The translations under genes were made by a program, and so were the position numbers. Positions 1 through 55,911 of a DNA stretch of 55,911 bases are shown one piece after another. The stretch comes from an uncultured Roseburia sp. (lineage in GTDB: Bacteria; Bacillota; Clostridia; Lachnospirales; Lachnospiraceae). The DNA lies in assembly GCA_947088345.1 (NCBI GenBank), contig CAMUGE010000015.1:1-55911 (forward strand). The letters are read 5' to 3'. How positions within the stretch are numbered: position 1 is the first letter of the stretch; each line of letters starts with the position of its first letter. The notes beneath the pieces are model-generated. The model was not told where the DNA came from and ran no database searches. It saw nothing but the letters and a program-made list of their open reading frames with translations.

Positions 1-17
1 AAGGAGGGTTTTGACCT

Positions 18-794
18 ATGGGTTTTATTTTTAATGACATTACGTCGGGCAGCATGGGTATCAAAGCCCGTCTGACTTCCTGGCGGGTGTGTGGTAAGAT
101 GCGTAATTTTACCACTACCGTGCCTGGAAAATATGGTGTGGCAGACTTCGGTGCTGATTTCGATTACCGTGAAATCACTGTCCACTGTAACATTTATCCC
201 AAGACTAATTTTACTGCGTTGGTATCTGCCTTGGATGATATCGCAGTATGGCTTGACCCTGTGCAGGGGTTACGCCAGCTTGTGTTTGATGATGTGCCGG
301 ACAGATACTTTATGGCAAGACTGAACGATGCGGTGGACTGTGAAAGGCTCGTCCGCTCGGCAGGTTCTTTTGACCTCAAGTTTTTCTGTCCTGACCCTTT
401 TGCCTATGCAATTACGGATGAAACTTTCTCCGTAACGGAAGAAGGGGTTCAAACCATTACCCGAACTATCGGAAACATTGAGTCCTTGCCCGTGTATCGC
501 ATTGAGGGTGTGATAACGGCAGGGGCAAGCAATTATATCAGCATTACCACAAACGGCTTGGAACTGAAAATCGTAAACGCAACCCTTTCTGAAGGAGAAA
601 CTCTTGTTGTGGATACCGATAAAATGACAGCCTATGTGGTGGATGAAAACGGCGAGACTTTGCGAAACGGTCTGCCGTATTTACAGGAACTGAACTTTCC
701 GACCCTTGCTGTCGGAGAGAACTCCGTCACAGTGGAAGTAAACAATGCCACGCTGACGGAACTGCAAATTCAAGCGAAAAGCAGATGGAGGTGA
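18..794 (+). CDS. Phage distal tail protein (Dit / Sipho_tail family)
   Basis: Predicted siphophage distal tail protein, the ring joining the tail tube to the tip. The protein is 258 aa. The N-terminal half has the layout of Dit proteins: a short beta-rich start, then a stretch with VPGKYG and DYREITVHC, the sandwich core of this family, ending near residue 140 at FFCPDPFAY. The second half (about 145-258) is a beta-rich galectin-like or carbohydrate-binding-like domain. A strong AAGGAGGG site at the very start of the window precedes the ATG. It is followed after 4 nt by the tail endopeptidase-like gene, the usual order in Clostridia prophages. Family assignment is from sequence pattern, not from a search. 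Confidence 0.8.
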   Translation: MGFIFNDITSGSMGIKARLTSWRVCGKMRNFTTTVPGKYGVADFGADFDYREITVHCNIYPKTNFTALVSALDDIAVWLDPVQGLRQLVFDDVPDRYFMARLNDAVDCERLVRSAGSFDLKFFCPDPFAYAITDETFSVTEEGVQTITRTIGNIESLPVYRIEGVITAGASNYISITTNGLELKIVNATLSEGETLVVDTDKMTAYVVDENGETLRNGLPYLQELNFPTLAVGENSVTVEVNNATLTELQIQAKSRWR

Positions 795-798
795 CGGT

Positions 799-3324
799 AT
801 GTCTCTGAAAATGATTCTGAATAAGCAAACAGATTTCACAGGAGAAGTTCCTGCGGAGTATGCCGCCTCCGGTCTGTGGCGTTTCAACGAGTCTGCACCG
901 GATGAGGATACGGCGCTTGTCGACTCTTCCGGTTATGGGCGTAACTTTACCATTGTGAACTGGAGCGGCACAACCGCCAATCTTAGTAAAAGTCCGAAAG
1001 GGCGTCAGATTCGCTTTAATATCAACAATCCGACTACGGAGAAAACCCATCTGCAGGTGACCAATGACGGCACTATCTTTGCGAACTTGGGTGAGCGTAT
1101 CATCGTTGGCGGTTGGATGTGTCCTACCACCTATTCTGTGGGAAATACATTCTGTCCGATATTCAATACCCGTTATGGTCCGGGGCAGCCGATTTTCTAT
1201 CTGTCCCTGTATTCCGGTAAGCCGAGAATTATGCTTTACAATTCTTCCGGCAGTCTTATTTTGGATAAGACCGTGACACCGACCTTCACGCTGAAGAACG
1301 GCGGTTGGTATTTTATTGCGGGTGTGATTGAGCCTGACAGTAAGCAGTTCACTTATGTGGTGGGTGACCGCTCTTCCGGTACGGTATGGAAATCCGAGGT
1401 TTTGACAATTGGTGGCGAACTGAACCGTTCCTGTGTTGCCGACCTCGTTATCGGTATGCACGCCGACACTTATTATTACGCAGGCGGCTTTGATGAGTGG
1501 TTTTTGGATTGCGATTCACAGCTTACCGCAGACGATCTGGTGGATTATTTCAACACCACCATTCTTTGTAACGGTGCAGACAATTCCGCTGATGTGGATG
1601 CTCTGACCGATGCAAGCGGTGTGACGCTGAAAGCAACCGACGGTGTTTATCCCGAAAGTGGTGTGCTTTATACCAAGGCGGCAGAATGCAATCTATCCGG
1701 TACAGGCAGGGTTTCCTATACAAGTGAGTACATTGCGGGAACTACGGCCATTGCCTCGGTGGAAACTTCTACCAGTGATGACCTTGTGGATTGGAGCGAG
1801 TGGGTTGCTGTTGGAACAGACGGTAAGCTGCAATCTCCAAACAGAAACTATATCCGATTCAAAGTTACGCTGACCACCACGGACACATCCAAAACACCGA
1901 AACTCATCGATATTCGTCTTTATGACATTCCGAAAGCACCTTATGAGAAAATCGGTTATGCCCGTCCTGTTGTGCTTGATGACAATGGTGCGTGGGAGGC
2001 TATTTTGGAGAATGCCTACGATATTATCGTAACAGGCGAAATCAATGGCGAGGACACGCTGACTTTCTCTATTCCGTTCCGTGACAGCAAGCGAAAGTAT
2101 CTGGAAAACGAGAAGAAAATCCAGATTGTAGATGACGTGTATAAGGTGCGTACCATTACGGATGTGAAGGACAGCAGTGGAAACACGGTAACGCAGGTGT
2201 ATGCCGAGGCGGAGTTTTATGACCTTACTTTTTCTGTCCGTAAGGAAGAAAAGAAGTTTGATGCGGAAACTGCGGATGTGGCTATGGCATATGCCCTTGA
2301 CGACACCGAGTGGAGCGTGGGAACGGTCAATGTTACCACCAAGCGTACATGGACGAGTACGGAGAAAAATGCCCTTTCCATCTTACGCAGCGTTGCCAAT
2401 CTCCACGGCGGTGACCTTGTATTTGACTGTCCGAACCGACTGGTGCATTTGCTGACGGTCAACGGCAGGGACAGCGGCGCCTTGTTTGCCTACAAGAAGA
2501 ACATGAAAAGCATCGAGCGTGTGGTGGATACCCGTTCCCTTGTAACAAGGCTCTATGCTACGGGTGCCAACGGTATGACCTTTGCCGATATCAACGGCGG
2601 CAAACCCTACCTTGAGGATTTCACCTATTCCAAGGAAGTGCGTATTACCACTTTGGATTGTTCTTCCTTTACCAATCCATACCAGATGAAAGAATTCACT
2701 GCCATGCGTCTTGCGGAATACTGCAAGCCTTCTGTTTCCTATGTGCTGAATGCGATGGACTTGTCGGTTCTTACGGGTTACGAGCATGAGGCTTGGAATT
2801 TGGGAGATTATGTTCGTGTGGAAGATAAGGAGTTGGGTCTATCAGTTACCACTCGTATCGTGCGCCGTGAATACAATCTGCAGGAGCCTTGGAATACGGT
2901 GTTGGAACTTTCCACTACGCTGAAAAATCTCGGCAGCTCGGTCAGCTCTATCGACACCATTGCCGACGCTCTGGAAGGTACGGGTATGGTATCCAACAAT
3001 GATATCCGTGAACTTGTGCCGTTCAATCATCTGCGAAATTCCCGTGCCGATGACGGACTTGCTTATTGGGTCAGTTCCGGCTTTGAAGCTGATGGCGAAA
3101 ACGGTGCATCCGGCACGGCATCCTTTAAGGCTGTGGGTGTTGCAGGCAGAACATTAAGCCTTGCCCAGACCGTCTATCCCTCCAACCGCAGCAGTTATAC
3201 CTTATCTGCACAGATTGCTTCAGAAAATCTTAAGAAACTCAGTGCAGATGCCCAGGTCGGCATTGAAGTTGTTATCGAATATGAGGACGGCAGCACGGAA
3301 ACAAGATTTATTGATTTGTACTGA
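799..3324 (+). CDS. Phage tail endopeptidase-like / tail-associated lysin with LamG-like domain
   Basis: 841-aa tail-tip protein. Residues about 20-240 look like a LamG/concanavalin fold (SGLWRFNE, then alternating strands and GGFDEWFLDC). Residues about 390-720 match the prophage tail endopeptidase (Tal-like) core, with TFSIPFRDS near its start, a long alpha/beta middle, and WNLGDYVRVEDKELG near its end. The C-terminus is again beta-rich and may bind carbohydrate. It probably forms the tip baseplate hub and helps penetrate the wall or bind the receptor. An AGGTGAC ribosome site precedes the ATG. Its TGA overlaps the next ATG region by one base. No catalytic protease residues could be assigned with certainty. 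Confidence 0.72.
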   Translation: MSLKMILNKQTDFTGEVPAEYAASGLWRFNESAPDEDTALVDSSGYGRNFTIVNWSGTTANLSKSPKGRQIRFNINNPTTEKTHLQVTNDGTIFANLGERIIVGGWMCPTTYSVGNTFCPIFNTRYGPGQPIFYLSLYSGKPRIMLYNSSGSLILDKTVTPTFTLKNGGWYFIAGVIEPDSKQFTYVVGDRSSGTVWKSEVLTIGGELNRSCVADLVIGMHADTYYYAGGFDEWFLDCDSQLTADDLVDYFNTTILCNGADNSADVDALTDASGVTLKATDGVYPESGVLYTKAAECNLSGTGRVSYTSEYIAGTTAIASVETSTSDDLVDWSEWVAVGTDGKLQSPNRNYIRFKVTLTTTDTSKTPKLIDIRLYDIPKAPYEKIGYARPVVLDDNGAWEAILENAYDIIVTGEINGEDTLTFSIPFRDSKRKYLENEKKIQIVDDVYKVRTITDVKDSSGNTVTQVYAEAEFYDLTFSVRKEEKKFDAETADVAMAYALDDTEWSVGTVNVTTKRTWTSTEKNALSILRSVANLHGGDLVFDCPNRLVHLLTVNGRDSGALFAYKKNMKSIERVVDTRSLVTRLYATGANGMTFADINGGKPYLEDFTYSKEVRITTLDCSSFTNPYQMKEFTAMRLAEYCKPSVSYVLNAMDLSVLTGYEHEAWNLGDYVRVEDKELGLSVTTRIVRREYNLQEPWNTVLELSTTLKNLGSSVSSIDTIADALEGTGMVSNNDIRELVPFNHLRNSRADDGLAYWVSSGFEADGENGASGTASFKAVGVAGRTLSLAQTVYPSNRSSYTLSAQIASENLKKLSADAQVGIEVVIEYEDGSTETRFIDLY

Positions 3325-3335
3325 TGGGGGTGCGT

Positions 3336-3533
3336 ATGGCTTATTTTTCTAAAACACAGGAGAAGATTACGCTGGAAAGCTACTTCTCCAAAGTCAAATC
3401 CATTACAGTGCGTGTGTGCATTACCAATTGCACAGGCACTTTATATATCACAGACCTCTTGCTGCAGCCCGGTTCTGTAGCCACGGGATGGGTAGGTCAT
3501 CCCTGTGAGATGAAATGGGTGCTTGATGGCTAA
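3336..3533 (+). CDS. Small tail-tip protein, repeat module copy 1
   Basis: A 65-aa product from the ATG at 3336, preceded by GGGGGTG. An ATG at 3324 overlapping the upstream stop is also possible. It carries the module NCTGTLYITDLLLQPG followed by TGW, which recurs almost exactly in the next gene. Such strings are typical of the jelly-roll carbohydrate-binding segments found in tail-tip proteins of Clostridia phages. It may be a detached C-terminal domain of the upstream tail protein: the upstream gene ends in a similar beta-rich segment and the reading frames abut. It could be a separate subunit or the product of an old stop or frameshift that split a longer protein. Confidence 0.55.
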   Translation: MAYFSKTQEKITLESYFSKVKSITVRVCITNCTGTLYITDLLLQPGSVATGWVGHPCEMKWVLDG

Positions 3534-4089
3534 TCCTGTATTCATCCGATTGGCAGAGGTCATAAACAAAAAGCAGGATATGCGTGTTATGAGCGTTACG
3601 GTGAAACCTACCGTCACCAACTGCTCCGGCACGATATGGGTTACTGACCTTATGCTGCAAGAGGGACCGGCACTGACAGGCTATGTGCCACACACGGAGA
3701 GCAGACTTAAGGAAGATACAAAGGTATGGTTCAACGGTGTGGTTCGCTCCAAAGAAACAGTCATTATCTGCAATGTCGGTAATACCTCCGGCGGACTGGA
3801 TATCCACATTTATCCCAAATCCGATATGGCGGCAGACTCGGTGCAGCTTGCCCAGGGTGTTGGTGGACAGCGGGTCGTATTTCCAAATGCCCTCGCTGCG
3901 GAAGATGACCTGGCACTTTTGGCTTCGGTCAGAGAATGCACCAAGAACGGCATTGCCGAACCCAAAGAAGGTTTTTATCAATATAGCGCCGCTTGGGATT
4001 CCAAGCATATGGTCACCTTGGAGGACGGCAAGTCTGCCAGGGTGCTTTTTGAGTTGCAGCAGATGAAGGATGGAGGTGAATCGTTCTGA
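3526..4089 (+). CDS. Tail-tip/baseplate accessory protein, repeat module copy 2
   Basis: 187 aa from the ATG at 3526, overlapping the end of the previous gene by 8 nt. Residues about 20-60 contain NCSGTIWVTDLMLQEG and TGYVPH, a second copy of the module in the preceding ORF. The remainder (VWFNGVVRSKETVIICN onward) resembles a small beta-sandwich with an alpha/beta tail and has no enzyme motif I can see. Placement between the tail endopeptidase-like gene and a GH18-like tail protein argues for a tail-tip or receptor-binding role. The stop overlaps the next ATG by one base, so the genes are translationally coupled. Function is inferred from context. Confidence 0.55.
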   Translation: MANPVFIRLAEVINKKQDMRVMSVTVKPTVTNCSGTIWVTDLMLQEGPALTGYVPHTESRLKEDTKVWFNGVVRSKETVIICNVGNTSGGLDIHIYPKSDMAADSVQLAQGVGGQRVVFPNALAAEDDLALLASVRECTKNGIAEPKEGFYQYSAAWDSKHMVTLEDGKSARVLFELQQMKDGGESF

Positions 4090-6560
4090 TGGATAAACTC
4101 AAAGGCAAACGCATCATGGTGTGGACATTTATGGGCAATGCCCGTATGTATGAGGCACTCCGTGATTACGGTGACCGTATCGACACTATCGGTCTGTTTT
4201 CTTTTAAGGTCGGTAAGACAGGTGTTATTACCGAAAGTGGTGTCAGCATCAGCAGTATGATGACCTATATCGAAAAATGGCCGCATATCCGATGGCTCTT
4301 AACGGTTGCCAACGATGGCGGCAATTCTATTTTTAAGGCTCTTCGAGATAATACGGACGGCGCACAGGATACTTTCTGCTCGGAACTTGTCCGTATTATG
4401 GAGAAATATCCTTGGTGCAGTGGCGTGGATATTGACCTGGAAAAAGGCGATGGCTATTCCACCCACGAAGCATCCACGGCTTTGTTCAAGCACATCTATG
4501 AAACAGTCAAGGCCTATGACCCCACCAAGGAGATGAACATCTGTCTGCCTGGTATGACTTCGGTCAATGGCTCGGTTGGTGGCGAGAACTGGTGCGTATA
4601 TGGTGATCTGGATAAATATTGCGATACGGCATCCATCATGAGTTATGGCATGGCTTGGGCGGGTTCTGCCCCCGGTCCTGTTTCACCTCGCAGCTGGCTT
4701 GAGGGTGTTTATGATTATGCCACAAAGGTAATGAACCCCGACAAGGTATTCCTCGGTATGCCTGCCTATGGTTGGAACTGGCAGATTTACGACACCCCGG
4801 AGAACCTTGGGAAAACATATCGCGGAACTTCCCACACCTATTATGCTGCGAAATATTGGATGCAGGGTCTGTATAATTTTACCGATGATGCACCTCCGCA
4901 GCCTTTTATCCCCATTGTTTCCTATTGGGATGACTACGATATGGGACCGTGGGCATTGCCTCATGTGTATGACTATATGGAAGGCAGAGATGCCATTTCC
5001 AAGGAATACCCACAGATGTCGGAAACCTACAACCGCAGACGCTATCTGACCGCTTATGCCAAACAGCAAAAAACGGAGTTCGGTGACATTATCATCGACC
5101 ACAATGCCGAGCCGGACAGTTACGAAGGTGTTGTTTCTGTATCTGAAACTTTGGTCACGCTCGGCGATGAGGGTTCTGCCACCTACACCTTTACTATCGA
5201 TGAGGACGGCACCTACGATGTTACCATTCGCCTGTGCTATCCGTTTTGGGATAAAAACAGCATATACGCATCCCTTGACGGCAGCACTGTGCGTTTTTCG
5301 GAGGACAGGCTTTGGTGGCCGTATTGGAGGACTACCTTCTGGGCAACCCTCGCTAAGGGAGTAAGCCTTACTGCCGGAGAGCATACACTGACCATTTCGG
5401 TTGGCGTTAACGGTGTGCAGTTCTATGGTTTCCGTGTCTGCACCGATTTTTCGGAAGAGCCGACTGCAGGTCAAGCGGAATATGCCCTTGCTCCTCGCAA
5501 GTTTAAGGATGTAAACGGTGATATGGTGGGACCTGCCGCAGGGTTCAAGTTGACATTGGAAATGCTACGCAGAAAGCCGGACTCGGCACTGGTTTGGTAT
5601 GAAGACTTCCGTGATGAGCAGAAAATCCCGGAAAGCTACTGGACGGTTCTCTCTGGCGAGTGGGATGTGTGGCAAGAGGATTTGCCTTACGGTGACACAA
5701 GCCGACCATACTCACAGCTTGAAGGTTACGGTCAGCTTGCATGGAATTATAACGGCTTTTCCGATATCCATCTGAGGGCGCAGATTATCTTCCCGGAAGA
5801 CGGTGGTGGCAAGGCTGGTATTTTCCTTGGTTCACTGTTCTGTTGTTTTAACTACGATACACAACGCATCGAACTGTATGAAGGTTCTACACTGAAAGGC
5901 AGTTATGCTACCAGTTTTTCCAAAACAGCAAAAGCAGACCTCCGCACCAATCCCAATGTCTATACCATTGAGATGCGTAAGCGTGGAAATAAGGTGCGAG
6001 TTTATTCTTCCACATCCTACACGCTTCGCTTCACAGCAACCGTCAGCGGTGGCGGTGGTTATGCGGGCATTCGCTCTGATAATAAGGTTAATTGTCAATT
6101 GCTCCGTTTGGGCGATGCTTGGACGTATGAGCCATATGAGAGATTTGATGTGATAATGCCGGATGGAACAGCGACTTCCTTTGGCAGGATTGAGCGTAGC
6201 AACTGCACATGGGATGAGGAGTTCCAGGTGTTCACGCTGACTTCCGATGTGGAGGAATCGTCCACCAGAAGTGAAAGCATCTCTCTGGACTATGAGTTTT
6301 ATCATTCCCATGTGATGGCTTTGGAGTGTGACAACAACTATACGGCAAAAATTATCCCAAGGGACATCAATATATGGATTTCAAGACTGTTCCTTGGAGA
6401 TGCGGACGGCTTTTCCATTCTGTACTACCAGGATGTGGACAGCCTGATCTATTGGGCGAACCAAGCGGCATATCGATGGAAACTGCGTGGGATGTGTATG
6501 TGGTCCCTCGGACAGGAGGATATGCGAGTTTGGGAGTGGCTGCCCAAGCAAACTGAATAA
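4089..6560 (+). CDS. Phage tail protein with glycoside hydrolase family 18-like barrel
   Basis: 823 aa. Residues about 5-300 resemble a GH18 (chitinase/YaaH-like) TIM barrel: RIMVWTF at strand 1, CSGVDIDLEKGDG matching the DxDxE catalytic signature with Glu present, then MSYGMAW and VFLGMPAYGWNW. Residues about 340-455 look like a CBM35-like beta-sandwich (YTFTIDEDGTYDVTIRL). Residues about 510-670 form a further beta-rich region. The last 45 residues return to barrel-like sequence ending in RGMCMWSLGQED, the pattern of GH18 strand 8. The binding modules therefore appear inserted into one barrel. It probably acts at the tail tip on host wall glycan or capsule. The substrate cannot be told from sequence. 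Confidence 0.75.
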   Translation: MDKLKGKRIMVWTFMGNARMYEALRDYGDRIDTIGLFSFKVGKTGVITESGVSISSMMTYIEKWPHIRWLLTVANDGGNSIFKALRDNTDGAQDTFCSELVRIMEKYPWCSGVDIDLEKGDGYSTHEASTALFKHIYETVKAYDPTKEMNICLPGMTSVNGSVGGENWCVYGDLDKYCDTASIMSYGMAWAGSAPGPVSPRSWLEGVYDYATKVMNPDKVFLGMPAYGWNWQIYDTPENLGKTYRGTSHTYYAAKYWMQGLYNFTDDAPPQPFIPIVSYWDDYDMGPWALPHVYDYMEGRDAISKEYPQMSETYNRRRYLTAYAKQQKTEFGDIIIDHNAEPDSYEGVVSVSETLVTLGDEGSATYTFTIDEDGTYDVTIRLCYPFWDKNSIYASLDGSTVRFSEDRLWWPYWRTTFWATLAKGVSLTAGEHTLTISVGVNGVQFYGFRVCTDFSEEPTAGQAEYALAPRKFKDVNGDMVGPAAGFKLTLEMLRRKPDSALVWYEDFRDEQKIPESYWTVLSGEWDVWQEDLPYGDTSRPYSQLEGYGQLAWNYNGFSDIHLRAQIIFPEDGGGKAGIFLGSLFCCFNYDTQRIELYEGSTLKGSYATSFSKTAKADLRTNPNVYTIEMRKRGNKVRVYSSTSYTLRFTATVSGGGGYAGIRSDNKVNCQLLRLGDAWTYEPYERFDVIMPDGTATSFGRIERSNCTWDEEFQVFTLTSDVEESSTRSESISLDYEFYHSHVMALECDNNYTAKIIPRDINIWISRLFLGDADGFSILYYQDVDSLIYWANQAAYRWKLRGMCMWSLGQEDMRVWEWLPKQTE

Positions 6561-6568
6561 AGGCTTTA

Positions 6569-6601
6569 AAGGGTATCTGCCATATGGTGGGTGCCCTTTT
6601 T
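6569..6601 (+). terminator. Rho-independent terminator after tail gene
   Basis: AAGGGTA (6569-6575) pairs with TGCCCTT (6592-6598), one G-U pair, and runs into a T5 tract. It separates the tail operon from the holin/amidase pair. Confidence 0.65.
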
Positions 6602-6635
6602 GCATACAAAAAATTAAGAAAGCGAGGATTTTACT

Positions 6636-7055
6636 ATGAAGGAACTTTGGAACACCATTCAAATCATCTTTGCCGCCATCGGCGGATGGCTCGGCTGGTT
6701 TCTCGGTGGGTTTGACGGTCTGCTTTATGCACTGATTGTTTTCGTGGTTGTGGATTACATCACGGGAGTCATGTGTGCCGTGGTGGACAAGAACCTTTCC
6801 AGTTCGGTCGGGTTTAAGGGCATTTGTCGAAAAGTGTTGATTTTTGCGATGGTCGGCGTGGCACACGTCCTGGATGCCAATATCATCGGTGACGGCAGTG
6901 TACTGAGAACGGCGGTTATTTTCTTCTATATCTCCAATGAAGGTGTCAGCCTTTTGGAAAACGCATCCCACCTTGGTTTGCCGATTCCGGAGAAGATGAA
7001 GGAAATCTTGGAGCAGCTCCATGACCGCGACAATAAGGAAAGTGAGGGCAAGTAA
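6636..7055 (+). CDS. Phage holin (phage_holin_4 / toxin-secretion holin family)
   Basis: 139-aa membrane protein with hydrophobic segments at about residues 8-26 and 28-48 and around 70-85 and 95-112. The DYITGV motif just after the second segment and the conserved downstream spacing are hallmarks of the phage_holin_4 (Bacillus phage phi29-like / Clostridial lysis) family. Holins make lesions in the cell membrane so the endolysin can reach the wall. The C-terminus is charged (HDRDNKESEGK), as usual. A GCGAGGA ribosome site precedes the ATG. The amidase starts immediately after the stop, forming the lysis cassette. Confidence 0.9.
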   Translation: MKELWNTIQIIFAAIGGWLGWFLGGFDGLLYALIVFVVVDYITGVMCAVVDKNLSSSVGFKGICRKVLIFAMVGVAHVLDANIIGDGSVLRTAVIFFYISNEGVSLLENASHLGLPIPEKMKEILEQLHDRDNKESEGK

Positions 7056-7056
7056 C

Positions 7057-8001
7057 ATGAATTTACACAAACTTATTTTAACGGAAAACGCCTGTTACAA
7101 GGCAGGCAGGAAAATCACGGTCAAAGGCATCATGGTTCATTCCACGGGTGCGAATAACCCTAACCTCAAGCGTTATGTGGGTCCTGATGATGGTTTGCTC
7201 GGTAAAAACCAGTACGGCAATCATTGGAATACCTACCATCCCGGCGGCAGAGAGGTCTGCGTTCATGCCTTTATCGGCAAGTTGGCTGACGGCACCATTG
7301 CCACATACCAAACTTTGCCGTGGAATCATCGTGGATGGCACGCCGGGGGCAGTGCAAACAATACCCATATCGGATTTGAAATCTGCGAGGACGGTCTTAC
7401 GGATTATGCCTACTTCAAGAAGGTGTACCGTGAGGCTGTTGAACTTTGTGCCTACCTTTGCAAGGAGTATGGTTTGACCGAGCAGAACATCATCTGCCAC
7501 TCCGAGGGTTACAAGCAGGGTGTGGCATCCAACCACGGCGATGTGATGCACTGGTTTCCGAAGCACGGCAAGAGTATGGATACCTTCCGTGCCGAGGTCA
7601 AGGCACTTCTGGCGACTGCCGATGAGGAGGAAACCGAAACCCCTGCAGAACCTACGGTCACTTATCCCGAAAAGCTGACAACGGGTTATTACCGTGTGCG
7701 TAAGCATTGGAAGGACAGCAAATCCCAGGTGGGTGCTTATCGCATTCTTTCCAATGCAAAGGCGGCGGCAGATAAGAACCCCGGCACTTTTGTTTTTGCC
7801 AATGACGGCACTGCCATTTATCCTGCCAACAGCACAGCCGAGCCGGATTACCGTGTGCATACGGTTGTGAAGGGCGATACCCTTTGGGATATTGCCGTGA
7901 AGTATCTCGGCAAAGGCAGCAGATACACTGAAATCAAAACACTGAACGGACTTTCTTCCAATGTGATTTACAGCGGTTGGAAACTTAAAATTCCGAACTA
8001 A
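7057..8001 (+). CDS. Endolysin: N-acetylmuramoyl-L-alanine amidase with LysM
   Basis: 314 aa from the ATG at 7057 (AGTGAGGG ribosome site); an upstream in-frame start would overlap the holin. Residues about 20-190 are an Amidase_2 (PGRP-like) domain: GIMVHSTG carries the first zinc His, NHRGWHAGG lies at the active site, and ICHSEGYKQG carries another metal-ligand region. It would cleave the MurNAc-L-Ala bond. An acidic linker with a TETPAEP stretch leads to a small domain (YYRVRKHWKDSKSQVGAYR) resembling the SH3/SPOR-like repeats of gut phage lysins. The C-terminal 50 residues are a LysM peptidoglycan-binding repeat (HTVVKGDTLWDIAVKYLG). It has no signal peptide, so it depends on the holin. 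Confidence 0.92.
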   Translation: MNLHKLILTENACYKAGRKITVKGIMVHSTGANNPNLKRYVGPDDGLLGKNQYGNHWNTYHPGGREVCVHAFIGKLADGTIATYQTLPWNHRGWHAGGSANNTHIGFEICEDGLTDYAYFKKVYREAVELCAYLCKEYGLTEQNIICHSEGYKQGVASNHGDVMHWFPKHGKSMDTFRAEVKALLATADEEETETPAEPTVTYPEKLTTGYYRVRKHWKDSKSQVGAYRILSNAKAAADKNPGTFVFANDGTAIYPANSTAEPDYRVHTVVKGDTLWDIAVKYLGKGSRYTEIKTLNGLSSNVIYSGWKLKIPN

Positions 8002-8005
8002 CACG

Positions 8006-8047
8006 ATGCCCTTTGAGGATTTTTCCTTGAAGGGCATTATTTTTTTG
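8006..8047 (+). terminator. Terminator of the lysis cassette
   Basis: ATGCCCTT (8006-8013) pairs perfectly with AAGGGCAT (8030-8037), then TTATTTTTTT. It is a strong intrinsic terminator marking the end of the late phage transcript. Confidence 0.85.
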
Positions 8048-8133
8048 CCTTGAGGGGGGGTTCGATTCAGCCTGTCTTTTCGCATATAGGCAGAGGGAAC
8101 ATTTCCACCGTTCCCCAGACTGGAGGAATCATT

Positions 8134-8349
8134 ATGGAAGTAAAACAGATTGAGAATTTTAAGATACCTAATGCCGTGGCTCACGAAATCACACAAGAGG
8201 AACTTCAGCGAGAATTTGACTATTACAGGGCATAGCAGGTGCTTGAAACCCTGTTCCTATTCGGCATGATTTCTGTGGATGAATTCCACAAAATATCGGC
8301 TTATAATCGCAAAACTTTCTCCCCATTTCTGGCGGAGATTATGGGCTAA
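8134..8349 (+). pseudogene. SHOCT-like small protein with an in-frame TAG
   Basis: An ATG at 8134 with a TGGAGG ribosome site opens 33 codons ending in FDYYRA at a TAG (8233-8235). The same frame then continues without interruption for 37 more codons to TAA (8347-8349). The continuation contains GMISVDEFHKI and NRKTFSPFLAEIM, the pattern of short SHOCT-type proteins that precede serine recombinases in Clostridia elements. The two halves fit one ancestral 71-aa protein with a single nonsense codon at position 34. It may be a pseudogene, or be read through if the host or phage suppresses amber codons. The family name is from pattern recognition. Confidence 0.7.
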
Positions 8350-8411
8350 ATGACTTGATAATTCCGCAATAGTACGGGAATATATCACTACCCAAAAAGC
8401 GAGGTGAGTTG

Positions 8412-9974
8412 ATGAAAAGGATAACAAAAATCGGGGTAAACGAAACCCCGGTTCAAAAGAAAAAATTAAGGGTTGCTGCCTACTGCCGTGTATCTACGGC
8501 AAGTGACGAGCAGCTTATCAGCCTTGAAGCACAAAAGGCACATTATGAAAGCTACATCCGTTCCAATGACGAATGGGAGTATGTGGGTCTTTACTATGAC
8601 GAGGGTATCACAGGTACGAAAAAGGATGTCCGTGCCGGATTGCTTTCCATGATTGCAGACTGCGAGGACGGTAAGATTGAGTTTATCATAACCAAGTCCA
8701 TCAGCCGATTTGCCCGAAACACTACGGACTGTCTGGAGATGGTGCGAAAGCTGACAGATCTGGGCATTTCCATTTATTTTGAGAAAGAGAATATCAATAC
8801 GGGTTCTATGGAAAGCGAATTGATGCTTTCCATCTTAAGCAGTCTTGCAGAAAGCGAATCGGTTTCTATTTCCGAAAACAGCAAGTGGTCGGTGCAGAAA
8901 CGCTTTCAGAACGGCACCTTCATTATCGCCTATCCTCCCTACGGTTATGACAACGATAACGGCACGATGGTCATTGTGCCGGAACAGGCAGAAGTTGTAA
9001 AAGAGATTTTCGCATCCTGCCTTGCGGGCAAAGGTACGCACGCCATAGCCAAGGAACTGAATGCCAGAGGACTTAAGACCAAGAAAAATGGCAAATGGGG
9101 TGCGGGTGCTGTGAACGCCATTCTTACCAATGAGAAGTACACGGGCGATGTGATTTTTCAGAAAACCTACAGTGACAGCAGTTTTAACCGCCATCGAAAT
9201 TACGGTGAGCGTGACCGTTTTCTTTGCGAAAATCATCATGAGCCGATTATCAGCCGTGAGGATTTTGACAAAGTCCGTGCGGTTCTCGACCAAAGGGCAA
9301 TGGAAAAAGGCAATGGGACAGACACCTATAGATACCAAAACCGATATTGTTTCTCCGGTAAAATCAAGTGCGGAGAATGCGGTGGCACCTTCAAGCGTAG
9401 GCAGCATTACAAACCGAGCGGAGATTATGTGGCGTGGACTTGCGGAACGCACCTGGAAAGCAAAAAAGATTGCTCCATGCTTTACATTTCCGATGAGGGC
9501 ATTAAGTTCGCATTCCTTACCATGATGAACAAACTGGTATACGGCCACAATGCGATACTGAAACCGCTCCTGCGAACCCTGCGTGGCATGGATGACAAAG
9601 ACAGGCTGCTCCGCATTCAGGAATTGGAAATCCAGATTGAAGGCAACATCGACAGAAAACAGATTCTTACCAACCTTATGGCAACGGGTGTCTTGGAGCC
9701 TGCCGTTTTTAACAAGGAAAATAACGCACTGGTGGCGGAGGAACAACAGCTACGAGCAGAAAAGGAAAAGCTGGTCAGTTTCGTTGGCGGAGATAAGGTT
9801 AGAATGAAGGAACTGCAAAAACTGATGTCTTTCACTTCCAAGGGTGAGATGCAGACAGCATTTTCAGATGAGATGTTCCTTGAATTTGTGGATAGCATCA
9901 CGGTGGAAACAAGACACCAGATAGTGTTTCACTTGAAATGTGGATTGAATTTAGCGGAAAGGTTGGTGATGTAA
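8412..9974 (+). CDS. Large serine recombinase 1
   Basis: 520 aa from the ATG at 8412 with GAGGTGAG upstream. The N-terminal resolvase domain (about 15-160) has AAYCRVST with the nucleophilic Ser and KSISRFARN with catalytic Arg residues. The recombinase domain follows (about 170-280, YPPYGYDND through the TNEKYTGDV region). Next comes a zinc ribbon (CGECGG ... CGTH) and a C-terminal coiled coil. This is the architecture of integrases and excisionases such as those of phiC31 and Tn4451-type elements. It is the first of three coupled genes; its TAA abuts the next ATG. It probably integrates or excises the prophage or a neighbouring element. Which of the three does which job is not visible. Confidence 0.92.
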   Translation: MKRITKIGVNETPVQKKKLRVAAYCRVSTASDEQLISLEAQKAHYESYIRSNDEWEYVGLYYDEGITGTKKDVRAGLLSMIADCEDGKIEFIITKSISRFARNTTDCLEMVRKLTDLGISIYFEKENINTGSMESELMLSILSSLAESESVSISENSKWSVQKRFQNGTFIIAYPPYGYDNDNGTMVIVPEQAEVVKEIFASCLAGKGTHAIAKELNARGLKTKKNGKWGAGAVNAILTNEKYTGDVIFQKTYSDSSFNRHRNYGERDRFLCENHHEPIISREDFDKVRAVLDQRAMEKGNGTDTYRYQNRYCFSGKIKCGECGGTFKRRQHYKPSGDYVAWTCGTHLESKKDCSMLYISDEGIKFAFLTMMNKLVYGHNAILKPLLRTLRGMDDKDRLLRIQELEIQIEGNIDRKQILTNLMATGVLEPAVFNKENNALVAEEQQLRAEKEKLVSFVGGDKVRMKELQKLMSFTSKGEMQTAFSDEMFLEFVDSITVETRHQIVFHLKCGLNLAERLVM

Positions 9975-10409
9975 ATGACAGCACATATTCCCTACGGATA
10001 CCGCATCGAGGACGGAAAAGCGGTTGTGGATGAAGTCCAGGCAGAACAGGTCAGAACCTTCTTCAAAGAGTATATTTCCGGCAAGGCGCTGAAGGTGGCC
10101 GCCGAAACGGTAGGCTTGAAGTTGTTCCACGGCAGTGCCGGACGAATGCTCCGAAACACCCATTACCTTGGGGATGATTATTACCCTGCCATTATAGATC
10201 AGGAAATGTTCGACAAGGCGGAAGAGGAACGCCAGTCGAGAGCAAATCATTTTGGCAGGGTCAGAGAATTAAAGGTTAAGGAAACTCCTGCCACTCCCCT
10301 GCATTTTACAATGAGAAAACAAAAAAAGGTCTTCTACGACCCTTTTGAACAGGCTGAATACGCCTATAGTCTGATAGAAAGCGAGGTTGAAATGAATGCA
10401 GCAGACTAA
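9975..10409 (+). CDS. Short recombinase-domain protein lacking the catalytic domain
   Basis: 144 aa. It begins directly at the part of a large serine recombinase that follows the catalytic domain ([17 protein letters not shown], then a helix-rich stretch and [13 protein letters not shown]). It has neither the Ser-containing resolvase domain nor the zinc ribbon. It starts one base after the stop of recombinase 1 and overlaps recombinase 3 by 14 nt, so it is made as part of the set. I infer a DNA-binding accessory subunit, perhaps a directionality or site-recognition partner, rather than decay, because the frame is open and the spacing tight. A degraded third recombinase is the alternative. Confidence 0.75.
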
Positions 10410-11967
10410 GAATATTACCGTGATTCCGGCACGAAGACGTGTTGGCAATACGGCAAAGGAATCCGAAATACCAAAGCTGCGTGTGGCAGCCTACTGCCGT
10501 GTTTCCACGGACAGCGATGAGCAGGCTACCAGCTACGAGGCACAGGTGGAGCATTACACCGATTATATTCGTAAAAATCCCGAATGGGAGTTTGCCGGAA
10601 TTTTCGCTGACGATGGAATAACAGGCACTAACACCAAAAAACGTGAGGAGTTCAACCGCATGATTGATGAGGCGATGGCGGGTAAAATCGACATGATTGT
10701 TACCAAGTCCATCAGCCGATTTGCCCGAAATACCCTGGACTGCCTTAAATACATCCGACAGCTTAAAGAAAAGAACATCCCCGTGTATTTTGAAAAAGAA
10801 AATATCAACACGATGGATGCCAAGGGCGAGGTTCTGCTTACCATTATGGCGAGCCTTGCACAGCAGGAAAGCCAGTCGCTTTCGCAGAATGTGAAGTTGG
10901 GTTTTCAGTACCGATACCAACAGGGACAGATTACAGTTAACCACAACCGTTTTCTTGGATTTACCAAAGATGAGAATGGTCAGTTGATTGTTGAGCCAAA
11001 AGAGGCGGAAGTTGTCAAACGCATATTCAGAGAATACCTTGAGGGTGCAAGTCTGCAGCAGATTGCAAGAGGCTTGGAGGCTGACGGCATTCTGACTGGC
11101 GCCGGAAAGACCAAATGGAGAGCAGAAACCTTGCAGAAAATCCTAAAGAATGAAAAATACATTGGTGACGCCCTTCTTCAGAAAACCTACACGGTGGATT
11201 TCCTGGAGAAAAAGCGTGTTCCGAATAACGGTTTGGTGCCACAATACTATGTGGAAAACAGCCACGAAGCCATTATTCCCCGTGACCTTTATATGCAGGT
11301 GCAGGAAGAAATGATTAGGCGTTCTAATCTCCACAGCGGAAAAGACAGAAAAAAGCGTGTTTATAGCAGTAAATACGCACTTTCCAGCATCGTGTATTGC
11401 TCCAAGTGTGGGGAGATTTACCGCAGGGTGGTCTGGAACAACAGGGGCAACAAATCGATTGTGTGGCGTTGCTGCACCAGAATGGAGAACGGTCCCGGAA
11501 CCTGTGATGCCGATGCCATTCACGAGTCTGAACTGCAAAGCCTTGTGATAAGAGCCATTAACAGGGTGCTTGCCAGAAAGGATACCATGAACGAAACCTT
11601 ACAGAAGAATGTGGAGGCGGTGCTTACCGGGGCAGACGGCATTCCCCTTGCTGAAATCGATAGCCGTTTGGAAGAACTGCAAAAGGAACTGCTCAAGATA
11701 GCAAATTCCAAGGGCAATTACGACAGCATTGCAGATGAGATTTATCGACTCCGAGAAGCAAGGCAGAGTGCCTTGGTGGATAATGCCGAGCGTGAAGGTG
11801 TAAAACAGCGAATCAGTGAAATGCAGCAGTTCCTTGCCGAGCAGACACAGGACATCACCGAATACGATGAGCGGTTGGTTCGCAGGCTGATTGAGAAAAT
11901 AACGGTCTACGAAGAAAAGGTTACGGTTGAGTTTAAATCCGGCACAAGCCTGGATGTGAGAAGATAA
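10396..11967 (+). CDS. Large serine recombinase 3
   Basis: 523 aa. The resolvase domain (about 25-170) has AAYCRVST with the catalytic Ser and KSISRFARN. The recombinase domain (about 180-290) includes [17 protein letters not shown]. The zinc ribbon ([10 protein letters not shown], then CCTR and a GPGTC) and a long coiled coil follow. It is clearly paralogous to recombinase 1 but strongly diverged. The ATG at 10396 lies 7-8 nt after GAGGTT; a second ATG at 10392 is out of frame. It overlaps the short middle gene and ends before a strong terminator, closing the recombinase operon. Confidence 0.92.
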
Positions 11968-11988
11968 GAGAATATTCCCTACAGTCAG

Positions 11989-12017
11989 CACCTTGCAGAA
12001 ATGCAGGGTGTTTTCTG
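11989..12017 (+). terminator. Terminator of the recombinase operon
   Basis: CACCTTGCA (11989-11997) pairs with TGCAGGGTG (12002-12010) with one G-U pair and a GAAA loop, followed by TTTTC. Confidence 0.85.
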
Positions 12018-12052
12018 TTACAAAAAGTTCATAGGCAGTTTTGGCGGATGTA

Positions 12053-12081
12053 TTGTAATTCGGAGAATTTTGTGGTATAAT
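12053..12081 (+). promoter_or_regulatory. Sigma-A promoter of the cargo operon
   Basis: TTGTAA (12053-12058), a 17-nt spacer and TATAAT (12076-12081) with an extended TGG just before the -10. It reads into the small HTH gene and is the only clear promoter for the six genes to 16719. Confidence 0.75.
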
Positions 12082-12137
12082 AAATTATCTTATTTGTGTT
12101 AGAACTAACAAGCCTTGCGAATAGGAGTGGCAAATGT

Positions 12138-12350
12138 ATGATTAGAAATAATATAGAAGTAGATGTAAAAGTAAAGTGTATAGAGAACGAAACTACGCAG
12201 GCGCAGCTTGCTGAAACTATTGGAACTACGGGTCAATATGTAAATCGTATCATCAAAAAACAGGACGGTGTGGTTAACAACACCTTTATTAAAATGATGG
12301 AGGCTCTTGGGTACGATATTGAACTGACATATGTGAAACGAGAGGGATAA
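12138..12350 (+). CDS. Small XRE-like helix-turn-helix regulator
   Basis: 70 aa from the ATG at 12138, with AGGAG 10 nt upstream; an in-frame GTG at 12096 is less well placed. Residues about 17-60 are a Cro/C1-type HTH: TQAQLAETIGTTGQYVNRII is the two-helix DNA-reading unit, and MMEALGYDIELTYV is the usual closing strand. It is first in the cargo operon just after a consensus promoter, so it probably represses its own operon. No partner toxin gene is recognisable next to it. Confidence 0.75.
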   Translation: MIRNNIEVDVKVKCIENETTQAQLAETIGTTGQYVNRIIKKQDGVVNNTFIKMMEALGYDIELTYVKREG

Positions 12351-12427
12351 GTTCTTATTTGCAAGATGTTTTCTTCGCAAAATTTACAAGCGTTGTTATA
12401 GAGAACAACAGAAAGGAACGAACTTTT

Positions 12428-13438
12428 ATGGAAGAAACAATTTATATCTCTCCAGATGATATAGAAGTAATTGATGCTGAAGACTATAGTTATGAAGTAG
12501 TTGAGCATTTTTCGGATATGCCGGAAGTGGCGAAACCGTTACTGAAGGGTGCTAAAAAAGCGTTCAAAAAAATCGAGGAAATGTTATATACTGCCCCCGC
12601 CTTTATCAATATGGTAAAAGCAAGCATTCCAGAACAGGCATTCCAAGCTATTTTGACGGATGAACAGAAGACACAGATTGCCAACGGTGCCTTAAAACTC
12701 ATGACGAAAAAAGACGGCACACTCATGGCTAATCTTGTTAACCCAGAAACAAATAAAATTGTATCAACGATTTCACTGAAGAGCGTTGACCTGTCTCCGG
12801 CATTATCAGAAGCAATGACCAGTTATGCAACCCAAATGCAGATGGCTCAAATTGCGGAAGAAATCCACACGGTTCAGTTAGCCATCGAAGAAGTAAGACA
12901 AGGACAGGAATTTGACAGACTTGCAATGGCTTATAGTTGTCAGCAAAAGTTGTTACAAGCTATGCAGATTAAAAATCCGGAATTAAAGGCAATAGCTCTT
13001 TTGAGGATTGCCTCCGATGCGGAAGATAGCCGAAACTTGTTGATGCAAAGTCAAAATGCCAATTTAACCTTTATAAAAGAACAGCCGGAATCGTTTTGGG
13101 GCAAACTAATATCTGGTGCTAACCCGGAAAAGATAAGTCTGCGAATGAATGAAATCCGCGAAAGTTTATCTGCTGTGAATATGGTTTCATTGGCAGAGGC
13201 TATGGCATATCAGGAATTGGGTGAAAGTGCAGCAGCACGTCAGAGTCTCCAATACTATGCGGGATATTTACAGAGTGCATATTTGTCAACGGAAGGCTTA
13301 GTACAAAGATTGGATTTGATAGACCCCGCACCAGAGAATTACTGGTCTAAAACGTTACCCGATATTAAGCAAAAAATACAGGCACTCCCTTGCGTAGAGA
13401 ATGTGCCTCTGTTAGAAGGAGAAGACGATGGAGAATAA
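12428..13438 (+). CDS. Unknown 336-aa helical protein
   Basis: I do not recognise the family. The start is the ATG at 12428 after GAAAGGA. The N-terminal 40 residues are acidic (SPDDIEVIDAEDY). Residues 45-130 include a Lys-rich and hydrophobic stretch (LLKGAKKAFKKIEEM), followed by a beta-hairpin-like LMANLVNPETNKIVSTISL. From about 140 on it is long amphipathic helices rich in Gln and Ala (MQMAQIAEEIHTVQLAIEEV). It has no signal peptide and no clear membrane span. It overlaps the next gene by 11 nt. The cargo position behind a phage recombinase module would fit a defence or lysogenic-conversion role, but nothing in the sequence proves it. Confidence 0.6.
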   Translation: MEETIYISPDDIEVIDAEDYSYEVVEHFSDMPEVAKPLLKGAKKAFKKIEEMLYTAPAFINMVKASIPEQAFQAILTDEQKTQIANGALKLMTKKDGTLMANLVNPETNKIVSTISLKSVDLSPALSEAMTSYATQMQMAQIAEEIHTVQLAIEEVRQGQEFDRLAMAYSCQQKLLQAMQIKNPELKAIALLRIASDAEDSRNLLMQSQNANLTFIKEQPESFWGKLISGANPEKISLRMNEIRESLSAVNMVSLAEAMAYQELGESAAARQSLQYYAGYLQSAYLSTEGLVQRLDLIDPAPENYWSKTLPDIKQKIQALPCVENVPLLEGEDDGE

Positions 13439-13622
13439 GGTATGCAAAAAGTGTCAAAAACCACTTCCAGAAGGATATAAACACAAGAAATGTGAATCCT
13501 GCAGAAATGCACAGGTACAAGGTGTAAAAAATGGATTAAAAGCGGCTGCTGGAGTTGCAGGAGCAGTTGCAAGTTTTGCGGTTGTTATTGTTACAAAAGG
13601 AAAAGTAAATCCAAAAAAATAA
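13428..13622 (+). CDS. Zinc-ribbon plus transmembrane small protein
   Basis: 64 aa. The first 27 residues hold two CxxC pairs (CKKC and CESC) spaced as a zinc ribbon. A single hydrophobic segment follows at about 39-57 (AAAGVAGAVASFAVVIVTKG) with a short basic tail. This is a membrane-tethered zinc ribbon of unknown role. It overlaps the end of the preceding gene by 11 nt, so the two are probably coupled. Confidence 0.6.
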   Translation: MENKVCKKCQKPLPEGYKHKKCESCRNAQVQGVKNGLKAAAGVAGAVASFAVVIVTKGKVNPKK

Positions 13623-13653
13623 AAGTAACTTTTGCAGATGAGAGGTGTTGAGA

Positions 13654-14346
13654 TTGCGTACATACACATGGGACGAATACTATGAAAAATTCTATGATTG
13701 GGCGGAAAGTACACAGGTACGCAATCTTTCTGCATTAACATCTCTTGGAACGGCAGATGAAGTTGGAGAAATCATCATTGAATTGCAAGTGAATGTTCCT
13801 GCGGCAAATCGTCTGTTGCGTAAAGCCGTGGAAGCAAAACTGGCATTCTCTTGCTCCGACCTTATTGAGTTTCTCTGCATTAACGATAAGGAACTGGCTA
13901 CGGCCGCCCTTCACAACTCCGTCAGCAGATTGACCTCTGCCGATATGGAGGACTTGTATGGCGTTGCAGAGGATGAGGATATTATCCAAATATGCTCGGA
14001 ACAACATCTGACCCTACCGGAAGACTTACGGGAAGAGGAAGAATACGAGGACGAAGAAGAGGAAGAAATCGAAGAAGAACCCCTTGAAGAAGTGGATATC
14101 TATATCGATGACTATGTGCCGGAACCTCCCGCACCGAAGTTAGGTTTCTTCGGTACACTCTTTGCAGTCATAGCAGGTGCTGGTGCTGCATCCAATCACG
14201 GGCATAGGCATAATGGCAGATGTAACGGGGATTGTGCCAACTGTCCACCACACTATGGCTACCGATACGGCCGTTGGTACTACGGACATGACCATGTACA
14301 CGGATGTGAGTTTGGTGGTAATAAAGGTAGCGGTAGTATGGATTAA
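13654..14346 (+). CDS. Unknown protein with acidic tract and His/Gly/Cys-rich tail
   Basis: 230 aa from a TTG at 13654 with AGAGGTG 7 nt upstream; a GTG at 13645 is possible. Residues 1-125 are helical repeats (LNAxx/HEAT-like in feel: VPAANRLLRKAVEAKL and IEFLCINDKELATAAL). Residues about 127-155 are almost all Glu and Asp. A hydrophobic stretch follows (LGFFGTLFAVIAGAGA). The last 45 residues are rich in His, Gly, Tyr and Cys (HGHRHNGRCNGDCANC) and could bind metal. No known family recognised. It sits in the cargo operon between the zinc-ribbon membrane protein and the GIY-YIG gene. Confidence 0.55.
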   Translation: MRTYTWDEYYEKFYDWAESTQVRNLSALTSLGTADEVGEIIIELQVNVPAANRLLRKAVEAKLAFSCSDLIEFLCINDKELATAALHNSVSRLTSADMEDLYGVAEDEDIIQICSEQHLTLPEDLREEEEYEDEEEEEIEEEPLEEVDIYIDDYVPEPPAPKLGFFGTLFAVIAGAGAASNHGHRHNGRCNGDCANCPPHYGYRYGRWYYGHDHVHGCEFGGNKGSGSMD

Positions 14347-14362
14347 ATGAAGGGATGTTTCT

Positions 14363-15160
14363 ATGGAATACTTTTCAGAAAAAAGTTTACTCTCATTGGG
14401 TGACTATTATGTATATGGGTTGATTGACCCAAGAACAAATCAAATATTTTATATCGGTAAAGGCACTGGGAACAGAGTGTTCGAGCATGAAAAAGAAAGC
14501 CTTAACAGTCCTAACAGTGAGAAACTGAAATTGAAAACTATTTCAGAAATCAACGCTCTTGGATTACAGGTTAAGAAAATAATCATCAACAGTAATCTTA
14601 CGGAAACAGAGGCTTTTGCAGCCGAGGCGGCATTGATAAATGCTTTTAACTATGTGAGTGATGTGGGACTTACAAATATTGTTGCCGGACACCATTCTTC
14701 GGAGGCTTTATCGGTAGAAGACTTTGAAAAAGTATATGGTGCAGTAGAATTAACTGAGGACGATATTAAACATAAAATTCTTGTCATTAAAATTAATAAA
14801 CTTTACCGAAGAGATATTCCAGCTGATGAACTCTACGATTCTGTTCGAGGTGTATGGAGAGCCTCAATGAGTAATGCTCAAACTGTTGAATATGTGTTTG
14901 GTGTATATAATTCTTTGATTGTGGCTGTTTATAAACCTACCAAGTGGTATAAATGTAAAGAGGCACCGGAGAAACGTCCAAGACAAGATGAAATCTTAAC
15001 ACCTCAGACAGAGAATCGTATTTTCTTTGTGGATGAGGACTATGAAAACGGAATTCCACATGATATAAATGAGGCATTCTATTACGGAAAATCTATAGCA
15101 GGATTAAAATTGAATCAAGGGGCGCAAAACCCTATTACATATTTGAATCCTAAAATATAA
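14363..15160 (+). CDS. GIY-YIG domain protein (LEM-3/Ankle1-like type)
   Basis: 265 aa. Residues about 15-110 are a GIY-YIG nuclease-like domain: VYGLIDP then FYIGKGTGNR, where Tyr, Gly and the following Arg fit the catalytic set, and TETEAFAAEAALI supplies the helix with the metal-binding Glu. This resembles the branch related to eukaryotic LEM-3/Ankle1 that occurs in phages and mobile elements. The C-terminal half (about 130-265) is a separate domain of unknown type with a Trp/Tyr-rich patch (VWRASMSNAQTVEYVFGVYN). The frame is intact and all motif residues are present, so it may be an active endonuclease or a modified-DNA effector. Confidence 0.7.
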   Translation: MEYFSEKSLLSLGDYYVYGLIDPRTNQIFYIGKGTGNRVFEHEKESLNSPNSEKLKLKTISEINALGLQVKKIIINSNLTETEAFAAEAALINAFNYVSDVGLTNIVAGHHSSEALSVEDFEKVYGAVELTEDDIKHKILVIKINKLYRRDIPADELYDSVRGVWRASMSNAQTVEYVFGVYNSLIVAVYKPTKWYKCKEAPEKRPRQDEILTPQTENRIFFVDEDYENGIPHDINEAFYYGKSIAGLKLNQGAQNPITYLNPKI

Positions 15161-15180
15161 AAAACAGGAGGTGTACCACG

Positions 15181-16719
15181 GTGGCTGATATGAAACAGAT
15201 ACACGATTTTGCCGTGAAGTGGTGTGATAAATTCAGAGACCAAAATATCAACTATATTGAACTTGTTGACCATTGGATGGCTGATGATTGCGATGCTCTT
15301 GGATTTGATATGGACTGTGGTCATGCCTTTTCGGAACGATATGGTGCTGCCGAGCATAACCACGAGGCTTTGGATAAAATCATAGATGATGTGACGGATA
15401 TTCCTTTGCTCGGTTCTGCTATATATTCAAGATGGCGTTACTTCAATCATTGGGCATATGATGCAACCGAAATATTAGAATACAAAAACCGTGCATGGTT
15501 TATCCTGGCATTAAGCAGACTGGCATTGCTCTCCGGAGAGAACCCCTTTATATTCCAAGGAACACTAAAGAAGATGCGTATCGTATCAAATAATATCTGC
15601 TATGGTCCTATGCCGGAGCCTGATGAAGAGGTGGAGCAGCATTTGACTATCAACAATGAAGGTCGTATTTGGTTTTCGGGATATAATTTTGGTTGTGGTG
15701 GAGAACGATACGAAAAAGCCAGAAGTAAGAATTTCAAAATTGATAAGTCGGCGGCAGATAAGTTGTTTGGAGCAATCGCAGCATATTTCAGTAACGAATA
15801 TACAGAAATTTTTGCTACGGATATTGGCGATTGGGTTATGGAATTGACTAACACTGAAGGAGTCACATATAAATTCAGAGGTTCTTTATGTGCAGACTTT
15901 GACTATGAAGGCACAGATTTGTCAGACCTTGTCCGAGATACCGTTGGTATGGATGATTTGTATGTGTTTGATGGAAACTATAAACCAGATGTGATAACAA
16001 AAATCACCTTAGATTACCACAGGTTTACAAAAATTGAACCACGACATAAACCGGAAGATGCAGATTGGAAATTTGTAACCTGGGATTATACTGAACATTT
16101 GATTATTGACAGAGATACGGAAACATTAGAGCATATTCAGAATATTGGTACCGGATGCAAGGTTTCCCGCAAGTACGAAATTGAAGGTGGAATCGAAAGT
16201 CTGCTTGAAAATTTTGATGCAGAAGAGTTGTTTAGTCACATCGAAGGAAATCCCGATGATGTGATAGACACACCAAACGAAGCAAAGGATTACACCATAA
16301 CAATCGAGTACAAGAAAAATCCAAGCCGTACCATATCAGGTAGCTACGATAAAAATGGTCTGCCGGATGATTTCGCAGATTTTGCGGAAACAGTGTTTGA
16401 TTTTATTCGTTTCTATGGCTTAGGAGAAATTCTTGACCCATCGGTTTACGGAAAAGCGAAACGGCGCAAGTCAGAATACATCTTTTGCAGTGTTACCTTT
16501 GATGAAGGATATAAGAGTTATTATTATCTTACAGATGATGATAGCATTGAAATTGGTGATTTTGTGCTTGTACCTGCAGGCAAGGACAACCATGAGGCAG
16601 TTGTGGAGGTAGTGAATATCGAATACTTCGATGAAGAGAATGTTCCGCTACCTGTCGAAAAGACAAAACGAATCATCCGCAAGTGTACGGACGAGGACTT
16701 TGACCCACCTGTAGAGTAA
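15181..16719 (+). CDS. Unknown 512-aa multi-domain cytosolic protein
   Basis: The start is a GTG at 15181, 9 nt after GGAGG. I do not recognise the family as a whole. Residues 1-140 are Trp/Asp-rich helices (DHWMADDCDALGFDMDCG). Residues about 165-270 form an alpha/beta domain with GRIWFSGYNFGCGG. Residues about 370-430 include a domain with EYKKNPSRTISGSYDKNGLP. The last 90 residues (SVTFDEGYKSYYYL ... EIGDFVLVPAG) form a small beta-barrel that I have seen as a common tail on Clostridia hypothetical proteins. No transmembrane or signal segment. It is the last gene before the hairpin array. Confidence 0.55.
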   Translation: MADMKQIHDFAVKWCDKFRDQNINYIELVDHWMADDCDALGFDMDCGHAFSERYGAAEHNHEALDKIIDDVTDIPLLGSAIYSRWRYFNHWAYDATEILEYKNRAWFILALSRLALLSGENPFIFQGTLKKMRIVSNNICYGPMPEPDEEVEQHLTINNEGRIWFSGYNFGCGGERYEKARSKNFKIDKSAADKLFGAIAAYFSNEYTEIFATDIGDWVMELTNTEGVTYKFRGSLCADFDYEGTDLSDLVRDTVGMDDLYVFDGNYKPDVITKITLDYHRFTKIEPRHKPEDADWKFVTWDYTEHLIIDRDTETLEHIQNIGTGCKVSRKYEIEGGIESLLENFDAEELFSHIEGNPDDVIDTPNEAKDYTITIEYKKNPSRTISGSYDKNGLPDDFADFAETVFDFIRFYGLGEILDPSVYGKAKRRKSEYIFCSVTFDEGYKSYYYLTDDDSIEIGDFVLVPAGKDNHEAVVEVVNIEYFDEENVPLPVEKTKRIIRKCTDEDFDPPVE

Positions 16720-16767
16720 GGGGAATATCTTAACTACGTTGTTTCTGCTGGAAAATTTAGATTAATC

Positions 16768-16867
16768 GCAACTATTCGGAAATTCCGAACAGTTCAAATG
16801 GAAGGCAACTATCCGTAATTTTCGGATAGTTCAATAGGCAACTATTAAGAAATGCTTAATAGTTCAA
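16768..16867. repeat. Three tandem 30-nt covarying hairpins
   Basis: Three units of exactly 30 nt at 16768-16797, 16805-16834 and 16838-16867 share GCAACT at the left and AGTTCAA at the right. The inner stems differ but stay complementary: TTCGGA/TCCGAA, AACTATCCG/CGGATAGTT (9 bp) and AACTATTAAG/CTTAATAGTT (10 bp). Spacers are 7 and 3 nt. The compensating changes suggest selection on structure or on dyad symmetry. They lie just past the cargo operon, so they could act as terminators, protein-binding dyads or recombination sites. Confidence 0.8.
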
Positions 16868-17162
16868 AATTCTAAATCTGATACAGGCGATTATTTATTA
16901 AAGTAAAAGCTGATTTCAGGTTTATAGACATATTCCCGCAAACGGCAAAACTGTGAAAAAGGTTATTGATATATTCCCGTAATCGGAAAAATATCAAAGA
17001 AATTCAGCGTATCCAGACGAGCCATTTAGTTCTTCCTCCTAAATATGTAATTTTGACCAGAAATCTGACCATAAAACACTTTTATTTTATACAATTCTTA
17101 CAGTTTTCCATAACTTTCCGTCTGTTTTTGGCGTATGTTATCCGTAGAAATGAAAAAAAGGA
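16868..17162. other. AT-rich intergenic stretch with a diverged direct repeat
   Basis: No convincing gene. Two related segments 40 nt apart, at about 16928 and 16968, both read GA.ATATTCCCG.AA.CGG. The second forms a hairpin with TTGATAT pairing to ATATCAA. The core GATATATTCCCGTA (16968-16981) is the reverse complement of 8373-8386, just ahead of recombinase 1. These are possible recombinase or prophage attachment sequences. A 75-codon open frame here has no ribosome site and atypical composition, and was not called. Confidence 0.4.
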
Positions 17163-17191
17163 TTGTCATTTTAATCAATTAGTGGTAAGAT
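17163..17191 (+). promoter_or_regulatory. Sigma-A promoter upstream of the dead TnpB gene
   Basis: TTGTCA (17163-17168), a 17-nt spacer and TAAGAT (17186-17191) with TGG before the -10. The predicted leader is about 185 nt. It holds an inverted repeat, CAGATTAT (17203-17210) against ATAATCTG (17244-17251). Confidence 0.65.
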
Positions 17192-17202
17192 AATGCCGAT
17201 AT
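17175..17202 (+). promoter_or_regulatory. Candidate SigD (sigma-28, flagellar) promoter
   Basis: GCCGATAT at 17195-17202 is an exact match to the Firmicute SigD -10. TCAA at 17175-17178, 16 nt upstream, is a 3-of-4 match to the TAAA -35. It overlaps the end of the sigma-A promoter. If used, tldR would be expressed with the flagellar regulon. Confidence 0.45.
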
Positions 17203-17382
17203 CAGATTATGAAAGATAAAATATCTGCTTTTACTATTAGAAAATAATCTGTTGGCGTTTCATAGATTAGCTGAATCTGCGAAATCTCCTGTACAGTGAT
17301 TGTGCTATGATTCCCCGATATGATATTGCAGAACAAATTTTTCTCAAAAACAGAAAACAGGTTGACTGGAAAGGCGAATCAT

Positions 17383-18717
17383 ATGTCTTCGGACAACACT
17401 ATCACCAAAACCGTCCGGCAGTACAGTAAAGCGCTGCCAAAAGAGACAATGGATTTCTTAAAAGGGATTGCATTGGATTACAGCAAAGTCAGGAATTATG
17501 TCTATGGTAAATATGCCGGAGTGCACAGACTTGACAGCTTGACGCCTGTTTATGGCATTTTAAATGAGATGCGTCACTGTGGACTCAGGGAACAGTTGAA
17601 TTTTCCGGCTGTCTACTATGAGCTTGCTGTTACAGACGCTGTTGCGGATATTAAGCGCAGCTGGGGGATTGTAAAAAATAAGGTCGGTGAGAGGATCACT
17701 GCAAACGAAAATTTAAGCGATGACGACAGGATCTATTTAAGAACGGTGTTAAAAATTGGCAGTGTGTATGCGGCCATTCTAAACCGCCGGGAATATGAAA
17801 CGCCCAAAAATGCAAAAGACCTGTCGGTTGATACAAAAAGGCTTAATAACCTGCTTTGCAGATTGACCAGAAGATATCTGACGGTACCGCAGACAAAAGA
17901 CGACGACTGGTTTCGGATATCGCCAAACGGCTATTCTTACAGGGACGGTGAGATCCGTATTGTTTGCAGAACTCCGCGGAAACGCATTTCTATACCACTA
18001 AAAGATGAAAGAGAGTTTGATCGGCAGATCCGCATCCAGATCAGAAACGAGGATGTTGTACTGGCAGTTCCGGTAGAAGTAAAAATCAGGTCGCATAATG
18101 ACTATTGTCATACAATTTATGCCTATATCGGCAGAACAGATATGATTACTCTGTCGAACGGGGCCGTTTACGGGGAAAGATTAGAAGAAATAGTAGACCC
18201 TGAGACGGAACGGCTTGCTGAGAAAAACAGGGAACGCCGCAGGATGTATAAAGTGTTTGAGAAGAACGCGAAAAGCGGCAATGAACGGAAAGCAAAAGAA
18301 ATTGAGACAAATAACCTTGGCAGACAAAAATATGAGAGGCAGAAAGAAAAAGAAAAAAGCAGAACAACGACGTTTATCAATGCTGAGATCAACAGAATGC
18401 TTCGAAATGAGAAGCCTGCCAGAATTGTAATTACAAGGCCGGTGCAAAAAAATAAAGCTAAGTTTTATGCAAAAACGGTAAACAGGAGACAGACACGTTC
18501 GTTTGAACCTTATATCAGGGAAAGACTTGCCTATAAATGCAATATAAATTCAATCGAACTGGTGGAGATTAATGCGAAAGGCGCCGGTAAAATCTGTGCG
18601 GAATGCGGCGCGGAAGGAAAGCGGCAGGGAAAGGAATTTATCTGTGAGTTGTGCGGCGCACAGACAACAATCGCTATAAATTTTGCAAAGAATATACGAC
18701 GAAAATACAGTAGTTAA
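17383..18717 (+). CDS. Nuclease-dead TnpB homologue, candidate TldR RNA-guided repressor
   Basis: 444 aa from the ATG at 17383 (GGAAAGG 8 nt upstream; an in-frame ATG at 17320 is poorly placed). The length and order match IS605-type TnpB: helical REC/WED-like N-terminus, RuvC halves and a zinc ribbon. All three RuvC acidic residues are replaced. The RuvC-I Asp position is Tyr248 (AYIGRTDMITLSNG). The RuvC-II Glu position is Thr351 (IVITRPV). The RuvC-III Asp position is Ala431 (TTIAINFAKNI). The zinc ribbon is intact (Cys405, Cys408, Cys421, Cys424). Known TldR proteins are TnpB derivatives that lost nuclease activity and repress promoters using a guide RNA encoded downstream. No TnpA gene is near. 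A full open frame with coordinated active-site loss argues for domestication, not decay. Confidence 0.82.
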   Translation: MSSDNTITKTVRQYSKALPKETMDFLKGIALDYSKVRNYVYGKYAGVHRLDSLTPVYGILNEMRHCGLREQLNFPAVYYELAVTDAVADIKRSWGIVKNKVGERITANENLSDDDRIYLRTVLKIGSVYAAILNRREYETPKNAKDLSVDTKRLNNLLCRLTRRYLTVPQTKDDDWFRISPNGYSYRDGEIRIVCRTPRKRISIPLKDEREFDRQIRIQIRNEDVVLAVPVEVKIRSHNDYCHTIYAYIGRTDMITLSNGAVYGERLEEIVDPETERLAEKNRERRRMYKVFEKNAKSGNERKAKEIETNNLGRQKYERQKEKEKSRTTTFINAEINRMLRNEKPARIVITRPVQKNKAKFYAKTVNRRQTRSFEPYIRERLAYKCNINSIELVEINAKGAGKICAECGAEGKRQGKEFICELCGAQTTIAINFAKNIRRKYSS

Positions 18718-18725
18718 AGGTTGAA

Positions 18726-18960
18726 ATGTATCAGTCTGAGAATAAATGGCCGAAAGGTGATTTTACCGTTTCACGGATCGCAGAAAGATACATTAACATA
18801 GAGAGCAAAAAGTCGGCATTAGCTAAGCCGAAAGGCGGACAGAGGTCTGCAGAGGAAGCTTTCGGGTATGCCAGGACCGCGGCTTTACGCGGAGCGAAGC
18901 ACTTATTTAGAATGGAAATAGTGCAGACGGAAACGTCCCGATAATCCATATGATAATAAG
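18726..18960 (+). ncRNA. Candidate omega-RNA / guide RNA of the dead TnpB
   Basis: Directly after the tldR stop lies a highly structured stretch, where omegaRNAs sit in TnpB loci. Visible stems: ATGTATC/GATACAT (18726-18732 with 18787-18793), TCGGC/GCCGA (about 18812-18831), GTCTGCA/TGCAGAC (18845-18851 with 18922-18928), GCTTTCG/CGAAGC (18858-18864 with 18895-18900), CCGCG/CGCGG (18877-18881 with 18888-18892), a CACTTATTT/AAATAGTG hairpin (about 18899-18923), and GACG-GAAA-CGTC (18926-18937). The last two long-range options compete, as in a switch or pseudoknot. The guide would then begin near 18938 with CCGATAAT. A 72-codon open frame across the region has no ribosome site and is treated as chance. 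RNA ends are inferred. Confidence 0.65.
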
Positions 18961-18997
18961 TTAAATTAACGACAAAATAACGTCGGGTTGGAGAAAA

Positions 18998-21535
18998 ATG
19001 AGAAAAGCACAGGTAAAACAGGCAATTGAACTTGTTTCACAGATTGAAGAGGCGCATAGCCAGATCAAAAAATACATAGAGCAAAAGAACAACCAGCCTG
19101 CCATGGAGCTTCTCTGTGACTGCCAGAATGGTGCAATTGCCATCGGGACATTAATCGAGAGTACAGAGGGGGAGGGTCATTGCGCGGTAGTTTTGTTGGA
19201 GCAGTACTGTGAACTGGCCTACCGATTGTATGAAGATCTTCGGGAAAACAGGGAGGTCAGTGCAAATAAAATCTATAAACTGTTAAAACAGGAAACAGTC
19301 AGGATATCAAACAATATAAAACATAAGATTCAAATTCGTACCGAAGCGGTTTTTCTGCCATATAAGGCAAGTATGTGGGATAGTCTGGAGAGTGTATGGC
19401 GGGCCGCAGATGCAGATAAAAACTGTGATGCCTATGTGATCCCGATTCCGTATTATGACAAAAATCCGGACGGAAGTTTTCGCGAAATGCACTATGAAGC
19501 CGATCAGTTTCCGGACGATGTTCCCGTTACAAAATATGATGAATTTGATTTTGAGACGCACAAACCGGATATGATTTTTTTCCATAATCCGTATGATAAT
19601 ATGAACTATGTGACGAGCGTACATCCTTTTTTTTATTCGGATCATTTAAAGCAGTTTACAGAAAAACTTGTTTATATTCCCTATTTTGTTCTTGGAGAGA
19701 TCAGTCCGGAGAATGAGCCGGAAATAGAAGAAATGAAGCATTTCTGTACCGTTCCCGGCGTATTACACGCGGATAAAGTAATTGTTCAGTCAGAGGATAT
19801 GAAACAGGTATATCTTAAAGTACTGCTTGCGGCAATGAATGACAGCAGCGATGCGGCGAAAACTTACTGGGATGGGAAAATACTGGGGCTTGGTTCGCCG
19901 AAGTTTGACAGGATTGTCCAAATGAGGCAGGAAGATATTGAAATTCCGCAGGCATGGGAAAAGATTATTGAGAAGCCGGATAAAAGCCGCAAGAGAATTA
20001 TTTTGTATAATACGACGATTAACGGGCTGCTTGGTCACAACGAAATAATGCTGAGAAAAATAGAGAGTGTGTTAGAGAAGTTAAAAGAAAATCGGGATAA
20101 AGTTGTATTGCTTTGGCGACCGCATCCTTTGATTGAGAGCACGCTCACCTCAATGCGACCGCAGCTATGGGATGCATACCGGGAAATTCGGGATAAGTAT
20201 ATACGGGAGGGCTGGGGAATTTATGATGATTCTGCAGATCTGGATCGTGCTGTATTGGTCAGCGACGTTTATTATGGGGATTACAGCAGTGTTGTGCAGG
20301 TGTACAAAAAGACGGGAAAGCCGGTTATGCTGCAGGACTGCAGCATCACTTATCTGAATGATGAAAAAATGCAATACGTAAGAATGATAAAAAGTTATCT
20401 TTATGAGGATAAATTGATTTTTGCATCTACAGACTACAACGCTTTGTTTTCAGCAGATATCACAAGTGGGGAGATTCTATATCTTGGTAGATTTTCCGGA
20501 GAAAAAACAGAGCAAAGTAATTTGTTTTCACAGGTAGTGCAGTTTGAAACATCAATAGCAGTATGCCCTTGTCTGGCATCTTCGGCATATATTTATGATT
20601 GCCAAAAAAAGGAGATCAGGGAACTTTGTATTGCCGGTTTGCGGAATCATTCTTACCAGATATTCCCTGTTTTGGAACAGGGAGAGGAAGTATTGTATAT
20701 AATACCCACGTTTGGAGCAGTGTTTGGTCAACTGAACAGGGAAATGTCCGGTTTTGTGTTTAAAGTTAATTTTCAGGAAGAATATGAGAAAAGGACGGGA
20801 AAGAAATATAAGGTCGGTTCAGACAGCGGTTTATATGTTTATAACGGATGTCTTTATTTTGCAGTATGCGAGGACAGCTTTCTTGTAAAATTTCATATGC
20901 AGTCGCATCAGATGACATTCCTTAAAATAGCAGAAGCAGACGGCGGATTTTATAAGATATTGGGAGCAGGGCATATTCTCTATGCGATGAATGTAAAAAA
21001 CAAAATCATCTCTTATGATCTGGAAAAGGAGCGCGTTGTTTCTGTCTTGGATTTTTGCACACGGGAAAGTGAAAGCAGTCTGTTTCGGGATGGTTTTTTC
21101 TGGGGAGAATCGATTTACTTTGTTTCCTATCAGTCGAATCAATGTGTGAAATATATACCGAAAAGCAGAGAATTAACAGTCAGTACAATAGAAAGTGAAT
21201 GGAATATAGAAACAGAGGATCGCGAAGTATATCATTTTACTTGTTTAGCGGGAAAGAAAACAATCTTCTTTGTTTCAAATAAAAACCATCTTGTGCGGCT
21301 GAATGAGAACGATCAGAGGCGCCATACAATAACACTTCGTTATGATGAAGAGGAATTAAAAAAACAAATAACCAAAGAAATGGAGAAAGACAGAGAATCT
21401 GTAATACTGGAAAATGAATTTACAGGAGATCTGCAGGCGTTACTTCATTACATAAAAAAACATGACGAAAAAAGAAAACTTTTTAAAAGCGGGCAGATGA
21501 TTGGGCAGAGAGTTTATGAACAGGTCATACGCTAA
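18998..21535 (+). CDS. CDP-glycerol glycerophosphotransferase-like protein with propeller-like C-terminus
   Basis: 845 aa. After a helical N-terminus (1-110), residues about 115-440 resemble the CDP-glycerol:polyglycerophosphate transferase fold (TagF-like). Features are FFHNPYDN, YIPYFVLGE, then VLLWRPHPLIEST and YYGDYSSVVQVYKKTGKP, the nucleotide-binding C-terminal half. Residues about 450-800 are repeated beta segments with aromatic residues (KIISYDLEKERVVSVLD), like a beta-propeller. It is the first gene after the dead TnpB RNA and begins the glycan operon. It probably transfers a glycerol-phosphate-type or sugar-phosphate unit to a protein or polymer. Such proteins recur in flagellin and surface glycosylation loci of Clostridia. 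The donor is unknown. Confidence 0.65.
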   Translation: MRKAQVKQAIELVSQIEEAHSQIKKYIEQKNNQPAMELLCDCQNGAIAIGTLIESTEGEGHCAVVLLEQYCELAYRLYEDLRENREVSANKIYKLLKQETVRISNNIKHKIQIRTEAVFLPYKASMWDSLESVWRAADADKNCDAYVIPIPYYDKNPDGSFREMHYEADQFPDDVPVTKYDEFDFETHKPDMIFFHNPYDNMNYVTSVHPFFYSDHLKQFTEKLVYIPYFVLGEISPENEPEIEEMKHFCTVPGVLHADKVIVQSEDMKQVYLKVLLAAMNDSSDAAKTYWDGKILGLGSPKFDRIVQMRQEDIEIPQAWEKIIEKPDKSRKRIILYNTTINGLLGHNEIMLRKIESVLEKLKENRDKVVLLWRPHPLIESTLTSMRPQLWDAYREIRDKYIREGWGIYDDSADLDRAVLVSDVYYGDYSSVVQVYKKTGKPVMLQDCSITYLNDEKMQYVRMIKSYLYEDKLIFASTDYNALFSADITSGEILYLGRFSGEKTEQSNLFSQVVQFETSIAVCPCLASSAYIYDCQKKEIRELCIAGLRNHSYQIFPVLEQGEEVLYIIPTFGAVFGQLNREMSGFVFKVNFQEEYEKRTGKKYKVGSDSGLYVYNGCLYFAVCEDSFLVKFHMQSHQMTFLKIAEADGGFYKILGAGHILYAMNVKNKIISYDLEKERVVSVLDFCTRESESSLFRDGFFWGESIYFVSYQSNQCVKYIPKSRELTVSTIESEWNIETEDREVYHFTCLAGKKTIFFVSNKNHLVRLNENDQRRHTITLRYDEEELKKQITKEMEKDRESVILENEFTGDLQALLHYIKKHDEKRKLFKSGQMIGQRVYEQVIR

Positions 21536-21568
21536 GCGATAAAAATAATGGATATTGGGGAAAACAGG

Positions 21569-22546
21569 ATGAAAGCATTAGTAACAGGTGCAGATGGATT
21601 TATAGGAAGTCATCTGACAGAGGAATTGATAAAACAGGGAATACAGGTAAGGGCTTTTGTATATTATAACTCTTTTAATTCCTGGGGATGGCTGGATACG
21701 CTTCCGGAGGAAGTTAAAAGTGAGATTGAAATATTCAGCGGTGATATACGTGATCCAAATGGAGTGAGGAAAGCAGTGGAGGGCACGGATCTTGTTTTTC
21801 ATCTTGCCGCTTTGATTGCAATTCCTTATAGCTATCATTCTCCGGATTCCTATGTAGATACAAATATAAAAGGCACGTTAAATGTATTGCAGGCTGTAAG
21901 GGATTTTGAGACGGAAAGAGTTTTGGTGACATCCACATCCGAAGTATACGGTACGGCTAAATATGTTCCGATTGATGAAAAGCATCCGTTTCAGGGGCAG
22001 TCTCCTTACTCTGCGACTAAAATAGGAGCGGACAGGCTTGCGGAAAGTTTTTACCGTTCTTTTGAGCTTCCGGTGACAATTGTGAGACCATTTAATACAT
22101 ATGGGCCAAGGCAGTCAGCAAGAGCTGTGATTCCGACGATAGCGGTTCAGCTGCTGAACGGAAAAGAAGAGATTAAGCTGGGGTCTCTCAATCCGACCAG
22201 AGATTTTAACTTTGTGAAAGATACCGTAAACGGATTTATAGAGATTGCAAAGTGTCGTTCTGCAATAGGAGAAGAGCTTAATATTGCCACCCAGAAAGAG
22301 ATAAGCATCGGTGATCTGGCGGAAAAAATCATACAAAAGATTAATCCACAGGCGCGGATAATTTGTGAAGATATTCGTTTAAGGCCTGATAAAAGTGAAG
22401 TAAACAGGCTGCTGGGAAGCAATGAAAAAATAAAAAAATTTACAGACTGGATGCCGGAATACAGTATTGACAGAGGCCTTGAAATTACCATCGAATGGAT
22501 ACGAAACAATTTAAACAGGTATAAGGCGGATAGATACAATATATAA
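21569..22546 (+). CDS. legB: NAD-dependent 4,6-dehydratase, LegB-like
   Basis: 325 aa from the ATG at 21569 (TTGGGG upstream); the ORF also has an ATG at 21548. It is an extended short-chain dehydratase: TGADGFIGSH is the NAD-binding loop, TSTSEVYG and YSATKIGAD hold the catalytic Ser/Thr and Tyr-x3-Lys, and RPFNTYGPRQS is conserved. The protein closely follows the pattern of LegB, which makes the 4-keto-6-deoxy intermediate from GDP- or UDP-GlcNAc in legionaminic acid synthesis. The next genes (CBS-nucleotidyltransferase, epimerase, SpsF, NeuB, SpsG) belong to the same pathway type. Confidence 0.8.
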   Translation: MKALVTGADGFIGSHLTEELIKQGIQVRAFVYYNSFNSWGWLDTLPEEVKSEIEIFSGDIRDPNGVRKAVEGTDLVFHLAALIAIPYSYHSPDSYVDTNIKGTLNVLQAVRDFETERVLVTSTSEVYGTAKYVPIDEKHPFQGQSPYSATKIGADRLAESFYRSFELPVTIVRPFNTYGPRQSARAVIPTIAVQLLNGKEEIKLGSLNPTRDFNFVKDTVNGFIEIAKCRSAIGEELNIATQKEISIGDLAEKIIQKINPQARIICEDIRLRPDKSEVNRLLGSNEKIKKFTDWMPEYSIDRGLEITIEWIRNNLNRYKADRYNI

Positions 22547-22576
22547 ACATCCTGGTGTCCGGAGATAGGGCGGTTT

Positions 22577-23632
22577 ATGGATAAGTTGCAGGATATTTGT
22601 ACAGAAGAGGGCATAAAAGTAAGAGAGGCCATACAGAGACTGGATTCTGGCAGGCATAAAATTCTGATTGTCACAAAACATAGAAAAGTTACCGGTATTG
22701 TTACAGACGGGGATGTAAGAAGATGGATTTTAAGAAAAGGGTCGTTTGACGCTGATATCTCCGAACTAATGTGCAGGACGCCAAAAACAATATATGAAGA
22801 TCAGGTGAGCAGCGCCAAAGAGATTATGCTGAACGCCCGGATCGATGCCATACCGGTAATTAACAATGCAGATGAGCTTGTTGATATGATTTTTATTCGG
22901 GATCTGGTACAAAATGAAGTAATAAATTATCAGAAGATAGACATACCGGTTGTAATAATGGCTGGAGGAAAAGGGACGAGACTGAGTCCATATACGAGTA
23001 TTTTGCCCAAACCACTGATGCCAATCGGTGCAAAAACAATATTGGAACGTATTATAGATTCCTTTCAGAAAAACGGATGCAGCAGTTTTCTGCTGACGTT
23101 AAATTATAAGAAGAATCTGATTAAAGCATACTTTGATGACAAAGAAAAAGATTATGAGATCGGGTATGTGGAAGAAGAAGATTTTTACGGAACCTGCGGC
23201 AGCCTATGTCTGCTAACAGACAAAATAAACGGAACATTTTTTTTGAGTAATTGCGATGTATTACTGGATATAGATTATGCAAAATTATATGAATTTCACA
23301 GGGAACACCATAACGAAATCACCGCAGTGACATCATTAAAGCATTTTCAGATTCCTTACGGAATTTTTGAATTGGAGACAGGCGGAGCCATTTGTAAAAT
23401 CTCAGAAAAACCGGAATTTAATTATCAGGTTAACACCGGGATTTATGTCATGGAATCAACCGTACTGGGGGAGATTCCGAGAGGTAAAGTATATCAGATG
23501 ACGGATCTGCTGGACCGGTTAATGAGAGAGGGAAGAAGAGTGGGCGCATATCCTGTAACAGAGAACTGTTGGAAAGATATGGGGGAATTAAATGAAATGC
23601 ATAAAATGCTGGATGCGTTTCAGACAAGTTAA
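22577..23632 (+). CDS. ptmE: CBS-domain sugar-1-phosphate nucleotidyltransferase, PtmE-like
   Basis: 351 aa. Residues about 8-115 are a pair of CBS domains (KVTGIVTDGDVRRWIL and IDAIPVINNADELVDMIF). Residues about 125-350 are a nucleotidyltransferase with the signature MAGGKGTRLSPYT and KPLMPIGAKTI, and NCDVLLDIDY for metal binding. This fusion is typical of PtmE, the glucosamine-1-phosphate guanylyltransferase of the Campylobacter legionaminic acid route, which supplies the GDP-sugar used by LegB. The CBS pair may sense nucleotides. It lies 30 nt after the LegB-like gene. Confidence 0.8.
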   Translation: MDKLQDICTEEGIKVREAIQRLDSGRHKILIVTKHRKVTGIVTDGDVRRWILRKGSFDADISELMCRTPKTIYEDQVSSAKEIMLNARIDAIPVINNADELVDMIFIRDLVQNEVINYQKIDIPVVIMAGGKGTRLSPYTSILPKPLMPIGAKTILERIIDSFQKNGCSSFLLTLNYKKNLIKAYFDDKEKDYEIGYVEEEDFYGTCGSLCLLTDKINGTFFLSNCDVLLDIDYAKLYEFHREHHNEITAVTSLKHFQIPYGIFELETGGAICKISEKPEFNYQVNTGIYVMESTVLGEIPRGKVYQMTDLLDRLMREGRRVGAYPVTENCWKDMGELNEMHKMLDAFQTS

Positions 23633-23644
23633 GAAGGACAGAAC

Positions 23645-24511
23645 ATGAAACCGACAGAAAATATATTAATAACAGGTGGAAACGGATTTATCGGAAGGCA
23701 TTTAATAGAATATTTACAGACGAAACATTATCGGGTGATTCATCCCGATTCACAGGAGCTTGACGTCAGAACAGAAGCAGATTTTGATTCTTTCTGCGGA
23801 ACGGATATTTCACATGTCATACATCTTGCGGGCAGGACATTTGTCCCGGCAAGCTGGGAAAATCCGAAAAATTTTTTTGAAGTGAACGTTATGGGAACTT
23901 TACAAGTCATTGAATTTTGCAGACGATACGGGATTAACCTTACATATATCAGCGCCTGTATTTATGGACAGCCAAAGTCGATCCCTGTGTCGGAAACAAG
24001 TGATGTCAAACCGGATAACCCGTATGCGAAATCAAAATATATGGCAGAGGAACTATGTGAATTTTACAGCAGTTTTTTTTCGATGAATATTTCAGTCTTA
24101 AGGCTGTTTAATGTATATGGTCCCGGGCAGAATGAAAACTTTTTAATTCCCGCCATTATGCGGCAGCTGTGTTCAGACAGTGCAAAAATAGAAGTAAATG
24201 ATTTAAATCCAAGGCGTGATTATATCTATATCGAAGATGTGTGTAATGCAATTGAGCTGTCGATTGAAAAATCAAAAGGATTTCAGTTGTATAATATTGG
24301 TTCGGGAGTCTCTTTTTCTGTACAGGAGATCATTGATCTGCTGCAGAAACTGGCAGGGACACACAAGCAGACAGTATCCAGAAACATGGTCAGGAGAAAT
24401 GAGTTAAATGATGTGACAGCGGATATTTCATGCATAAAAGAAAACTGGAAATGGGAACCGTCCATTTCTTTGGAAGAGGGACTGAGAAGATGCCTGCTGG
24501 CGGAAAAGTAA
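23645..24511 (+). CDS. NAD-dependent epimerase/dehydratase
   Basis: 288 aa short-chain dehydrogenase/epimerase of the extended type: TGGNGFIGRH near the N-terminus, HLAGRTFVP, SACIYG and the active-site YAKSKY. The sugar substrate is not clear. It follows the PtmE-like gene by 12 nt and is probably part of nucleotide-sugar synthesis for the nonulosonic acid or another glycan precursor. A role as 4-ketoreductase or epimerase is possible. Confidence 0.75.
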   Translation: MKPTENILITGGNGFIGRHLIEYLQTKHYRVIHPDSQELDVRTEADFDSFCGTDISHVIHLAGRTFVPASWENPKNFFEVNVMGTLQVIEFCRRYGINLTYISACIYGQPKSIPVSETSDVKPDNPYAKSKYMAEELCEFYSSFFSMNISVLRLFNVYGPGQNENFLIPAIMRQLCSDSAKIEVNDLNPRRDYIYIEDVCNAIELSIEKSKGFQLYNIGSGVSFSVQEIIDLLQKLAGTHKQTVSRNMVRRNELNDVTADISCIKENWKWEPSISLEEGLRRCLLAEK

Positions 24512-24522
24512 GGAGAAAGCAG

Positions 24523-25590
24523 ATGGAGAAGAATGTACCGATCAATAAGGGCAATTACACAATGGAACCGCCGGAGAGAGAGGCGCTGTTTGAAGAGAAA
24601 CGGGCAGCCGGATGGGTAGAGGAGTATAAAAACTACCGCACAGGCTGGTGCGAATATCCAAAGACACAGTATATATCAGAATATCCGCTATTAGTTGATC
24701 TTGAATTATCGTCTCTGTGTAATTTGAAGTGTCCGATGTGTTATACCATCACAGATGAATTTAAGAGGAAAGTTCATACACAGCTGATGGAATATGAGAT
24801 TTTTACGAAAGTTATAGATGAAATTGCGGGAAAAGTTCCTGCTGTGCGTTTAAGTCTGCGGGGAGAGGCAACGCTTCACCCACAGTTTATTTCCTGTATC
24901 TCATATTGCAAGAGCAAAGGAATCGGGGAAGTATCATTTCTGACAAATGGAAGCAAACTGACAAAAGATTATTTTATACAGATTATGGATGCCGGGGCAG
25001 ACTGGATTACGATCTCCGTAGACGGCTTGCAGGAACAATACGAGAGTATCAGGAAGCCTTTAAAATTTGAGGACACGCTTCAAAAAATAAAAGAAATTCA
25101 TGAAGTAAAACAGGAAAGAAATGTATCGAAACCGGTGATAAAAGTGCAGGGAATCTGGCCGTCCGTTCGGAGCGATCCTGCCGGATATTATAATACGTTC
25201 GCACCCTATGTGGATTATGTGGCGTTTAATCCGTTGATTGATTATCTGGACAAAGATGAGGACATTGTGTATGAAGAAAACTTTTCCTGTCCGCAGTTAT
25301 ACCAGCGTCTGGTAGTCGGATCGGACGGAAAAGTTTTATTATGTTCGAATGATGAAGACGGGATGCAGATTTTGGGGGATGTACATGAGCATTCTGTTTA
25401 TGAAATCTGGCACGGGGAAAAATTAAATCACATACGTAAACTTCATCAGACCGGCAAGTTTAAAGAAATTAATGTATGCCAAAAGTGTTACCTGCCCAGA
25501 GCGACAGAGGAAAATGAGCGCGCTAATATAAACGGGCGGGAAATTGTGATCAAAAATTATATCAACAGAGCGCAGGAGATAGGGGAATAA
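24523..25590 (+). CDS. Radical SAM/SPASM-like protein
   Basis: 355 aa from the ATG at 24523 with AAGGAGA upstream; an ATG farther upstream overlaps the previous gene. The radical SAM motif is CNLKCPMC (CxxxCxxC) around residue 70, followed by LRGEATLHPQF and NGSKL. The C-terminus has a second cysteine set (SCPQLY, LLCSND, VCQKCYLP) that suggests an auxiliary cluster as in SPASM/Twitch proteins. Similar genes occur in Campylobacter-type flagellar glycan islands and Clostridia glycan loci, where they may modify sugars. The substrate is unknown; sugar modification is inferred from the neighbours. Confidence 0.75.
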   Translation: MEKNVPINKGNYTMEPPEREALFEEKRAAGWVEEYKNYRTGWCEYPKTQYISEYPLLVDLELSSLCNLKCPMCYTITDEFKRKVHTQLMEYEIFTKVIDEIAGKVPAVRLSLRGEATLHPQFISCISYCKSKGIGEVSFLTNGSKLTKDYFIQIMDAGADWITISVDGLQEQYESIRKPLKFEDTLQKIKEIHEVKQERNVSKPVIKVQGIWPSVRSDPAGYYNTFAPYVDYVAFNPLIDYLDKDEDIVYEENFSCPQLYQRLVVGSDGKVLLCSNDEDGMQILGDVHEHSVYEIWHGEKLNHIRKLHQTGKFKEINVCQKCYLPRATEENERANINGREIVIKNYINRAQEIGE

Positions 25591-25593
25591 AAG

Positions 25594-26301
25594 GTGACAG
25601 GAATTATTATACAGGCAAGAATGGGGTCGAGCAGGCTTCCCGGAAAAATATTAAAAGATTTTGATGGAAAGACATTATTAGGACATATTCTGGACAGACT
25701 TAAAAAACTTCAGTCAGCTGTAACGACAGTGATTGCCACCAGTGATCTGGCCGCAGATGATGAGGTACAGGAATTTTGCAGAAAAAATAATACGATATGT
25801 TTTCGCGGCGATGAATTAAATGTTTTAAAAAGATATTGCAATTGTGCGGCAAGATATCAATTTGACCAGATTGTCAGAATGACAGGGGACAATCCGTTTC
25901 CCGATATAGAAGAACTTGACCGGCTGATTCGTTTTCATGAAGAAAAGGAGATGGAGTTTTCCGAAAATTTTTCTGTTCTGCCGGTTGGAGTGGGAATGGA
26001 GATCATGTCGTATTCGGCGTTAGAGGAAAGCTTAAAAAATGCTTCATTGCCGAAACATTTTGAACATGCGGACGAATATATACTGGATCATCTTGCACAG
26101 TACAGACATGGCACGCCGGATGTGCCCGGATGTAAAAATAAACCAAAGGTCAGGCTGACAGTAGACACATGGCAGGATTATGAAAAAGCCTGTTTTATCA
26201 TAAAGCAGGCACAGTCTGATTATGTGACGACAGAACAGGCAATCGCGCTCAGTGCAGAGTATGAGCGGAGGGAATATCATTTCAGAAAGGAAACGTCATG
26301 A
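25594..26301 (+). CDS. SpsF-like cytidylyltransferase (CMP-nonulosonate synthase type)
   Basis: 235 aa from a GTG at 25594, 3 nt after the previous stop. The N-terminus IIIQARMGSSRLPGK is the signature of SpsF/NeuA-like nucleotidyltransferases, with MTGDNPFPD carrying the metal-binding Asp. In spore-coat and flagellar loci this family is placed beside NeuB/SpsE and SpsG proteins and is thought to activate the nonulosonic acid with CMP. It overlaps the PIG-L deacetylase gene by 4 nt. Confidence 0.75.
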   Translation: MTGIIIQARMGSSRLPGKILKDFDGKTLLGHILDRLKKLQSAVTTVIATSDLAADDEVQEFCRKNNTICFRGDELNVLKRYCNCAARYQFDQIVRMTGDNPFPDIEELDRLIRFHEEKEMEFSENFSVLPVGVGMEIMSYSALEESLKNASLPKHFEHADEYILDHLAQYRHGTPDVPGCKNKPKVRLTVDTWQDYEKACFIIKQAQSDYVTTEQAIALSAEYERREYHFRKETS

Positions 26302-26924
26302 ACATATTGGCAGTAGGAGCGCATTTTGATGATATCGAACTTGGCTGTGGGGGAACTTTGGCGAAGCATGTAAAAGCAGGGGACAATGTGATTGTTTTTA
26401 TTGCCACAGATTCACAGTTTCGGAACCGCAGCGGAGAAATTCTGCGCGATGGAAAAACTGCATTGGAAGAGGCGAAAGAAGCGGCTTCTATCATCGGATA
26501 CAAGCTGGTACTGGGTGGTATTCCTACGTTTGAGCTTGAATATGGGGAAGCGGTTCATGCGAAATTATTACAGATTATTGAGGAAAATAAGATAGAACTT
26601 ATTTATACACACTGGTGCCATGATGTGCATCATGATCACAGAAATCTTTCCTATTGTACGATGCATGTCTCAAGGCATGTAAATAAGCTGCTGATGTACC
26701 GCAGTAACTGGTATGTTTCTGAAAAAGAATTTTGCGGGAATTTTTTTGTTGATATCACTGAAACATGGGAGACGAAAGAAAGAGCCGTGAAATCATATAA
26801 AACGGAGATGGGCAGAACGGGAGGTTCGTGGCTAACCTGGTTTCGTCAGGATGCCGTCAATAACGGATTAAAAATGGGCGTTGAATATGCGGAGATTTTT
26901 CAGCTTGTGAAGTGGCTTGCATAA
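26298..26924 (+). CDS. PIG-L family GlcNAc-type deacetylase
   Basis: 208 aa. The motif AHFDD (residues 8-12) provides the zinc His-x-Asp-Asp, and HDVHHDH near residue 110 provides the second His cluster. PIG-L/LmbE enzymes remove an N-acetyl group from GlcNAc-containing compounds. Here the substrate may be an intermediate of the nonulosonic acid or 3-amino sugar pathways, allowing re-acylation with another group. Starts within the previous stop (ATGA overlap). Confidence 0.85.
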   Translation: MNILAVGAHFDDIELGCGGTLAKHVKAGDNVIVFIATDSQFRNRSGEILRDGKTALEEAKEAASIIGYKLVLGGIPTFELEYGEAVHAKLLQIIEENKIELIYTHWCHDVHHDHRNLSYCTMHVSRHVNKLLMYRSNWYVSEKEFCGNFFVDITETWETKERAVKSYKTEMGRTGGSWLTWFRQDAVNNGLKMGVEYAEIFQLVKWLA

Positions 26925-26976
26925 CAAAACACCTGAATATAGATAAAATATATGGAGAAAGCGGGAAAAAGATACG

Positions 26977-27987
26977 ATGCGGTTTGGAAGAGAGAAATGT
27001 TATATTATTGCAGAAATAGGAGGCAATTTTACGGATTATGAAACAGCTGTCAGGCTGATCGATCAGGCAAAAGCGAGCGGCGTGGATGCAGTTAAGCTGC
27101 AGACTTACCGGGCAGATACAATCGCGTCAAAGCAGGCGGTATTTGATATGGAAAATACGGGTATCGCTTCTCAGACAGAATACTTTCGCAGGTTTGAATT
27201 AAGTGAAGAACTGCACAAAAGAGTATTTACTTATGCGAAAGAGAAAGGTCTGGACGTTTTTTCCACACCGTCGCATAAGACGGATATAGAAATGTTGGAG
27301 AGACTTCAGACAGATGTATATAAAACAGGAGCGGATGATGTTACAAATCTGCCGTTTCTTAGGGAAGTTGCAAGACAAAAGAAACCTGTCCTGCTTTCAA
27401 CCGGTATGTGTACCATGGGGGAAGTAAGAGAAGCAGTCGATACCATTGTGGCGGAGGGAAACACGGATATTGTAATTATGCATGTAGTCAGCTTGTATCC
27501 GACAGCGTCAAAGTATGTAAATCTGGAAGCAGTAAAAACGCTTCAGAGGGAATTTCCGCAGTTTGTGATTGGATATTCGGATCATACGTCAGGCGTTGAT
27601 TCCTGTATTTTCGCTGCAGTAATGGGGGCAAAAGTCATCGAAAAACATTTTACGTATGATAAGAATGCAGACGGACCGGATCATATGCTTTCTGCAACCG
27701 TAGATGAAATGAAATTGATGGTAGATAAAATCAGACTTTTTGAGGAAATGCGGGGAAATGGGATTAAGAGACCAATGGGGGATGAGAGAAAGAACCGCAG
27801 AAATAACAGAAAAAGTATTGTCTGTACAAGAAATATAAAAGAAGGAGAGGTACTGACAGAAACAGAGATTGATATCAAAAGACCCGGGTATGGAATCTGT
27901 CCGAAGTATAAAGAGATGGTAATTGGAAAGCGCGCGCGCCGGGATTTAGAAGAAGATACTGTTCTGCAGTGGGAAGATATTAGATAG
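26977..27987 (+). CDS. NeuB-family nonulosonic acid synthase (LegI/SpsE-like)
   Basis: 336 aa. Residues about 1-260 are the NeuB TIM barrel: YIIAEIGGNF, VDAVKLQTYRAD, KPVLLSTGM, GYSDHT, AKVIEKHFT and the DHMLS stretch. Residues about 270-335 are the SAF (antifreeze-like) domain, starting RKSIVCTRNIKEGEVLTE. It condenses phosphoenolpyruvate with a 2,4-diacetamido-6-deoxy sugar to give a legionaminic or related acid, or sialic acid from ManNAc. The LegB-like and SpsG-like neighbours favour the former. Full length and motif-complete. Confidence 0.88.
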   Translation: MRFGREKCYIIAEIGGNFTDYETAVRLIDQAKASGVDAVKLQTYRADTIASKQAVFDMENTGIASQTEYFRRFELSEELHKRVFTYAKEKGLDVFSTPSHKTDIEMLERLQTDVYKTGADDVTNLPFLREVARQKKPVLLSTGMCTMGEVREAVDTIVAEGNTDIVIMHVVSLYPTASKYVNLEAVKTLQREFPQFVIGYSDHTSGVDSCIFAAVMGAKVIEKHFTYDKNADGPDHMLSATVDEMKLMVDKIRLFEEMRGNGIKRPMGDERKNRRNNRKSIVCTRNIKEGEVLTETEIDIKRPGYGICPKYKEMVIGKRARRDLEEDTVLQWEDIR

Positions 27988-27993
27988 ACTGTT

Positions 27994-28953
27994 ATGAAGT
28001 TTGCGGTATGTATTGAAAGTTCCCACCAAAGGGGAATGGGACATTTTTACAGGGCTTTAAATATTGTGGAATATTTGAAACAGGCAGGGGAGGAGAGCCT
28101 TATTATAATAAATCAGGATAAAGCTTCCCTGCAGATTCTGGACAAAAGAAAGATTCCGTATGTTGTTGCAGATTATTCGGATGTTGCAGGCAACTGGGAG
28201 AAAACAGTAATTGAAAAATACCATATCGAAGTTTGGCTGCTGGATAAATTTCAGACCGGGTGTGAGCTCGCGGAACATGTGAAAAATGAGAATATTATTC
28301 TGGCTGCAATCGATGACTGCGGAGACGGAGCTCAGTTTGTGGATCTGCATTTTTGCAGTATGCTGTTTCATAATCTGCGGGGGAAACATATTTATACCGG
28401 AAAAGATTACCTTATTTTAAACCGGGAGATCAAAAAGTTTCGAAGAAAACGCAGCAAACTGGAGAAAGTTCTGATAACTTTGGGTGGAAGCGATACATAC
28501 GGCGTTACTATCAAGGCGATCAGAATCCTAAAAAAATCGGGGTGGCGGGCGGACGTTGCGATTGGCCCCAATTTCAGACACAGGGAGCCTTTGTTTCGGG
28601 AAATGAGCCGCGGCTGCATGGTTTATCAGTCGGCGCCGTCGCTGATAGAACTTTTTTATCAATATGATCTTGCCGTTACCGGAGGCGGAGTCACCTGTTT
28701 TGAGGCAAATGCATCAGGACTTCCCTGTATTATGATAGCAAATGAATTACATGAGATTGATACGGCAAAATATATTGAGACTTTTGGCGGTGCGCTATTT
28801 GCAGGTTACTATCAGAATATTAATGAAAGTATGTTTGATATTGATAAATTACAGGCTGAAAAAATGAGTGCTGCCGCATTGAGAGAATTTCATTTAGACG
28901 GTATGGCAAACATATATAGAATCATAAAAAGGTACAGGGAGAAAGATAAATGA
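27994..28953 (+). CDS. SpsG/PseG-like UDP-sugar hydrolase
   Basis: 319 aa GT-B-like protein. RGMGHFYRALNI matches the GxGHxxR signature of SpsG/PseG, where the His is catalytic. TLGGSD and VTGGGVTCFEANASGLP form the nucleotide-binding half. PseG removes UDP from 6-deoxy-AltdiNAc in pseudaminic acid synthesis. Here it could do the equivalent hydrolysis before NeuB or act as a transferase. Placement right after NeuB supports the former. No strong ribosome site; coupled to the preceding gene. Confidence 0.75.
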   Translation: MKFAVCIESSHQRGMGHFYRALNIVEYLKQAGEESLIIINQDKASLQILDKRKIPYVVADYSDVAGNWEKTVIEKYHIEVWLLDKFQTGCELAEHVKNENIILAAIDDCGDGAQFVDLHFCSMLFHNLRGKHIYTGKDYLILNREIKKFRRKRSKLEKVLITLGGSDTYGVTIKAIRILKKSGWRADVAIGPNFRHREPLFREMSRGCMVYQSAPSLIELFYQYDLAVTGGGVTCFEANASGLPCIMIANELHEIDTAKYIETFGGALFAGYYQNINESMFDIDKLQAEKMSAAALREFHLDGMANIYRIIKRYREKDK

Positions 28954-29648
28954 GTGATAAGATTGTGGTCATACATCAGCCGGATTTTTTACCGTATCTG
29001 GGTTTTTTTTCCAGATTAGATAAGGCAGATATATATGTTGTGTTTGATAATGTACAGTATGTACGCAGCAGCAGAGGCTGGAACAGCAGGGATAAGATAA
29101 AAACAAAAAACGGGGAAAAGTGGATTACAGTCAGTACTCAAAAAGCTCCCAGAGAGACGGCGATTAATAAAATTCTGTTGTCAAAAGATGAAAGATGGCG
29201 GGAAGACCATATCAATCTGATTGTACAGAATTATAAAAGCGCTCCTTATTTTCATGAGATTATGCCTTATCTGGAGGAGTTATACCAGTATCAGTGTGAA
29301 AGAATGATGGATTTCAATTTAAAATCCATTTACCTGCTGATGGAGTTATTTGATATTCAGGTGGAGACAGTGACAGCAAGTGATTTAAATCCGGTCGGAA
29401 AAAATAATCTGCTGATTATTGATATCATGAAAAAGCTGAACTGTCATAAATACTTATCCGGTGTCGGGGCGAAAGATTATTTTGTTCCGGAACCGTATGA
29501 ACAGGCAGGAATAGAAGTGATCTGGCAGGATTTTAAACATCCGGTATATCAACAGCAATATGATGGCTTTCTGCCATATCTGAGCAGTATAGACTTGTTA
29601 TTTAACTGCGGAATAGCGGAGTCAAGAAAGATAATAAAGGAGATATGA
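28950..29648 (+). CDS. WbqC family protein
   Basis: 232 aa with the family start VIHQPDFLPYLGFFSRL and VQYVRSSRGWNSRDKI. WbqC-like proteins occur in many O-antigen and flagellar glycan loci. Their activity is not settled; an N-acyl or amino-acid transfer on sugars has been suggested. It overlaps the preceding and following genes by 4 nt each. Confidence 0.8.
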   Translation: MSDKIVVIHQPDFLPYLGFFSRLDKADIYVVFDNVQYVRSSRGWNSRDKIKTKNGEKWITVSTQKAPRETAINKILLSKDERWREDHINLIVQNYKSAPYFHEIMPYLEELYQYQCERMMDFNLKSIYLLMELFDIQVETVTASDLNPVGKNNLLIIDIMKKLNCHKYLSGVGAKDYFVPEPYEQAGIEVIWQDFKHPVYQQQYDGFLPYLSSIDLLFNCGIAESRKIIKEI

Positions 29649-30598
29649 AAAAAATATTGGAATATAAGTGTGTTGTCTGGGGAATAGGAAATGATTATGA
29701 GAATCTTGTGAACCAAATCCAATTTGAGGTTGCGAAAGGAAATATAATTATCACAGCTTTGGTAGCGAGATCACAGGATATTGTTGAGAAAACTTTGGAT
29801 GGCATTATTATTGTTACCAAAGAAGAAATGAAAGATATGACATTTGATTATCTGATTGTAACAAGTTCCCTGTATTTTCAGAGGATTGTCGAAGAAGCAA
29901 AAGAGCTGAATATCAGTGAGGACAAAATTATTAATGGTTCGGTAATGAAGTTACCATTCTTTGATTTCAGAAGATATGTATCGTTAGTGGAAAACAGAAT
30001 TACAATACTCTCTGACGACTGTTGGGGCGGTTATATATATCATAAGCTCTTTATGAAATTTTACTCTCCATGTATTAATATCAAGTGGCAGAAAGATTCC
30101 TTTGTAAAATTTATACAAAAGCCCAGGTATTACCTTAGTCAGCCGCTGAGAATGGAGAGGGAGGGAGACATACGCGGAAATCTTTTTCCAATAGGCAGTT
30201 TGGGTGAGGGTGAAGAGAAAGTATATATGGATCTGGTGCATTCTGTATGTTTTGAAGATGCGAAGAAACTCTGGGATAAAAGACTAGAACGTGTAAATTT
30301 TGAAAATCTTTTTATTAAGCTTGGTATTGACGCGTCTGATAAAAACAGAGATTTCTATTTAGATGGATTTGATCAGGTAAAACAAAAAAAGATATGTTTT
30401 TACTCAGGTAAAACAGAGAGCAAGAGCGTCATTTATTTAAAGAGATTTGAGAAGTTTGTCACAACAGGGGCAAGAATGGATACCATAAAATACCATGATT
30501 ATTGCAGAGACCTGGATTGGCTGTTGAAGTCCATTGATATTCTGAAGTTGCTGAATGGAAAAGAAAATTTTTTACGGGAGGGGCAGCATGTATCTTGA
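29645..30598 (+). CDS. DUF1919 protein with N-terminal Rossmann-like module
   Basis: 317 aa. Residues 1-100 are a Rossmann-like module (VVWGIGNDYEN, FDYLIVTS) shared with several neighbours. Residues about 115-310 match DUF1919: SDDCWGGYIYHKL, FYSPCINIKWQKDSFVKFI. DUF1919 proteins are found in exopolysaccharide and surface-glycan loci and are thought to be transferases; no reaction is established. The gene overlaps the next by 11 nt. Confidence 0.7.
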   Translation: MKKILEYKCVVWGIGNDYENLVNQIQFEVAKGNIIITALVARSQDIVEKTLDGIIIVTKEEMKDMTFDYLIVTSSLYFQRIVEEAKELNISEDKIINGSVMKLPFFDFRRYVSLVENRITILSDDCWGGYIYHKLFMKFYSPCINIKWQKDSFVKFIQKPRYYLSQPLRMEREGDIRGNLFPIGSLGEGEEKVYMDLVHSVCFEDAKKLWDKRLERVNFENLFIKLGIDASDKNRDFYLDGFDQVKQKKICFYSGKTESKSVIYLKRFEKFVTTGARMDTIKYHDYCRDLDWLLKSIDILKLLNGKENFLREGQHVS

Positions 30599-31733
30599 AG
30601 ATGAGATTGATCGGATCAATCGGCGATTAACGCAGTTAAAGGGAAAAAAGAATATCGTGATATGGGGAGCGGCGGAGAATACAGCAAAGCTTTTTGAGTA
30701 TACGAATCTTTGTCAGTATGGTGAATTTTGTGTTGTGGATACAGGAAAATCTGGAAGCAATTTTTTTGGTAAAAAAGTACTGCATCCGGACGAACTGGAT
30801 TGGTCGCAGACAGACGCGGTTGTGATCTCTGCTTTTTATCGGGAAAATGAGATTGAACATGTGCTGCTGCAAAAAAATGAGTTTCAGGGTCTTGTGCTAA
30901 AGCTAAATGAGCCGGGGCAGAGCGTTCCCTTTTATAAACATTTATCCAGAGAAGAACTGCGTGCGCCAAAGCAGTATCAGCATATTTTGGACAAAAATAA
31001 ATGCTTTCAAAACCGACATAGGAATCAGAGGATTTTCATATTGTGCTGCGGGCCATCTGTCAAAGATATGGACTTAACTGTTTTAAAAGATGAGATTACA
31101 ATGGGGGTGCACAGTTTTTACATGCACAAAGACATCGGAACAATCCGGCCCGATTACTATTGCAACGCACAATGGGGATATAATGAGAAATGGACAAAGG
31201 AAGTAGGCATTCAGTATTTAGGTGAGTTAAAGAGATATGTGGGAGAAACGCAATTCTTTTTTTCGATACAGGAAAAGGAGGTAATTGAGAACAGCCATAT
31301 TTTTAAACCGGAAGAAGTTTCCTATTATTATTATGGGCCAAGTACTTTCGGATATGAGGATATAGATCTTTGCCAGGGAATCATGCCGGTGCAATCGGTA
31401 CCGATCCTGTGTATTCAGCTGGCTTTCTATATGGGTTTTGGGGAAATCTATCTGATCGGAACCGATCATGATTTTTTACGGACTAACAAGTATTCGTATT
31501 TTTATAACAGAGAGGACAGTGTGCTTGGGAAAGCAGACTTTTCTGTAGATTCCAATAATAATGTGACTGTAAGTTATGCGCAGGCTTTGAGAGCTAGTTA
31601 TTATCTCTGGGAAGATTATAAAAAAATGAGGGAGATAGCCAATGGAAAAAATGTAAAGATATGGAATGCTACCGTTGGCGGTGATCTGGATTTGTTTCCA
31701 CGAGTGGATTTTAAGGAGCTGTTTCATAAGTAA
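30588..31733 (+). CDS. DUF115 (MAF-like) protein with Rossmann-like module
   Basis: 381 aa from the ATG at 30588 with GGGAGGGG upstream. The N-terminal module (about 20-120) starts KNIVIWGAAENTAKL. Residues about 150-370 are DUF115: RIFILCCGPSVKDMDL, PDYYCNAQWGY, EIYLIGTDHDFL. DUF115 is the core domain of motility accessory factors (Maf), which add nonulosonic acids to flagellin, and of related surface-glycan transferases. The nearby NeuB set fits this use, but the assignment to flagellin is inference. Overlaps the DUF1919 gene by 11 nt. Confidence 0.7.
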   Translation: MYLEDEIDRINRRLTQLKGKKNIVIWGAAENTAKLFEYTNLCQYGEFCVVDTGKSGSNFFGKKVLHPDELDWSQTDAVVISAFYRENEIEHVLLQKNEFQGLVLKLNEPGQSVPFYKHLSREELRAPKQYQHILDKNKCFQNRHRNQRIFILCCGPSVKDMDLTVLKDEITMGVHSFYMHKDIGTIRPDYYCNAQWGYNEKWTKEVGIQYLGELKRYVGETQFFFSIQEKEVIENSHIFKPEEVSYYYYGPSTFGYEDIDLCQGIMPVQSVPILCIQLAFYMGFGEIYLIGTDHDFLRTNKYSYFYNREDSVLGKADFSVDSNNNVTVSYAQALRASYYLWEDYKKMREIANGKNVKIWNATVGGDLDLFPRVDFKELFHK

Positions 31734-31762
31734 GCAAAAGAATATGTAATGTGGAGGAAGAA

Positions 31763-32887
31763 ATGTTTTTTGAACAAAAAGTGGAACAGATAAATCATAT
31801 TTTACAAGATTTGGGTAATGGTGCACTTGCTGTCTGGTGTGTGGGGCTGCACACAGAAAAATTAGCGGCCTGTACGGTACTTTTGAAGCAAAATATTAGT
31901 TTTTTTGTGGACAGAAACGCAGATTCCTGTGTAAGTCACGATGTTTACGGTATACCGGTTTTTGATCCGGCGGAAGCAGATTTTAGCAATATAGATTATA
32001 TCATTATTTCTACATATAAACATCAAAATGATATCCTGTTATATTTAAAACAAAGAGGGATCTCTGAGAAAGCAGTGACATGTTACGCAAAGGAGGATGA
32101 GGGAGAATTTTATCTGCTGCCTCGAAAAAATAAAAAGGATTTTTATTTTTCCGGCAGGTATGATTCCTGGACTGATGCCGCCTTAAATGCAGCCGGATAC
32201 CAGAATGGAAGTATCGCTCTGAAAGTGTTGGAAGCTACAAAGCAGGTAATGGAGGGGAAAGCATGTTTTGAACGGGATTCTGTATTATTTTATCATAAGG
32301 AGTTTAACTTCCGGTTAATCAGTATTTTTGGTCTGTTGGCATCATGCAGCCGGCATATTAATGTTTTGGACTTTGGAGGGGCTCTTGGAAGTGAGTATTG
32401 GAAGAACAGGGACTTTTTATATAAGTTTGGTGTAGACTTTACATGGAATATTATAGAACAGGAACATTATGTTGAGATTGGAAAAAAGGAGATTTCGAAT
32501 AAAGAGTTGAGATTTTATCGCAATGTCAGCCAGTTGGAGAGACGGCCGGATATATTAATTCTTTCAGGCGTATTGCAATATCTGCCTGATTATCAAGTAA
32601 TCTTGTCAGAACTGTTGGATTTGAAACCACGATATATTTTAATTGAGAGACAGATTGTGAGTGATCAGACGAGAATTTGTGTTCAATATGTGGCAGAAAA
32701 TATATATCAGGCTTCCTACCCGGTCAGGATTATAGGAGAGCAGGAATTGATGGATATTTTTGGAGACAGGTACTGTAAACTAACAGAATTTGGTTCAGAA
32801 GCAGATGGAGACAGAGCCTACGTAGACGGGAAAGAGATAAAATATAAAGGATATTTGATGGAGTACAAAGAGAATGAAAATACATGA
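31763..32887 (+). CDS. TIGR04325-type methyltransferase with Rossmann-like module
   Basis: 374 aa from the ATG at 31763 with GGAGG 5 nt upstream (a GTG at 31751 is unlikely). N-terminal module: AVWCVGLHTEKL and VDRNADSCVSH. The C-terminal domain (about 130-374) begins SGRYDSWTDAAL, includes VLDFGGALGSEYW (SAM-binding Gly-rich loop) and ILSGVLQYLPDY. This matches the TIGR04325 methyltransferase family of glycan loci. It probably methylates a sugar or glycan end. Overlaps the FdtA-like gene by 14 nt. Confidence 0.72.
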   Translation: MFFEQKVEQINHILQDLGNGALAVWCVGLHTEKLAACTVLLKQNISFFVDRNADSCVSHDVYGIPVFDPAEADFSNIDYIIISTYKHQNDILLYLKQRGISEKAVTCYAKEDEGEFYLLPRKNKKDFYFSGRYDSWTDAALNAAGYQNGSIALKVLEATKQVMEGKACFERDSVLFYHKEFNFRLISIFGLLASCSRHINVLDFGGALGSEYWKNRDFLYKFGVDFTWNIIEQEHYVEIGKKEISNKELRFYRNVSQLERRPDILILSGVLQYLPDYQVILSELLDLKPRYILIERQIVSDQTRICVQYVAENIYQASYPVRIIGEQELMDIFGDRYCKLTEFGSEADGDRAYVDGKEIKYKGYLMEYKENENT

Positions 32888-33308
32888 ACATTATAAAATA
32901 ATTGAATTGCCTGAAATGGGGGATGAAAGAGGAAATCTGGTAATTATTGAAGGAAATCGGGACATTCCGTTTGAGATAAAACGAGTGTTTTATATGTATG
33001 GAACGGATTCAAAAATGGTACGTGGAAGCCATGCAAACAGGAAGTCGGAATTTGTGCTGATTAATGTTGCCGGAAGTACAAAAATTAAAATTGACGACGG
33101 TTTTTCTACTGCCATAGTGGAGTTGAACAAGCCAAGAATGGGAATTTATATACCCGCTATGTTATGGAAAGATATGTTTGATTTTTCAGATGATTCTGTA
33201 TTACTGGTATTGTCAAATGAACATTATGACGACAGCGAATATATCAGGAATTATGATGAGTATAAAAAAATTATTTCAGAAAAGAATGAATTTATACATC
33301 ACAGATAA
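32874..33308 (+). CDS. fdtA: dTDP-sugar 3,4-ketoisomerase, FdtA/WxcM-like
   Basis: 144-aa single cupin domain: MGDERGNLVIIEGNRDIPFE and VRGSHANRKSEFVLIN hold the conserved His of the family (HxH-type in relatives). FdtA moves the keto group of dTDP-4-keto-6-deoxyglucose from C4 to C3, ahead of 3-amination. The aminotransferase at 34393 would then give Fuc3N or Qui3N. No rmlA or rmlB is in the window, so the substrate must come from elsewhere. Confidence 0.78.
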   Translation: MKIHEHYKIIELPEMGDERGNLVIIEGNRDIPFEIKRVFYMYGTDSKMVRGSHANRKSEFVLINVAGSTKIKIDDGFSTAIVELNKPRMGIYIPAMLWKDMFDFSDDSVLLVLSNEHYDDSEYIRNYDEYKKIISEKNEFIHHR

Positions 33309-33360
33309 ATAAGAGATCCGGACTGGGGTGCTGAAATAATTCTGATCTGTGGAGGAAAAA

Positions 33361-34332
33361 ATGCCAAAAACAAAATATTTTGTGACATTGTTTAATTCCA
33401 GATATGTTTCAAGGGGACTCATTATGTATGAGTCATTAAAAAGGGTTATGTGTGATTTTCACTTATATATCATTGCATTTGACAGACAATCATACTTGAA
33501 ATTGACGGAGTGCGGGTTGGAAAATGCAACGATTATTTCACTTGAAGAATTTGAAGATGAAGAACTGCTGCGTGTGAAACCACAGAGAACGGCGGCAGAG
33601 TATTGTTGGACGTGTTCTTCTAAATCTGTTTTATACATAATGGAACGGTTTGGTGTCGTGGAATGTACCTATGTAGATGCGGACTTATGTTTTTTTTCGG
33701 ACCCGTCTGTATTAATTGGGGAACTTAAGGATAACGACAACGTACTGATTACGTTACACAGATATTCGGCATATTGCGACCAATCAGAATCTGCCGGAAA
33801 ATACTGCGTTCAGTTTGTTACATTTAAAAATAATAAAGGCGGGATGCAGGTTTTACGGTGGTGGACAGGAGAATGTATAGAGTGGTGCTATGCGGTCTCA
33901 GAGGAGAATCGGTTTGGCGATCAAAAATATTTGGATTTTTTTCATGAGAAATTTGAGGGTATACATGATCTGAATCATATCGGAGGCGGAGTGGCTCCAT
34001 GGAATGTAAGCCAATATTCCTTTGAACAGAAAAACGGGGATATTTTTGTGTGTGAAAAAGCGACCGGTGTAAAAATGCCGCTTGTTTTTTATCATTTTCA
34101 TGGATTGGATTTTTATAATAAAGATGTGGTACATCTTGCGGATAATGTGTATCAAATTCCGGATACGGCAATTACATGTATTTACAAAAAATATATACGG
34201 GCAGCAGAGGAAGTTTGCCGGAAATACGATTTAAAAGACGGTTTCTGGAAAAATGAAATAGAGTTTCGGGATGATGATCTGGACAGTTTGGATCACATGA
34301 AAAATTATTATCAATATTCTTTATTTATATAA
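33361..34332 (+). CDS. Glycosyltransferase-like protein (DxD type)
   Basis: 323 aa from the ATG at 33361 with GGAGG upstream. The N-terminal half is GT-A-like (KYFVTLFNSRYVSRGLIMYESL, then CTYVDADLCFFSDP with a DxD-type metal site). The C-terminal part has HIGGGVAPWNVSQY and FYHFHGLDF. It resembles the GT8-like or unassigned glycosyltransferases in flagellar glycan loci. Donor and acceptor unknown. Confidence 0.65.
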   Translation: MPKTKYFVTLFNSRYVSRGLIMYESLKRVMCDFHLYIIAFDRQSYLKLTECGLENATIISLEEFEDEELLRVKPQRTAAEYCWTCSSKSVLYIMERFGVVECTYVDADLCFFSDPSVLIGELKDNDNVLITLHRYSAYCDQSESAGKYCVQFVTFKNNKGGMQVLRWWTGECIEWCYAVSEENRFGDQKYLDFFHEKFEGIHDLNHIGGGVAPWNVSQYSFEQKNGDIFVCEKATGVKMPLVFYHFHGLDFYNKDVVHLADNVYQIPDTAITCIYKKYIRAAEEVCRKYDLKDGFWKNEIEFRDDDLDSLDHMKNYYQYSLFI

Positions 34333-34392
34333 TTGGAAGTTACCGTATGTGGAACTTACATTGGTAAATATTTTCGGAAAGAGACAACGATT

Positions 34393-35487
34393 ATGCATAT
34401 TATGGCAAACAGGCTGGATCTGGGGTTTCAGCGCTATCAGGATGAATATGAAAGTAAATTGCTTGAGGTACTTCGGTCAGGATGGTATGTGTTGGGAAAA
34501 GAAGTTACAGCATTTGAAGAGGAATTTGCAGACTATCTGGGGGTAAAGCATTGTGTAGGGCTTGCGAGTGGATTGGATGCATTGTGGATTGCTTTTCGAA
34601 TCTTGGGGATAGGAGCCGGGGATGAGGTTATTGTCCAGGCAAATACTTATATTGCAAGTGTCATGGGTATTACGATTAACGGAGCAGTGCCTGTGTTTGC
34701 GGAGCCGGATATCTGTTTCAATCTTGATGTGGAGCATCTGGAAGAAAAAATCACAAGCCGAACAAAAGCAATTCTGGCGGTACATTTATATGGTCAGGCG
34801 TCTAATATGGAGCCAATTATGAAAATTGCAAAAAAATACCATTTAAAAGTTGTTGAGGATTGTGCGCAATCACATGGAGCTGTTTTTTCCAACAGAAAAA
34901 CAGGCACATTTGGTGATATTGGCTGCTTTTCTTTCTATCCATCTAAAAATCTGGGGGCTTTTGGAGATGGAGGTGCGATTGTTACAAATAATGATACGAT
35001 TGCAGAAGATGTGCGAATTTTCAGAAATTATGGAAGTGAAAAAAAATATTTTAACAGAGTTGTCGGTGCAAATTCCAGACTGGATGAAATTCAGGCTGCA
35101 TTTTTGAGAGTAAAGCTGAAACATCTGGAAGAATTGCAGGAGGAGAGAAAAACAATATGTGAAAAATATCTCAGAGAAATACATAATGATCGGATCATAT
35201 TACCGCAGACCTTAGCGGGTGCATCGCATGTGTGGCATCAGTTTGTTATTCTCTGTAAGGAGCGTCAGAAACTTATTGCGTATTTGAACAGTAAACAGAT
35301 AGAGACAGCGATTCATTATCCGATACCGCCGCATATGTCGGAAGCATATCAGTATCTCGGCATACAAAAAGGAAGTTTGCCTGTCACAGAAATGTATGCG
35401 GAAAGAGTATTGTCAATACCGGTTTATAACGGGATGAAAGAGGAAGAGCAGGATTACGTGATTGCATGTCTTAATCTTTTTTCTTAA
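34393..35487 (+). CDS. DegT/DnrJ/EryC1 sugar aminotransferase, FdtB-like
   Basis: 364 aa from the ATG at 34393 (GGAAAGAGA upstream; a TTG at 34333 abuts the prior stop). Features of the PLP-dependent sugar aminotransferase family: [33 protein letters not shown] and [17 protein letters not shown] with the PLP Lys. With FdtA next door it most likely makes dTDP-3-amino-3,6-dideoxyhexose (FdtB). Serving the LegB product as a LegC-like 4-aminotransferase is an alternative, since no other DegT enzyme is in the window. Confidence 0.82.
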
Positions 35488-35704
35488 TTGAAAAAAGATC
35501 CGTTAATTACTGCAGATTTTTTATTTTGCAAAAAAGTTTGCGCTAATGCGGCAAAGATGGAGGTAGTGTGAGGAGAACTTCTAAAGCTCGCAGCAGATCC
35601 TGCTTCGCTAAGAAGTTCTAAGTCTCATACCAGAGAATCCCCCAAAACAGGGGATTCTCCGCGCAGATTTGAGTCGCGGAAGAGCCGCGACATGGGAGGT
35701 TAGC
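35488..35704. repeat. Intergenic cluster of three strong hairpins
   Basis: No gene, but three perfect stems in about 120 nt: AGAACTTCT/AGAAGTTCT (35574-35582 with 35611-35619), GAGAATCCCC/GGGGATTCTC (35633-35642 with 35650-35659) and TCGCGG/CCGCGA (35674-35679 with 35685-35690). The density resembles a small dispersed repeat element or a structured RNA inserted in the operon. A ribosome site GGGAGG follows for the next gene. Confidence 0.6.
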
Positions 35705-36193
35705 GTGAAAAAGTGGATGAAATATATGATTTGGTGGATGTGCGGATGTGCGGCGGGCGCCTGTTTTATTGCACGGCAGTATAAAAAATACATAACAAAA
35801 CTTCAAAACCTCTCGGACAAGCATTTGCGGCTGTTTCTTCTGATGTGCCGCTGGGTGGAACAGAAACAGAAAGGGAAAAACATACCGGATTATTTGATAC
35901 GCCATGGGTATGCTTCAATTGCCATTTATGGCATGAACTATACAGGGGAGCGGCTGCTGCGGGAAATGCGTGATAGCCAGGTCAGAGTATTGTATGCAAT
36001 CGACCGTAACGCGGATGAAATATATTCGGAAACAGAAATTGTTACTATGGATGAGGAATGGCTGCCGGTAGATGCAATTGTTGTGACGCCTGTCTGCAGC
36101 TTTTGTGAAATTAGAAAACAGTTGTCCGGGAAAGTGGATTGTCCGGTTCTCTCATTAGAAGAAATATTGAGCGATATGGAGGGCAGGGTATGA
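35705..36193 (+). CDS. Membrane-anchored Rossmann-like module protein
   Basis: 162 aa from a GTG at 35705 with GGGAGG 6 nt upstream. An N-terminal hydrophobic segment (about residues 5-22, YMIWWMCGCAAGACFI) is followed by a helical linker and a C-terminal Rossmann-like module (ASIAIYGMNYTGERLL, YAIDRNADEIY). This is the only free-standing copy of the module that recurs in the cluster. It overlaps the GT2 gene by 4 nt. Role unknown. Confidence 0.55.
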   Translation: MKKWMKYMIWWMCGCAAGACFIARQYKKYITKLQNLSDKHLRLFLLMCRWVEQKQKGKNIPDYLIRHGYASIAIYGMNYTGERLLREMRDSQVRVLYAIDRNADEIYSETEIVTMDEEWLPVDAIVVTPVCSFCEIRKQLSGKVDCPVLSLEEILSDMEGRV

Positions 36194-36924
36194 AAGGAAA
36201 AAATATCAGGGTATCGATTATTACGCCATGTCTGAACAGTAAACAGACCTTGGGCGATACCATAGAAAGCGTTCTTGGGCAGACTTATCACAATATAGAA
36301 TATATTATTGTTGACGGCGGTTCCGACGACGGAACACAAGAGCTTATCAAAAGTTATTCCGGATCTTTCGGGGACAGGATGAAATGGATCAGTGAGCGGG
36401 ACCGCGGCATTTATCAGGCTATGAATAAGGGAATCCGGTTATCATCGGGACAGCTGATAGGGATTATAAACAGTGACGATTTTTATGAGAGCGATGCGGT
36501 GGAGAATGCTGTATCCGTTCTGACAGGGGACCCTTATCAGGTGATATACGGTTATCTGAGGAAAATCGAACGGTCAGGTCTGACAAAGTATTCCTCTGTC
36601 ACCCATGCGTCGCTGCCGGATAAAATGATAGCGCATCCAACCTGCTTCCTGACAAGGGACATATATCGAAAATTCGGGCTGTTTCTGGAAAGGTTAAAAG
36701 TGACCGCAGATTACGAACTGATGCTGCGACTGTATCGTTCCGGGGAGGTAGTGTTTCGACTGTGTCCAAAGATAATGGCGAATTTTCGGACAGGCGGCGT
36801 ATCGTCTTCGGTCAGGACGAGTGCGGAATATGAGTTTTCAAGACTGATACATGGTTATGGGGATGTACAGGAGTTTCTGAAAGCGTATAAAGAATATCTG
36901 ATGCAGAGAGACTGGAGAGGCTGA
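36190..36924 (+). CDS. GT2 family glycosyltransferase
   Basis: 244 aa from the ATG at 36190, overlapping the previous stop. The GT2 N-terminus is VSIITPCLNSKQTLGDTIESV, then DGGSDDGTQE and the metal motif INSDDF; the acceptor part has ADYELMLRLYR. Probably transfers one sugar of the surface glycan. The sugar cannot be read from sequence. Confidence 0.85.
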   Translation: MKGKNIRVSIITPCLNSKQTLGDTIESVLGQTYHNIEYIIVDGGSDDGTQELIKSYSGSFGDRMKWISERDRGIYQAMNKGIRLSSGQLIGIINSDDFYESDAVENAVSVLTGDPYQVIYGYLRKIERSGLTKYSSVTHASLPDKMIAHPTCFLTRDIYRKFGLFLERLKVTADYELMLRLYRSGEVVFRLCPKIMANFRTGGVSSSVRTSAEYEFSRLIHGYGDVQEFLKAYKEYLMQRDWRG

Positions 36925-36949
36925 TTCGAGATGAAACGGGAGTTGGAAG

Positions 36950-38188
36950 ATGAAAAAAATATATATTTTTGGTCTGGGCAAAGGAAAAGAAATTTTAAAA
37001 GAGTATTTGCTTACAGCACAGGTGGAAATTCTGGGCTATATTGACAATTTTATACAGGATTCCACTAAGAGGACAGATGGGAAACCGGTTCTGACTCCGG
37101 AGCAGATAAGAGATGATTTTGACTATATTATTGTATCTGTGATGCGTTACCGTCATATTTATGAGCAGCTTTTGTCCTATGGTATCTCAGATGAAAAGAT
37201 TATCTGTTTTTTTTCGTTCGCTGATGCTGTCAGGGAAGAATACTGGAGTGTGATAGAAAAAAATGGCTGGAGAGTGGAGGCGGTTTCCTATGAATTTCAA
37301 AAAAAAATACGTCCATTCTGTCAGAATGTCATATATGAACTGGGTGCGCAGGAGGACAGGGACCGATTCATCTATCCCCATATACTGCCGGCAGAAGATG
37401 CAGTAAAAAAAATCATTCGTCACGGAATGTCGCTGGTAAGATTTGGAGACGGCGAATTTGAACTGATGCGGATGAGAAAGCGGGCCGGGTTTCAATCGGT
37501 CAATCGGCATCTGGCAGAGCGGTTAAAGCAGATTCTTGCGTCCTCCCATGAAAATATTTTAGTGGCTCTGGCGGACAATTACGGGTCACTGAAAAAATAT
37601 ACGACGGAGGCGGCAGAGGATATCCGGGAATACCTGACGCCAGAGGTCAGGCGGGAGCATATGTCGCTGATTGACCCCGAGCGTATTTATTATGATGCAT
37701 ACCTGTCCAGGCCATATATTTTATATGAGGACAAGACACTGGCGGGAGCACGATTTGCAGAGCTAAAAAAGATATGGGAGGGAAAAAAGATTCTGATTGT
37801 CGAAGGTGATAAGACGAGGATGGGAATCGGAAATGATCTGTTTGACAATGCAGAGGCAGTGCGCCGCATTGTTGTTCCAAATGTGGATGCATATGAAAAA
37901 TATGGGGAGATCCTGCATTGTGTCAGGCAAAATGTGAAAGATGAGCTGATCTTGATTGCACTGGGGCCAACGGCTACGGTTTTGGCATATGATCTTGCCG
38001 TTTCGGGTTTTTGGGCATTGGATATCGGACATGTGGATCTGGAATATGAATGGTATTGTATGGGGGCAAAGGAAAGATGCAATATACCACATAAATATGT
38101 AAACGAGCTGGGAAAAGGAGAGCGCACAACGGAACTGCCAGCCAGATTCCGGGATAAATATGAGCTTGAGATCGCGGCGCGGATTTAG
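36950..38188 (+). CDS. GT-D-fold glycosyltransferase (DUF1792) with Rossmann-like module
   Basis: 412 aa. Residues 1-100 are the shared module (KIYIFGLGKGKEILKEYL, LGYIDN). Residues about 150-410 match the GT-D/DUF1792 fold: LVRFGDGEFELMRM carries the DxE metal motif, followed by GNDLF and LIALGPTATVLAYDL. GT-D enzymes are glucosyltransferases in serine-rich-repeat protein glycosylation. The presence of one here supports protein glycosylation. The fusion with the module is not a standard arrangement I know. Confidence 0.75.
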   Translation: MKKIYIFGLGKGKEILKEYLLTAQVEILGYIDNFIQDSTKRTDGKPVLTPEQIRDDFDYIIVSVMRYRHIYEQLLSYGISDEKIICFFSFADAVREEYWSVIEKNGWRVEAVSYEFQKKIRPFCQNVIYELGAQEDRDRFIYPHILPAEDAVKKIIRHGMSLVRFGDGEFELMRMRKRAGFQSVNRHLAERLKQILASSHENILVALADNYGSLKKYTTEAAEDIREYLTPEVRREHMSLIDPERIYYDAYLSRPYILYEDKTLAGARFAELKKIWEGKKILIVEGDKTRMGIGNDLFDNAEAVRRIVVPNVDAYEKYGEILHCVRQNVKDELILIALGPTATVLAYDLAVSGFWALDIGHVDLEYEWYCMGAKERCNIPHKYVNELGKGERTTELPARFRDKYELEIAARI

Positions 38189-38208
38189 AGAAGGGAAAGG
38201 TTCATTTT

Positions 38209-39417
38209 ATGAAATTGATACTTTTTGGATCAGGACATTTTGGAAGAGATGCATATTTTTATTTTGGAGACCAGAATATAGTTTGCTTCTGCGACAATTC
38301 CGTCCCCGGAGGGGAGGAAAGAGAATTATTCGGTAAGAAAATCATATCGTTTGACCAGTTTCTGAAAATACATCGCGATTACATTACGATTGTATGTATG
38401 GGGTTTCATTTTTGTGTGGAAGTATGTAAACAGCTGGACGACGCAGGGGCGGGAGATTATCTTGTCTACGATATGCTAAAAGAAAGCGGCGAGCCGTCAA
38501 AGGAGTGGATGCAGCAGTTCGGCGACAAAGACAGCCTGGAAAAGCTGTATAAGAGATCTTACAGGTATCTGGCAAGAAAAACGGGAGGTCAGCTGTCGTA
38601 TTTAAAGCGTCATGCTGACATTACGACATTAAAGCCGGCAACAGGTCAGCTGAGGCAGCGTCAGATGAAGCTGCTGGATGAGGCGGATCTGTTTTTTGAC
38701 AGACTGAAAGAATTGGATATCAAGCCGTTTTTAAATTTTGGAAACTTAATCGGTGCGGTCAGATCAGGTGGATTTATACCATGGGATGACGACCTTGATT
38801 TTGGACTGATTCGAACGGACTATGAAAGGCTGCTGGAGTATGCGTCAAAACATTTTGTTGTGATGACATGGTGTGGGGAATACTGGAAAGATTCTTCCGG
38901 AAACAGGATAGAAGATGAAAAAGTTCATCTGTTATATCCGGAGCAGTATATTTTTAATCTCCGTCCGGAGTTTTTGCAAATCGGAAAGTGTACGGATGAC
39001 GGGCAGGAGTATGTGATGGATTTGTGGGTATATGATTTTTACAAAAATGAGTACGATATCAAAAATTTTATGACGTGGGCAGATGAGGTCAACGAAGAAG
39101 CGGCCCGGATTACCTGCAGGAGAGAGCGGGCGGAATTTATCAGAAAAAAACAGAAAGATAATCCGATGATCAGCGAGAGTGCAACAGATTATATTTTTCT
39201 AGGAGTTGATAATTGTGGAGGATGTCCGGGACTGACGGAGGTTTCGGAGTGGATTTCTGCGGATGCTATTTTTCCGCTTCAAAAAGTAAAATACGAAGAT
39301 CGGGAATTTTGGGCTCCCAGACATATGGAAGAACTGTTGAAATATGAATATAAAAACTTTATGGAATTTCCGGATGACCTTGGAATTGTTGCACATGGAG
39401 GAAAAGAGGCAGAATAG
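38209..39417 (+). CDS. LicD family phosphotransferase with Rossmann-like module
   Basis: 402 aa. Residues 1-100: shared module (MKLILFGSGHFGRDAYFYF, FCDN). Residues about 150-400 are LicD: LRQRQMKLLDEAD, FGNLIGAVRSGGFIPWDDDLDFG with the key Asp residues. LicD proteins transfer phosphocholine or related phospho-groups from a CDP donor to glycans. The LicC-like nucleotidyltransferase at 47410 could supply the donor. Substrate choline is not proven; phosphonate or other alcohols are possible. Confidence 0.78.
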   Translation: MKLILFGSGHFGRDAYFYFGDQNIVCFCDNSVPGGEERELFGKKIISFDQFLKIHRDYITIVCMGFHFCVEVCKQLDDAGAGDYLVYDMLKESGEPSKEWMQQFGDKDSLEKLYKRSYRYLARKTGGQLSYLKRHADITTLKPATGQLRQRQMKLLDEADLFFDRLKELDIKPFLNFGNLIGAVRSGGFIPWDDDLDFGLIRTDYERLLEYASKHFVVMTWCGEYWKDSSGNRIEDEKVHLLYPEQYIFNLRPEFLQIGKCTDDGQEYVMDLWVYDFYKNEYDIKNFMTWADEVNEEAARITCRRERAEFIRKKQKDNPMISESATDYIFLGVDNCGGCPGLTEVSEWISADAIFPLQKVKYEDREFWAPRHMEELLKYEYKNFMEFPDDLGIVAHGGKEAE

Positions 39418-39461
39418 GAATGCAGGTTCCGGTGAAAAAAGACGGATGAAAGGAAAGAAAA

Positions 39462-40592
39462 ATGGTTCGCATCAGTATTATCGTACCCGTCTATTATGGA
39501 AAACGGTACCTGAAAAATTTGGCAGATCAGGCAGAGAGAGCTGCGAAACAATTGAGCGGGGGAGATCAGGCGGAGCTGATTTTTGTAAATGACGCGCCGG
39601 ATGATCCGCTTGATGAGGACGGATACCGCTCGGATTTTATCTCAGTCACTGTGTTCAATACTACGCAGAACCGCGGAATCCATGGCGCAAGAATATACGG
39701 TCTTTCCCATGCAGTCGGGGAGTACATACTGTTTTTAGATCAGGACGATGCCATAAAGGAAACGTTTCTCTTAGACCAGCTGGAAAAGATTGGAAATGCA
39801 GACGCCATAGTCTGTCGCCTTATCAATGCCGGTAAACTGCAGTATACGGATTCTTACCGGTTTGAGGAAGTAATCACAAAAGAGTTTTTGATGGCAAACT
39901 GGAATCCGATTGTCTCTCCGGGGCAGGTTTTACTCCGTAAGAGTTCCATTCCGGATCTCTGGAAAGAAAATATTATGGAGAAAAACGGCGCGGATGATTA
40001 TTTGCTGTGGCTTGCCATGTTTGCAGAAGAAAAAAAGTTTGTTTTAAATCAGAATGTTCTGTTTGAGCGTATTGTATCCGGATCGAATACCTCTGCAAAT
40101 ACAAATCAGATGATGGATTCCGAATATGAAATGATCCGTATTTTATCAGAGAGCCGTCTTTTTACAGGAGAGGACAAAGAGCGCCTGCACAGGCTGTCGG
40201 ATTCCTTACGCAGAGAGCATGTAAGGGAACTGGATACATACCGGAATGCATACCGGGTCTATGACGGATGGATCAGACGTGCGCTTGCGAATGAAAGCCC
40301 CGCTGAAATGTTAAAAGGGAGAGGGATTAGGAACATTGCAATCTATGGAGCCGGCTATATCGGCAGGAGTATTTTTCGACTATTGGAAAACAGCAGCGTG
40401 AAAGTACTTTTCTTTCTGGATCGAAACGCCGCATATATTGATTTTGAGATACCTGTGTATACAGTTTCGGATGCGCCGCCGCGGATAGACGGGATTATTA
40501 TTTCACTTTTTGGGGAAGCGTACCGGATCAAAGAAATGCTGAGCGAGAAGTTTGAATGTCCCGTCTATACCGTCGAGGAGCTGATTTCATGA
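39462..40592 (+). CDS. GT2 glycosyltransferase fused to C-terminal Rossmann-like module
   Basis: 376 aa. N-terminal GT2 (VRISIIVPVYYGKRYL, FLDQDDAI metal motif). From about 285 the shared module follows: RNIAIYGAGYIGRSIF and FFLDRNAAYI. The module lies C-terminally here, unlike in the preceding genes. The next gene starts inside the last codon of this one. Confidence 0.8.
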   Translation: MVRISIIVPVYYGKRYLKNLADQAERAAKQLSGGDQAELIFVNDAPDDPLDEDGYRSDFISVTVFNTTQNRGIHGARIYGLSHAVGEYILFLDQDDAIKETFLLDQLEKIGNADAIVCRLINAGKLQYTDSYRFEEVITKEFLMANWNPIVSPGQVLLRKSSIPDLWKENIMEKNGADDYLLWLAMFAEEKKFVLNQNVLFERIVSGSNTSANTNQMMDSEYEMIRILSESRLFTGEDKERLHRLSDSLRREHVRELDTYRNAYRVYDGWIRRALANESPAEMLKGRGIRNIAIYGAGYIGRSIFRLLENSSVKVLFFLDRNAAYIDFEIPVYTVSDAPPRIDGIIISLFGEAYRIKEMLSEKFECPVYTVEELIS

Positions 40593-41791
40593 ACAGAGAA
40601 AGAAAAGAGAGCCTGATTAGTATTATTGTACCGGTATATCAGGCAAAAGAATATATAAGAAAATGTATAGACAGTGTTTTACGGCAGACATATGACAATC
40701 TGGAAATTATTCTGGTTGACGACGGTTCCAGTGACGGTTCCGGAGAAATCTGCGACAGATATCAGCAGTCGGACAGTCGGATTCAGGTGATTCATCAGGC
40801 AAACGGCGGTCTTGTGAGTGCAAGACAGGCCGGGATCGCCGCAGCTTCCGGCGCCTATATCGGTTTTGCCGATGCGGATGACTGGATGGAACCAAATATG
40901 TATCAGAAGTTATATGACACTGCAGCCGCAGAGAATGCAGACATTGTGGCGGAAAGCTTTTTTGATGATTATGGCGGCAGATGTATCTTTGTATCAAACA
41001 GGATTTCGTCCGGTATCTATCGTACTGACAGGGAGCGTGAAGCGCTATATAAAACAATGATTTGCTGCAGTGAATTTTTTTGCATGGGTTTGGCGCCTTA
41101 TCTGTGGAATAAATTATTTCGCAGAGAGCTTGTACTGGGACATATGTTAAAGATACCGTCAGAGATTCGCGTAGGCGAGGATGCTGCCGCTTTGTATCCC
41201 ATGGCTGCTGCGGCTTCGTGCATTGCGGTCTGCGATACGGCTCATTATCATTATTGTCATCACGAAAATTCTATGATTCTTGGGGAGCGGGATGAAAACG
41301 CCGAATACAAAAATACCGTTTTGCTGGACCGGTTTCTGAGAAAATCATTTTTAGAACTTGGAATGTCAGGTACAGTAAATGAACAGCTAAAACGATATTT
41401 TGTCAATAATCTTATGGTGAGGTCGTTTGGAAAGATTGCGGCGCTGAATCAGAAAAATATTCTTTATCCGTTTGAAGGGCTCTGCGAGGGGGATTCGATA
41501 TTTGTCTATGGCGCGGGAGCGCTGGGCCGGGAAGTATACAGATATGCCGTATCCTGCAAAAAACTGACAGTAAAGTCGTTAGTTGACCAAAATGCCGTAT
41601 ATTATAAGAAAATAGGGATTTCTGTCTGTACGCCGGATGAGATGGATCTTGCGGTTTCAGATAAAATTGTAATTGCGGTATTTCGCGAAGACGCGTATCA
41701 GGCGATCCGAAACAGTCTGCTGGCAAAAGGTGCAGGCGCATGGCAGATCAAATGGATAGACAGCCGGGCAGCCGCCAGGCTGGCGTTATGA
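40589..41791 (+). CDS. GT2 glycosyltransferase fused to C-terminal Rossmann-like module (paralogue)
   Basis: 400 aa from the ATG at 40589, overlapping the previous TGA. The GT2 domain is LISIIVPVYQAKEYI, DDGSSDGSGEICD, DADDWMEP. The C-terminal module starts near residue 300 (SIFVYGAGALGREVY, LVDQNAVYYKK). It is a diverged neighbour-paralogue of the previous gene and probably adds a following sugar. Confidence 0.82.
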   Translation: MNRERKESLISIIVPVYQAKEYIRKCIDSVLRQTYDNLEIILVDDGSSDGSGEICDRYQQSDSRIQVIHQANGGLVSARQAGIAAASGAYIGFADADDWMEPNMYQKLYDTAAAENADIVAESFFDDYGGRCIFVSNRISSGIYRTDREREALYKTMICCSEFFCMGLAPYLWNKLFRRELVLGHMLKIPSEIRVGEDAAALYPMAAAASCIAVCDTAHYHYCHHENSMILGERDENAEYKNTVLLDRFLRKSFLELGMSGTVNEQLKRYFVNNLMVRSFGKIAALNQKNILYPFEGLCEGDSIFVYGAGALGREVYRYAVSCKKLTVKSLVDQNAVYYKKIGISVCTPDEMDLAVSDKIVIAVFREDAYQAIRNSLLAKGAGAWQIKWIDSRAAARLAL

Positions 41792-41882
41792 TGTAACACA
41801 TAAGAACGACAGTCGGTATTTTCTATACGGATTATAATTTCGCAGGGCGTAGTTCTTTCAGAGAGAAAAGGGGGGAATGCGG

Positions 41883-42974
41883 ATGGGTATATTTTGTATT
41901 TACGGGGCGGGAATTGTAGCGACCAGTATTTATATGGCTATCAAAAGTAAATACGGCGTCAGACCGGAAGCATTTCTTGTCTTTGACAGAGAAAAAAATC
42001 CTGTCGAAATTGACAAAATTCCTGTTATCGTACTGTCGGATTGGAACAAATCAGATAAGAACATGGTTTATCTGGTCGCTGTTCCGCAGCCGCACCATGG
42101 AGCCATTCGTGATTCGCTCCGCGGGAGCGGAATTGATGAAAAACAGATTGTCTGGATTGACAGCCTGTTGGAAAACAGAATTATGGATGATTTTTATCGG
42201 AACAGGACGCATTTTCTGACTGTGTCGCAGGTATTGGAAGAAAAAGAATGTCAGACGCAGCCGGAGGAAAACAGGCCGACTGGCAGGGGGAAGATAGAAG
42301 TGTTTCAGGCAAGAAGCCATAAAGACAGGCAGCTGCATAGCCGGATAAAGCACGCAGATTATGTAAAGCCAATACAGGCGGGGGCGGCGCTTGTCAGCAG
42401 TGTGTTTCTGGATCTGCACGATGATGTCGGTGACAATATTTCTGCGAAGAACGGTAATTATTGTGAACTGACAGCAGGTTATTATGCGTGGAAACACAGC
42501 AGTGCGGACTATAAGGGACTGTGTCATTACAGACGTATTTTCCATTTATCGGACGAACAGATGCAGCGGATTTTGTCAGGCGGCGACACAGATGTGATTT
42601 TACCTTATCCGTCCGTTCATTTTCCGAATATTTATTCGCAGCATGTTCGCTATGTGGCTGAGCGGGACTGGAGCGCGATGCTTGTGGCATTGGAGGAGAG
42701 AGCGCCGGATTACAGGAAAAAATTTGAGCGTCTGTTTTGTGGTCAGTATTTTTATAATTTTAATATGGTCATTGCAAAGCGCGAAGTATTTCATGACTAT
42801 TGCAGCTTTCTTTTTTCTGTTCTGGAGAGAGCCGAGGAGCTGGCGGAGCCGACAGGGGCGGCGCGCTCTGACCGCTTTGCAGGATATCTTGGAGAGAACC
42901 TGACTACACTCTATTTTCTGGCGAACAGAGATAAACTGAAAATTTTACATACAGGGAAACTCTGGCTGGAATAA
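41883..42974 (+). CDS. DUF4422 glycosyltransferase-like protein with Rossmann-like module
   Basis: 363 aa from the ATG at 41883 (GGGGGG 7 nt upstream; an ATG at 41877 is too close to it). N-terminal module: GIFCIYGAGIVATSIY. Residues about 140-350 are DUF4422: NYCELTAGYYAWKHSSADYKGLCHYRRIF, in which the Asp and HYRR are family hallmarks. DUF4422 proteins are predicted galactofuranosyl or other transferases of polysaccharide loci. The reaction is not established. Confidence 0.75.
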   Translation: MGIFCIYGAGIVATSIYMAIKSKYGVRPEAFLVFDREKNPVEIDKIPVIVLSDWNKSDKNMVYLVAVPQPHHGAIRDSLRGSGIDEKQIVWIDSLLENRIMDDFYRNRTHFLTVSQVLEEKECQTQPEENRPTGRGKIEVFQARSHKDRQLHSRIKHADYVKPIQAGAALVSSVFLDLHDDVGDNISAKNGNYCELTAGYYAWKHSSADYKGLCHYRRIFHLSDEQMQRILSGGDTDVILPYPSVHFPNIYSQHVRYVAERDWSAMLVALEERAPDYRKKFERLFCGQYFYNFNMVIAKREVFHDYCSFLFSVLERAEELAEPTGAARSDRFAGYLGENLTTLYFLANRDKLKILHTGKLWLE

Positions 42975-43036
42975 ACGCAGTGTCTGTAAGGCAGACCAGG
43001 GGTACGATACGGAGCTTAGACGGGAGGGAAAACGAA

Positions 43037-44107
43037 TTGGACAGGCGATTGGAAAACCGGATTTATCAGTCCGACCTCGCAGAGGTTCTTTTACAGGATA
43101 TCCCATGGGAGAAACTGAGAAAAAAAACAATTTGCATTACCGGAGCCACAGGCATGATTGCGTCCGTCGTCATTGACATATTGATGAAGAGAAACCGTGA
43201 ATATGACAGCGGGATTCGAATTATTGCTGTCAGCCGCAGCGAGGAAAAGGCGAGAGCATGCTTTGACCGTTACTGGAGTGATTCCCATTTCAAATGGTAC
43301 TCGCATGATATTACAAAACCGTTTCCCGAACTTGGGATTATGGATTATATTCTTCACGCGGCCAGCAATACGCATCCGAGAGCTTATGCGACGGATCCGG
43401 TCGGAACAATTACGGCAAATGTGCAGGGAACATATCAGCTGCTGACATACGCGGCGGCTCATTCATGCAGACGTTTCTTCTTTTTTTCGTCTGTTGAGAT
43501 CTATGGTGAAAACAGGGGAGATACGGATAAATTTAACGAGACGTATCTGGGATATATTGACTGTAATACGCTAAGGGCAGGTTATCCGGAGAGTAAACGC
43601 CTTGGAGAGGCGCTTTGTAACGCATTTGCTGCAAAGTACGAACAGGATTTTGTAATTGGCAGGTTTTCACGCGTGTACGGGCCTACCATGGCAAAAGAAG
43701 ATTCCAAGGCGATCGCACAGTTTATCGGGAAAGCTGCTATGGGTGAGGATATTGTATTAAAAAGTCAGGGAAATCAGCTTTACTCCTATACATATGCGGC
43801 AGATGCGGCTTTGGCGGCGCTTGTCCTTCTGCTGAAAGGGGAGAGCGGGAGCGCGGTAAATATTGCTGATCGTGCGTCCGATATCCGGTTGAGAGATCTT
43901 GCCGCGCTGCTTGCAAAAGAGGCGGGAACCAAAGTTGTTTTTGAGCTGCCGGATGAGGTGGAGCGGGCGGGATACTCAACTGCCCAAACGGCGGTTTTAG
44001 ATGATGGAAAGATCGTCGGTCTCGGATGGAAACCGTTAACGCCAATAGAGCGGGGGATTTCGAAAACAGTGTCGATGATAAGGCAGTTTTCTGCCATGGA
44101 TAAATAG
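43037..44107 (+). CDS. NAD-dependent epimerase/dehydratase
   Basis: 356 aa from a TTG at 43037 preceded by GGGAGGG (8 nt); a GTG at 42980 lacks a ribosome site. ITGATGMIASVV binds NAD, FSSVEIYGE and YPESKRLGEAL hold the catalytic residues. It lies before two IspD-like cytidylyltransferases, an arrangement seen where CDP-linked sugars or alditols are made. The exact reaction is unknown. Confidence 0.75.
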   Translation: MDRRLENRIYQSDLAEVLLQDIPWEKLRKKTICITGATGMIASVVIDILMKRNREYDSGIRIIAVSRSEEKARACFDRYWSDSHFKWYSHDITKPFPELGIMDYILHAASNTHPRAYATDPVGTITANVQGTYQLLTYAAAHSCRRFFFFSSVEIYGENRGDTDKFNETYLGYIDCNTLRAGYPESKRLGEALCNAFAAKYEQDFVIGRFSRVYGPTMAKEDSKAIAQFIGKAAMGEDIVLKSQGNQLYSYTYAADAALAALVLLLKGESGSAVNIADRASDIRLRDLAALLAKEAGTKVVFELPDEVERAGYSTAQTAVLDDGKIVGLGWKPLTPIERGISKTVSMIRQFSAMDK

Positions 44108-44123
44108 TCAGGGGGACGGCAGT

Positions 44124-44828
44124 ATGAATATTGCAGTATTACTTGCAGCGGGGAAAGATCCAACATTTCAGATGGATATACCAAAACAGTTTGTAAATGT
44201 GTATAACAGGCCCGTGATCGTATATACATTGGAAATTTTTCAAAGGCATCCGGAAATTGATTCGATTGTGGTCGCGTGTATAAAGGGCTGGGAGAATATG
44301 GTGGAGGCTTATGCGAAACAATTTCAGATAAGCAAACTTAAAACGGTAATACAGGGCGGGGAAACTGCCCAGGAAACTTCAAAGCTTGCGGTGGACTGCC
44401 TGATGGAAACCTGTTCGCCGGAGGATATTATTGTGCTGCATGACGCGATACGCCCGATGGTATCGGATGAAATTATTTCTGACAGTATTGCTGCCTGTAA
44501 AGCAAAAGGGATGGGGGTGGCCGCAGTCACTTCCATGGACAATGTAATGATGACAGACGACGGGGTGACAGGGAAGCTGTCTATTTCACGCTATGTATTC
44601 CGGAGGATTCAGACGCCCCAGACGTATCGGCTTGGCGAGTTGAAGAGCGCGCACGAGGAAGCTTTGATCATGGATATTGTCGGGGAAAATGATACGAATA
44701 ATATGATATCGAGACTTGGTAGAAATGTGCATTTTTCGAAAGGCTCCGATCTGAATTTAAAGATCAATACAGTGGAGGATGTGGCGATGTTTAAAGCATT
44801 GTATGCTATGAAGAACAATGACTTTTAG
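44124..44828 (+). CDS. IspD-like cytidylyltransferase with altered P-loop-like motif
   Basis: 234 aa of the IspD/TarI nucleotidyltransferase family. The usual LAAGxGxRMxxxxPKQ is here LLAAGKDPTFQMDIPKQF: the Gly and the catalytic Arg of the loop are replaced, while PKQF, HDAIRPM and the C-terminal NTVED are kept. It may be inactive or a partner of the following paralogue, which has the full motif. The stop is inside the ribosome site region of the next gene. Confidence 0.7.
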   Translation: MNIAVLLAAGKDPTFQMDIPKQFVNVYNRPVIVYTLEIFQRHPEIDSIVVACIKGWENMVEAYAKQFQISKLKTVIQGGETAQETSKLAVDCLMETCSPEDIIVLHDAIRPMVSDEIISDSIAACKAKGMGVAAVTSMDNVMMTDDGVTGKLSISRYVFRRIQTPQTYRLGELKSAHEEALIMDIVGENDTNNMISRLGRNVHFSKGSDLNLKINTVEDVAMFKALYAMKNNDF

Positions 44829-44841
44829 ACGGGGGGAAACT

Positions 44842-45561
44842 ATGAATTTTGCGGTAATTTTGGCCGGAGGGAGCGGTTTGCGAACACAGCAGTCCGTTCC
44901 AAAGCAGTTTATCAGTATTTATGAAAAACCGATTATTATCTATACACTGGAAGCATTTCAGAAACATGATAGTATAGATGGTATCGTAGTGTCCTGTATT
45001 GAAGGGTGGCAGGATGTCTTAAAAGGTTATGCATCAGCGGCGGGTATTACAAAATTAAAGCGGATTGTGGACGGCGGCGGCAATGGGCAGTCATCTGCCA
45101 GAAACGCGCTGCTTGCCTTAGAGAATGTATGCGGCGGAGAGGATATTGTGGTGATTCACGATGCGGTTCGTCCAATGATCTCCCAGAAAATTATCTCGGA
45201 TTGTATCGAAAAGGCGAAAGAGTTTGGATCAGGGCTTTCTGCAATTCGCTGCCAGGAGACGATTATGCGCACGGAGGATGGAAAAGCCGGTCGTTTTGGG
45301 ATTGACAGAAATGATATTATGCGTGTGCAGACGCCGCAGGCGTACCGTTACGAAAGAGTGCTCTGGGCGCATAAGGAGGCGCTGAAACGGGGAATTACAG
45401 ATTCCGTATACACAAATACGCTGATGTTGGAACTTGGGGAAGAACTGCATTTTTCCTTTGGTTCCAATAAGAATATCAAAATCACAACTTTAGAGGATAT
45501 TGATATTTTTAAGGCGCTGTACGCTACAAAGCGGGATAAGTGGTTAAGACAGAAAGCATAA
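44842..45561 (+). CDS. IspD/TarI-like cytidylyltransferase
   Basis: 239 aa from the ATG at 44842 with GGGGGG. The signature is ILAGGSGLRTQQSVPKQF with the Arg present; HDAVRPM and the C-terminal TTLEDIDIFKAL are conserved. Likely makes a CDP-alcohol or CDP-alditol donor (such as CDP-ribitol or another CDP-sugar) for the transferases of this cluster; use as the isoprenoid enzyme is less likely given the context and the tandem copy. Confidence 0.8.
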   Translation: MNFAVILAGGSGLRTQQSVPKQFISIYEKPIIIYTLEAFQKHDSIDGIVVSCIEGWQDVLKGYASAAGITKLKRIVDGGGNGQSSARNALLALENVCGGEDIVVIHDAVRPMISQKIISDCIEKAKEFGSGLSAIRCQETIMRTEDGKAGRFGIDRNDIMRVQTPQAYRYERVLWAHKEALKRGITDSVYTNTLMLELGEELHFSFGSNKNIKITTLEDIDIFKALYATKRDKWLRQKA

Positions 45562-45613
45562 ATTTTAAAATGCTCCGGGATTGCTGCGTTTCGAATTTTT
45601 AGTAACAAAAGTA

Positions 45614-45642
45614 TTGACACAAATCAGGTTCGGGTTTAATTA
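45614..45642 (+). promoter_or_regulatory. Internal sigma-A-type promoter
   Basis: TTGACA (45614-45619), 17-nt spacer and TAATTA (45637-45642); a good -35 with a weak -10. It lies in the 174-nt gap before the aminotransferase gene and would let the last three genes be expressed separately. Confidence 0.5.
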
Positions 45643-45735
45643 TAACTGAATTTTGGATGGGGCAGCTTAAAAAACATGGAAGGAAGAACTGGTATGACAG
45701 AACAGAGCATAGAAAAGTGTGGAGAGAGGGACAAA

Positions 45736-46803
45736 ATGAAACTGTTTACAGTAGGGCCGGCACAGATGTATTCTCATACATTGGAGGTGCGAAGCCATGT
45801 TGTCCCTTATTTCAGAACCCCGGAATTTTCCGGTCTGATGCTGGAAAACAGGGAAATGTTGTTGGAGCTGATGGATGCGGGAAACGACAGTGAGGTCATG
45901 TTTCTGACTGCGTCCGGCAGCGGGGCGATGGAAGCGTCTGTCATGAATTGTTTTTGGGAAGAAGACAAGCTTCTGATCATTTCAGGGGGAACTTTTGGGG
46001 AGCGCTTTGAAAAGATCTGTGAGATTCATAAAATTCCTTTTGATGCGATAAAGCTTGGGCAGGACGAACAGCTGCTTCCCGAACATCTGGCAGCTTACGA
46101 CGGAAGAGGGTATACGGGACTTTTGGTGAATTTACATGAGACCTATACAGGACAACTGTATGATATTGAAATGATTCATCAATTCTGCCAGAGAAATCAT
46201 CTGTATCTGCTGGTGGATGCGATCAGTACTTTTTTGTGTGATGAATATCATATGAAAAAATATGGCATTGACGTTACAATTGTCAGTTCCCAAAAAGGAC
46301 TGTGTCTGGCGCCCGGACTTTCCCTGGTGACGCTCAGCAGGAAAATGATAGAAGAGAAGATCATGAAACATTCTGCGCAGACGATGTATTTTGATTTTTT
46401 GGATTATCTGAAAAATTTAAAAAGGGGACAGACGCCGTTTACACCTTGCGTTGGGGTGCTGCTGGAATTGAACGATATGCTCAAGACGATAATTCGTAAC
46501 GGCGGAGCGGCGTCCCGTGTAAGCGAAGTAAAAGAAAGATGCGTTTACTTCAGGAAACAGATAGAAAATCTGCCGGTACAGATACCAAAGTTTCCGCTGT
46601 CAAATGCCATTACGCCTCTCCGGTTTGAAAAAAAGATTGCCGGGGATTTTTTTACTTATCTGAAAGATGAGAGAAACATTATGGTAAACCCGGTCGGAGG
46701 TGAACTTGGGAGTTCCAGTATCCGTATCGCGCATATAGGCGATTTGAAGATGGAAGATTACGATATGCTGTTAGAGGAAATGAAACAATTTTTTGTTATG
46801 TAG
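45736..46803 (+). CDS. Class V aminotransferase, 2-aminoethylphosphonate-pyruvate-like
   Basis: 355 aa from the ATG at 45736 (GAGAGGGA upstream; an earlier in-frame ATG at 45676 is less well placed). KLFTVGPAQMY and TASGSGAMEASVMN are typical of AEP/serine-pyruvate transaminases; SSQKGLCLAPG has the PLP Lys. With the LicC-like gene at 47410 and the LicD gene at 38209 it could form a CMP-aminoethylphosphonate-type pathway, as PntC proteins fuse these activities. No phosphoenolpyruvate mutase is in the window, so serine-type or other substrates remain open. Confidence 0.72.
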   Translation: MKLFTVGPAQMYSHTLEVRSHVVPYFRTPEFSGLMLENREMLLELMDAGNDSEVMFLTASGSGAMEASVMNCFWEEDKLLIISGGTFGERFEKICEIHKIPFDAIKLGQDEQLLPEHLAAYDGRGYTGLLVNLHETYTGQLYDIEMIHQFCQRNHLYLLVDAISTFLCDEYHMKKYGIDVTIVSSQKGLCLAPGLSLVTLSRKMIEEKIMKHSAQTMYFDFLDYLKNLKRGQTPFTPCVGVLLELNDMLKTIIRNGGAASRVSEVKERCVYFRKQIENLPVQIPKFPLSNAITPLRFEKKIAGDFFTYLKDERNIMVNPVGGELGSSSIRIAHIGDLKMEDYDMLLEEMKQFFVM

Positions 46804-46839
46804 GTTTTGTGTCTGCTGTCTGTCGGAGGTCGGGAGAAA

Positions 46840-47382
46840 ATGTTAAAAGACGAAGTACTTCGTTATCTGAAAACGTTAAATCCAAATGTAGAGGGAATTA
46901 TTGTCGAACCGGGTAAATTTATCTTTGAAGAAAACGTTAGAATGAATTGCTTTTACTGTGGAAAATACAACCGTAACTGGAGATGTCCGCCCAATCTGCC
47001 GGATCTTGATTATCGCAAAATGATGGGTGAATACGAATATGGACTGATTGTGCAGATTGCTCTCGAAATCAGACAGCAGAACGATTATGAAAAGATTAGA
47101 AATGATTCCAGCGTGATTTTGCATAAAGTATTGCTGGAGTTGGAAAAGTGGATGTATCAGCATAACAGTTCCAACGCTATTTCATTTATTGGAGGGTCCT
47201 GTAAATTATGTAAAGGAGGGTGCGGAAAGGAACGCTGTAATCATCCGTATCTGTCACGGACGCCTTTGGAGGCATTGGGGGTAAATATAGTAAAAAGCAT
47301 GAAAGAATATGGCGTGGATATCAGCTTTCCGACAGATAAGGCAATCAAACGAGTCGGGCTTCTGCTTTGGCAGGAGCCATAG
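46840..47382 (+). CDS. DUF2284 metal-binding protein
   Basis: 180 aa. Conserved cysteines: NCFYCGKYNRNWRCPP and CKLCKGGCGKERC near the C-terminus, the DUF2284 pattern of a predicted iron-sulfur or zinc protein. The family has no settled function. Inside a glycan operon it may assist the aminotransferase-linked pathway; that is inference. Confidence 0.72.
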   Translation: MLKDEVLRYLKTLNPNVEGIIVEPGKFIFEENVRMNCFYCGKYNRNWRCPPNLPDLDYRKMMGEYEYGLIVQIALEIRQQNDYEKIRNDSSVILHKVLLELEKWMYQHNSSNAISFIGGSCKLCKGGCGKERCNHPYLSRTPLEALGVNIVKSMKEYGVDISFPTDKAIKRVGLLLWQEP

Positions 47383-47409
47383 CAGCCAATAAAGGCAGGA
47401 AGGGGAAAA

Positions 47410-48120
47410 ATGAAATACATATTTTTAGTTGCGGGGAAAGGTTCCAGACTGCAGCCGCTGACGCTGGACAACCCGAAATCAATGTTTCGTCTGGATCAGA
47501 ATACAACGCTGATTACGAGGATGGTTAATTTGATCCGTAAGTATGATGCGGAGGCGGATATTGTGGTAGTGACCGGCCATAAGCGTCAGAGTATTGAGCA
47601 GGAGCTGGAACATGTTACTTTTATAAACAACCCGTTTTATGAGGTGACAAATTCCATTGCCTCTCTTTGGTTTGCAAGGGAACATCTGGACTCTGATAAT
47701 ATCGTTTTAATTGACGGGGATATTGTCATGTCGCGGGAATTGGTGTGTGATGTTGTATGCAGGCCGACAGAACATGCCATGGTGCTGCTGGACAGTTCAA
47801 TTAACGAGGACGGCGATTACAACGTTCAGGTATCGGGCGAGCGTGTTCTTGTCATGAGCAAGGATCTTGATGTTTATTACGGAGAATACGCGGGGATCAC
47901 AAAGCTTGACCGAAAAAGCGCGCTTGCCATGCGCGATGAAATAGAGAGTATGGTGGAAAGCGGATATTATGACCAGTGGTATGAGAATGCATTGGTTCAG
48001 ATGATATTCAAAGATGATTTTGCGCTCTTTTACAAGGATATTTCAGATTATGAGTGGACGGAAGTTGACGGTGTCAGCGATCTCATACATGCAAAAAATA
48101 TTCATATGAAAGAAATGTAA
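47410..48120 (+). CDS. LicC-like nucleotidyltransferase
   Basis: 236 aa. FLVAGKGSRLQPLT is the LicC/NTP-transferase signature, NPKSMFRL completes it, and VLIDGDIVMS has the metal Asp. LicC activates phosphocholine with CTP for LicD. The combination with the AEP-type aminotransferase suggests the alternative that it activates 2-aminoethylphosphonate (PntC-like). Last gene of the glycan operon. Confidence 0.78.
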   Translation: MKYIFLVAGKGSRLQPLTLDNPKSMFRLDQNTTLITRMVNLIRKYDAEADIVVVTGHKRQSIEQELEHVTFINNPFYEVTNSIASLWFAREHLDSDNIVLIDGDIVMSRELVCDVVCRPTEHAMVLLDSSINEDGDYNVQVSGERVLVMSKDLDVYYGEYAGITKLDRKSALAMRDEIESMVESGYYDQWYENALVQMIFKDDFALFYKDISDYEWTEVDGVSDLIHAKNIHMKEM

Positions 48121-48121
48121 T

Positions 48122-48167
48122 GCAGAAAGCATGAGAACGGCGATATGTATCGCTTCTGTCATTCTGC
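48122..48167. terminator. Possible two-way terminator between convergent genes
   Basis: GCAGAA (48122-48127) pairs with TTCTGC (48162-48167), and inside it AGAA-CG-GCGAT pairs with ATCGC-TTCT around an ATGT loop. It lies between the convergent LicC-like and LysR genes. No clear T tract, so termination is only plausible. Confidence 0.4.
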
Positions 48168-49037
48168 GCGCTGATGCGCTAAATCAAAGAAATCCTGCAT
48201 AATCGGGGAAATAAATTTGTTTTCATGATAAATCAGATAATAATAACGTTTTAAATTTACGTCTTTCAGCGAAAAAGAGAAGATCTGATGTGTGCGCAGC
48301 TGTTTTTCCAGCATACGTTTGGGCAGAATAGATATACCAAGTCCCGCGCATACAGCGTTGATTAAGGCGGCGGTACTTGTGCTTTCCCAGACCGGGTCAA
48401 TAAAAAAGTCTTTCAGGGCAAAAATTGACTCGGCCAGTTCCCTTGTGCCGCTGTTTTTTTCGCGCATCAGAAAGCGTTCGTTCTTTAGCGTTTCCAGTTC
48501 TACGTCCGTCTTGTCTGCAAGGGGATGAAATCGTCCGCAGACCGGAATCAGCTCGTCCTCCATTATAATTTCAGAGCGGATTTTATCGGAGTGGACTCTT
48601 CCCTCAATCAGCGCGATGTCCAGATTGTTTTCTAAAATATTCTTCTCTATGATATCCGAACTGTCGACTTTGACATAAGTGTCAAGCTCCGGATATTTTC
48701 TTAAAAATTCCGTCAGCAGACGGGGAAGTATACACGATCCGATACTGATGCTTGAGCCGATGCGCAGCTTTCCGTTTGTATTCCAGTTTTTCATCTCGCC
48801 ATCCATTTCCTGATAGAGAGAAAGCAGGCGCACTGCGTCAGGATACAGATGCAGGGCGGCTTCTGTGGCGCGGATGCCGCGTCCGGAGCGTTCAAACAAT
48901 TTTGTGCCGTAATGCTGTTCTAACTCGCGAATGGCAAGGCTGGTAGCGGGCTGTGTCAGTCCCAGCTGTCTGGAGGCAGCTGTAATATTCATTTCCTGAT
49001 AGACTGTAACAAAAATCCTTATATGTTTTAAGGTCAT
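48159..49037 (-). CDS. LysR family regulator of the sulfate operon
   Basis: 292 aa; the start at 49037 gives MTLKHIRIF with a GGGGAT ribosome site, rather than the longer frame. Residues 1-60 are the LysR winged helix (NITAASRQLGLTQPATSLAIRELE). Residues about 88-290 form the two-lobed effector domain (LRIGSSISIGSCILP). It is divergent from the sulfate ABC operon, so it most likely controls that operon and itself, as CysB/CysL-type regulators do. The effector (O-acetylserine, sulfide or another) is not visible. Confidence 0.85.
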   Translation of the reverse strand: MTLKHIRIFVTVYQEMNITAASRQLGLTQPATSLAIRELEQHYGTKLFERSGRGIRATEAALHLYPDAVRLLSLYQEMDGEMKNWNTNGKLRIGSSISIGSCILPRLLTEFLRKYPELDTYVKVDSSDIIEKNILENNLDIALIEGRVHSDKIRSEIIMEDELIPVCGRFHPLADKTDVELETLKNERFLMREKNSGTRELAESIFALKDFFIDPVWESTSTAALINAVCAGLGISILPKRMLEKQLRTHQIFSFSLKDVNLKRYYYLIYHENKFISPIMQDFFDLAHQRAE

Positions 49038-49055
49038 AATAATCCCCATTTCTAC

Positions 49056-49094
49056 ATTGCGAACTGCGTTCGCAATGCGAACCGCGTTCGCATT
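49056..49094. repeat. Two overlapping perfect palindromes
   Basis: ATTGCGAAC-TGC-GTTCGCAAT (49056-49076) and AATGCGAAC-CGC-GTTCGCATT (49074-49094) share their junction. Both have GCGAAC/GTTCGC arms with a 3-nt centre. They lie just upstream of the LysR start. They may be operators of the regulator or of another factor; they resemble no terminator. Confidence 0.75.
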
Positions 49095-49174
49095 CCGGCG
49101 CCTGTGTTCTGCTGTCTTTCCAATTATATAGAAATAGAAACTCATTGTCAAATCATATCATTTCCACATAAAAC

Positions 49175-49190
49175 ATATTGAAAACAATAT
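49175..49190. promoter_or_regulatory. Candidate LysR-type binding site
   Basis: ATATTG-AAAA-CAATAT is a perfect dyad of the T-N11-A kind. Its centre is about 73 nt before the expected transcription start of the sulfate-binding gene, close to the usual -65 position of LysR recognition sites. Confidence 0.5.
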
Positions 49191-49218
49191 AGATATATTA
49201 AAAAAATGAAATATATAG

Positions 49219-49248
49219 TTGCTTTTACCTGAATTACTGTTATATACT
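49219..49248 (+). promoter_or_regulatory. Promoter of the sulfate transport operon
   Basis: TTGCTT (49219-49224), an 18-nt spacer and TATACT (49243-49248). It reads into the binding-protein gene at 49329. Confidence 0.6.
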
Positions 49249-49328
49249 ATTCTGGAAAAAAGAGGCAGAATTCATTTTGTTTACAGTCTGCTAATAAAAG
49301 AAAAAACAGATTAATATGGAGGTTTCCT

Positions 49329-50366
49329 ATGAGAAAGAACTGGGGAAAGGGTTTGATTGCTTTGGGGCTGGCTGTCTGTGTGTTTGGAACGGGATGCACA
49401 TACGGCTCTGACGGGAATGCAAGAGACAATAACGGCGCGGGAAGAGAATTGTTAAATGTTTCCTATGATCCGACGCGGGAATTTTATGCTTCCTACAATG
49501 AGTTGTTTTCGGAATACTGGCGTGAGAAGAGCGGCGAGGAGATCAGCGTGACACAGTCGCATGGCGGTTCCGGTTCGCAGGCGCGTTCCGTAATCGAGGG
49601 AAACGAGGCCGATGTCGTGACGCTTGCGCTTGCGCGCGATGTCATGGCAATTGAACAGGCCGGGCTGATCGAGGACGGATGGTTGGCGGAGTTTGAGGGT
49701 GAGAGCGCGCCCTATACATCCACAATTGTGTTTCTGGTGCGCAAGGGCAACGAAAAGGAGATAAAAGACTGGGACGATCTGGTCAGAGAAGGGGTCGGCG
49801 TGATTACGCCCAATCCCAAGACCAGCGGCGGCGCATGCTGGAATTTTCTTGCGGCATGGGCTTACTGGCAGCAGCAGGACGGCGGCGATACGGAAGCGAC
49901 AAAAGAATATATGAAAGAGCTGTATCAAAATGTGCTTGTGCTTGATTCCGGGGCCAGAGGCGCAACAAATACGTTTGTGGAAAACGGGCAGGGCGATGTT
50001 TTAATTGCCTGGGAAAACGAGGCATATCTCTCTATGCAGGAATATCCGGATCAGTATGAGATTGTGACGCCGAGTATCAGTATTCTGGCGCAGCCTTCTG
50101 TAGCGGTGGTGGATGGCAATGCAAAGGCACATGGAACGGAGGAGTTGGCAAAAGCATATCTGGAATATCTCTACAGTGAAGATGCGCAGCGCCTGGCCGG
50201 CGAGAATTTCTATCGTCCGTCCAACGAGAAGATTTTGCAGGAGTTTTCCGGTCAGTTTAATCTGGATATGAATCTGACCACAATCGAAGAGTTTGGCGGA
50301 TGGGACGCGGCCTATGAGACATTTTTTAACGACGGCGCGATCTTTGATCAGATTTATGAGAATTGA
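49329..50366 (+). CDS. Sulfate/thiosulfate-binding lipoprotein
   Basis: 345 aa. Signal peptide with lipobox FGTGC (cleavage before Cys22). The mature protein matches the Sbp/CysP family: [40 protein letters not shown] and [11 protein letters not shown], all oxyanion-binding or fold-defining strings. It captures sulfate or thiosulfate outside the membrane and delivers it to CysT/CysW. GGAGG precedes the ATG. Confidence 0.93.
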
Positions 50367-50373
50367 GGGGCAT

Positions 50374-51225
50374 ATGGAACAGCAGATTATAAAGGTAAAA
50401 AACAAAAAGGGCGTAAAAGTAATTCCGGGATTTAAACTTTCGTTTGGCGTTACAGTTTCGATGCTTGGTCTTCTTGTATTGATTCCGCTCGCGTCCATTT
50501 TTCTTGGCGCGGGAAAACTTGAGTTTCGGGAATTTATAGAAGTTGTGACTTCGCGCCAGGTGTTGTCGGGATATGCTGTAAGTTTTACCTGCGCGTTTGC
50601 CGCGGCTCTTATCAATGCAGTATTTGGGTTGATACTTGCATGGGTGCTTGTGCGGTATGATTTTTTCGGAAAGCGTCTGATGGACGGACTTATTGAGCTG
50701 CCGTTTGCGCTGCCGACTGCCGTCGCGGGAATATCGCTGACTTATCTCTATTCGGACAAGGGGTGGATTGGAGCTTTTTTTGACCATTTCGGTATAAAGA
50801 TTGCATATACGCGCATTGGAATTATGGTTGCCATGATTTTTGTCGGCATACCGTTCGTCGTTAGGTCGGTGCAGCCGGTATTAATGAAGATGGACAGACA
50901 GTATGAGGAGGCGGCCATGATGCTTGGAGCAGGAAGTGGAACCATATTTTTTCGAGTGGTTCTGCCGGAATTATTTCCGGCTCTTTTGGCCGGATTCGGA
51001 CTGGCGCTGGCAAGAGGAATCGGGGAGTACGGAAGCGTTGTGTTTATCGCCGGAAATATTCCGTATCAGACACAGATTGCGCCTCTTCTTATTATGACGA
51101 AGCTGGAACAGTATAAATATGCGGATGCGACCGCAATTGCACTTGTGCTGCTTATACTGTCGTTTGTTTTGATGCTGGCGATTAATTCGGTACAGCTTTC
51201 CATGCAAAAGTTTTGCAAAGGGTGA
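50374..51225 (+). CDS. cysT: Sulfate ABC transporter permease CysT (CysU)
   Basis: 283 aa from the ATG at 50374 with GAGGGG upstream. About six transmembrane segments, starting SFGVTVSMLGLLVLIPLASIF-like. The EAA loop is YEEAAMMLGAGSGTIFFRVVLPE, near residue 180, where the ATPase docks. Second gene of the operon, 7 nt after the binding protein. Confidence 0.92.
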   Translation: MEQQIIKVKNKKGVKVIPGFKLSFGVTVSMLGLLVLIPLASIFLGAGKLEFREFIEVVTSRQVLSGYAVSFTCAFAAALINAVFGLILAWVLVRYDFFGKRLMDGLIELPFALPTAVAGISLTYLYSDKGWIGAFFDHFGIKIAYTRIGIMVAMIFVGIPFVVRSVQPVLMKMDRQYEEAAMMLGAGSGTIFFRVVLPELFPALLAGFGLALARGIGEYGSVVFIAGNIPYQTQIAPLLIMTKLEQYKYADATAIALVLLILSFVLMLAINSVQLSMQKFCKG

Positions 51226-51241
51226 GAAAGGCGGGAAAATT

Positions 51242-52135
51242 TTGTCGAAAAAGAGAGATTACAGAGAATATACAAAAGGGGACGGTATTGAATCCATTCA
51301 AAAAGTAGTTCGTCCGCCGGCAGACAGTTCGTCAAAAATTGTAAAATATAGTCTGATTGCGGTTGCCGCGCTGTTTTTATTTGTCATGCTTGTGCTGCCG
51401 CTTTTTGTGGTTTTGGTAAATGCGCTTCGGGATGGTTTTGCGGCATTTTGCGATGCAGTATTCGACGAGTATACTGTAAAAGCGTTAAAACTTACACTTT
51501 CTGCGACTGTTTGTTCTGTGGCAGTGAATACGGTATTTGGGGTGTTTGCTTCCTATTTGCTTTCAAAATTTTATTTCAGGGGACGGCAGCTGCTTGCCGC
51601 GCTGATAGACCTGCCGTTTTCAATTTCCCCGGTGATTGCGGGGCTGATTTTTATCCTGACATTCGGGAATGTCGGCTGGATGGGGGATTTTTTAAAAGAG
51701 CACGGTATCAAGATTGTGTTTGCGGTACCGGGCGTTTTGCTGGCGACCATATTTGTTACGTTTCCGTTTGTATTCCGCGAACTGTTCCCTGTGATGAATG
51801 CGCAGGGGCGCGATGAGGAGGAGGCCGCGGCTCTGATGGGGGCGGGCGGTCTGACCGTTTTTTTTCGGATTACGTTTCCGCATATTAAGTGGGCTCTGCT
51901 TTATGGCGTTATTCTATGCAGCGCGCGCGCGATGGGAGAATTTGGAGCGGTTTCGGTGATCTCCGGACATCTGAGAGGAAAGACAAATACGCTGCCGCTC
52001 CATGTCGAGATACTTTACAATGAATTTAACACAACGGCCGCATTTGCCGTGTCCTCCATACTCGTGTTTCTTGCGGTACTTGTGCTGATTGCGCGGACAT
52101 TTGCGGAGGCAAAATGCAGGGGAGGGGAAGAATAG
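51242..52135 (+). CDS. cysW: Sulfate ABC transporter permease CysW
   Basis: 297 aa from a TTG at 51242. A 40-residue basic and acidic N-terminus precedes six transmembrane segments. EAA loop: EEEAAALMGAGGLTVFFRITFPH. Pairs with CysT to form the membrane channel. The stop is 2 nt before the CysA start. Confidence 0.92.
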   Translation: MSKKRDYREYTKGDGIESIQKVVRPPADSSSKIVKYSLIAVAALFLFVMLVLPLFVVLVNALRDGFAAFCDAVFDEYTVKALKLTLSATVCSVAVNTVFGVFASYLLSKFYFRGRQLLAALIDLPFSISPVIAGLIFILTFGNVGWMGDFLKEHGIKIVFAVPGVLLATIFVTFPFVFRELFPVMNAQGRDEEEAAALMGAGGLTVFFRITFPHIKWALLYGVILCSARAMGEFGAVSVISGHLRGKTNTLPLHVEILYNEFNTTAAFAVSSILVFLAVLVLIARTFAEAKCRGGEE

Positions 52136-52137
52136 CC

Positions 52138-52875
52138 ATGTATGTGGAATTAAAAAACATCAATAAAACATTCGACGGATTTTTGGCGTCCAATGATGTT
52201 AATTTCGGGGTGGAAGCCGGACATCTTGCAGCTCTTCTTGGGCCGAGCGGGAGCGGGAAGACGACAATTTTAAGAATGATTGCGGGACTTGATGCGCCCG
52301 ATTCCGGAGACATCTTTATCAATGGAGAAAGAGTAAACGATCTTGCTGGAAGCAAGCGCGGGATCGGGTTTGTTTTTCAAAATTATGCGCTGTTTCGCTA
52401 TATGACAGTTGCAGATAATATAGCATTCGGGCTAAAAGTGAAAAAACAGAAAAAAGCGCAGATCAAAGAAAAGGTAGACGAACTGCTGGAGCTGATTTCG
52501 ATGAAAGATCTTGGGAAGCGCTATCCGCATCAGTTATCCGGCGGTCAGCGCCAGCGCGTTGCATTTGCCAGGGCGCTGGCGCCAGACCCCAAGCTTTTGC
52601 TCTTAGATGAACCGTTTGCCGCAATTGACGCAAAAGTGCGGCGGGAATTGCGTTCCTGGCTAAAAGAGATGATCGGGCGCGTCAGCGTCACTAGTATATT
52701 TGTGACACATGACCAGGAGGAAGCGATGGAGGTTTCAGATACGATCATTATTACAAATCAGGGATGTGTCGAACAGATCGGTACGCCGGAAGAGATCTGT
52801 TTTCATCCGCAGACAGATTTTGTGGCAGACTTTATTGATGCGGCGCGTTTTGAGGCTATGATGACAATTCGATAA
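52138..52875 (+). CDS. cysA: Sulfate ABC transporter ATPase CysA, short form
   Basis: 245 aa from the ATG at 52138 with GGAGGGG upstream. Walker A GPSGSGKTT, Q-loop FQNYALF, signature LSGGQRQRVAFA, Walker B LLLDEPFAAID and switch His VTHDQEEAM are all present. It ends after the ATPase core; the C-terminal TOBE-like regulatory region of longer CysA proteins (about 350 aa) is missing. That may be normal for this lineage, or a sign of truncation. Confidence 0.92.
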   Translation: MYVELKNINKTFDGFLASNDVNFGVEAGHLAALLGPSGSGKTTILRMIAGLDAPDSGDIFINGERVNDLAGSKRGIGFVFQNYALFRYMTVADNIAFGLKVKKQKKAQIKEKVDELLELISMKDLGKRYPHQLSGGQRQRVAFARALAPDPKLLLLDEPFAAIDAKVRRELRSWLKEMIGRVSVTSIFVTHDQEEAMEVSDTIIITNQGCVEQIGTPEEICFHPQTDFVADFIDAARFEAMMTIR

Positions 52876-52881
52876 AAATGA

Positions 52882-53285
52882 TTGATTTTTATATACGCAA
52901 AAGTTATAATAATCATTATAACTGGGATGATCGGAGAGGGGTTTTGTGATGGAGGTACTGGAAAGTACGGGAATGACAGAACTGTAGTTTTAAAGCTGGC
53001 TGAAACAGATTATCTGGAGGAGGGAAAGGGCAAGGAAAGCAGATACAAAGGAAGAGACAGACAGAAAGCTGGGCGAGCTGCTGAAAGATTAAAGGCAAGA
53101 TTAGCCAAGGCAAAGGAACAGTCAAAAAAGCCGACAGTTGCCGAATTTTTCGATACATATAAGCTGATAGGGCAGGACAAAGTATCTAAAACCTGTTCCT
53201 TTCCAAAATCATATGTCAGTTAGCGCAGGCCGAGGACAGTCAGTACCGAACAGAGGGAACGGGCAAGGCAGATGATGATTGCTAA
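52882..53285 (+). pseudogene. Remnant of an unknown mobile-element gene, apparently frameshifted
   Basis: An open frame to 53223 gives a hydrophobic junk-like start, then a plausible coding stretch rich in Lys and Arg (RDRQKAGRAAERLKARL, KPTVAEFFDTYKLIGQDK). At about 53190 the likely coding frame shifts: the next frame reads NLFLSKIICQLAQAEDSQY and ends with KADDDC at 53285. I do not recognise the family. The joined segment looks like the C-terminal part of a plasmid or transposon protein. No ribosome site at a sensible start. Confidence 0.45.
52902..52923. promoter_or_regulatory. Fur/PerR-like palindrome
   Basis: AGTTATAAT-AATC-ATTATAACT, a 9-bp dyad with a 4-nt centre, similar to but not the same spacing as Fur/PerR boxes. 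No intact gene follows; it may be an orphaned operator. Confidence 0.35.
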
Positions 53286-53312
53286 TAATAAGGCAAAAGG
53301 AGTTTAAGCAAA

Positions 53313-54049
53313 ATGCATATAAGAGAATATAAGTATTTAATATTTAATATTTAATATTTGATATTGATGATACTTTACTGGATTTTCATAGTGCATTTAC
53401 TTCAGCACAGGAAAAGGTGGCAACTTTTTTGGAAATAGAATGTTCTGATGAATTCAGGATAATCGATGAGAAATGTGGTTGGAGAGCATGGAAAGAGAGT
53501 GGTTTGGAAAATACCGATACTAAAGATGTTCAAATCAATTATCATCGTATTTATTACAAATATTTACAATTACATTATAAATATTTAACGGAAGAATCAG
53601 GAATTGAATTTAACACGGACGAAATCGTACAATGCTATTTAAATGCAATAGCTAGTTCCTCCGTTTTGAATGAGCAATGTACTTTAACGATATATAAAGA
53701 ATTAGCCACCGATTATAATCTGGTATTGGCAACGAATGGATTAGTACAGACACAAAAGAAACGTGTATCAATTTTTTTGCCCTACACTCATAGAATATAT
53801 ATATCAGAAGAAATGGGAGTAATCAAGCCGACGAAAGAATATTTTGATTACATTTTGCGAGACTTAAATTGCTCACCAGTGCAATGTTTGATGATAGGTG
53901 ATTCTATTAAGAATGACATTGTTGGAGCAAAGGAATCAGGAATGGATGTATGTTTTTATAACCCAAAACATAAAAATATTTCTGACAATATTTTATGTGA
54001 TTTTGAGATATATAGTTTGGCAGAATTAAAAAGAATACTTCAAAAATAA
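53313..54049 (+). pseudogene. HAD phosphatase (YjjG-like) with a repeat-induced frameshift at the start
   Basis: An ATG at 53313 with AGGAG 10 nt upstream encodes MHIREYKYLIF and then hits TAA at 53352. The HAD motif I string FDIDDTLLDF is in another frame at 53357-53386, and the ORF runs on to 54049. Later motifs are intact: LATNG (motif II), KPTKEYF (motif III Lys) and MIGDSIKNDIVGAKESG (motif IV). The break is exactly at a heptanucleotide repeat (TATTTAA)3 plus TATTTGA. With one TATTTAA unit the frame would be continuous: KYLIFDIDDT. The family is YjjG-like 5-nucleotidase. Whether it is a pseudogene or a phase-variable gene is open. Confidence 0.8.
53334..53361. repeat. Heptanucleotide tandem repeat
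   Basis: TATTTAA three times (53334-53354), then the variant TATTTGA (53355-53361), inside the start of the HAD gene. Only the one-unit state gives an open frame. Confidence 0.85.
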
Positions 54050-54143
54050 AGTTATATTTCTTTAACATGAATATCTATCATTAGATTATCGTAAAAATTA
54101 TTTTATCTGATGTTCAATCCCAGTTTGCCGAGGCGATATACTG

Positions 54144-54171
54144 AGCACTTAGGAAAAATCTAAGTGCTTTT
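54144..54171 (+). terminator. Terminator after the HAD gene
   Basis: AGCACTTAG (54144-54152) pairs perfectly with CTAAGTGCT (54160-54168), followed by TTTTC-rich sequence. Confidence 0.8.
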
Positions 54172-54304
54172 CTTCTGCTCTATATACAGCGTCAGGCTGG
54201 AAAGAAGGATATGAAAAAATGAATATTGTTTACTTTTGGTAGCGGTTTATCCTAACGGAAAATCAGCTACTTTTTTCCAGTAGCTATTAGCGTAATCAAT
54301 TATT

Positions 54305-54616
54305 TCAATCAAAAATCACGTATAGTAATAGTGTTATCTCCCATTGTTTCGGCTCGTCAAAATCGTGGTTCAGGGCTTCTTTGTAAAGCTGCTTGGAGCA
54401 GACGGTATCGCCGGGATAGCTGTCAAGGAAAGCCTGAATCATCCCGGCTTTGGTGTCCTCCGGCATAAAGTCCCGCTGGCGTTCCTTTAGGTAGTATTTC
54501 TGCTCCTGGTCGTATTCAGAGAACAGCTTTTCGCCGCTCTGGTAGGCGGCGGCAGAAACAGCGGATTCATTGTTGCTCCGCTTAATGATGGTGATTTTAC
54601 AGTGCGGGCATGGCAA
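54305..54616 (-). pseudogene. Chimeric scar: MobA/MobL relaxase start joined to VapE-like end
   Basis: 103 codons. The first about 40 residues match the N-terminus of MobA/MobL relaxases (CKITIIKRSNNESAVSAAAY, SGEKLFSEYDQEQKYY). From about residue 44 the sequence switches to the C-terminal part of VapE-type (virulence-associated E) proteins: FMPEDTKAGMIQAF, YPGDTVCSKQLYKEAL, FDEPKQWEI. The frame is open across the joint, and the last residues are not from either family. This is the footprint of a deletion between two mobile-element genes. The catalytic regions of both are missing. Confidence 0.7.
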
Positions 54617-54724
54617 GTGTGCGCCCTCCTTTCTCCCGGATTCCGGGCATAGAAAAAGCAGGATACCTTTTCAGATTTCCTGCTTGGGTGTGCCGCTGGT
54701 GGGCGGCGGAATATTCGGTTATAT

Positions 54725-55579
54725 TTACATCAGTCCGCCCCCGTAGAATGCTTCGATTGCCTGTGAGATAAATTCCGCCGTCCCTTCTCCATACTGCTTA
54801 TCTATCTTGGATTTTGTCGGCTCTGTGTTTTGGAACCATGCAAGATATTTCATCATGCCGGATTCTTCCTTTATCTGCGTAAGCTGTTTCATCACAAAGC
54901 CGTATTCTCCAACCAGTTCCTTTACTTCAAAAGAATCGGTAGGACAGTTTTTCTTCCCGGCAAGCTTTTCCATGACTGCTTCTATGCGTTTGCCATAGCC
55001 TTTCACCACATCCTTGCCTAACGGATTGGCGGATGCCGCCTTATAGGCTTCCTTCCCACCGTACCACTCCACAACCTTTGCATATTTTTTCTGCATATCT
55101 TCCGAGGACACCACTTCCATAAAATGCTTTTTCCACTCATCAACGCCCCCAAATTCATCTACGGCAAGCTTACGCATCTTTTCAGGCATACGTTCATAGG
55201 TCAGCCGGAACATTTCTTCCACTTCTTTTTTGTCAAAAATTGCAAAATCCATTTTATTATCTCCTTTCAAAATTCTGTCAATGCTGGCAATCAAACGCTC
55301 CATACGTTCTTTCTTTGCCACCAGCATTTCCCGTTGTACCTGTAAAATTTGATTCTTTTCAAGAGCCGGATTTTCTATGACGGCTTTGATTTCTTTCAGG
55401 GAAATATCAAATTCACGGAAAAACAAAATCTGCTGCAATGTTTCCAATGCTTTATCGTCATAGAGCCGGTATCCCGCTTCGCTTTTATCTGTCGGCTTCA
55501 AAAGACCGATTTCATCATAGTAGTGAAGCGTGCGCACGCTGATACCTGTTAAATCTGATATTTCCTTTACTGTCCTCAT
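54725..55579 (-). CDS. MerR family regulator with TipAS-like C-terminus
   Basis: 284 aa. AGGAGG lies 9 nt before the ATG at 55579; a TTG at 55588 is too close. Residues 1-75 are the MerR winged helix (VKEISDLTGISVRTLHYYDEIGLLKPT, GYRLYDDKAL). A coiled coil follows (about 75-115). Residues about 125-284 resemble the TipAS antibiotic-recognition domain. TipA-like regulators bind thiopeptides or other drugs and activate resistance or efflux genes. No target gene is visible beside it in the window. Confidence 0.85.
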   Translation of the reverse strand: MRTVKEISDLTGISVRTLHYYDEIGLLKPTDKSEAGYRLYDDKALETLQQILFFREFDISLKEIKAVIENPALEKNQILQVQREMLVAKKERMERLIASIDRILKGDNKMDFAIFDKKEVEEMFRLTYERMPEKMRKLAVDEFGGVDEWKKHFMEVVSSEDMQKKYAKVVEWYGGKEAYKAASANPLGKDVVKGYGKRIEAVMEKLAGKKNCPTDSFEVKELVGEYGFVMKQLTQIKEESGMMKYLAWFQNTEPTKSKIDKQYGEGTAEFISQAIEAFYGGGLM

Positions 55580-55611
55580 TGCCGCCAACCTCCTGTTCCT
55601 GATATACCCAC

Positions 55612-55640
55612 TTTAATCTATTACGCACCGTGAGGGTCAA
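55612..55640 (-). promoter_or_regulatory. Promoter of the MerR gene with a dyad in the spacer
   Basis: On the minus strand: TTGACC (55640-55635), a 17-nt spacer containing CTCACGGTGCGTAA and ATTAAA (55617-55612). The CTCACG/CGT-type half-sites resemble the dyad bound by TipA-like MerR regulators, so self-regulation is likely. Confidence 0.5.
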
Positions 55641-55911
55641 TATTTTTTTCAAATTTTCTTTGAGTATATCATCTTTCTATCCACATCGGAAGAAGCAGTG
55701 CAGAACGATATAAAACTTGCTGACTGGGAATAGCTGGCAGAGCAAAAAGATTCCGGGCAGTAAGCCCACAAAAGAGTAGCTGGCAAAGCCAGCGCAGGGG
55801 AAGGGTAGCTTCCCCTGTGATGATTGGAGCAGATTGAAAATCTGTGGAAATCATCTGCTGTCCGCAGGACGCCCCCGGCAGGGCGCAATGCACCACTTCC
55901 CCAAGTGGTGT
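55641..55911. other. Hairpin-rich non-coding end, possible mobilization region
   Basis: No gene. Hairpins: GCTGGC/GCCAGC (55779-55784 with 55788-55793), CAGGGGAA/TTCCCCTG (55795-55802 with 55810-55817) and CACCACTT-CCCC-AAGTGGTG (55891-55910). This cluster near MobA-type sequence could be an origin of transfer or the leader of a mobilization gene outside the window. No nick site could be assigned. Confidence 0.4.

Follow-up and report, generated by a model that had tools for sequence, protein, structure and literature searches.

A nuclease-dead TnpB homologue at a Lachnospiraceae surface-glycan locus as a candidate RNA-guided repressor of rival glycan loci

Introduction

What would a TnpB-like protein with a dead nuclease site be doing at the head of a surface-glycan locus? 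This question is raised by the window, the whole stretch of 55,911 nucleotides from an uncultured Roseburia sp. that was analysed here, in which a sequence-only reading had picked out one gene as a candidate TldR. Proteins of this kind are named in PMC11481859 and treated in the setting of flagellin in PMC13418256, as far as the accessible parts of these two sources go. The answer developed below, which is considered quite probable, is that this gene, called here tldR, encodes a repressor of the TldR type which shuts off rival glycan loci while leaving its own untouched, and which is probably phase-variable.

A TnpB homologue without its catalytic triad

The gene and its immediate surroundings are as follows.

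17383..18717, + strand: tldR, nuclease-dead TnpB homologue of 444 aa, with Y248/T351/A431 at the RuvC positions and a C405/C408/C421/C424 zinc ribbon
18998..48120, + strand: surface-glycan locus headed by tldR (NeuB, cytidylyltransferases, epimerases, aminotransferase, glycosyltransferases)
18998..21535, + strand: fam1, encoding 845 aa with a weak match to the CDP-glycerol glycerophosphotransferase domain (PF04464, E 9.4e-7); its place beside tldR is conserved, and the predicted target belongs to its family

The open reading frame extends from 17320 to 18717 on the + strand, is free of frameshifts and contains at 17383 the ATG common to the orthologues. Its product is recognised by Pfam as carrying a Cas12f1-like TNB zinc-ribbon domain (E 4.3e-8), with no domain beyond the TnpB type, and by the NCBIfam guided_TnpB model at E 1e-11, the 44.8 bits lying below the cut-off of 100. 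As in TldRs, the homology to TnpB covers the RuvC and zinc-ribbon part. The replacement of the RuvC-I, RuvC-II and RuvC-III residues by Tyr248, Thr351 and Ala431, originally deduced by eye, was borne out by an alignment in which these columns hold D, E and D in four intact TnpBs, two ordinary ones from genome L024 and those of G837 and G679; the window protein thus lacks the intact D/E/D of an active IS605/IS607-type TnpB. All three residues are missing from each of the 36 family rows aligned, some of which are partial and one of which has an internal stop read as X, after removal of L098, L102 and L103 (fragment or spurious) and of the duplicate L099. In these rows column 248 is occupied by S, A, H, Y or F, column 351 by P, T, V, A or G, and column 431 by K, A, R, P, G or S. 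The zinc-ribbon cysteines 405, 408, 421 and 424, reported as kept, are indeed invariant in 12 aligned copies, and no TnpA-type domain was detected by Pfam in the 31 window ORFs scanned, in agreement with the claim that no TnpA lies nearby. The dN/dS values of three ortholog pairs (0.117, 0.081 and 0.041), a check which the same reading had called for, demonstrate that the protein is under purifying selection rather than decaying. A structure prediction from seven sequences gave a pLDDT of 39 and was unusable.

The surface-glycan character of the neighbourhood was confirmed by the presence of NeuB, cytidylyltransferases, epimerases, a DegT-type aminotransferase and glycosyltransferases. This combination of fam1 and glycan genes recurs across tldR loci, so that the partners of the gene, as in TldRs, do not belong to a transposon. 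The family-wide loss of the triad, the low dN/dS, the recurring neighbourhood and the covarying RNA described below all support the view that this is a domesticated, nuclease-dead, TldR-like regulator of a Lachnospiraceae-type genome.

Distribution of the family

Five close orthologues, one of them from a Roseburia sp., were found in public Lachnospiraceae records with 68-90% identity. A whole-genome search of the family, in which the best 4 candidates were scored in many genomes, returned relatives at E 1e-30 or better in at least 17 of 397 genomes, with up to five tldR places per genome, fragments included. The genome of the window itself contains two copies, on contigs C15 (the window) and C30. 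Among 98 relatives, six matched tldR at E 1e-3, including G074 (E 6e-4, 25% identity), which is an ordinary TnpB. At the level of the class, 4 of 391 genomes matched the TldR, and two of these, G837 and G679, belong to another family and encode catalytically intact TnpBs with 37% identity to the orthologues L003 and L004. These proteins resemble the tldR family in being homologous to it over their full length and differ from it in having kept D/E/D. An RNA-like stretch, related by eye to the tldR scaffold, lies downstream of both; next to G837 neither a fam1 homologue nor a glycan cluster like that of the window was recognised, and two aminotransferase-like genes are found near G679.

Fragmentary or broken copies of tldR exist at G471:C52, G467:C10 and G467:C4, and a TGA interrupts the G297 copy. 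A first scan of a viral collection yielded no relative of tldR and a second one L275 alone. This record (IMGVR_UViG_3300006138_000186) starts with a clade A tldR followed by its RNA, of which the tip is AATCCTTATGATAAT, its fam1 motif being H-N-G-Y-D-D, and it looks like a bacterial glycan locus despite its presence in a viral collection. Two weak TldR matches in phage records were both entries of Thermus phage TMA.

A covarying RNA downstream of tldR

A conserved stretch, predicted to be transcribed as a structured RNA beside the gene as in TldRs, stands downstream of tldR copies and ends in a tip that would act as guide.

18811..18942, + strand: guide-RNA scaffold core, conserved and covarying in clades A and B; the RNA may begin further upstream, in the direction of tldR or within the last part of that gene
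18943..18957, + strand: predicted guide AATCCATATGATAAT, its first base uncertain by 1-2, with matches in the same genome on contig C4

Two sister clades, A and B, were treated separately, using 15 of 17 located cores for clade A and 12 of 20 for clade B, the longest being left out. For clade A, 23 base pairs were predicted, of which 15 are doubly changed, and 93.5% of the cells are paired; the covariation score of 0.562 compares with 0.219 in shuffles and a maximum of 0.212 when the structure is slid. The count of doubly changed pairs was matched by 4 of 500 shuffles and the other measures by none. For clade B, 17 of 28 predicted pairs are doubly changed and the score is 0.486, against 0.203 in shuffles and at most 0.101 when slid. 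These scores are to be read with the fact that each structure was predicted from the alignment that was then scored. Motifs such as CGGCATTA, GCCAGGACC and GGAGCGAAGC are common to the RNAs of both clades, and a search of Rfam for the tldR-linked RNA gave no match, even at E 1. In genome G384, a scaffold without tldR (L217:7293-7439, on G384:C52) and a tldR with no scaffold after it (L196, on G384:C30) were observed; this protein and this guide may act in trans.

Guide and target sites of clade A

The tip of the window RNA reads ..CCGAT followed by AATCCATATGATAAT. The 18-base pattern GATAATCCATATGATAAT drawn from it has 16 matches in its own genome at up to 3 mismatches, when the backward control has 0, and at up to 1 mismatch it finds only itself and two places, both on contig C4 and both reading TACAT then AATCCATATGATAAT. 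The first lies inside a homologue of fam1, the glycerophosphotransferase-like gene, over the codons I-H-N-P-Y-D-N. The second is located 30 bases before the start of neuB, about 6 kb upstream of the first and on the same strand. The second locus of this genome, C30, has the guide AATTCGTATGATAAT, which differs at 2 of 15 bases from the C4 fam1 site and at 1 of 15 from the window fam1 site, the latter being flanked by TCCAT; the fam1 of C30 has itself lost the site and reads I-H-S-P-Y-D-E. Four intergenic sites carry TACAT and guide sequence, those of G000:C4 and G032:C3 (one late mismatch) preceding neuB, and those of G100:C12 (one mismatch) and G101:C48 standing upstream of the pair c7/c8.

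The specificity of these matches was assessed against all other positions of the fam1 loci of the same genome. For 15 of 16 tested clade A guides, at most 2 of 15,031-35,803 such positions, which in some cases include the guide RNA itself, equal the best non-adjacent fam1 site; for the remaining guide, G438:C42, 9 positions are as good. Several clade A guides have no perfect fam1 match in their genome, the best reaching 11-14 of 15. A flank-adjacent match to the host genome, which is expected of a TldR, was thus found for clade A, and in part for clade B (14 of 21). A guide placed after TATGAT was also considered; the bases that follow have no convincing target in loci of the same genome, and this register was dropped since the conserved tip itself matches elsewhere.

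Recoding of the fam1 copy next to tldR

19581..19600, + strand: recoded site in the fam1 of the window, TCCAT then AATCCGTATGATAAT, unlike the C4 target in its flank and in one base of the guide match

Compared with C4, the flank of this site has passed from Ile ATA to Phe TTC, and one further base is changed synonymously. The same contrast was observed in the nine genomes with clade A tldRs, where TACAT+AATCC[AT]TATGAT is present in 10 of 12 fam1 genes without a neighbouring tldR and in none of the 17 adjacent to one (Fisher p 3e-6), which indicates that own copies are recoded. The TACAT flank alone separates the two groups (10/12 vs 2/17, p 3e-4): the adjacent fam1 genes of G029:C140 and G009:C207 keep it and are set apart only by changes in the seed. 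This count excludes the clade B remnant at G438:C75, the copy at G000:C30, where the site is lost, and the truncated copy at G029:C137, which has no site, and takes the intact copy at G101:C8; scoring the broken fragment there instead had given 1/18. Relatedness inflates the test, as the fam1 tree provides four independent pairs, of which 2-3 behave as expected and 0 against (p 0.25), and descent accounts for part of the pattern. Moreover, 4 of the 12 non-adjacent genes are on contigs shorter than 7 kb, where a tldR may lie past the contig end. At G098:C31, G099:C152, G101:C46 and G101:C449, a tldR stands beside each fam1.

Codon usage gives a second view of the site. Among 41 codon windows of the 12 non-adjacent fam1 genes, it shares the top rank for synonymous-codon conservation (0.79 vs a mean of 0.50). 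For the 17 fam1 genes next to a tldR, 84 of 112 codon windows are at least as conserved as the site (0.44), and in the fam1 genes of clade B genomes this holds for 21 of 70 (0.49). A side observation concerns L222:1674-5425 (G101:C8), where the broken fam1 fragment, with TACAT and the site, lies beside the intact fam1, which has CTCAT.

A second fam1 motif matched by clade B

The tips of clade B RNAs, of the type ATATACCTTATTT, resemble another conserved stretch of fam1, L-V-Y-I-P-Y-[FY]. The register AATATGCCTTATTT was rejected, its 61 matches in 15 genomes being no more than the 62 of the backward control; the register GTATATRTWCCTTATT, found by comparison with fam1, gave 30 matches against 12 in 16 genomes. 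Matches in recG-like coding sequence were read as chance. The exact sequence GTATAT[AG]T[AT]CCTTATT occurs in the non-adjacent fam1 of G374, G297, G399, G492, G467, G158 and G438, as well as in one adjacent fam1 (G492:C50) and one intergenic place (G384:C42), and some sites of the form GTATATATATCTTATT precede genes in clade B genomes. A distinctive fam1 match, with at most 4 background positions as good, is found for 14 of the 21 testable guides and is missing for the other 7. The site is present in 1 of 8 adjacent and 7 of 16 non-adjacent genes, a difference which is not significant (p 0.19). Codon conservation of the motif is modest, 17 of 70 codon windows being as high, and the one lying two codons away ranks second. 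Clade B seems, on weaker sequence evidence than clade A, to aim at this second motif.

Of 40 guides, 33 match their target at 9 or more of the first 12 bases; over these bases, guide and target differ by 18 wobble-compatible changes, 4 opposite transitions and 10 transversions. The 17 distinct pairs, two of which take the broken fragment of G101:C8 as target, give 11, 4 and 5 respectively. A tolerance for wobble is suggestive only. The pair c7/c8, a short membrane-type and a secreted-type protein for which Pfam has no family, recurs beside clade B tldRs (L197:9849-10391, L075:12868-13956).

An integrase module with inverted repeats

In the loci compared, 14 of the 17 genes of one integrase family (PF00589) adjoin a tldR. 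Inverted repeats of 16-30 nt, several of which carry TTTCGCAGA, border 16 of the 17, when none of 273 other genes of like length has inverted repeats of at least 16 nt and 5 of 273 have 14 nt. Relative to tldR, the integrase is encoded on the same strand at 10 loci and on the other at 4, as if both states of a switch had been caught. In 15 of 16 cases, promoter-like sites directed outwards occupy the interval from the start of the integrase to the repeat, three of them with a perfect consensus, against 7.1 expected from plain base shuffles. In the window, the following traces of such a module are found.

17018..17296, + strand: remnant of an integrase-bearing segment, 86% identical to L023 1273-1549 (integrase start and leader)
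17163..17191, + strand: promoter-like site TTGTCA-17-TAAGAT directed towards tldR, common to L023; a consensus match only
17258..17284, + strand: inverted-repeat arm, one of the two that border the integrase at L023, the orthologous locus; its partner is absent from the window

Only the first bases of the integrase, one arm and the promoter-like site remain, the integrase body and the second arm being absent from the window. Scans of the whole upstream regions gave 3 promoter sites each in the window and in L023 vs 2.3 and 4.4 in shuffles, and these counts, no higher than in shuffles, prove nothing alone. At L220:3169-6030 (G100:C23), two modules of integrase and inverted repeats are found next to each other upstream of tldR, in inverted orientation and separated by a run of N.

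Proposed mechanism and alternatives

The loss of the triad, the selection on the protein, the covarying RNA, the guide-target match, the recoding of the own copy and the inverted repeats are features of the sequences themselves, and they could be joined in the following way. The nuclease-dead TnpB would bind the structured RNA encoded just downstream, and the tip of this RNA would guide the complex to sites flanked by TACAT in the rival surface-glycan loci that the cell carries, within fam1 coding sequence and, in several genomes, also in the leader or promoter of an operon for glycans or surface proteins. Since the guide reads in the same sense as the target mRNA, it cannot pair with this mRNA and could pair with the template strand of the DNA, where the complex, in a leader or in an ORF, would stop RNA polymerase as a roadblock. 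The tldR locus would in this way mute the default glycan locus, presumably with some benefit to the cell, and its own operon would be spared by the recoding of the adjacent fam1 at flank or seed. Given the integrase with inverted repeats found directly upstream at many loci, an invertible promoter probably sets the locus and its TldR on or off. A more complete scheme, favoured with some reserve, is that of exclusion among glycan loci: an integrase-flipped promoter would turn on one operon together with its TldR, the guide would silence the default operon both at its leader and in its fam1 ORF, the active operon would be immune through its fam1 copy, recoded at flank and seed, each of the two sister clades would rely on a conserved codon motif of its own within one enzyme, and a repression hierarchy would arise from several such loci in one genome.

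An RNA-guided complex might instead activate or mark its targets, or regulate mainly incoming glycan loci. The existence of targets in leaders and promoters as well as in ORFs would suit such a role, as would the mosaic nature of glycan loci between genomes. It seems improbable, however, since the TldRs described in the accessible part of PMC13418256 repress; template-strand binding within an ORF fits a roadblock, Pfam finds no extra domain in the protein, and the targets are resident in the same genomes. The RNA could also serve chiefly in cis, as the leader of the glycan operon, for instance a processive antitermination element with the protein as its partner and no targeting of DNA. Cis-acting structured RNAs are known at glycan operons, and the window-type RNA does stand between tldR and a long operon. 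Yet in L017, L018 and L019 fam1 precedes tldR and the RNA comes after both, and in L017 it is followed, from our reading of the gene order, by tryptophan-type genes instead of glycan genes; the tip, moreover, matches distant loci with a common flank, and there is little chance that this explanation is the correct one. Least probable of all is a neutral or decaying TnpB remnant hitch-hiking in glycan loci with a tip whose likeness to fam1 is accidental or a relic of fam1 sequence, for which fragments and broken tldR copies can be cited, and which is at odds with dN/dS values of 0.04-0.12, RNA covariation in both clades, 16 tip matches vs 0 in the control, intergenic sites sharing the same flank and two clades matching two different in-frame motifs of fam1.

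Relation to known systems

The repressor proposed here is closest in mechanism to the csrA-associated TldRs and closest in purpose to UpxZ of Bacteroides, as these are presented in the portions of the sources at hand. According to the available part of PMC13418256, the TldRs of flagellin-prophage and csrA type likewise combine a dead TnpB, a downstream guide RNA, conserved host-gene partners and guides directed to paralogues of the partner. Those linked to csrA also have targets inside ORFs, cross-target several paralogues and have an invertase (hin) as neighbour. The window type departs from the flagellin TldRs by its partner and target, the place of fliC being taken by a glycerophosphotransferase-like gene along with glycan leaders, and from the csrA type by a tyrosine integrase with its own inverted repeats in place of hin. 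The recoding of the own copy at flank or seed and the use of two sites in one enzyme by two clades are unlike the TldRs known from that part of the source.

In the Bacteroides capsule loci, as far as PMC7315117 was accessible, the UpxZ product of one glycan operon represses the transcription of non-adjacent operons, and some promoters invert, as in the switch proposed here. UpxZ is a protein acting on the UpxY antiterminators, whereas the window system would address DNA by a guide RNA; the likeness is one of purpose, not of homology. Cas12m, a Cas12/TnpB-type effector, is said in the accessible parts of PMC11013384 and PMC10442227 to bind DNA and silence without cutting. It belongs to CRISPR and to defence, in contrast to a guide encoded beside its gene and matching the host chromosome. 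A search of the PMC literature, of incomplete coverage and hence no ground for claiming absence from print, met no glycan-linked TldR, and the system is filed as a TldR variant, new as judged from its sequences. If correct, this proposal would add surface glycans to flagellin among the objects of natural RNA-guided transcription factors, would provide these gut Lachnospiraceae with an equivalent of the capsule hierarchy of Bacteroides, and would offer an example where the self/non-self discrimination of a guide is readable from the codons of paired genes. It is directly testable, since the silent operon can be predicted from sequence.

Left flank of the window

To the left of tldR, the window carries phage tail genes, a family-18 glycosyl hydrolase and serine recombinases (18-6557 and 8409-11964), apparently a prophage or other mobile element adjoining the broken switch. 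A GIY-YIG domain protein (LEM-3-like, PF22945, E 7.9e-16) is encoded at 14363-15160, between the recombinases and tldR. Three short consecutive palindromes with ends AACTAT..ATAGTT or alike are found at 16760-16865, between the mobile-element genes and the remnant of the switch.
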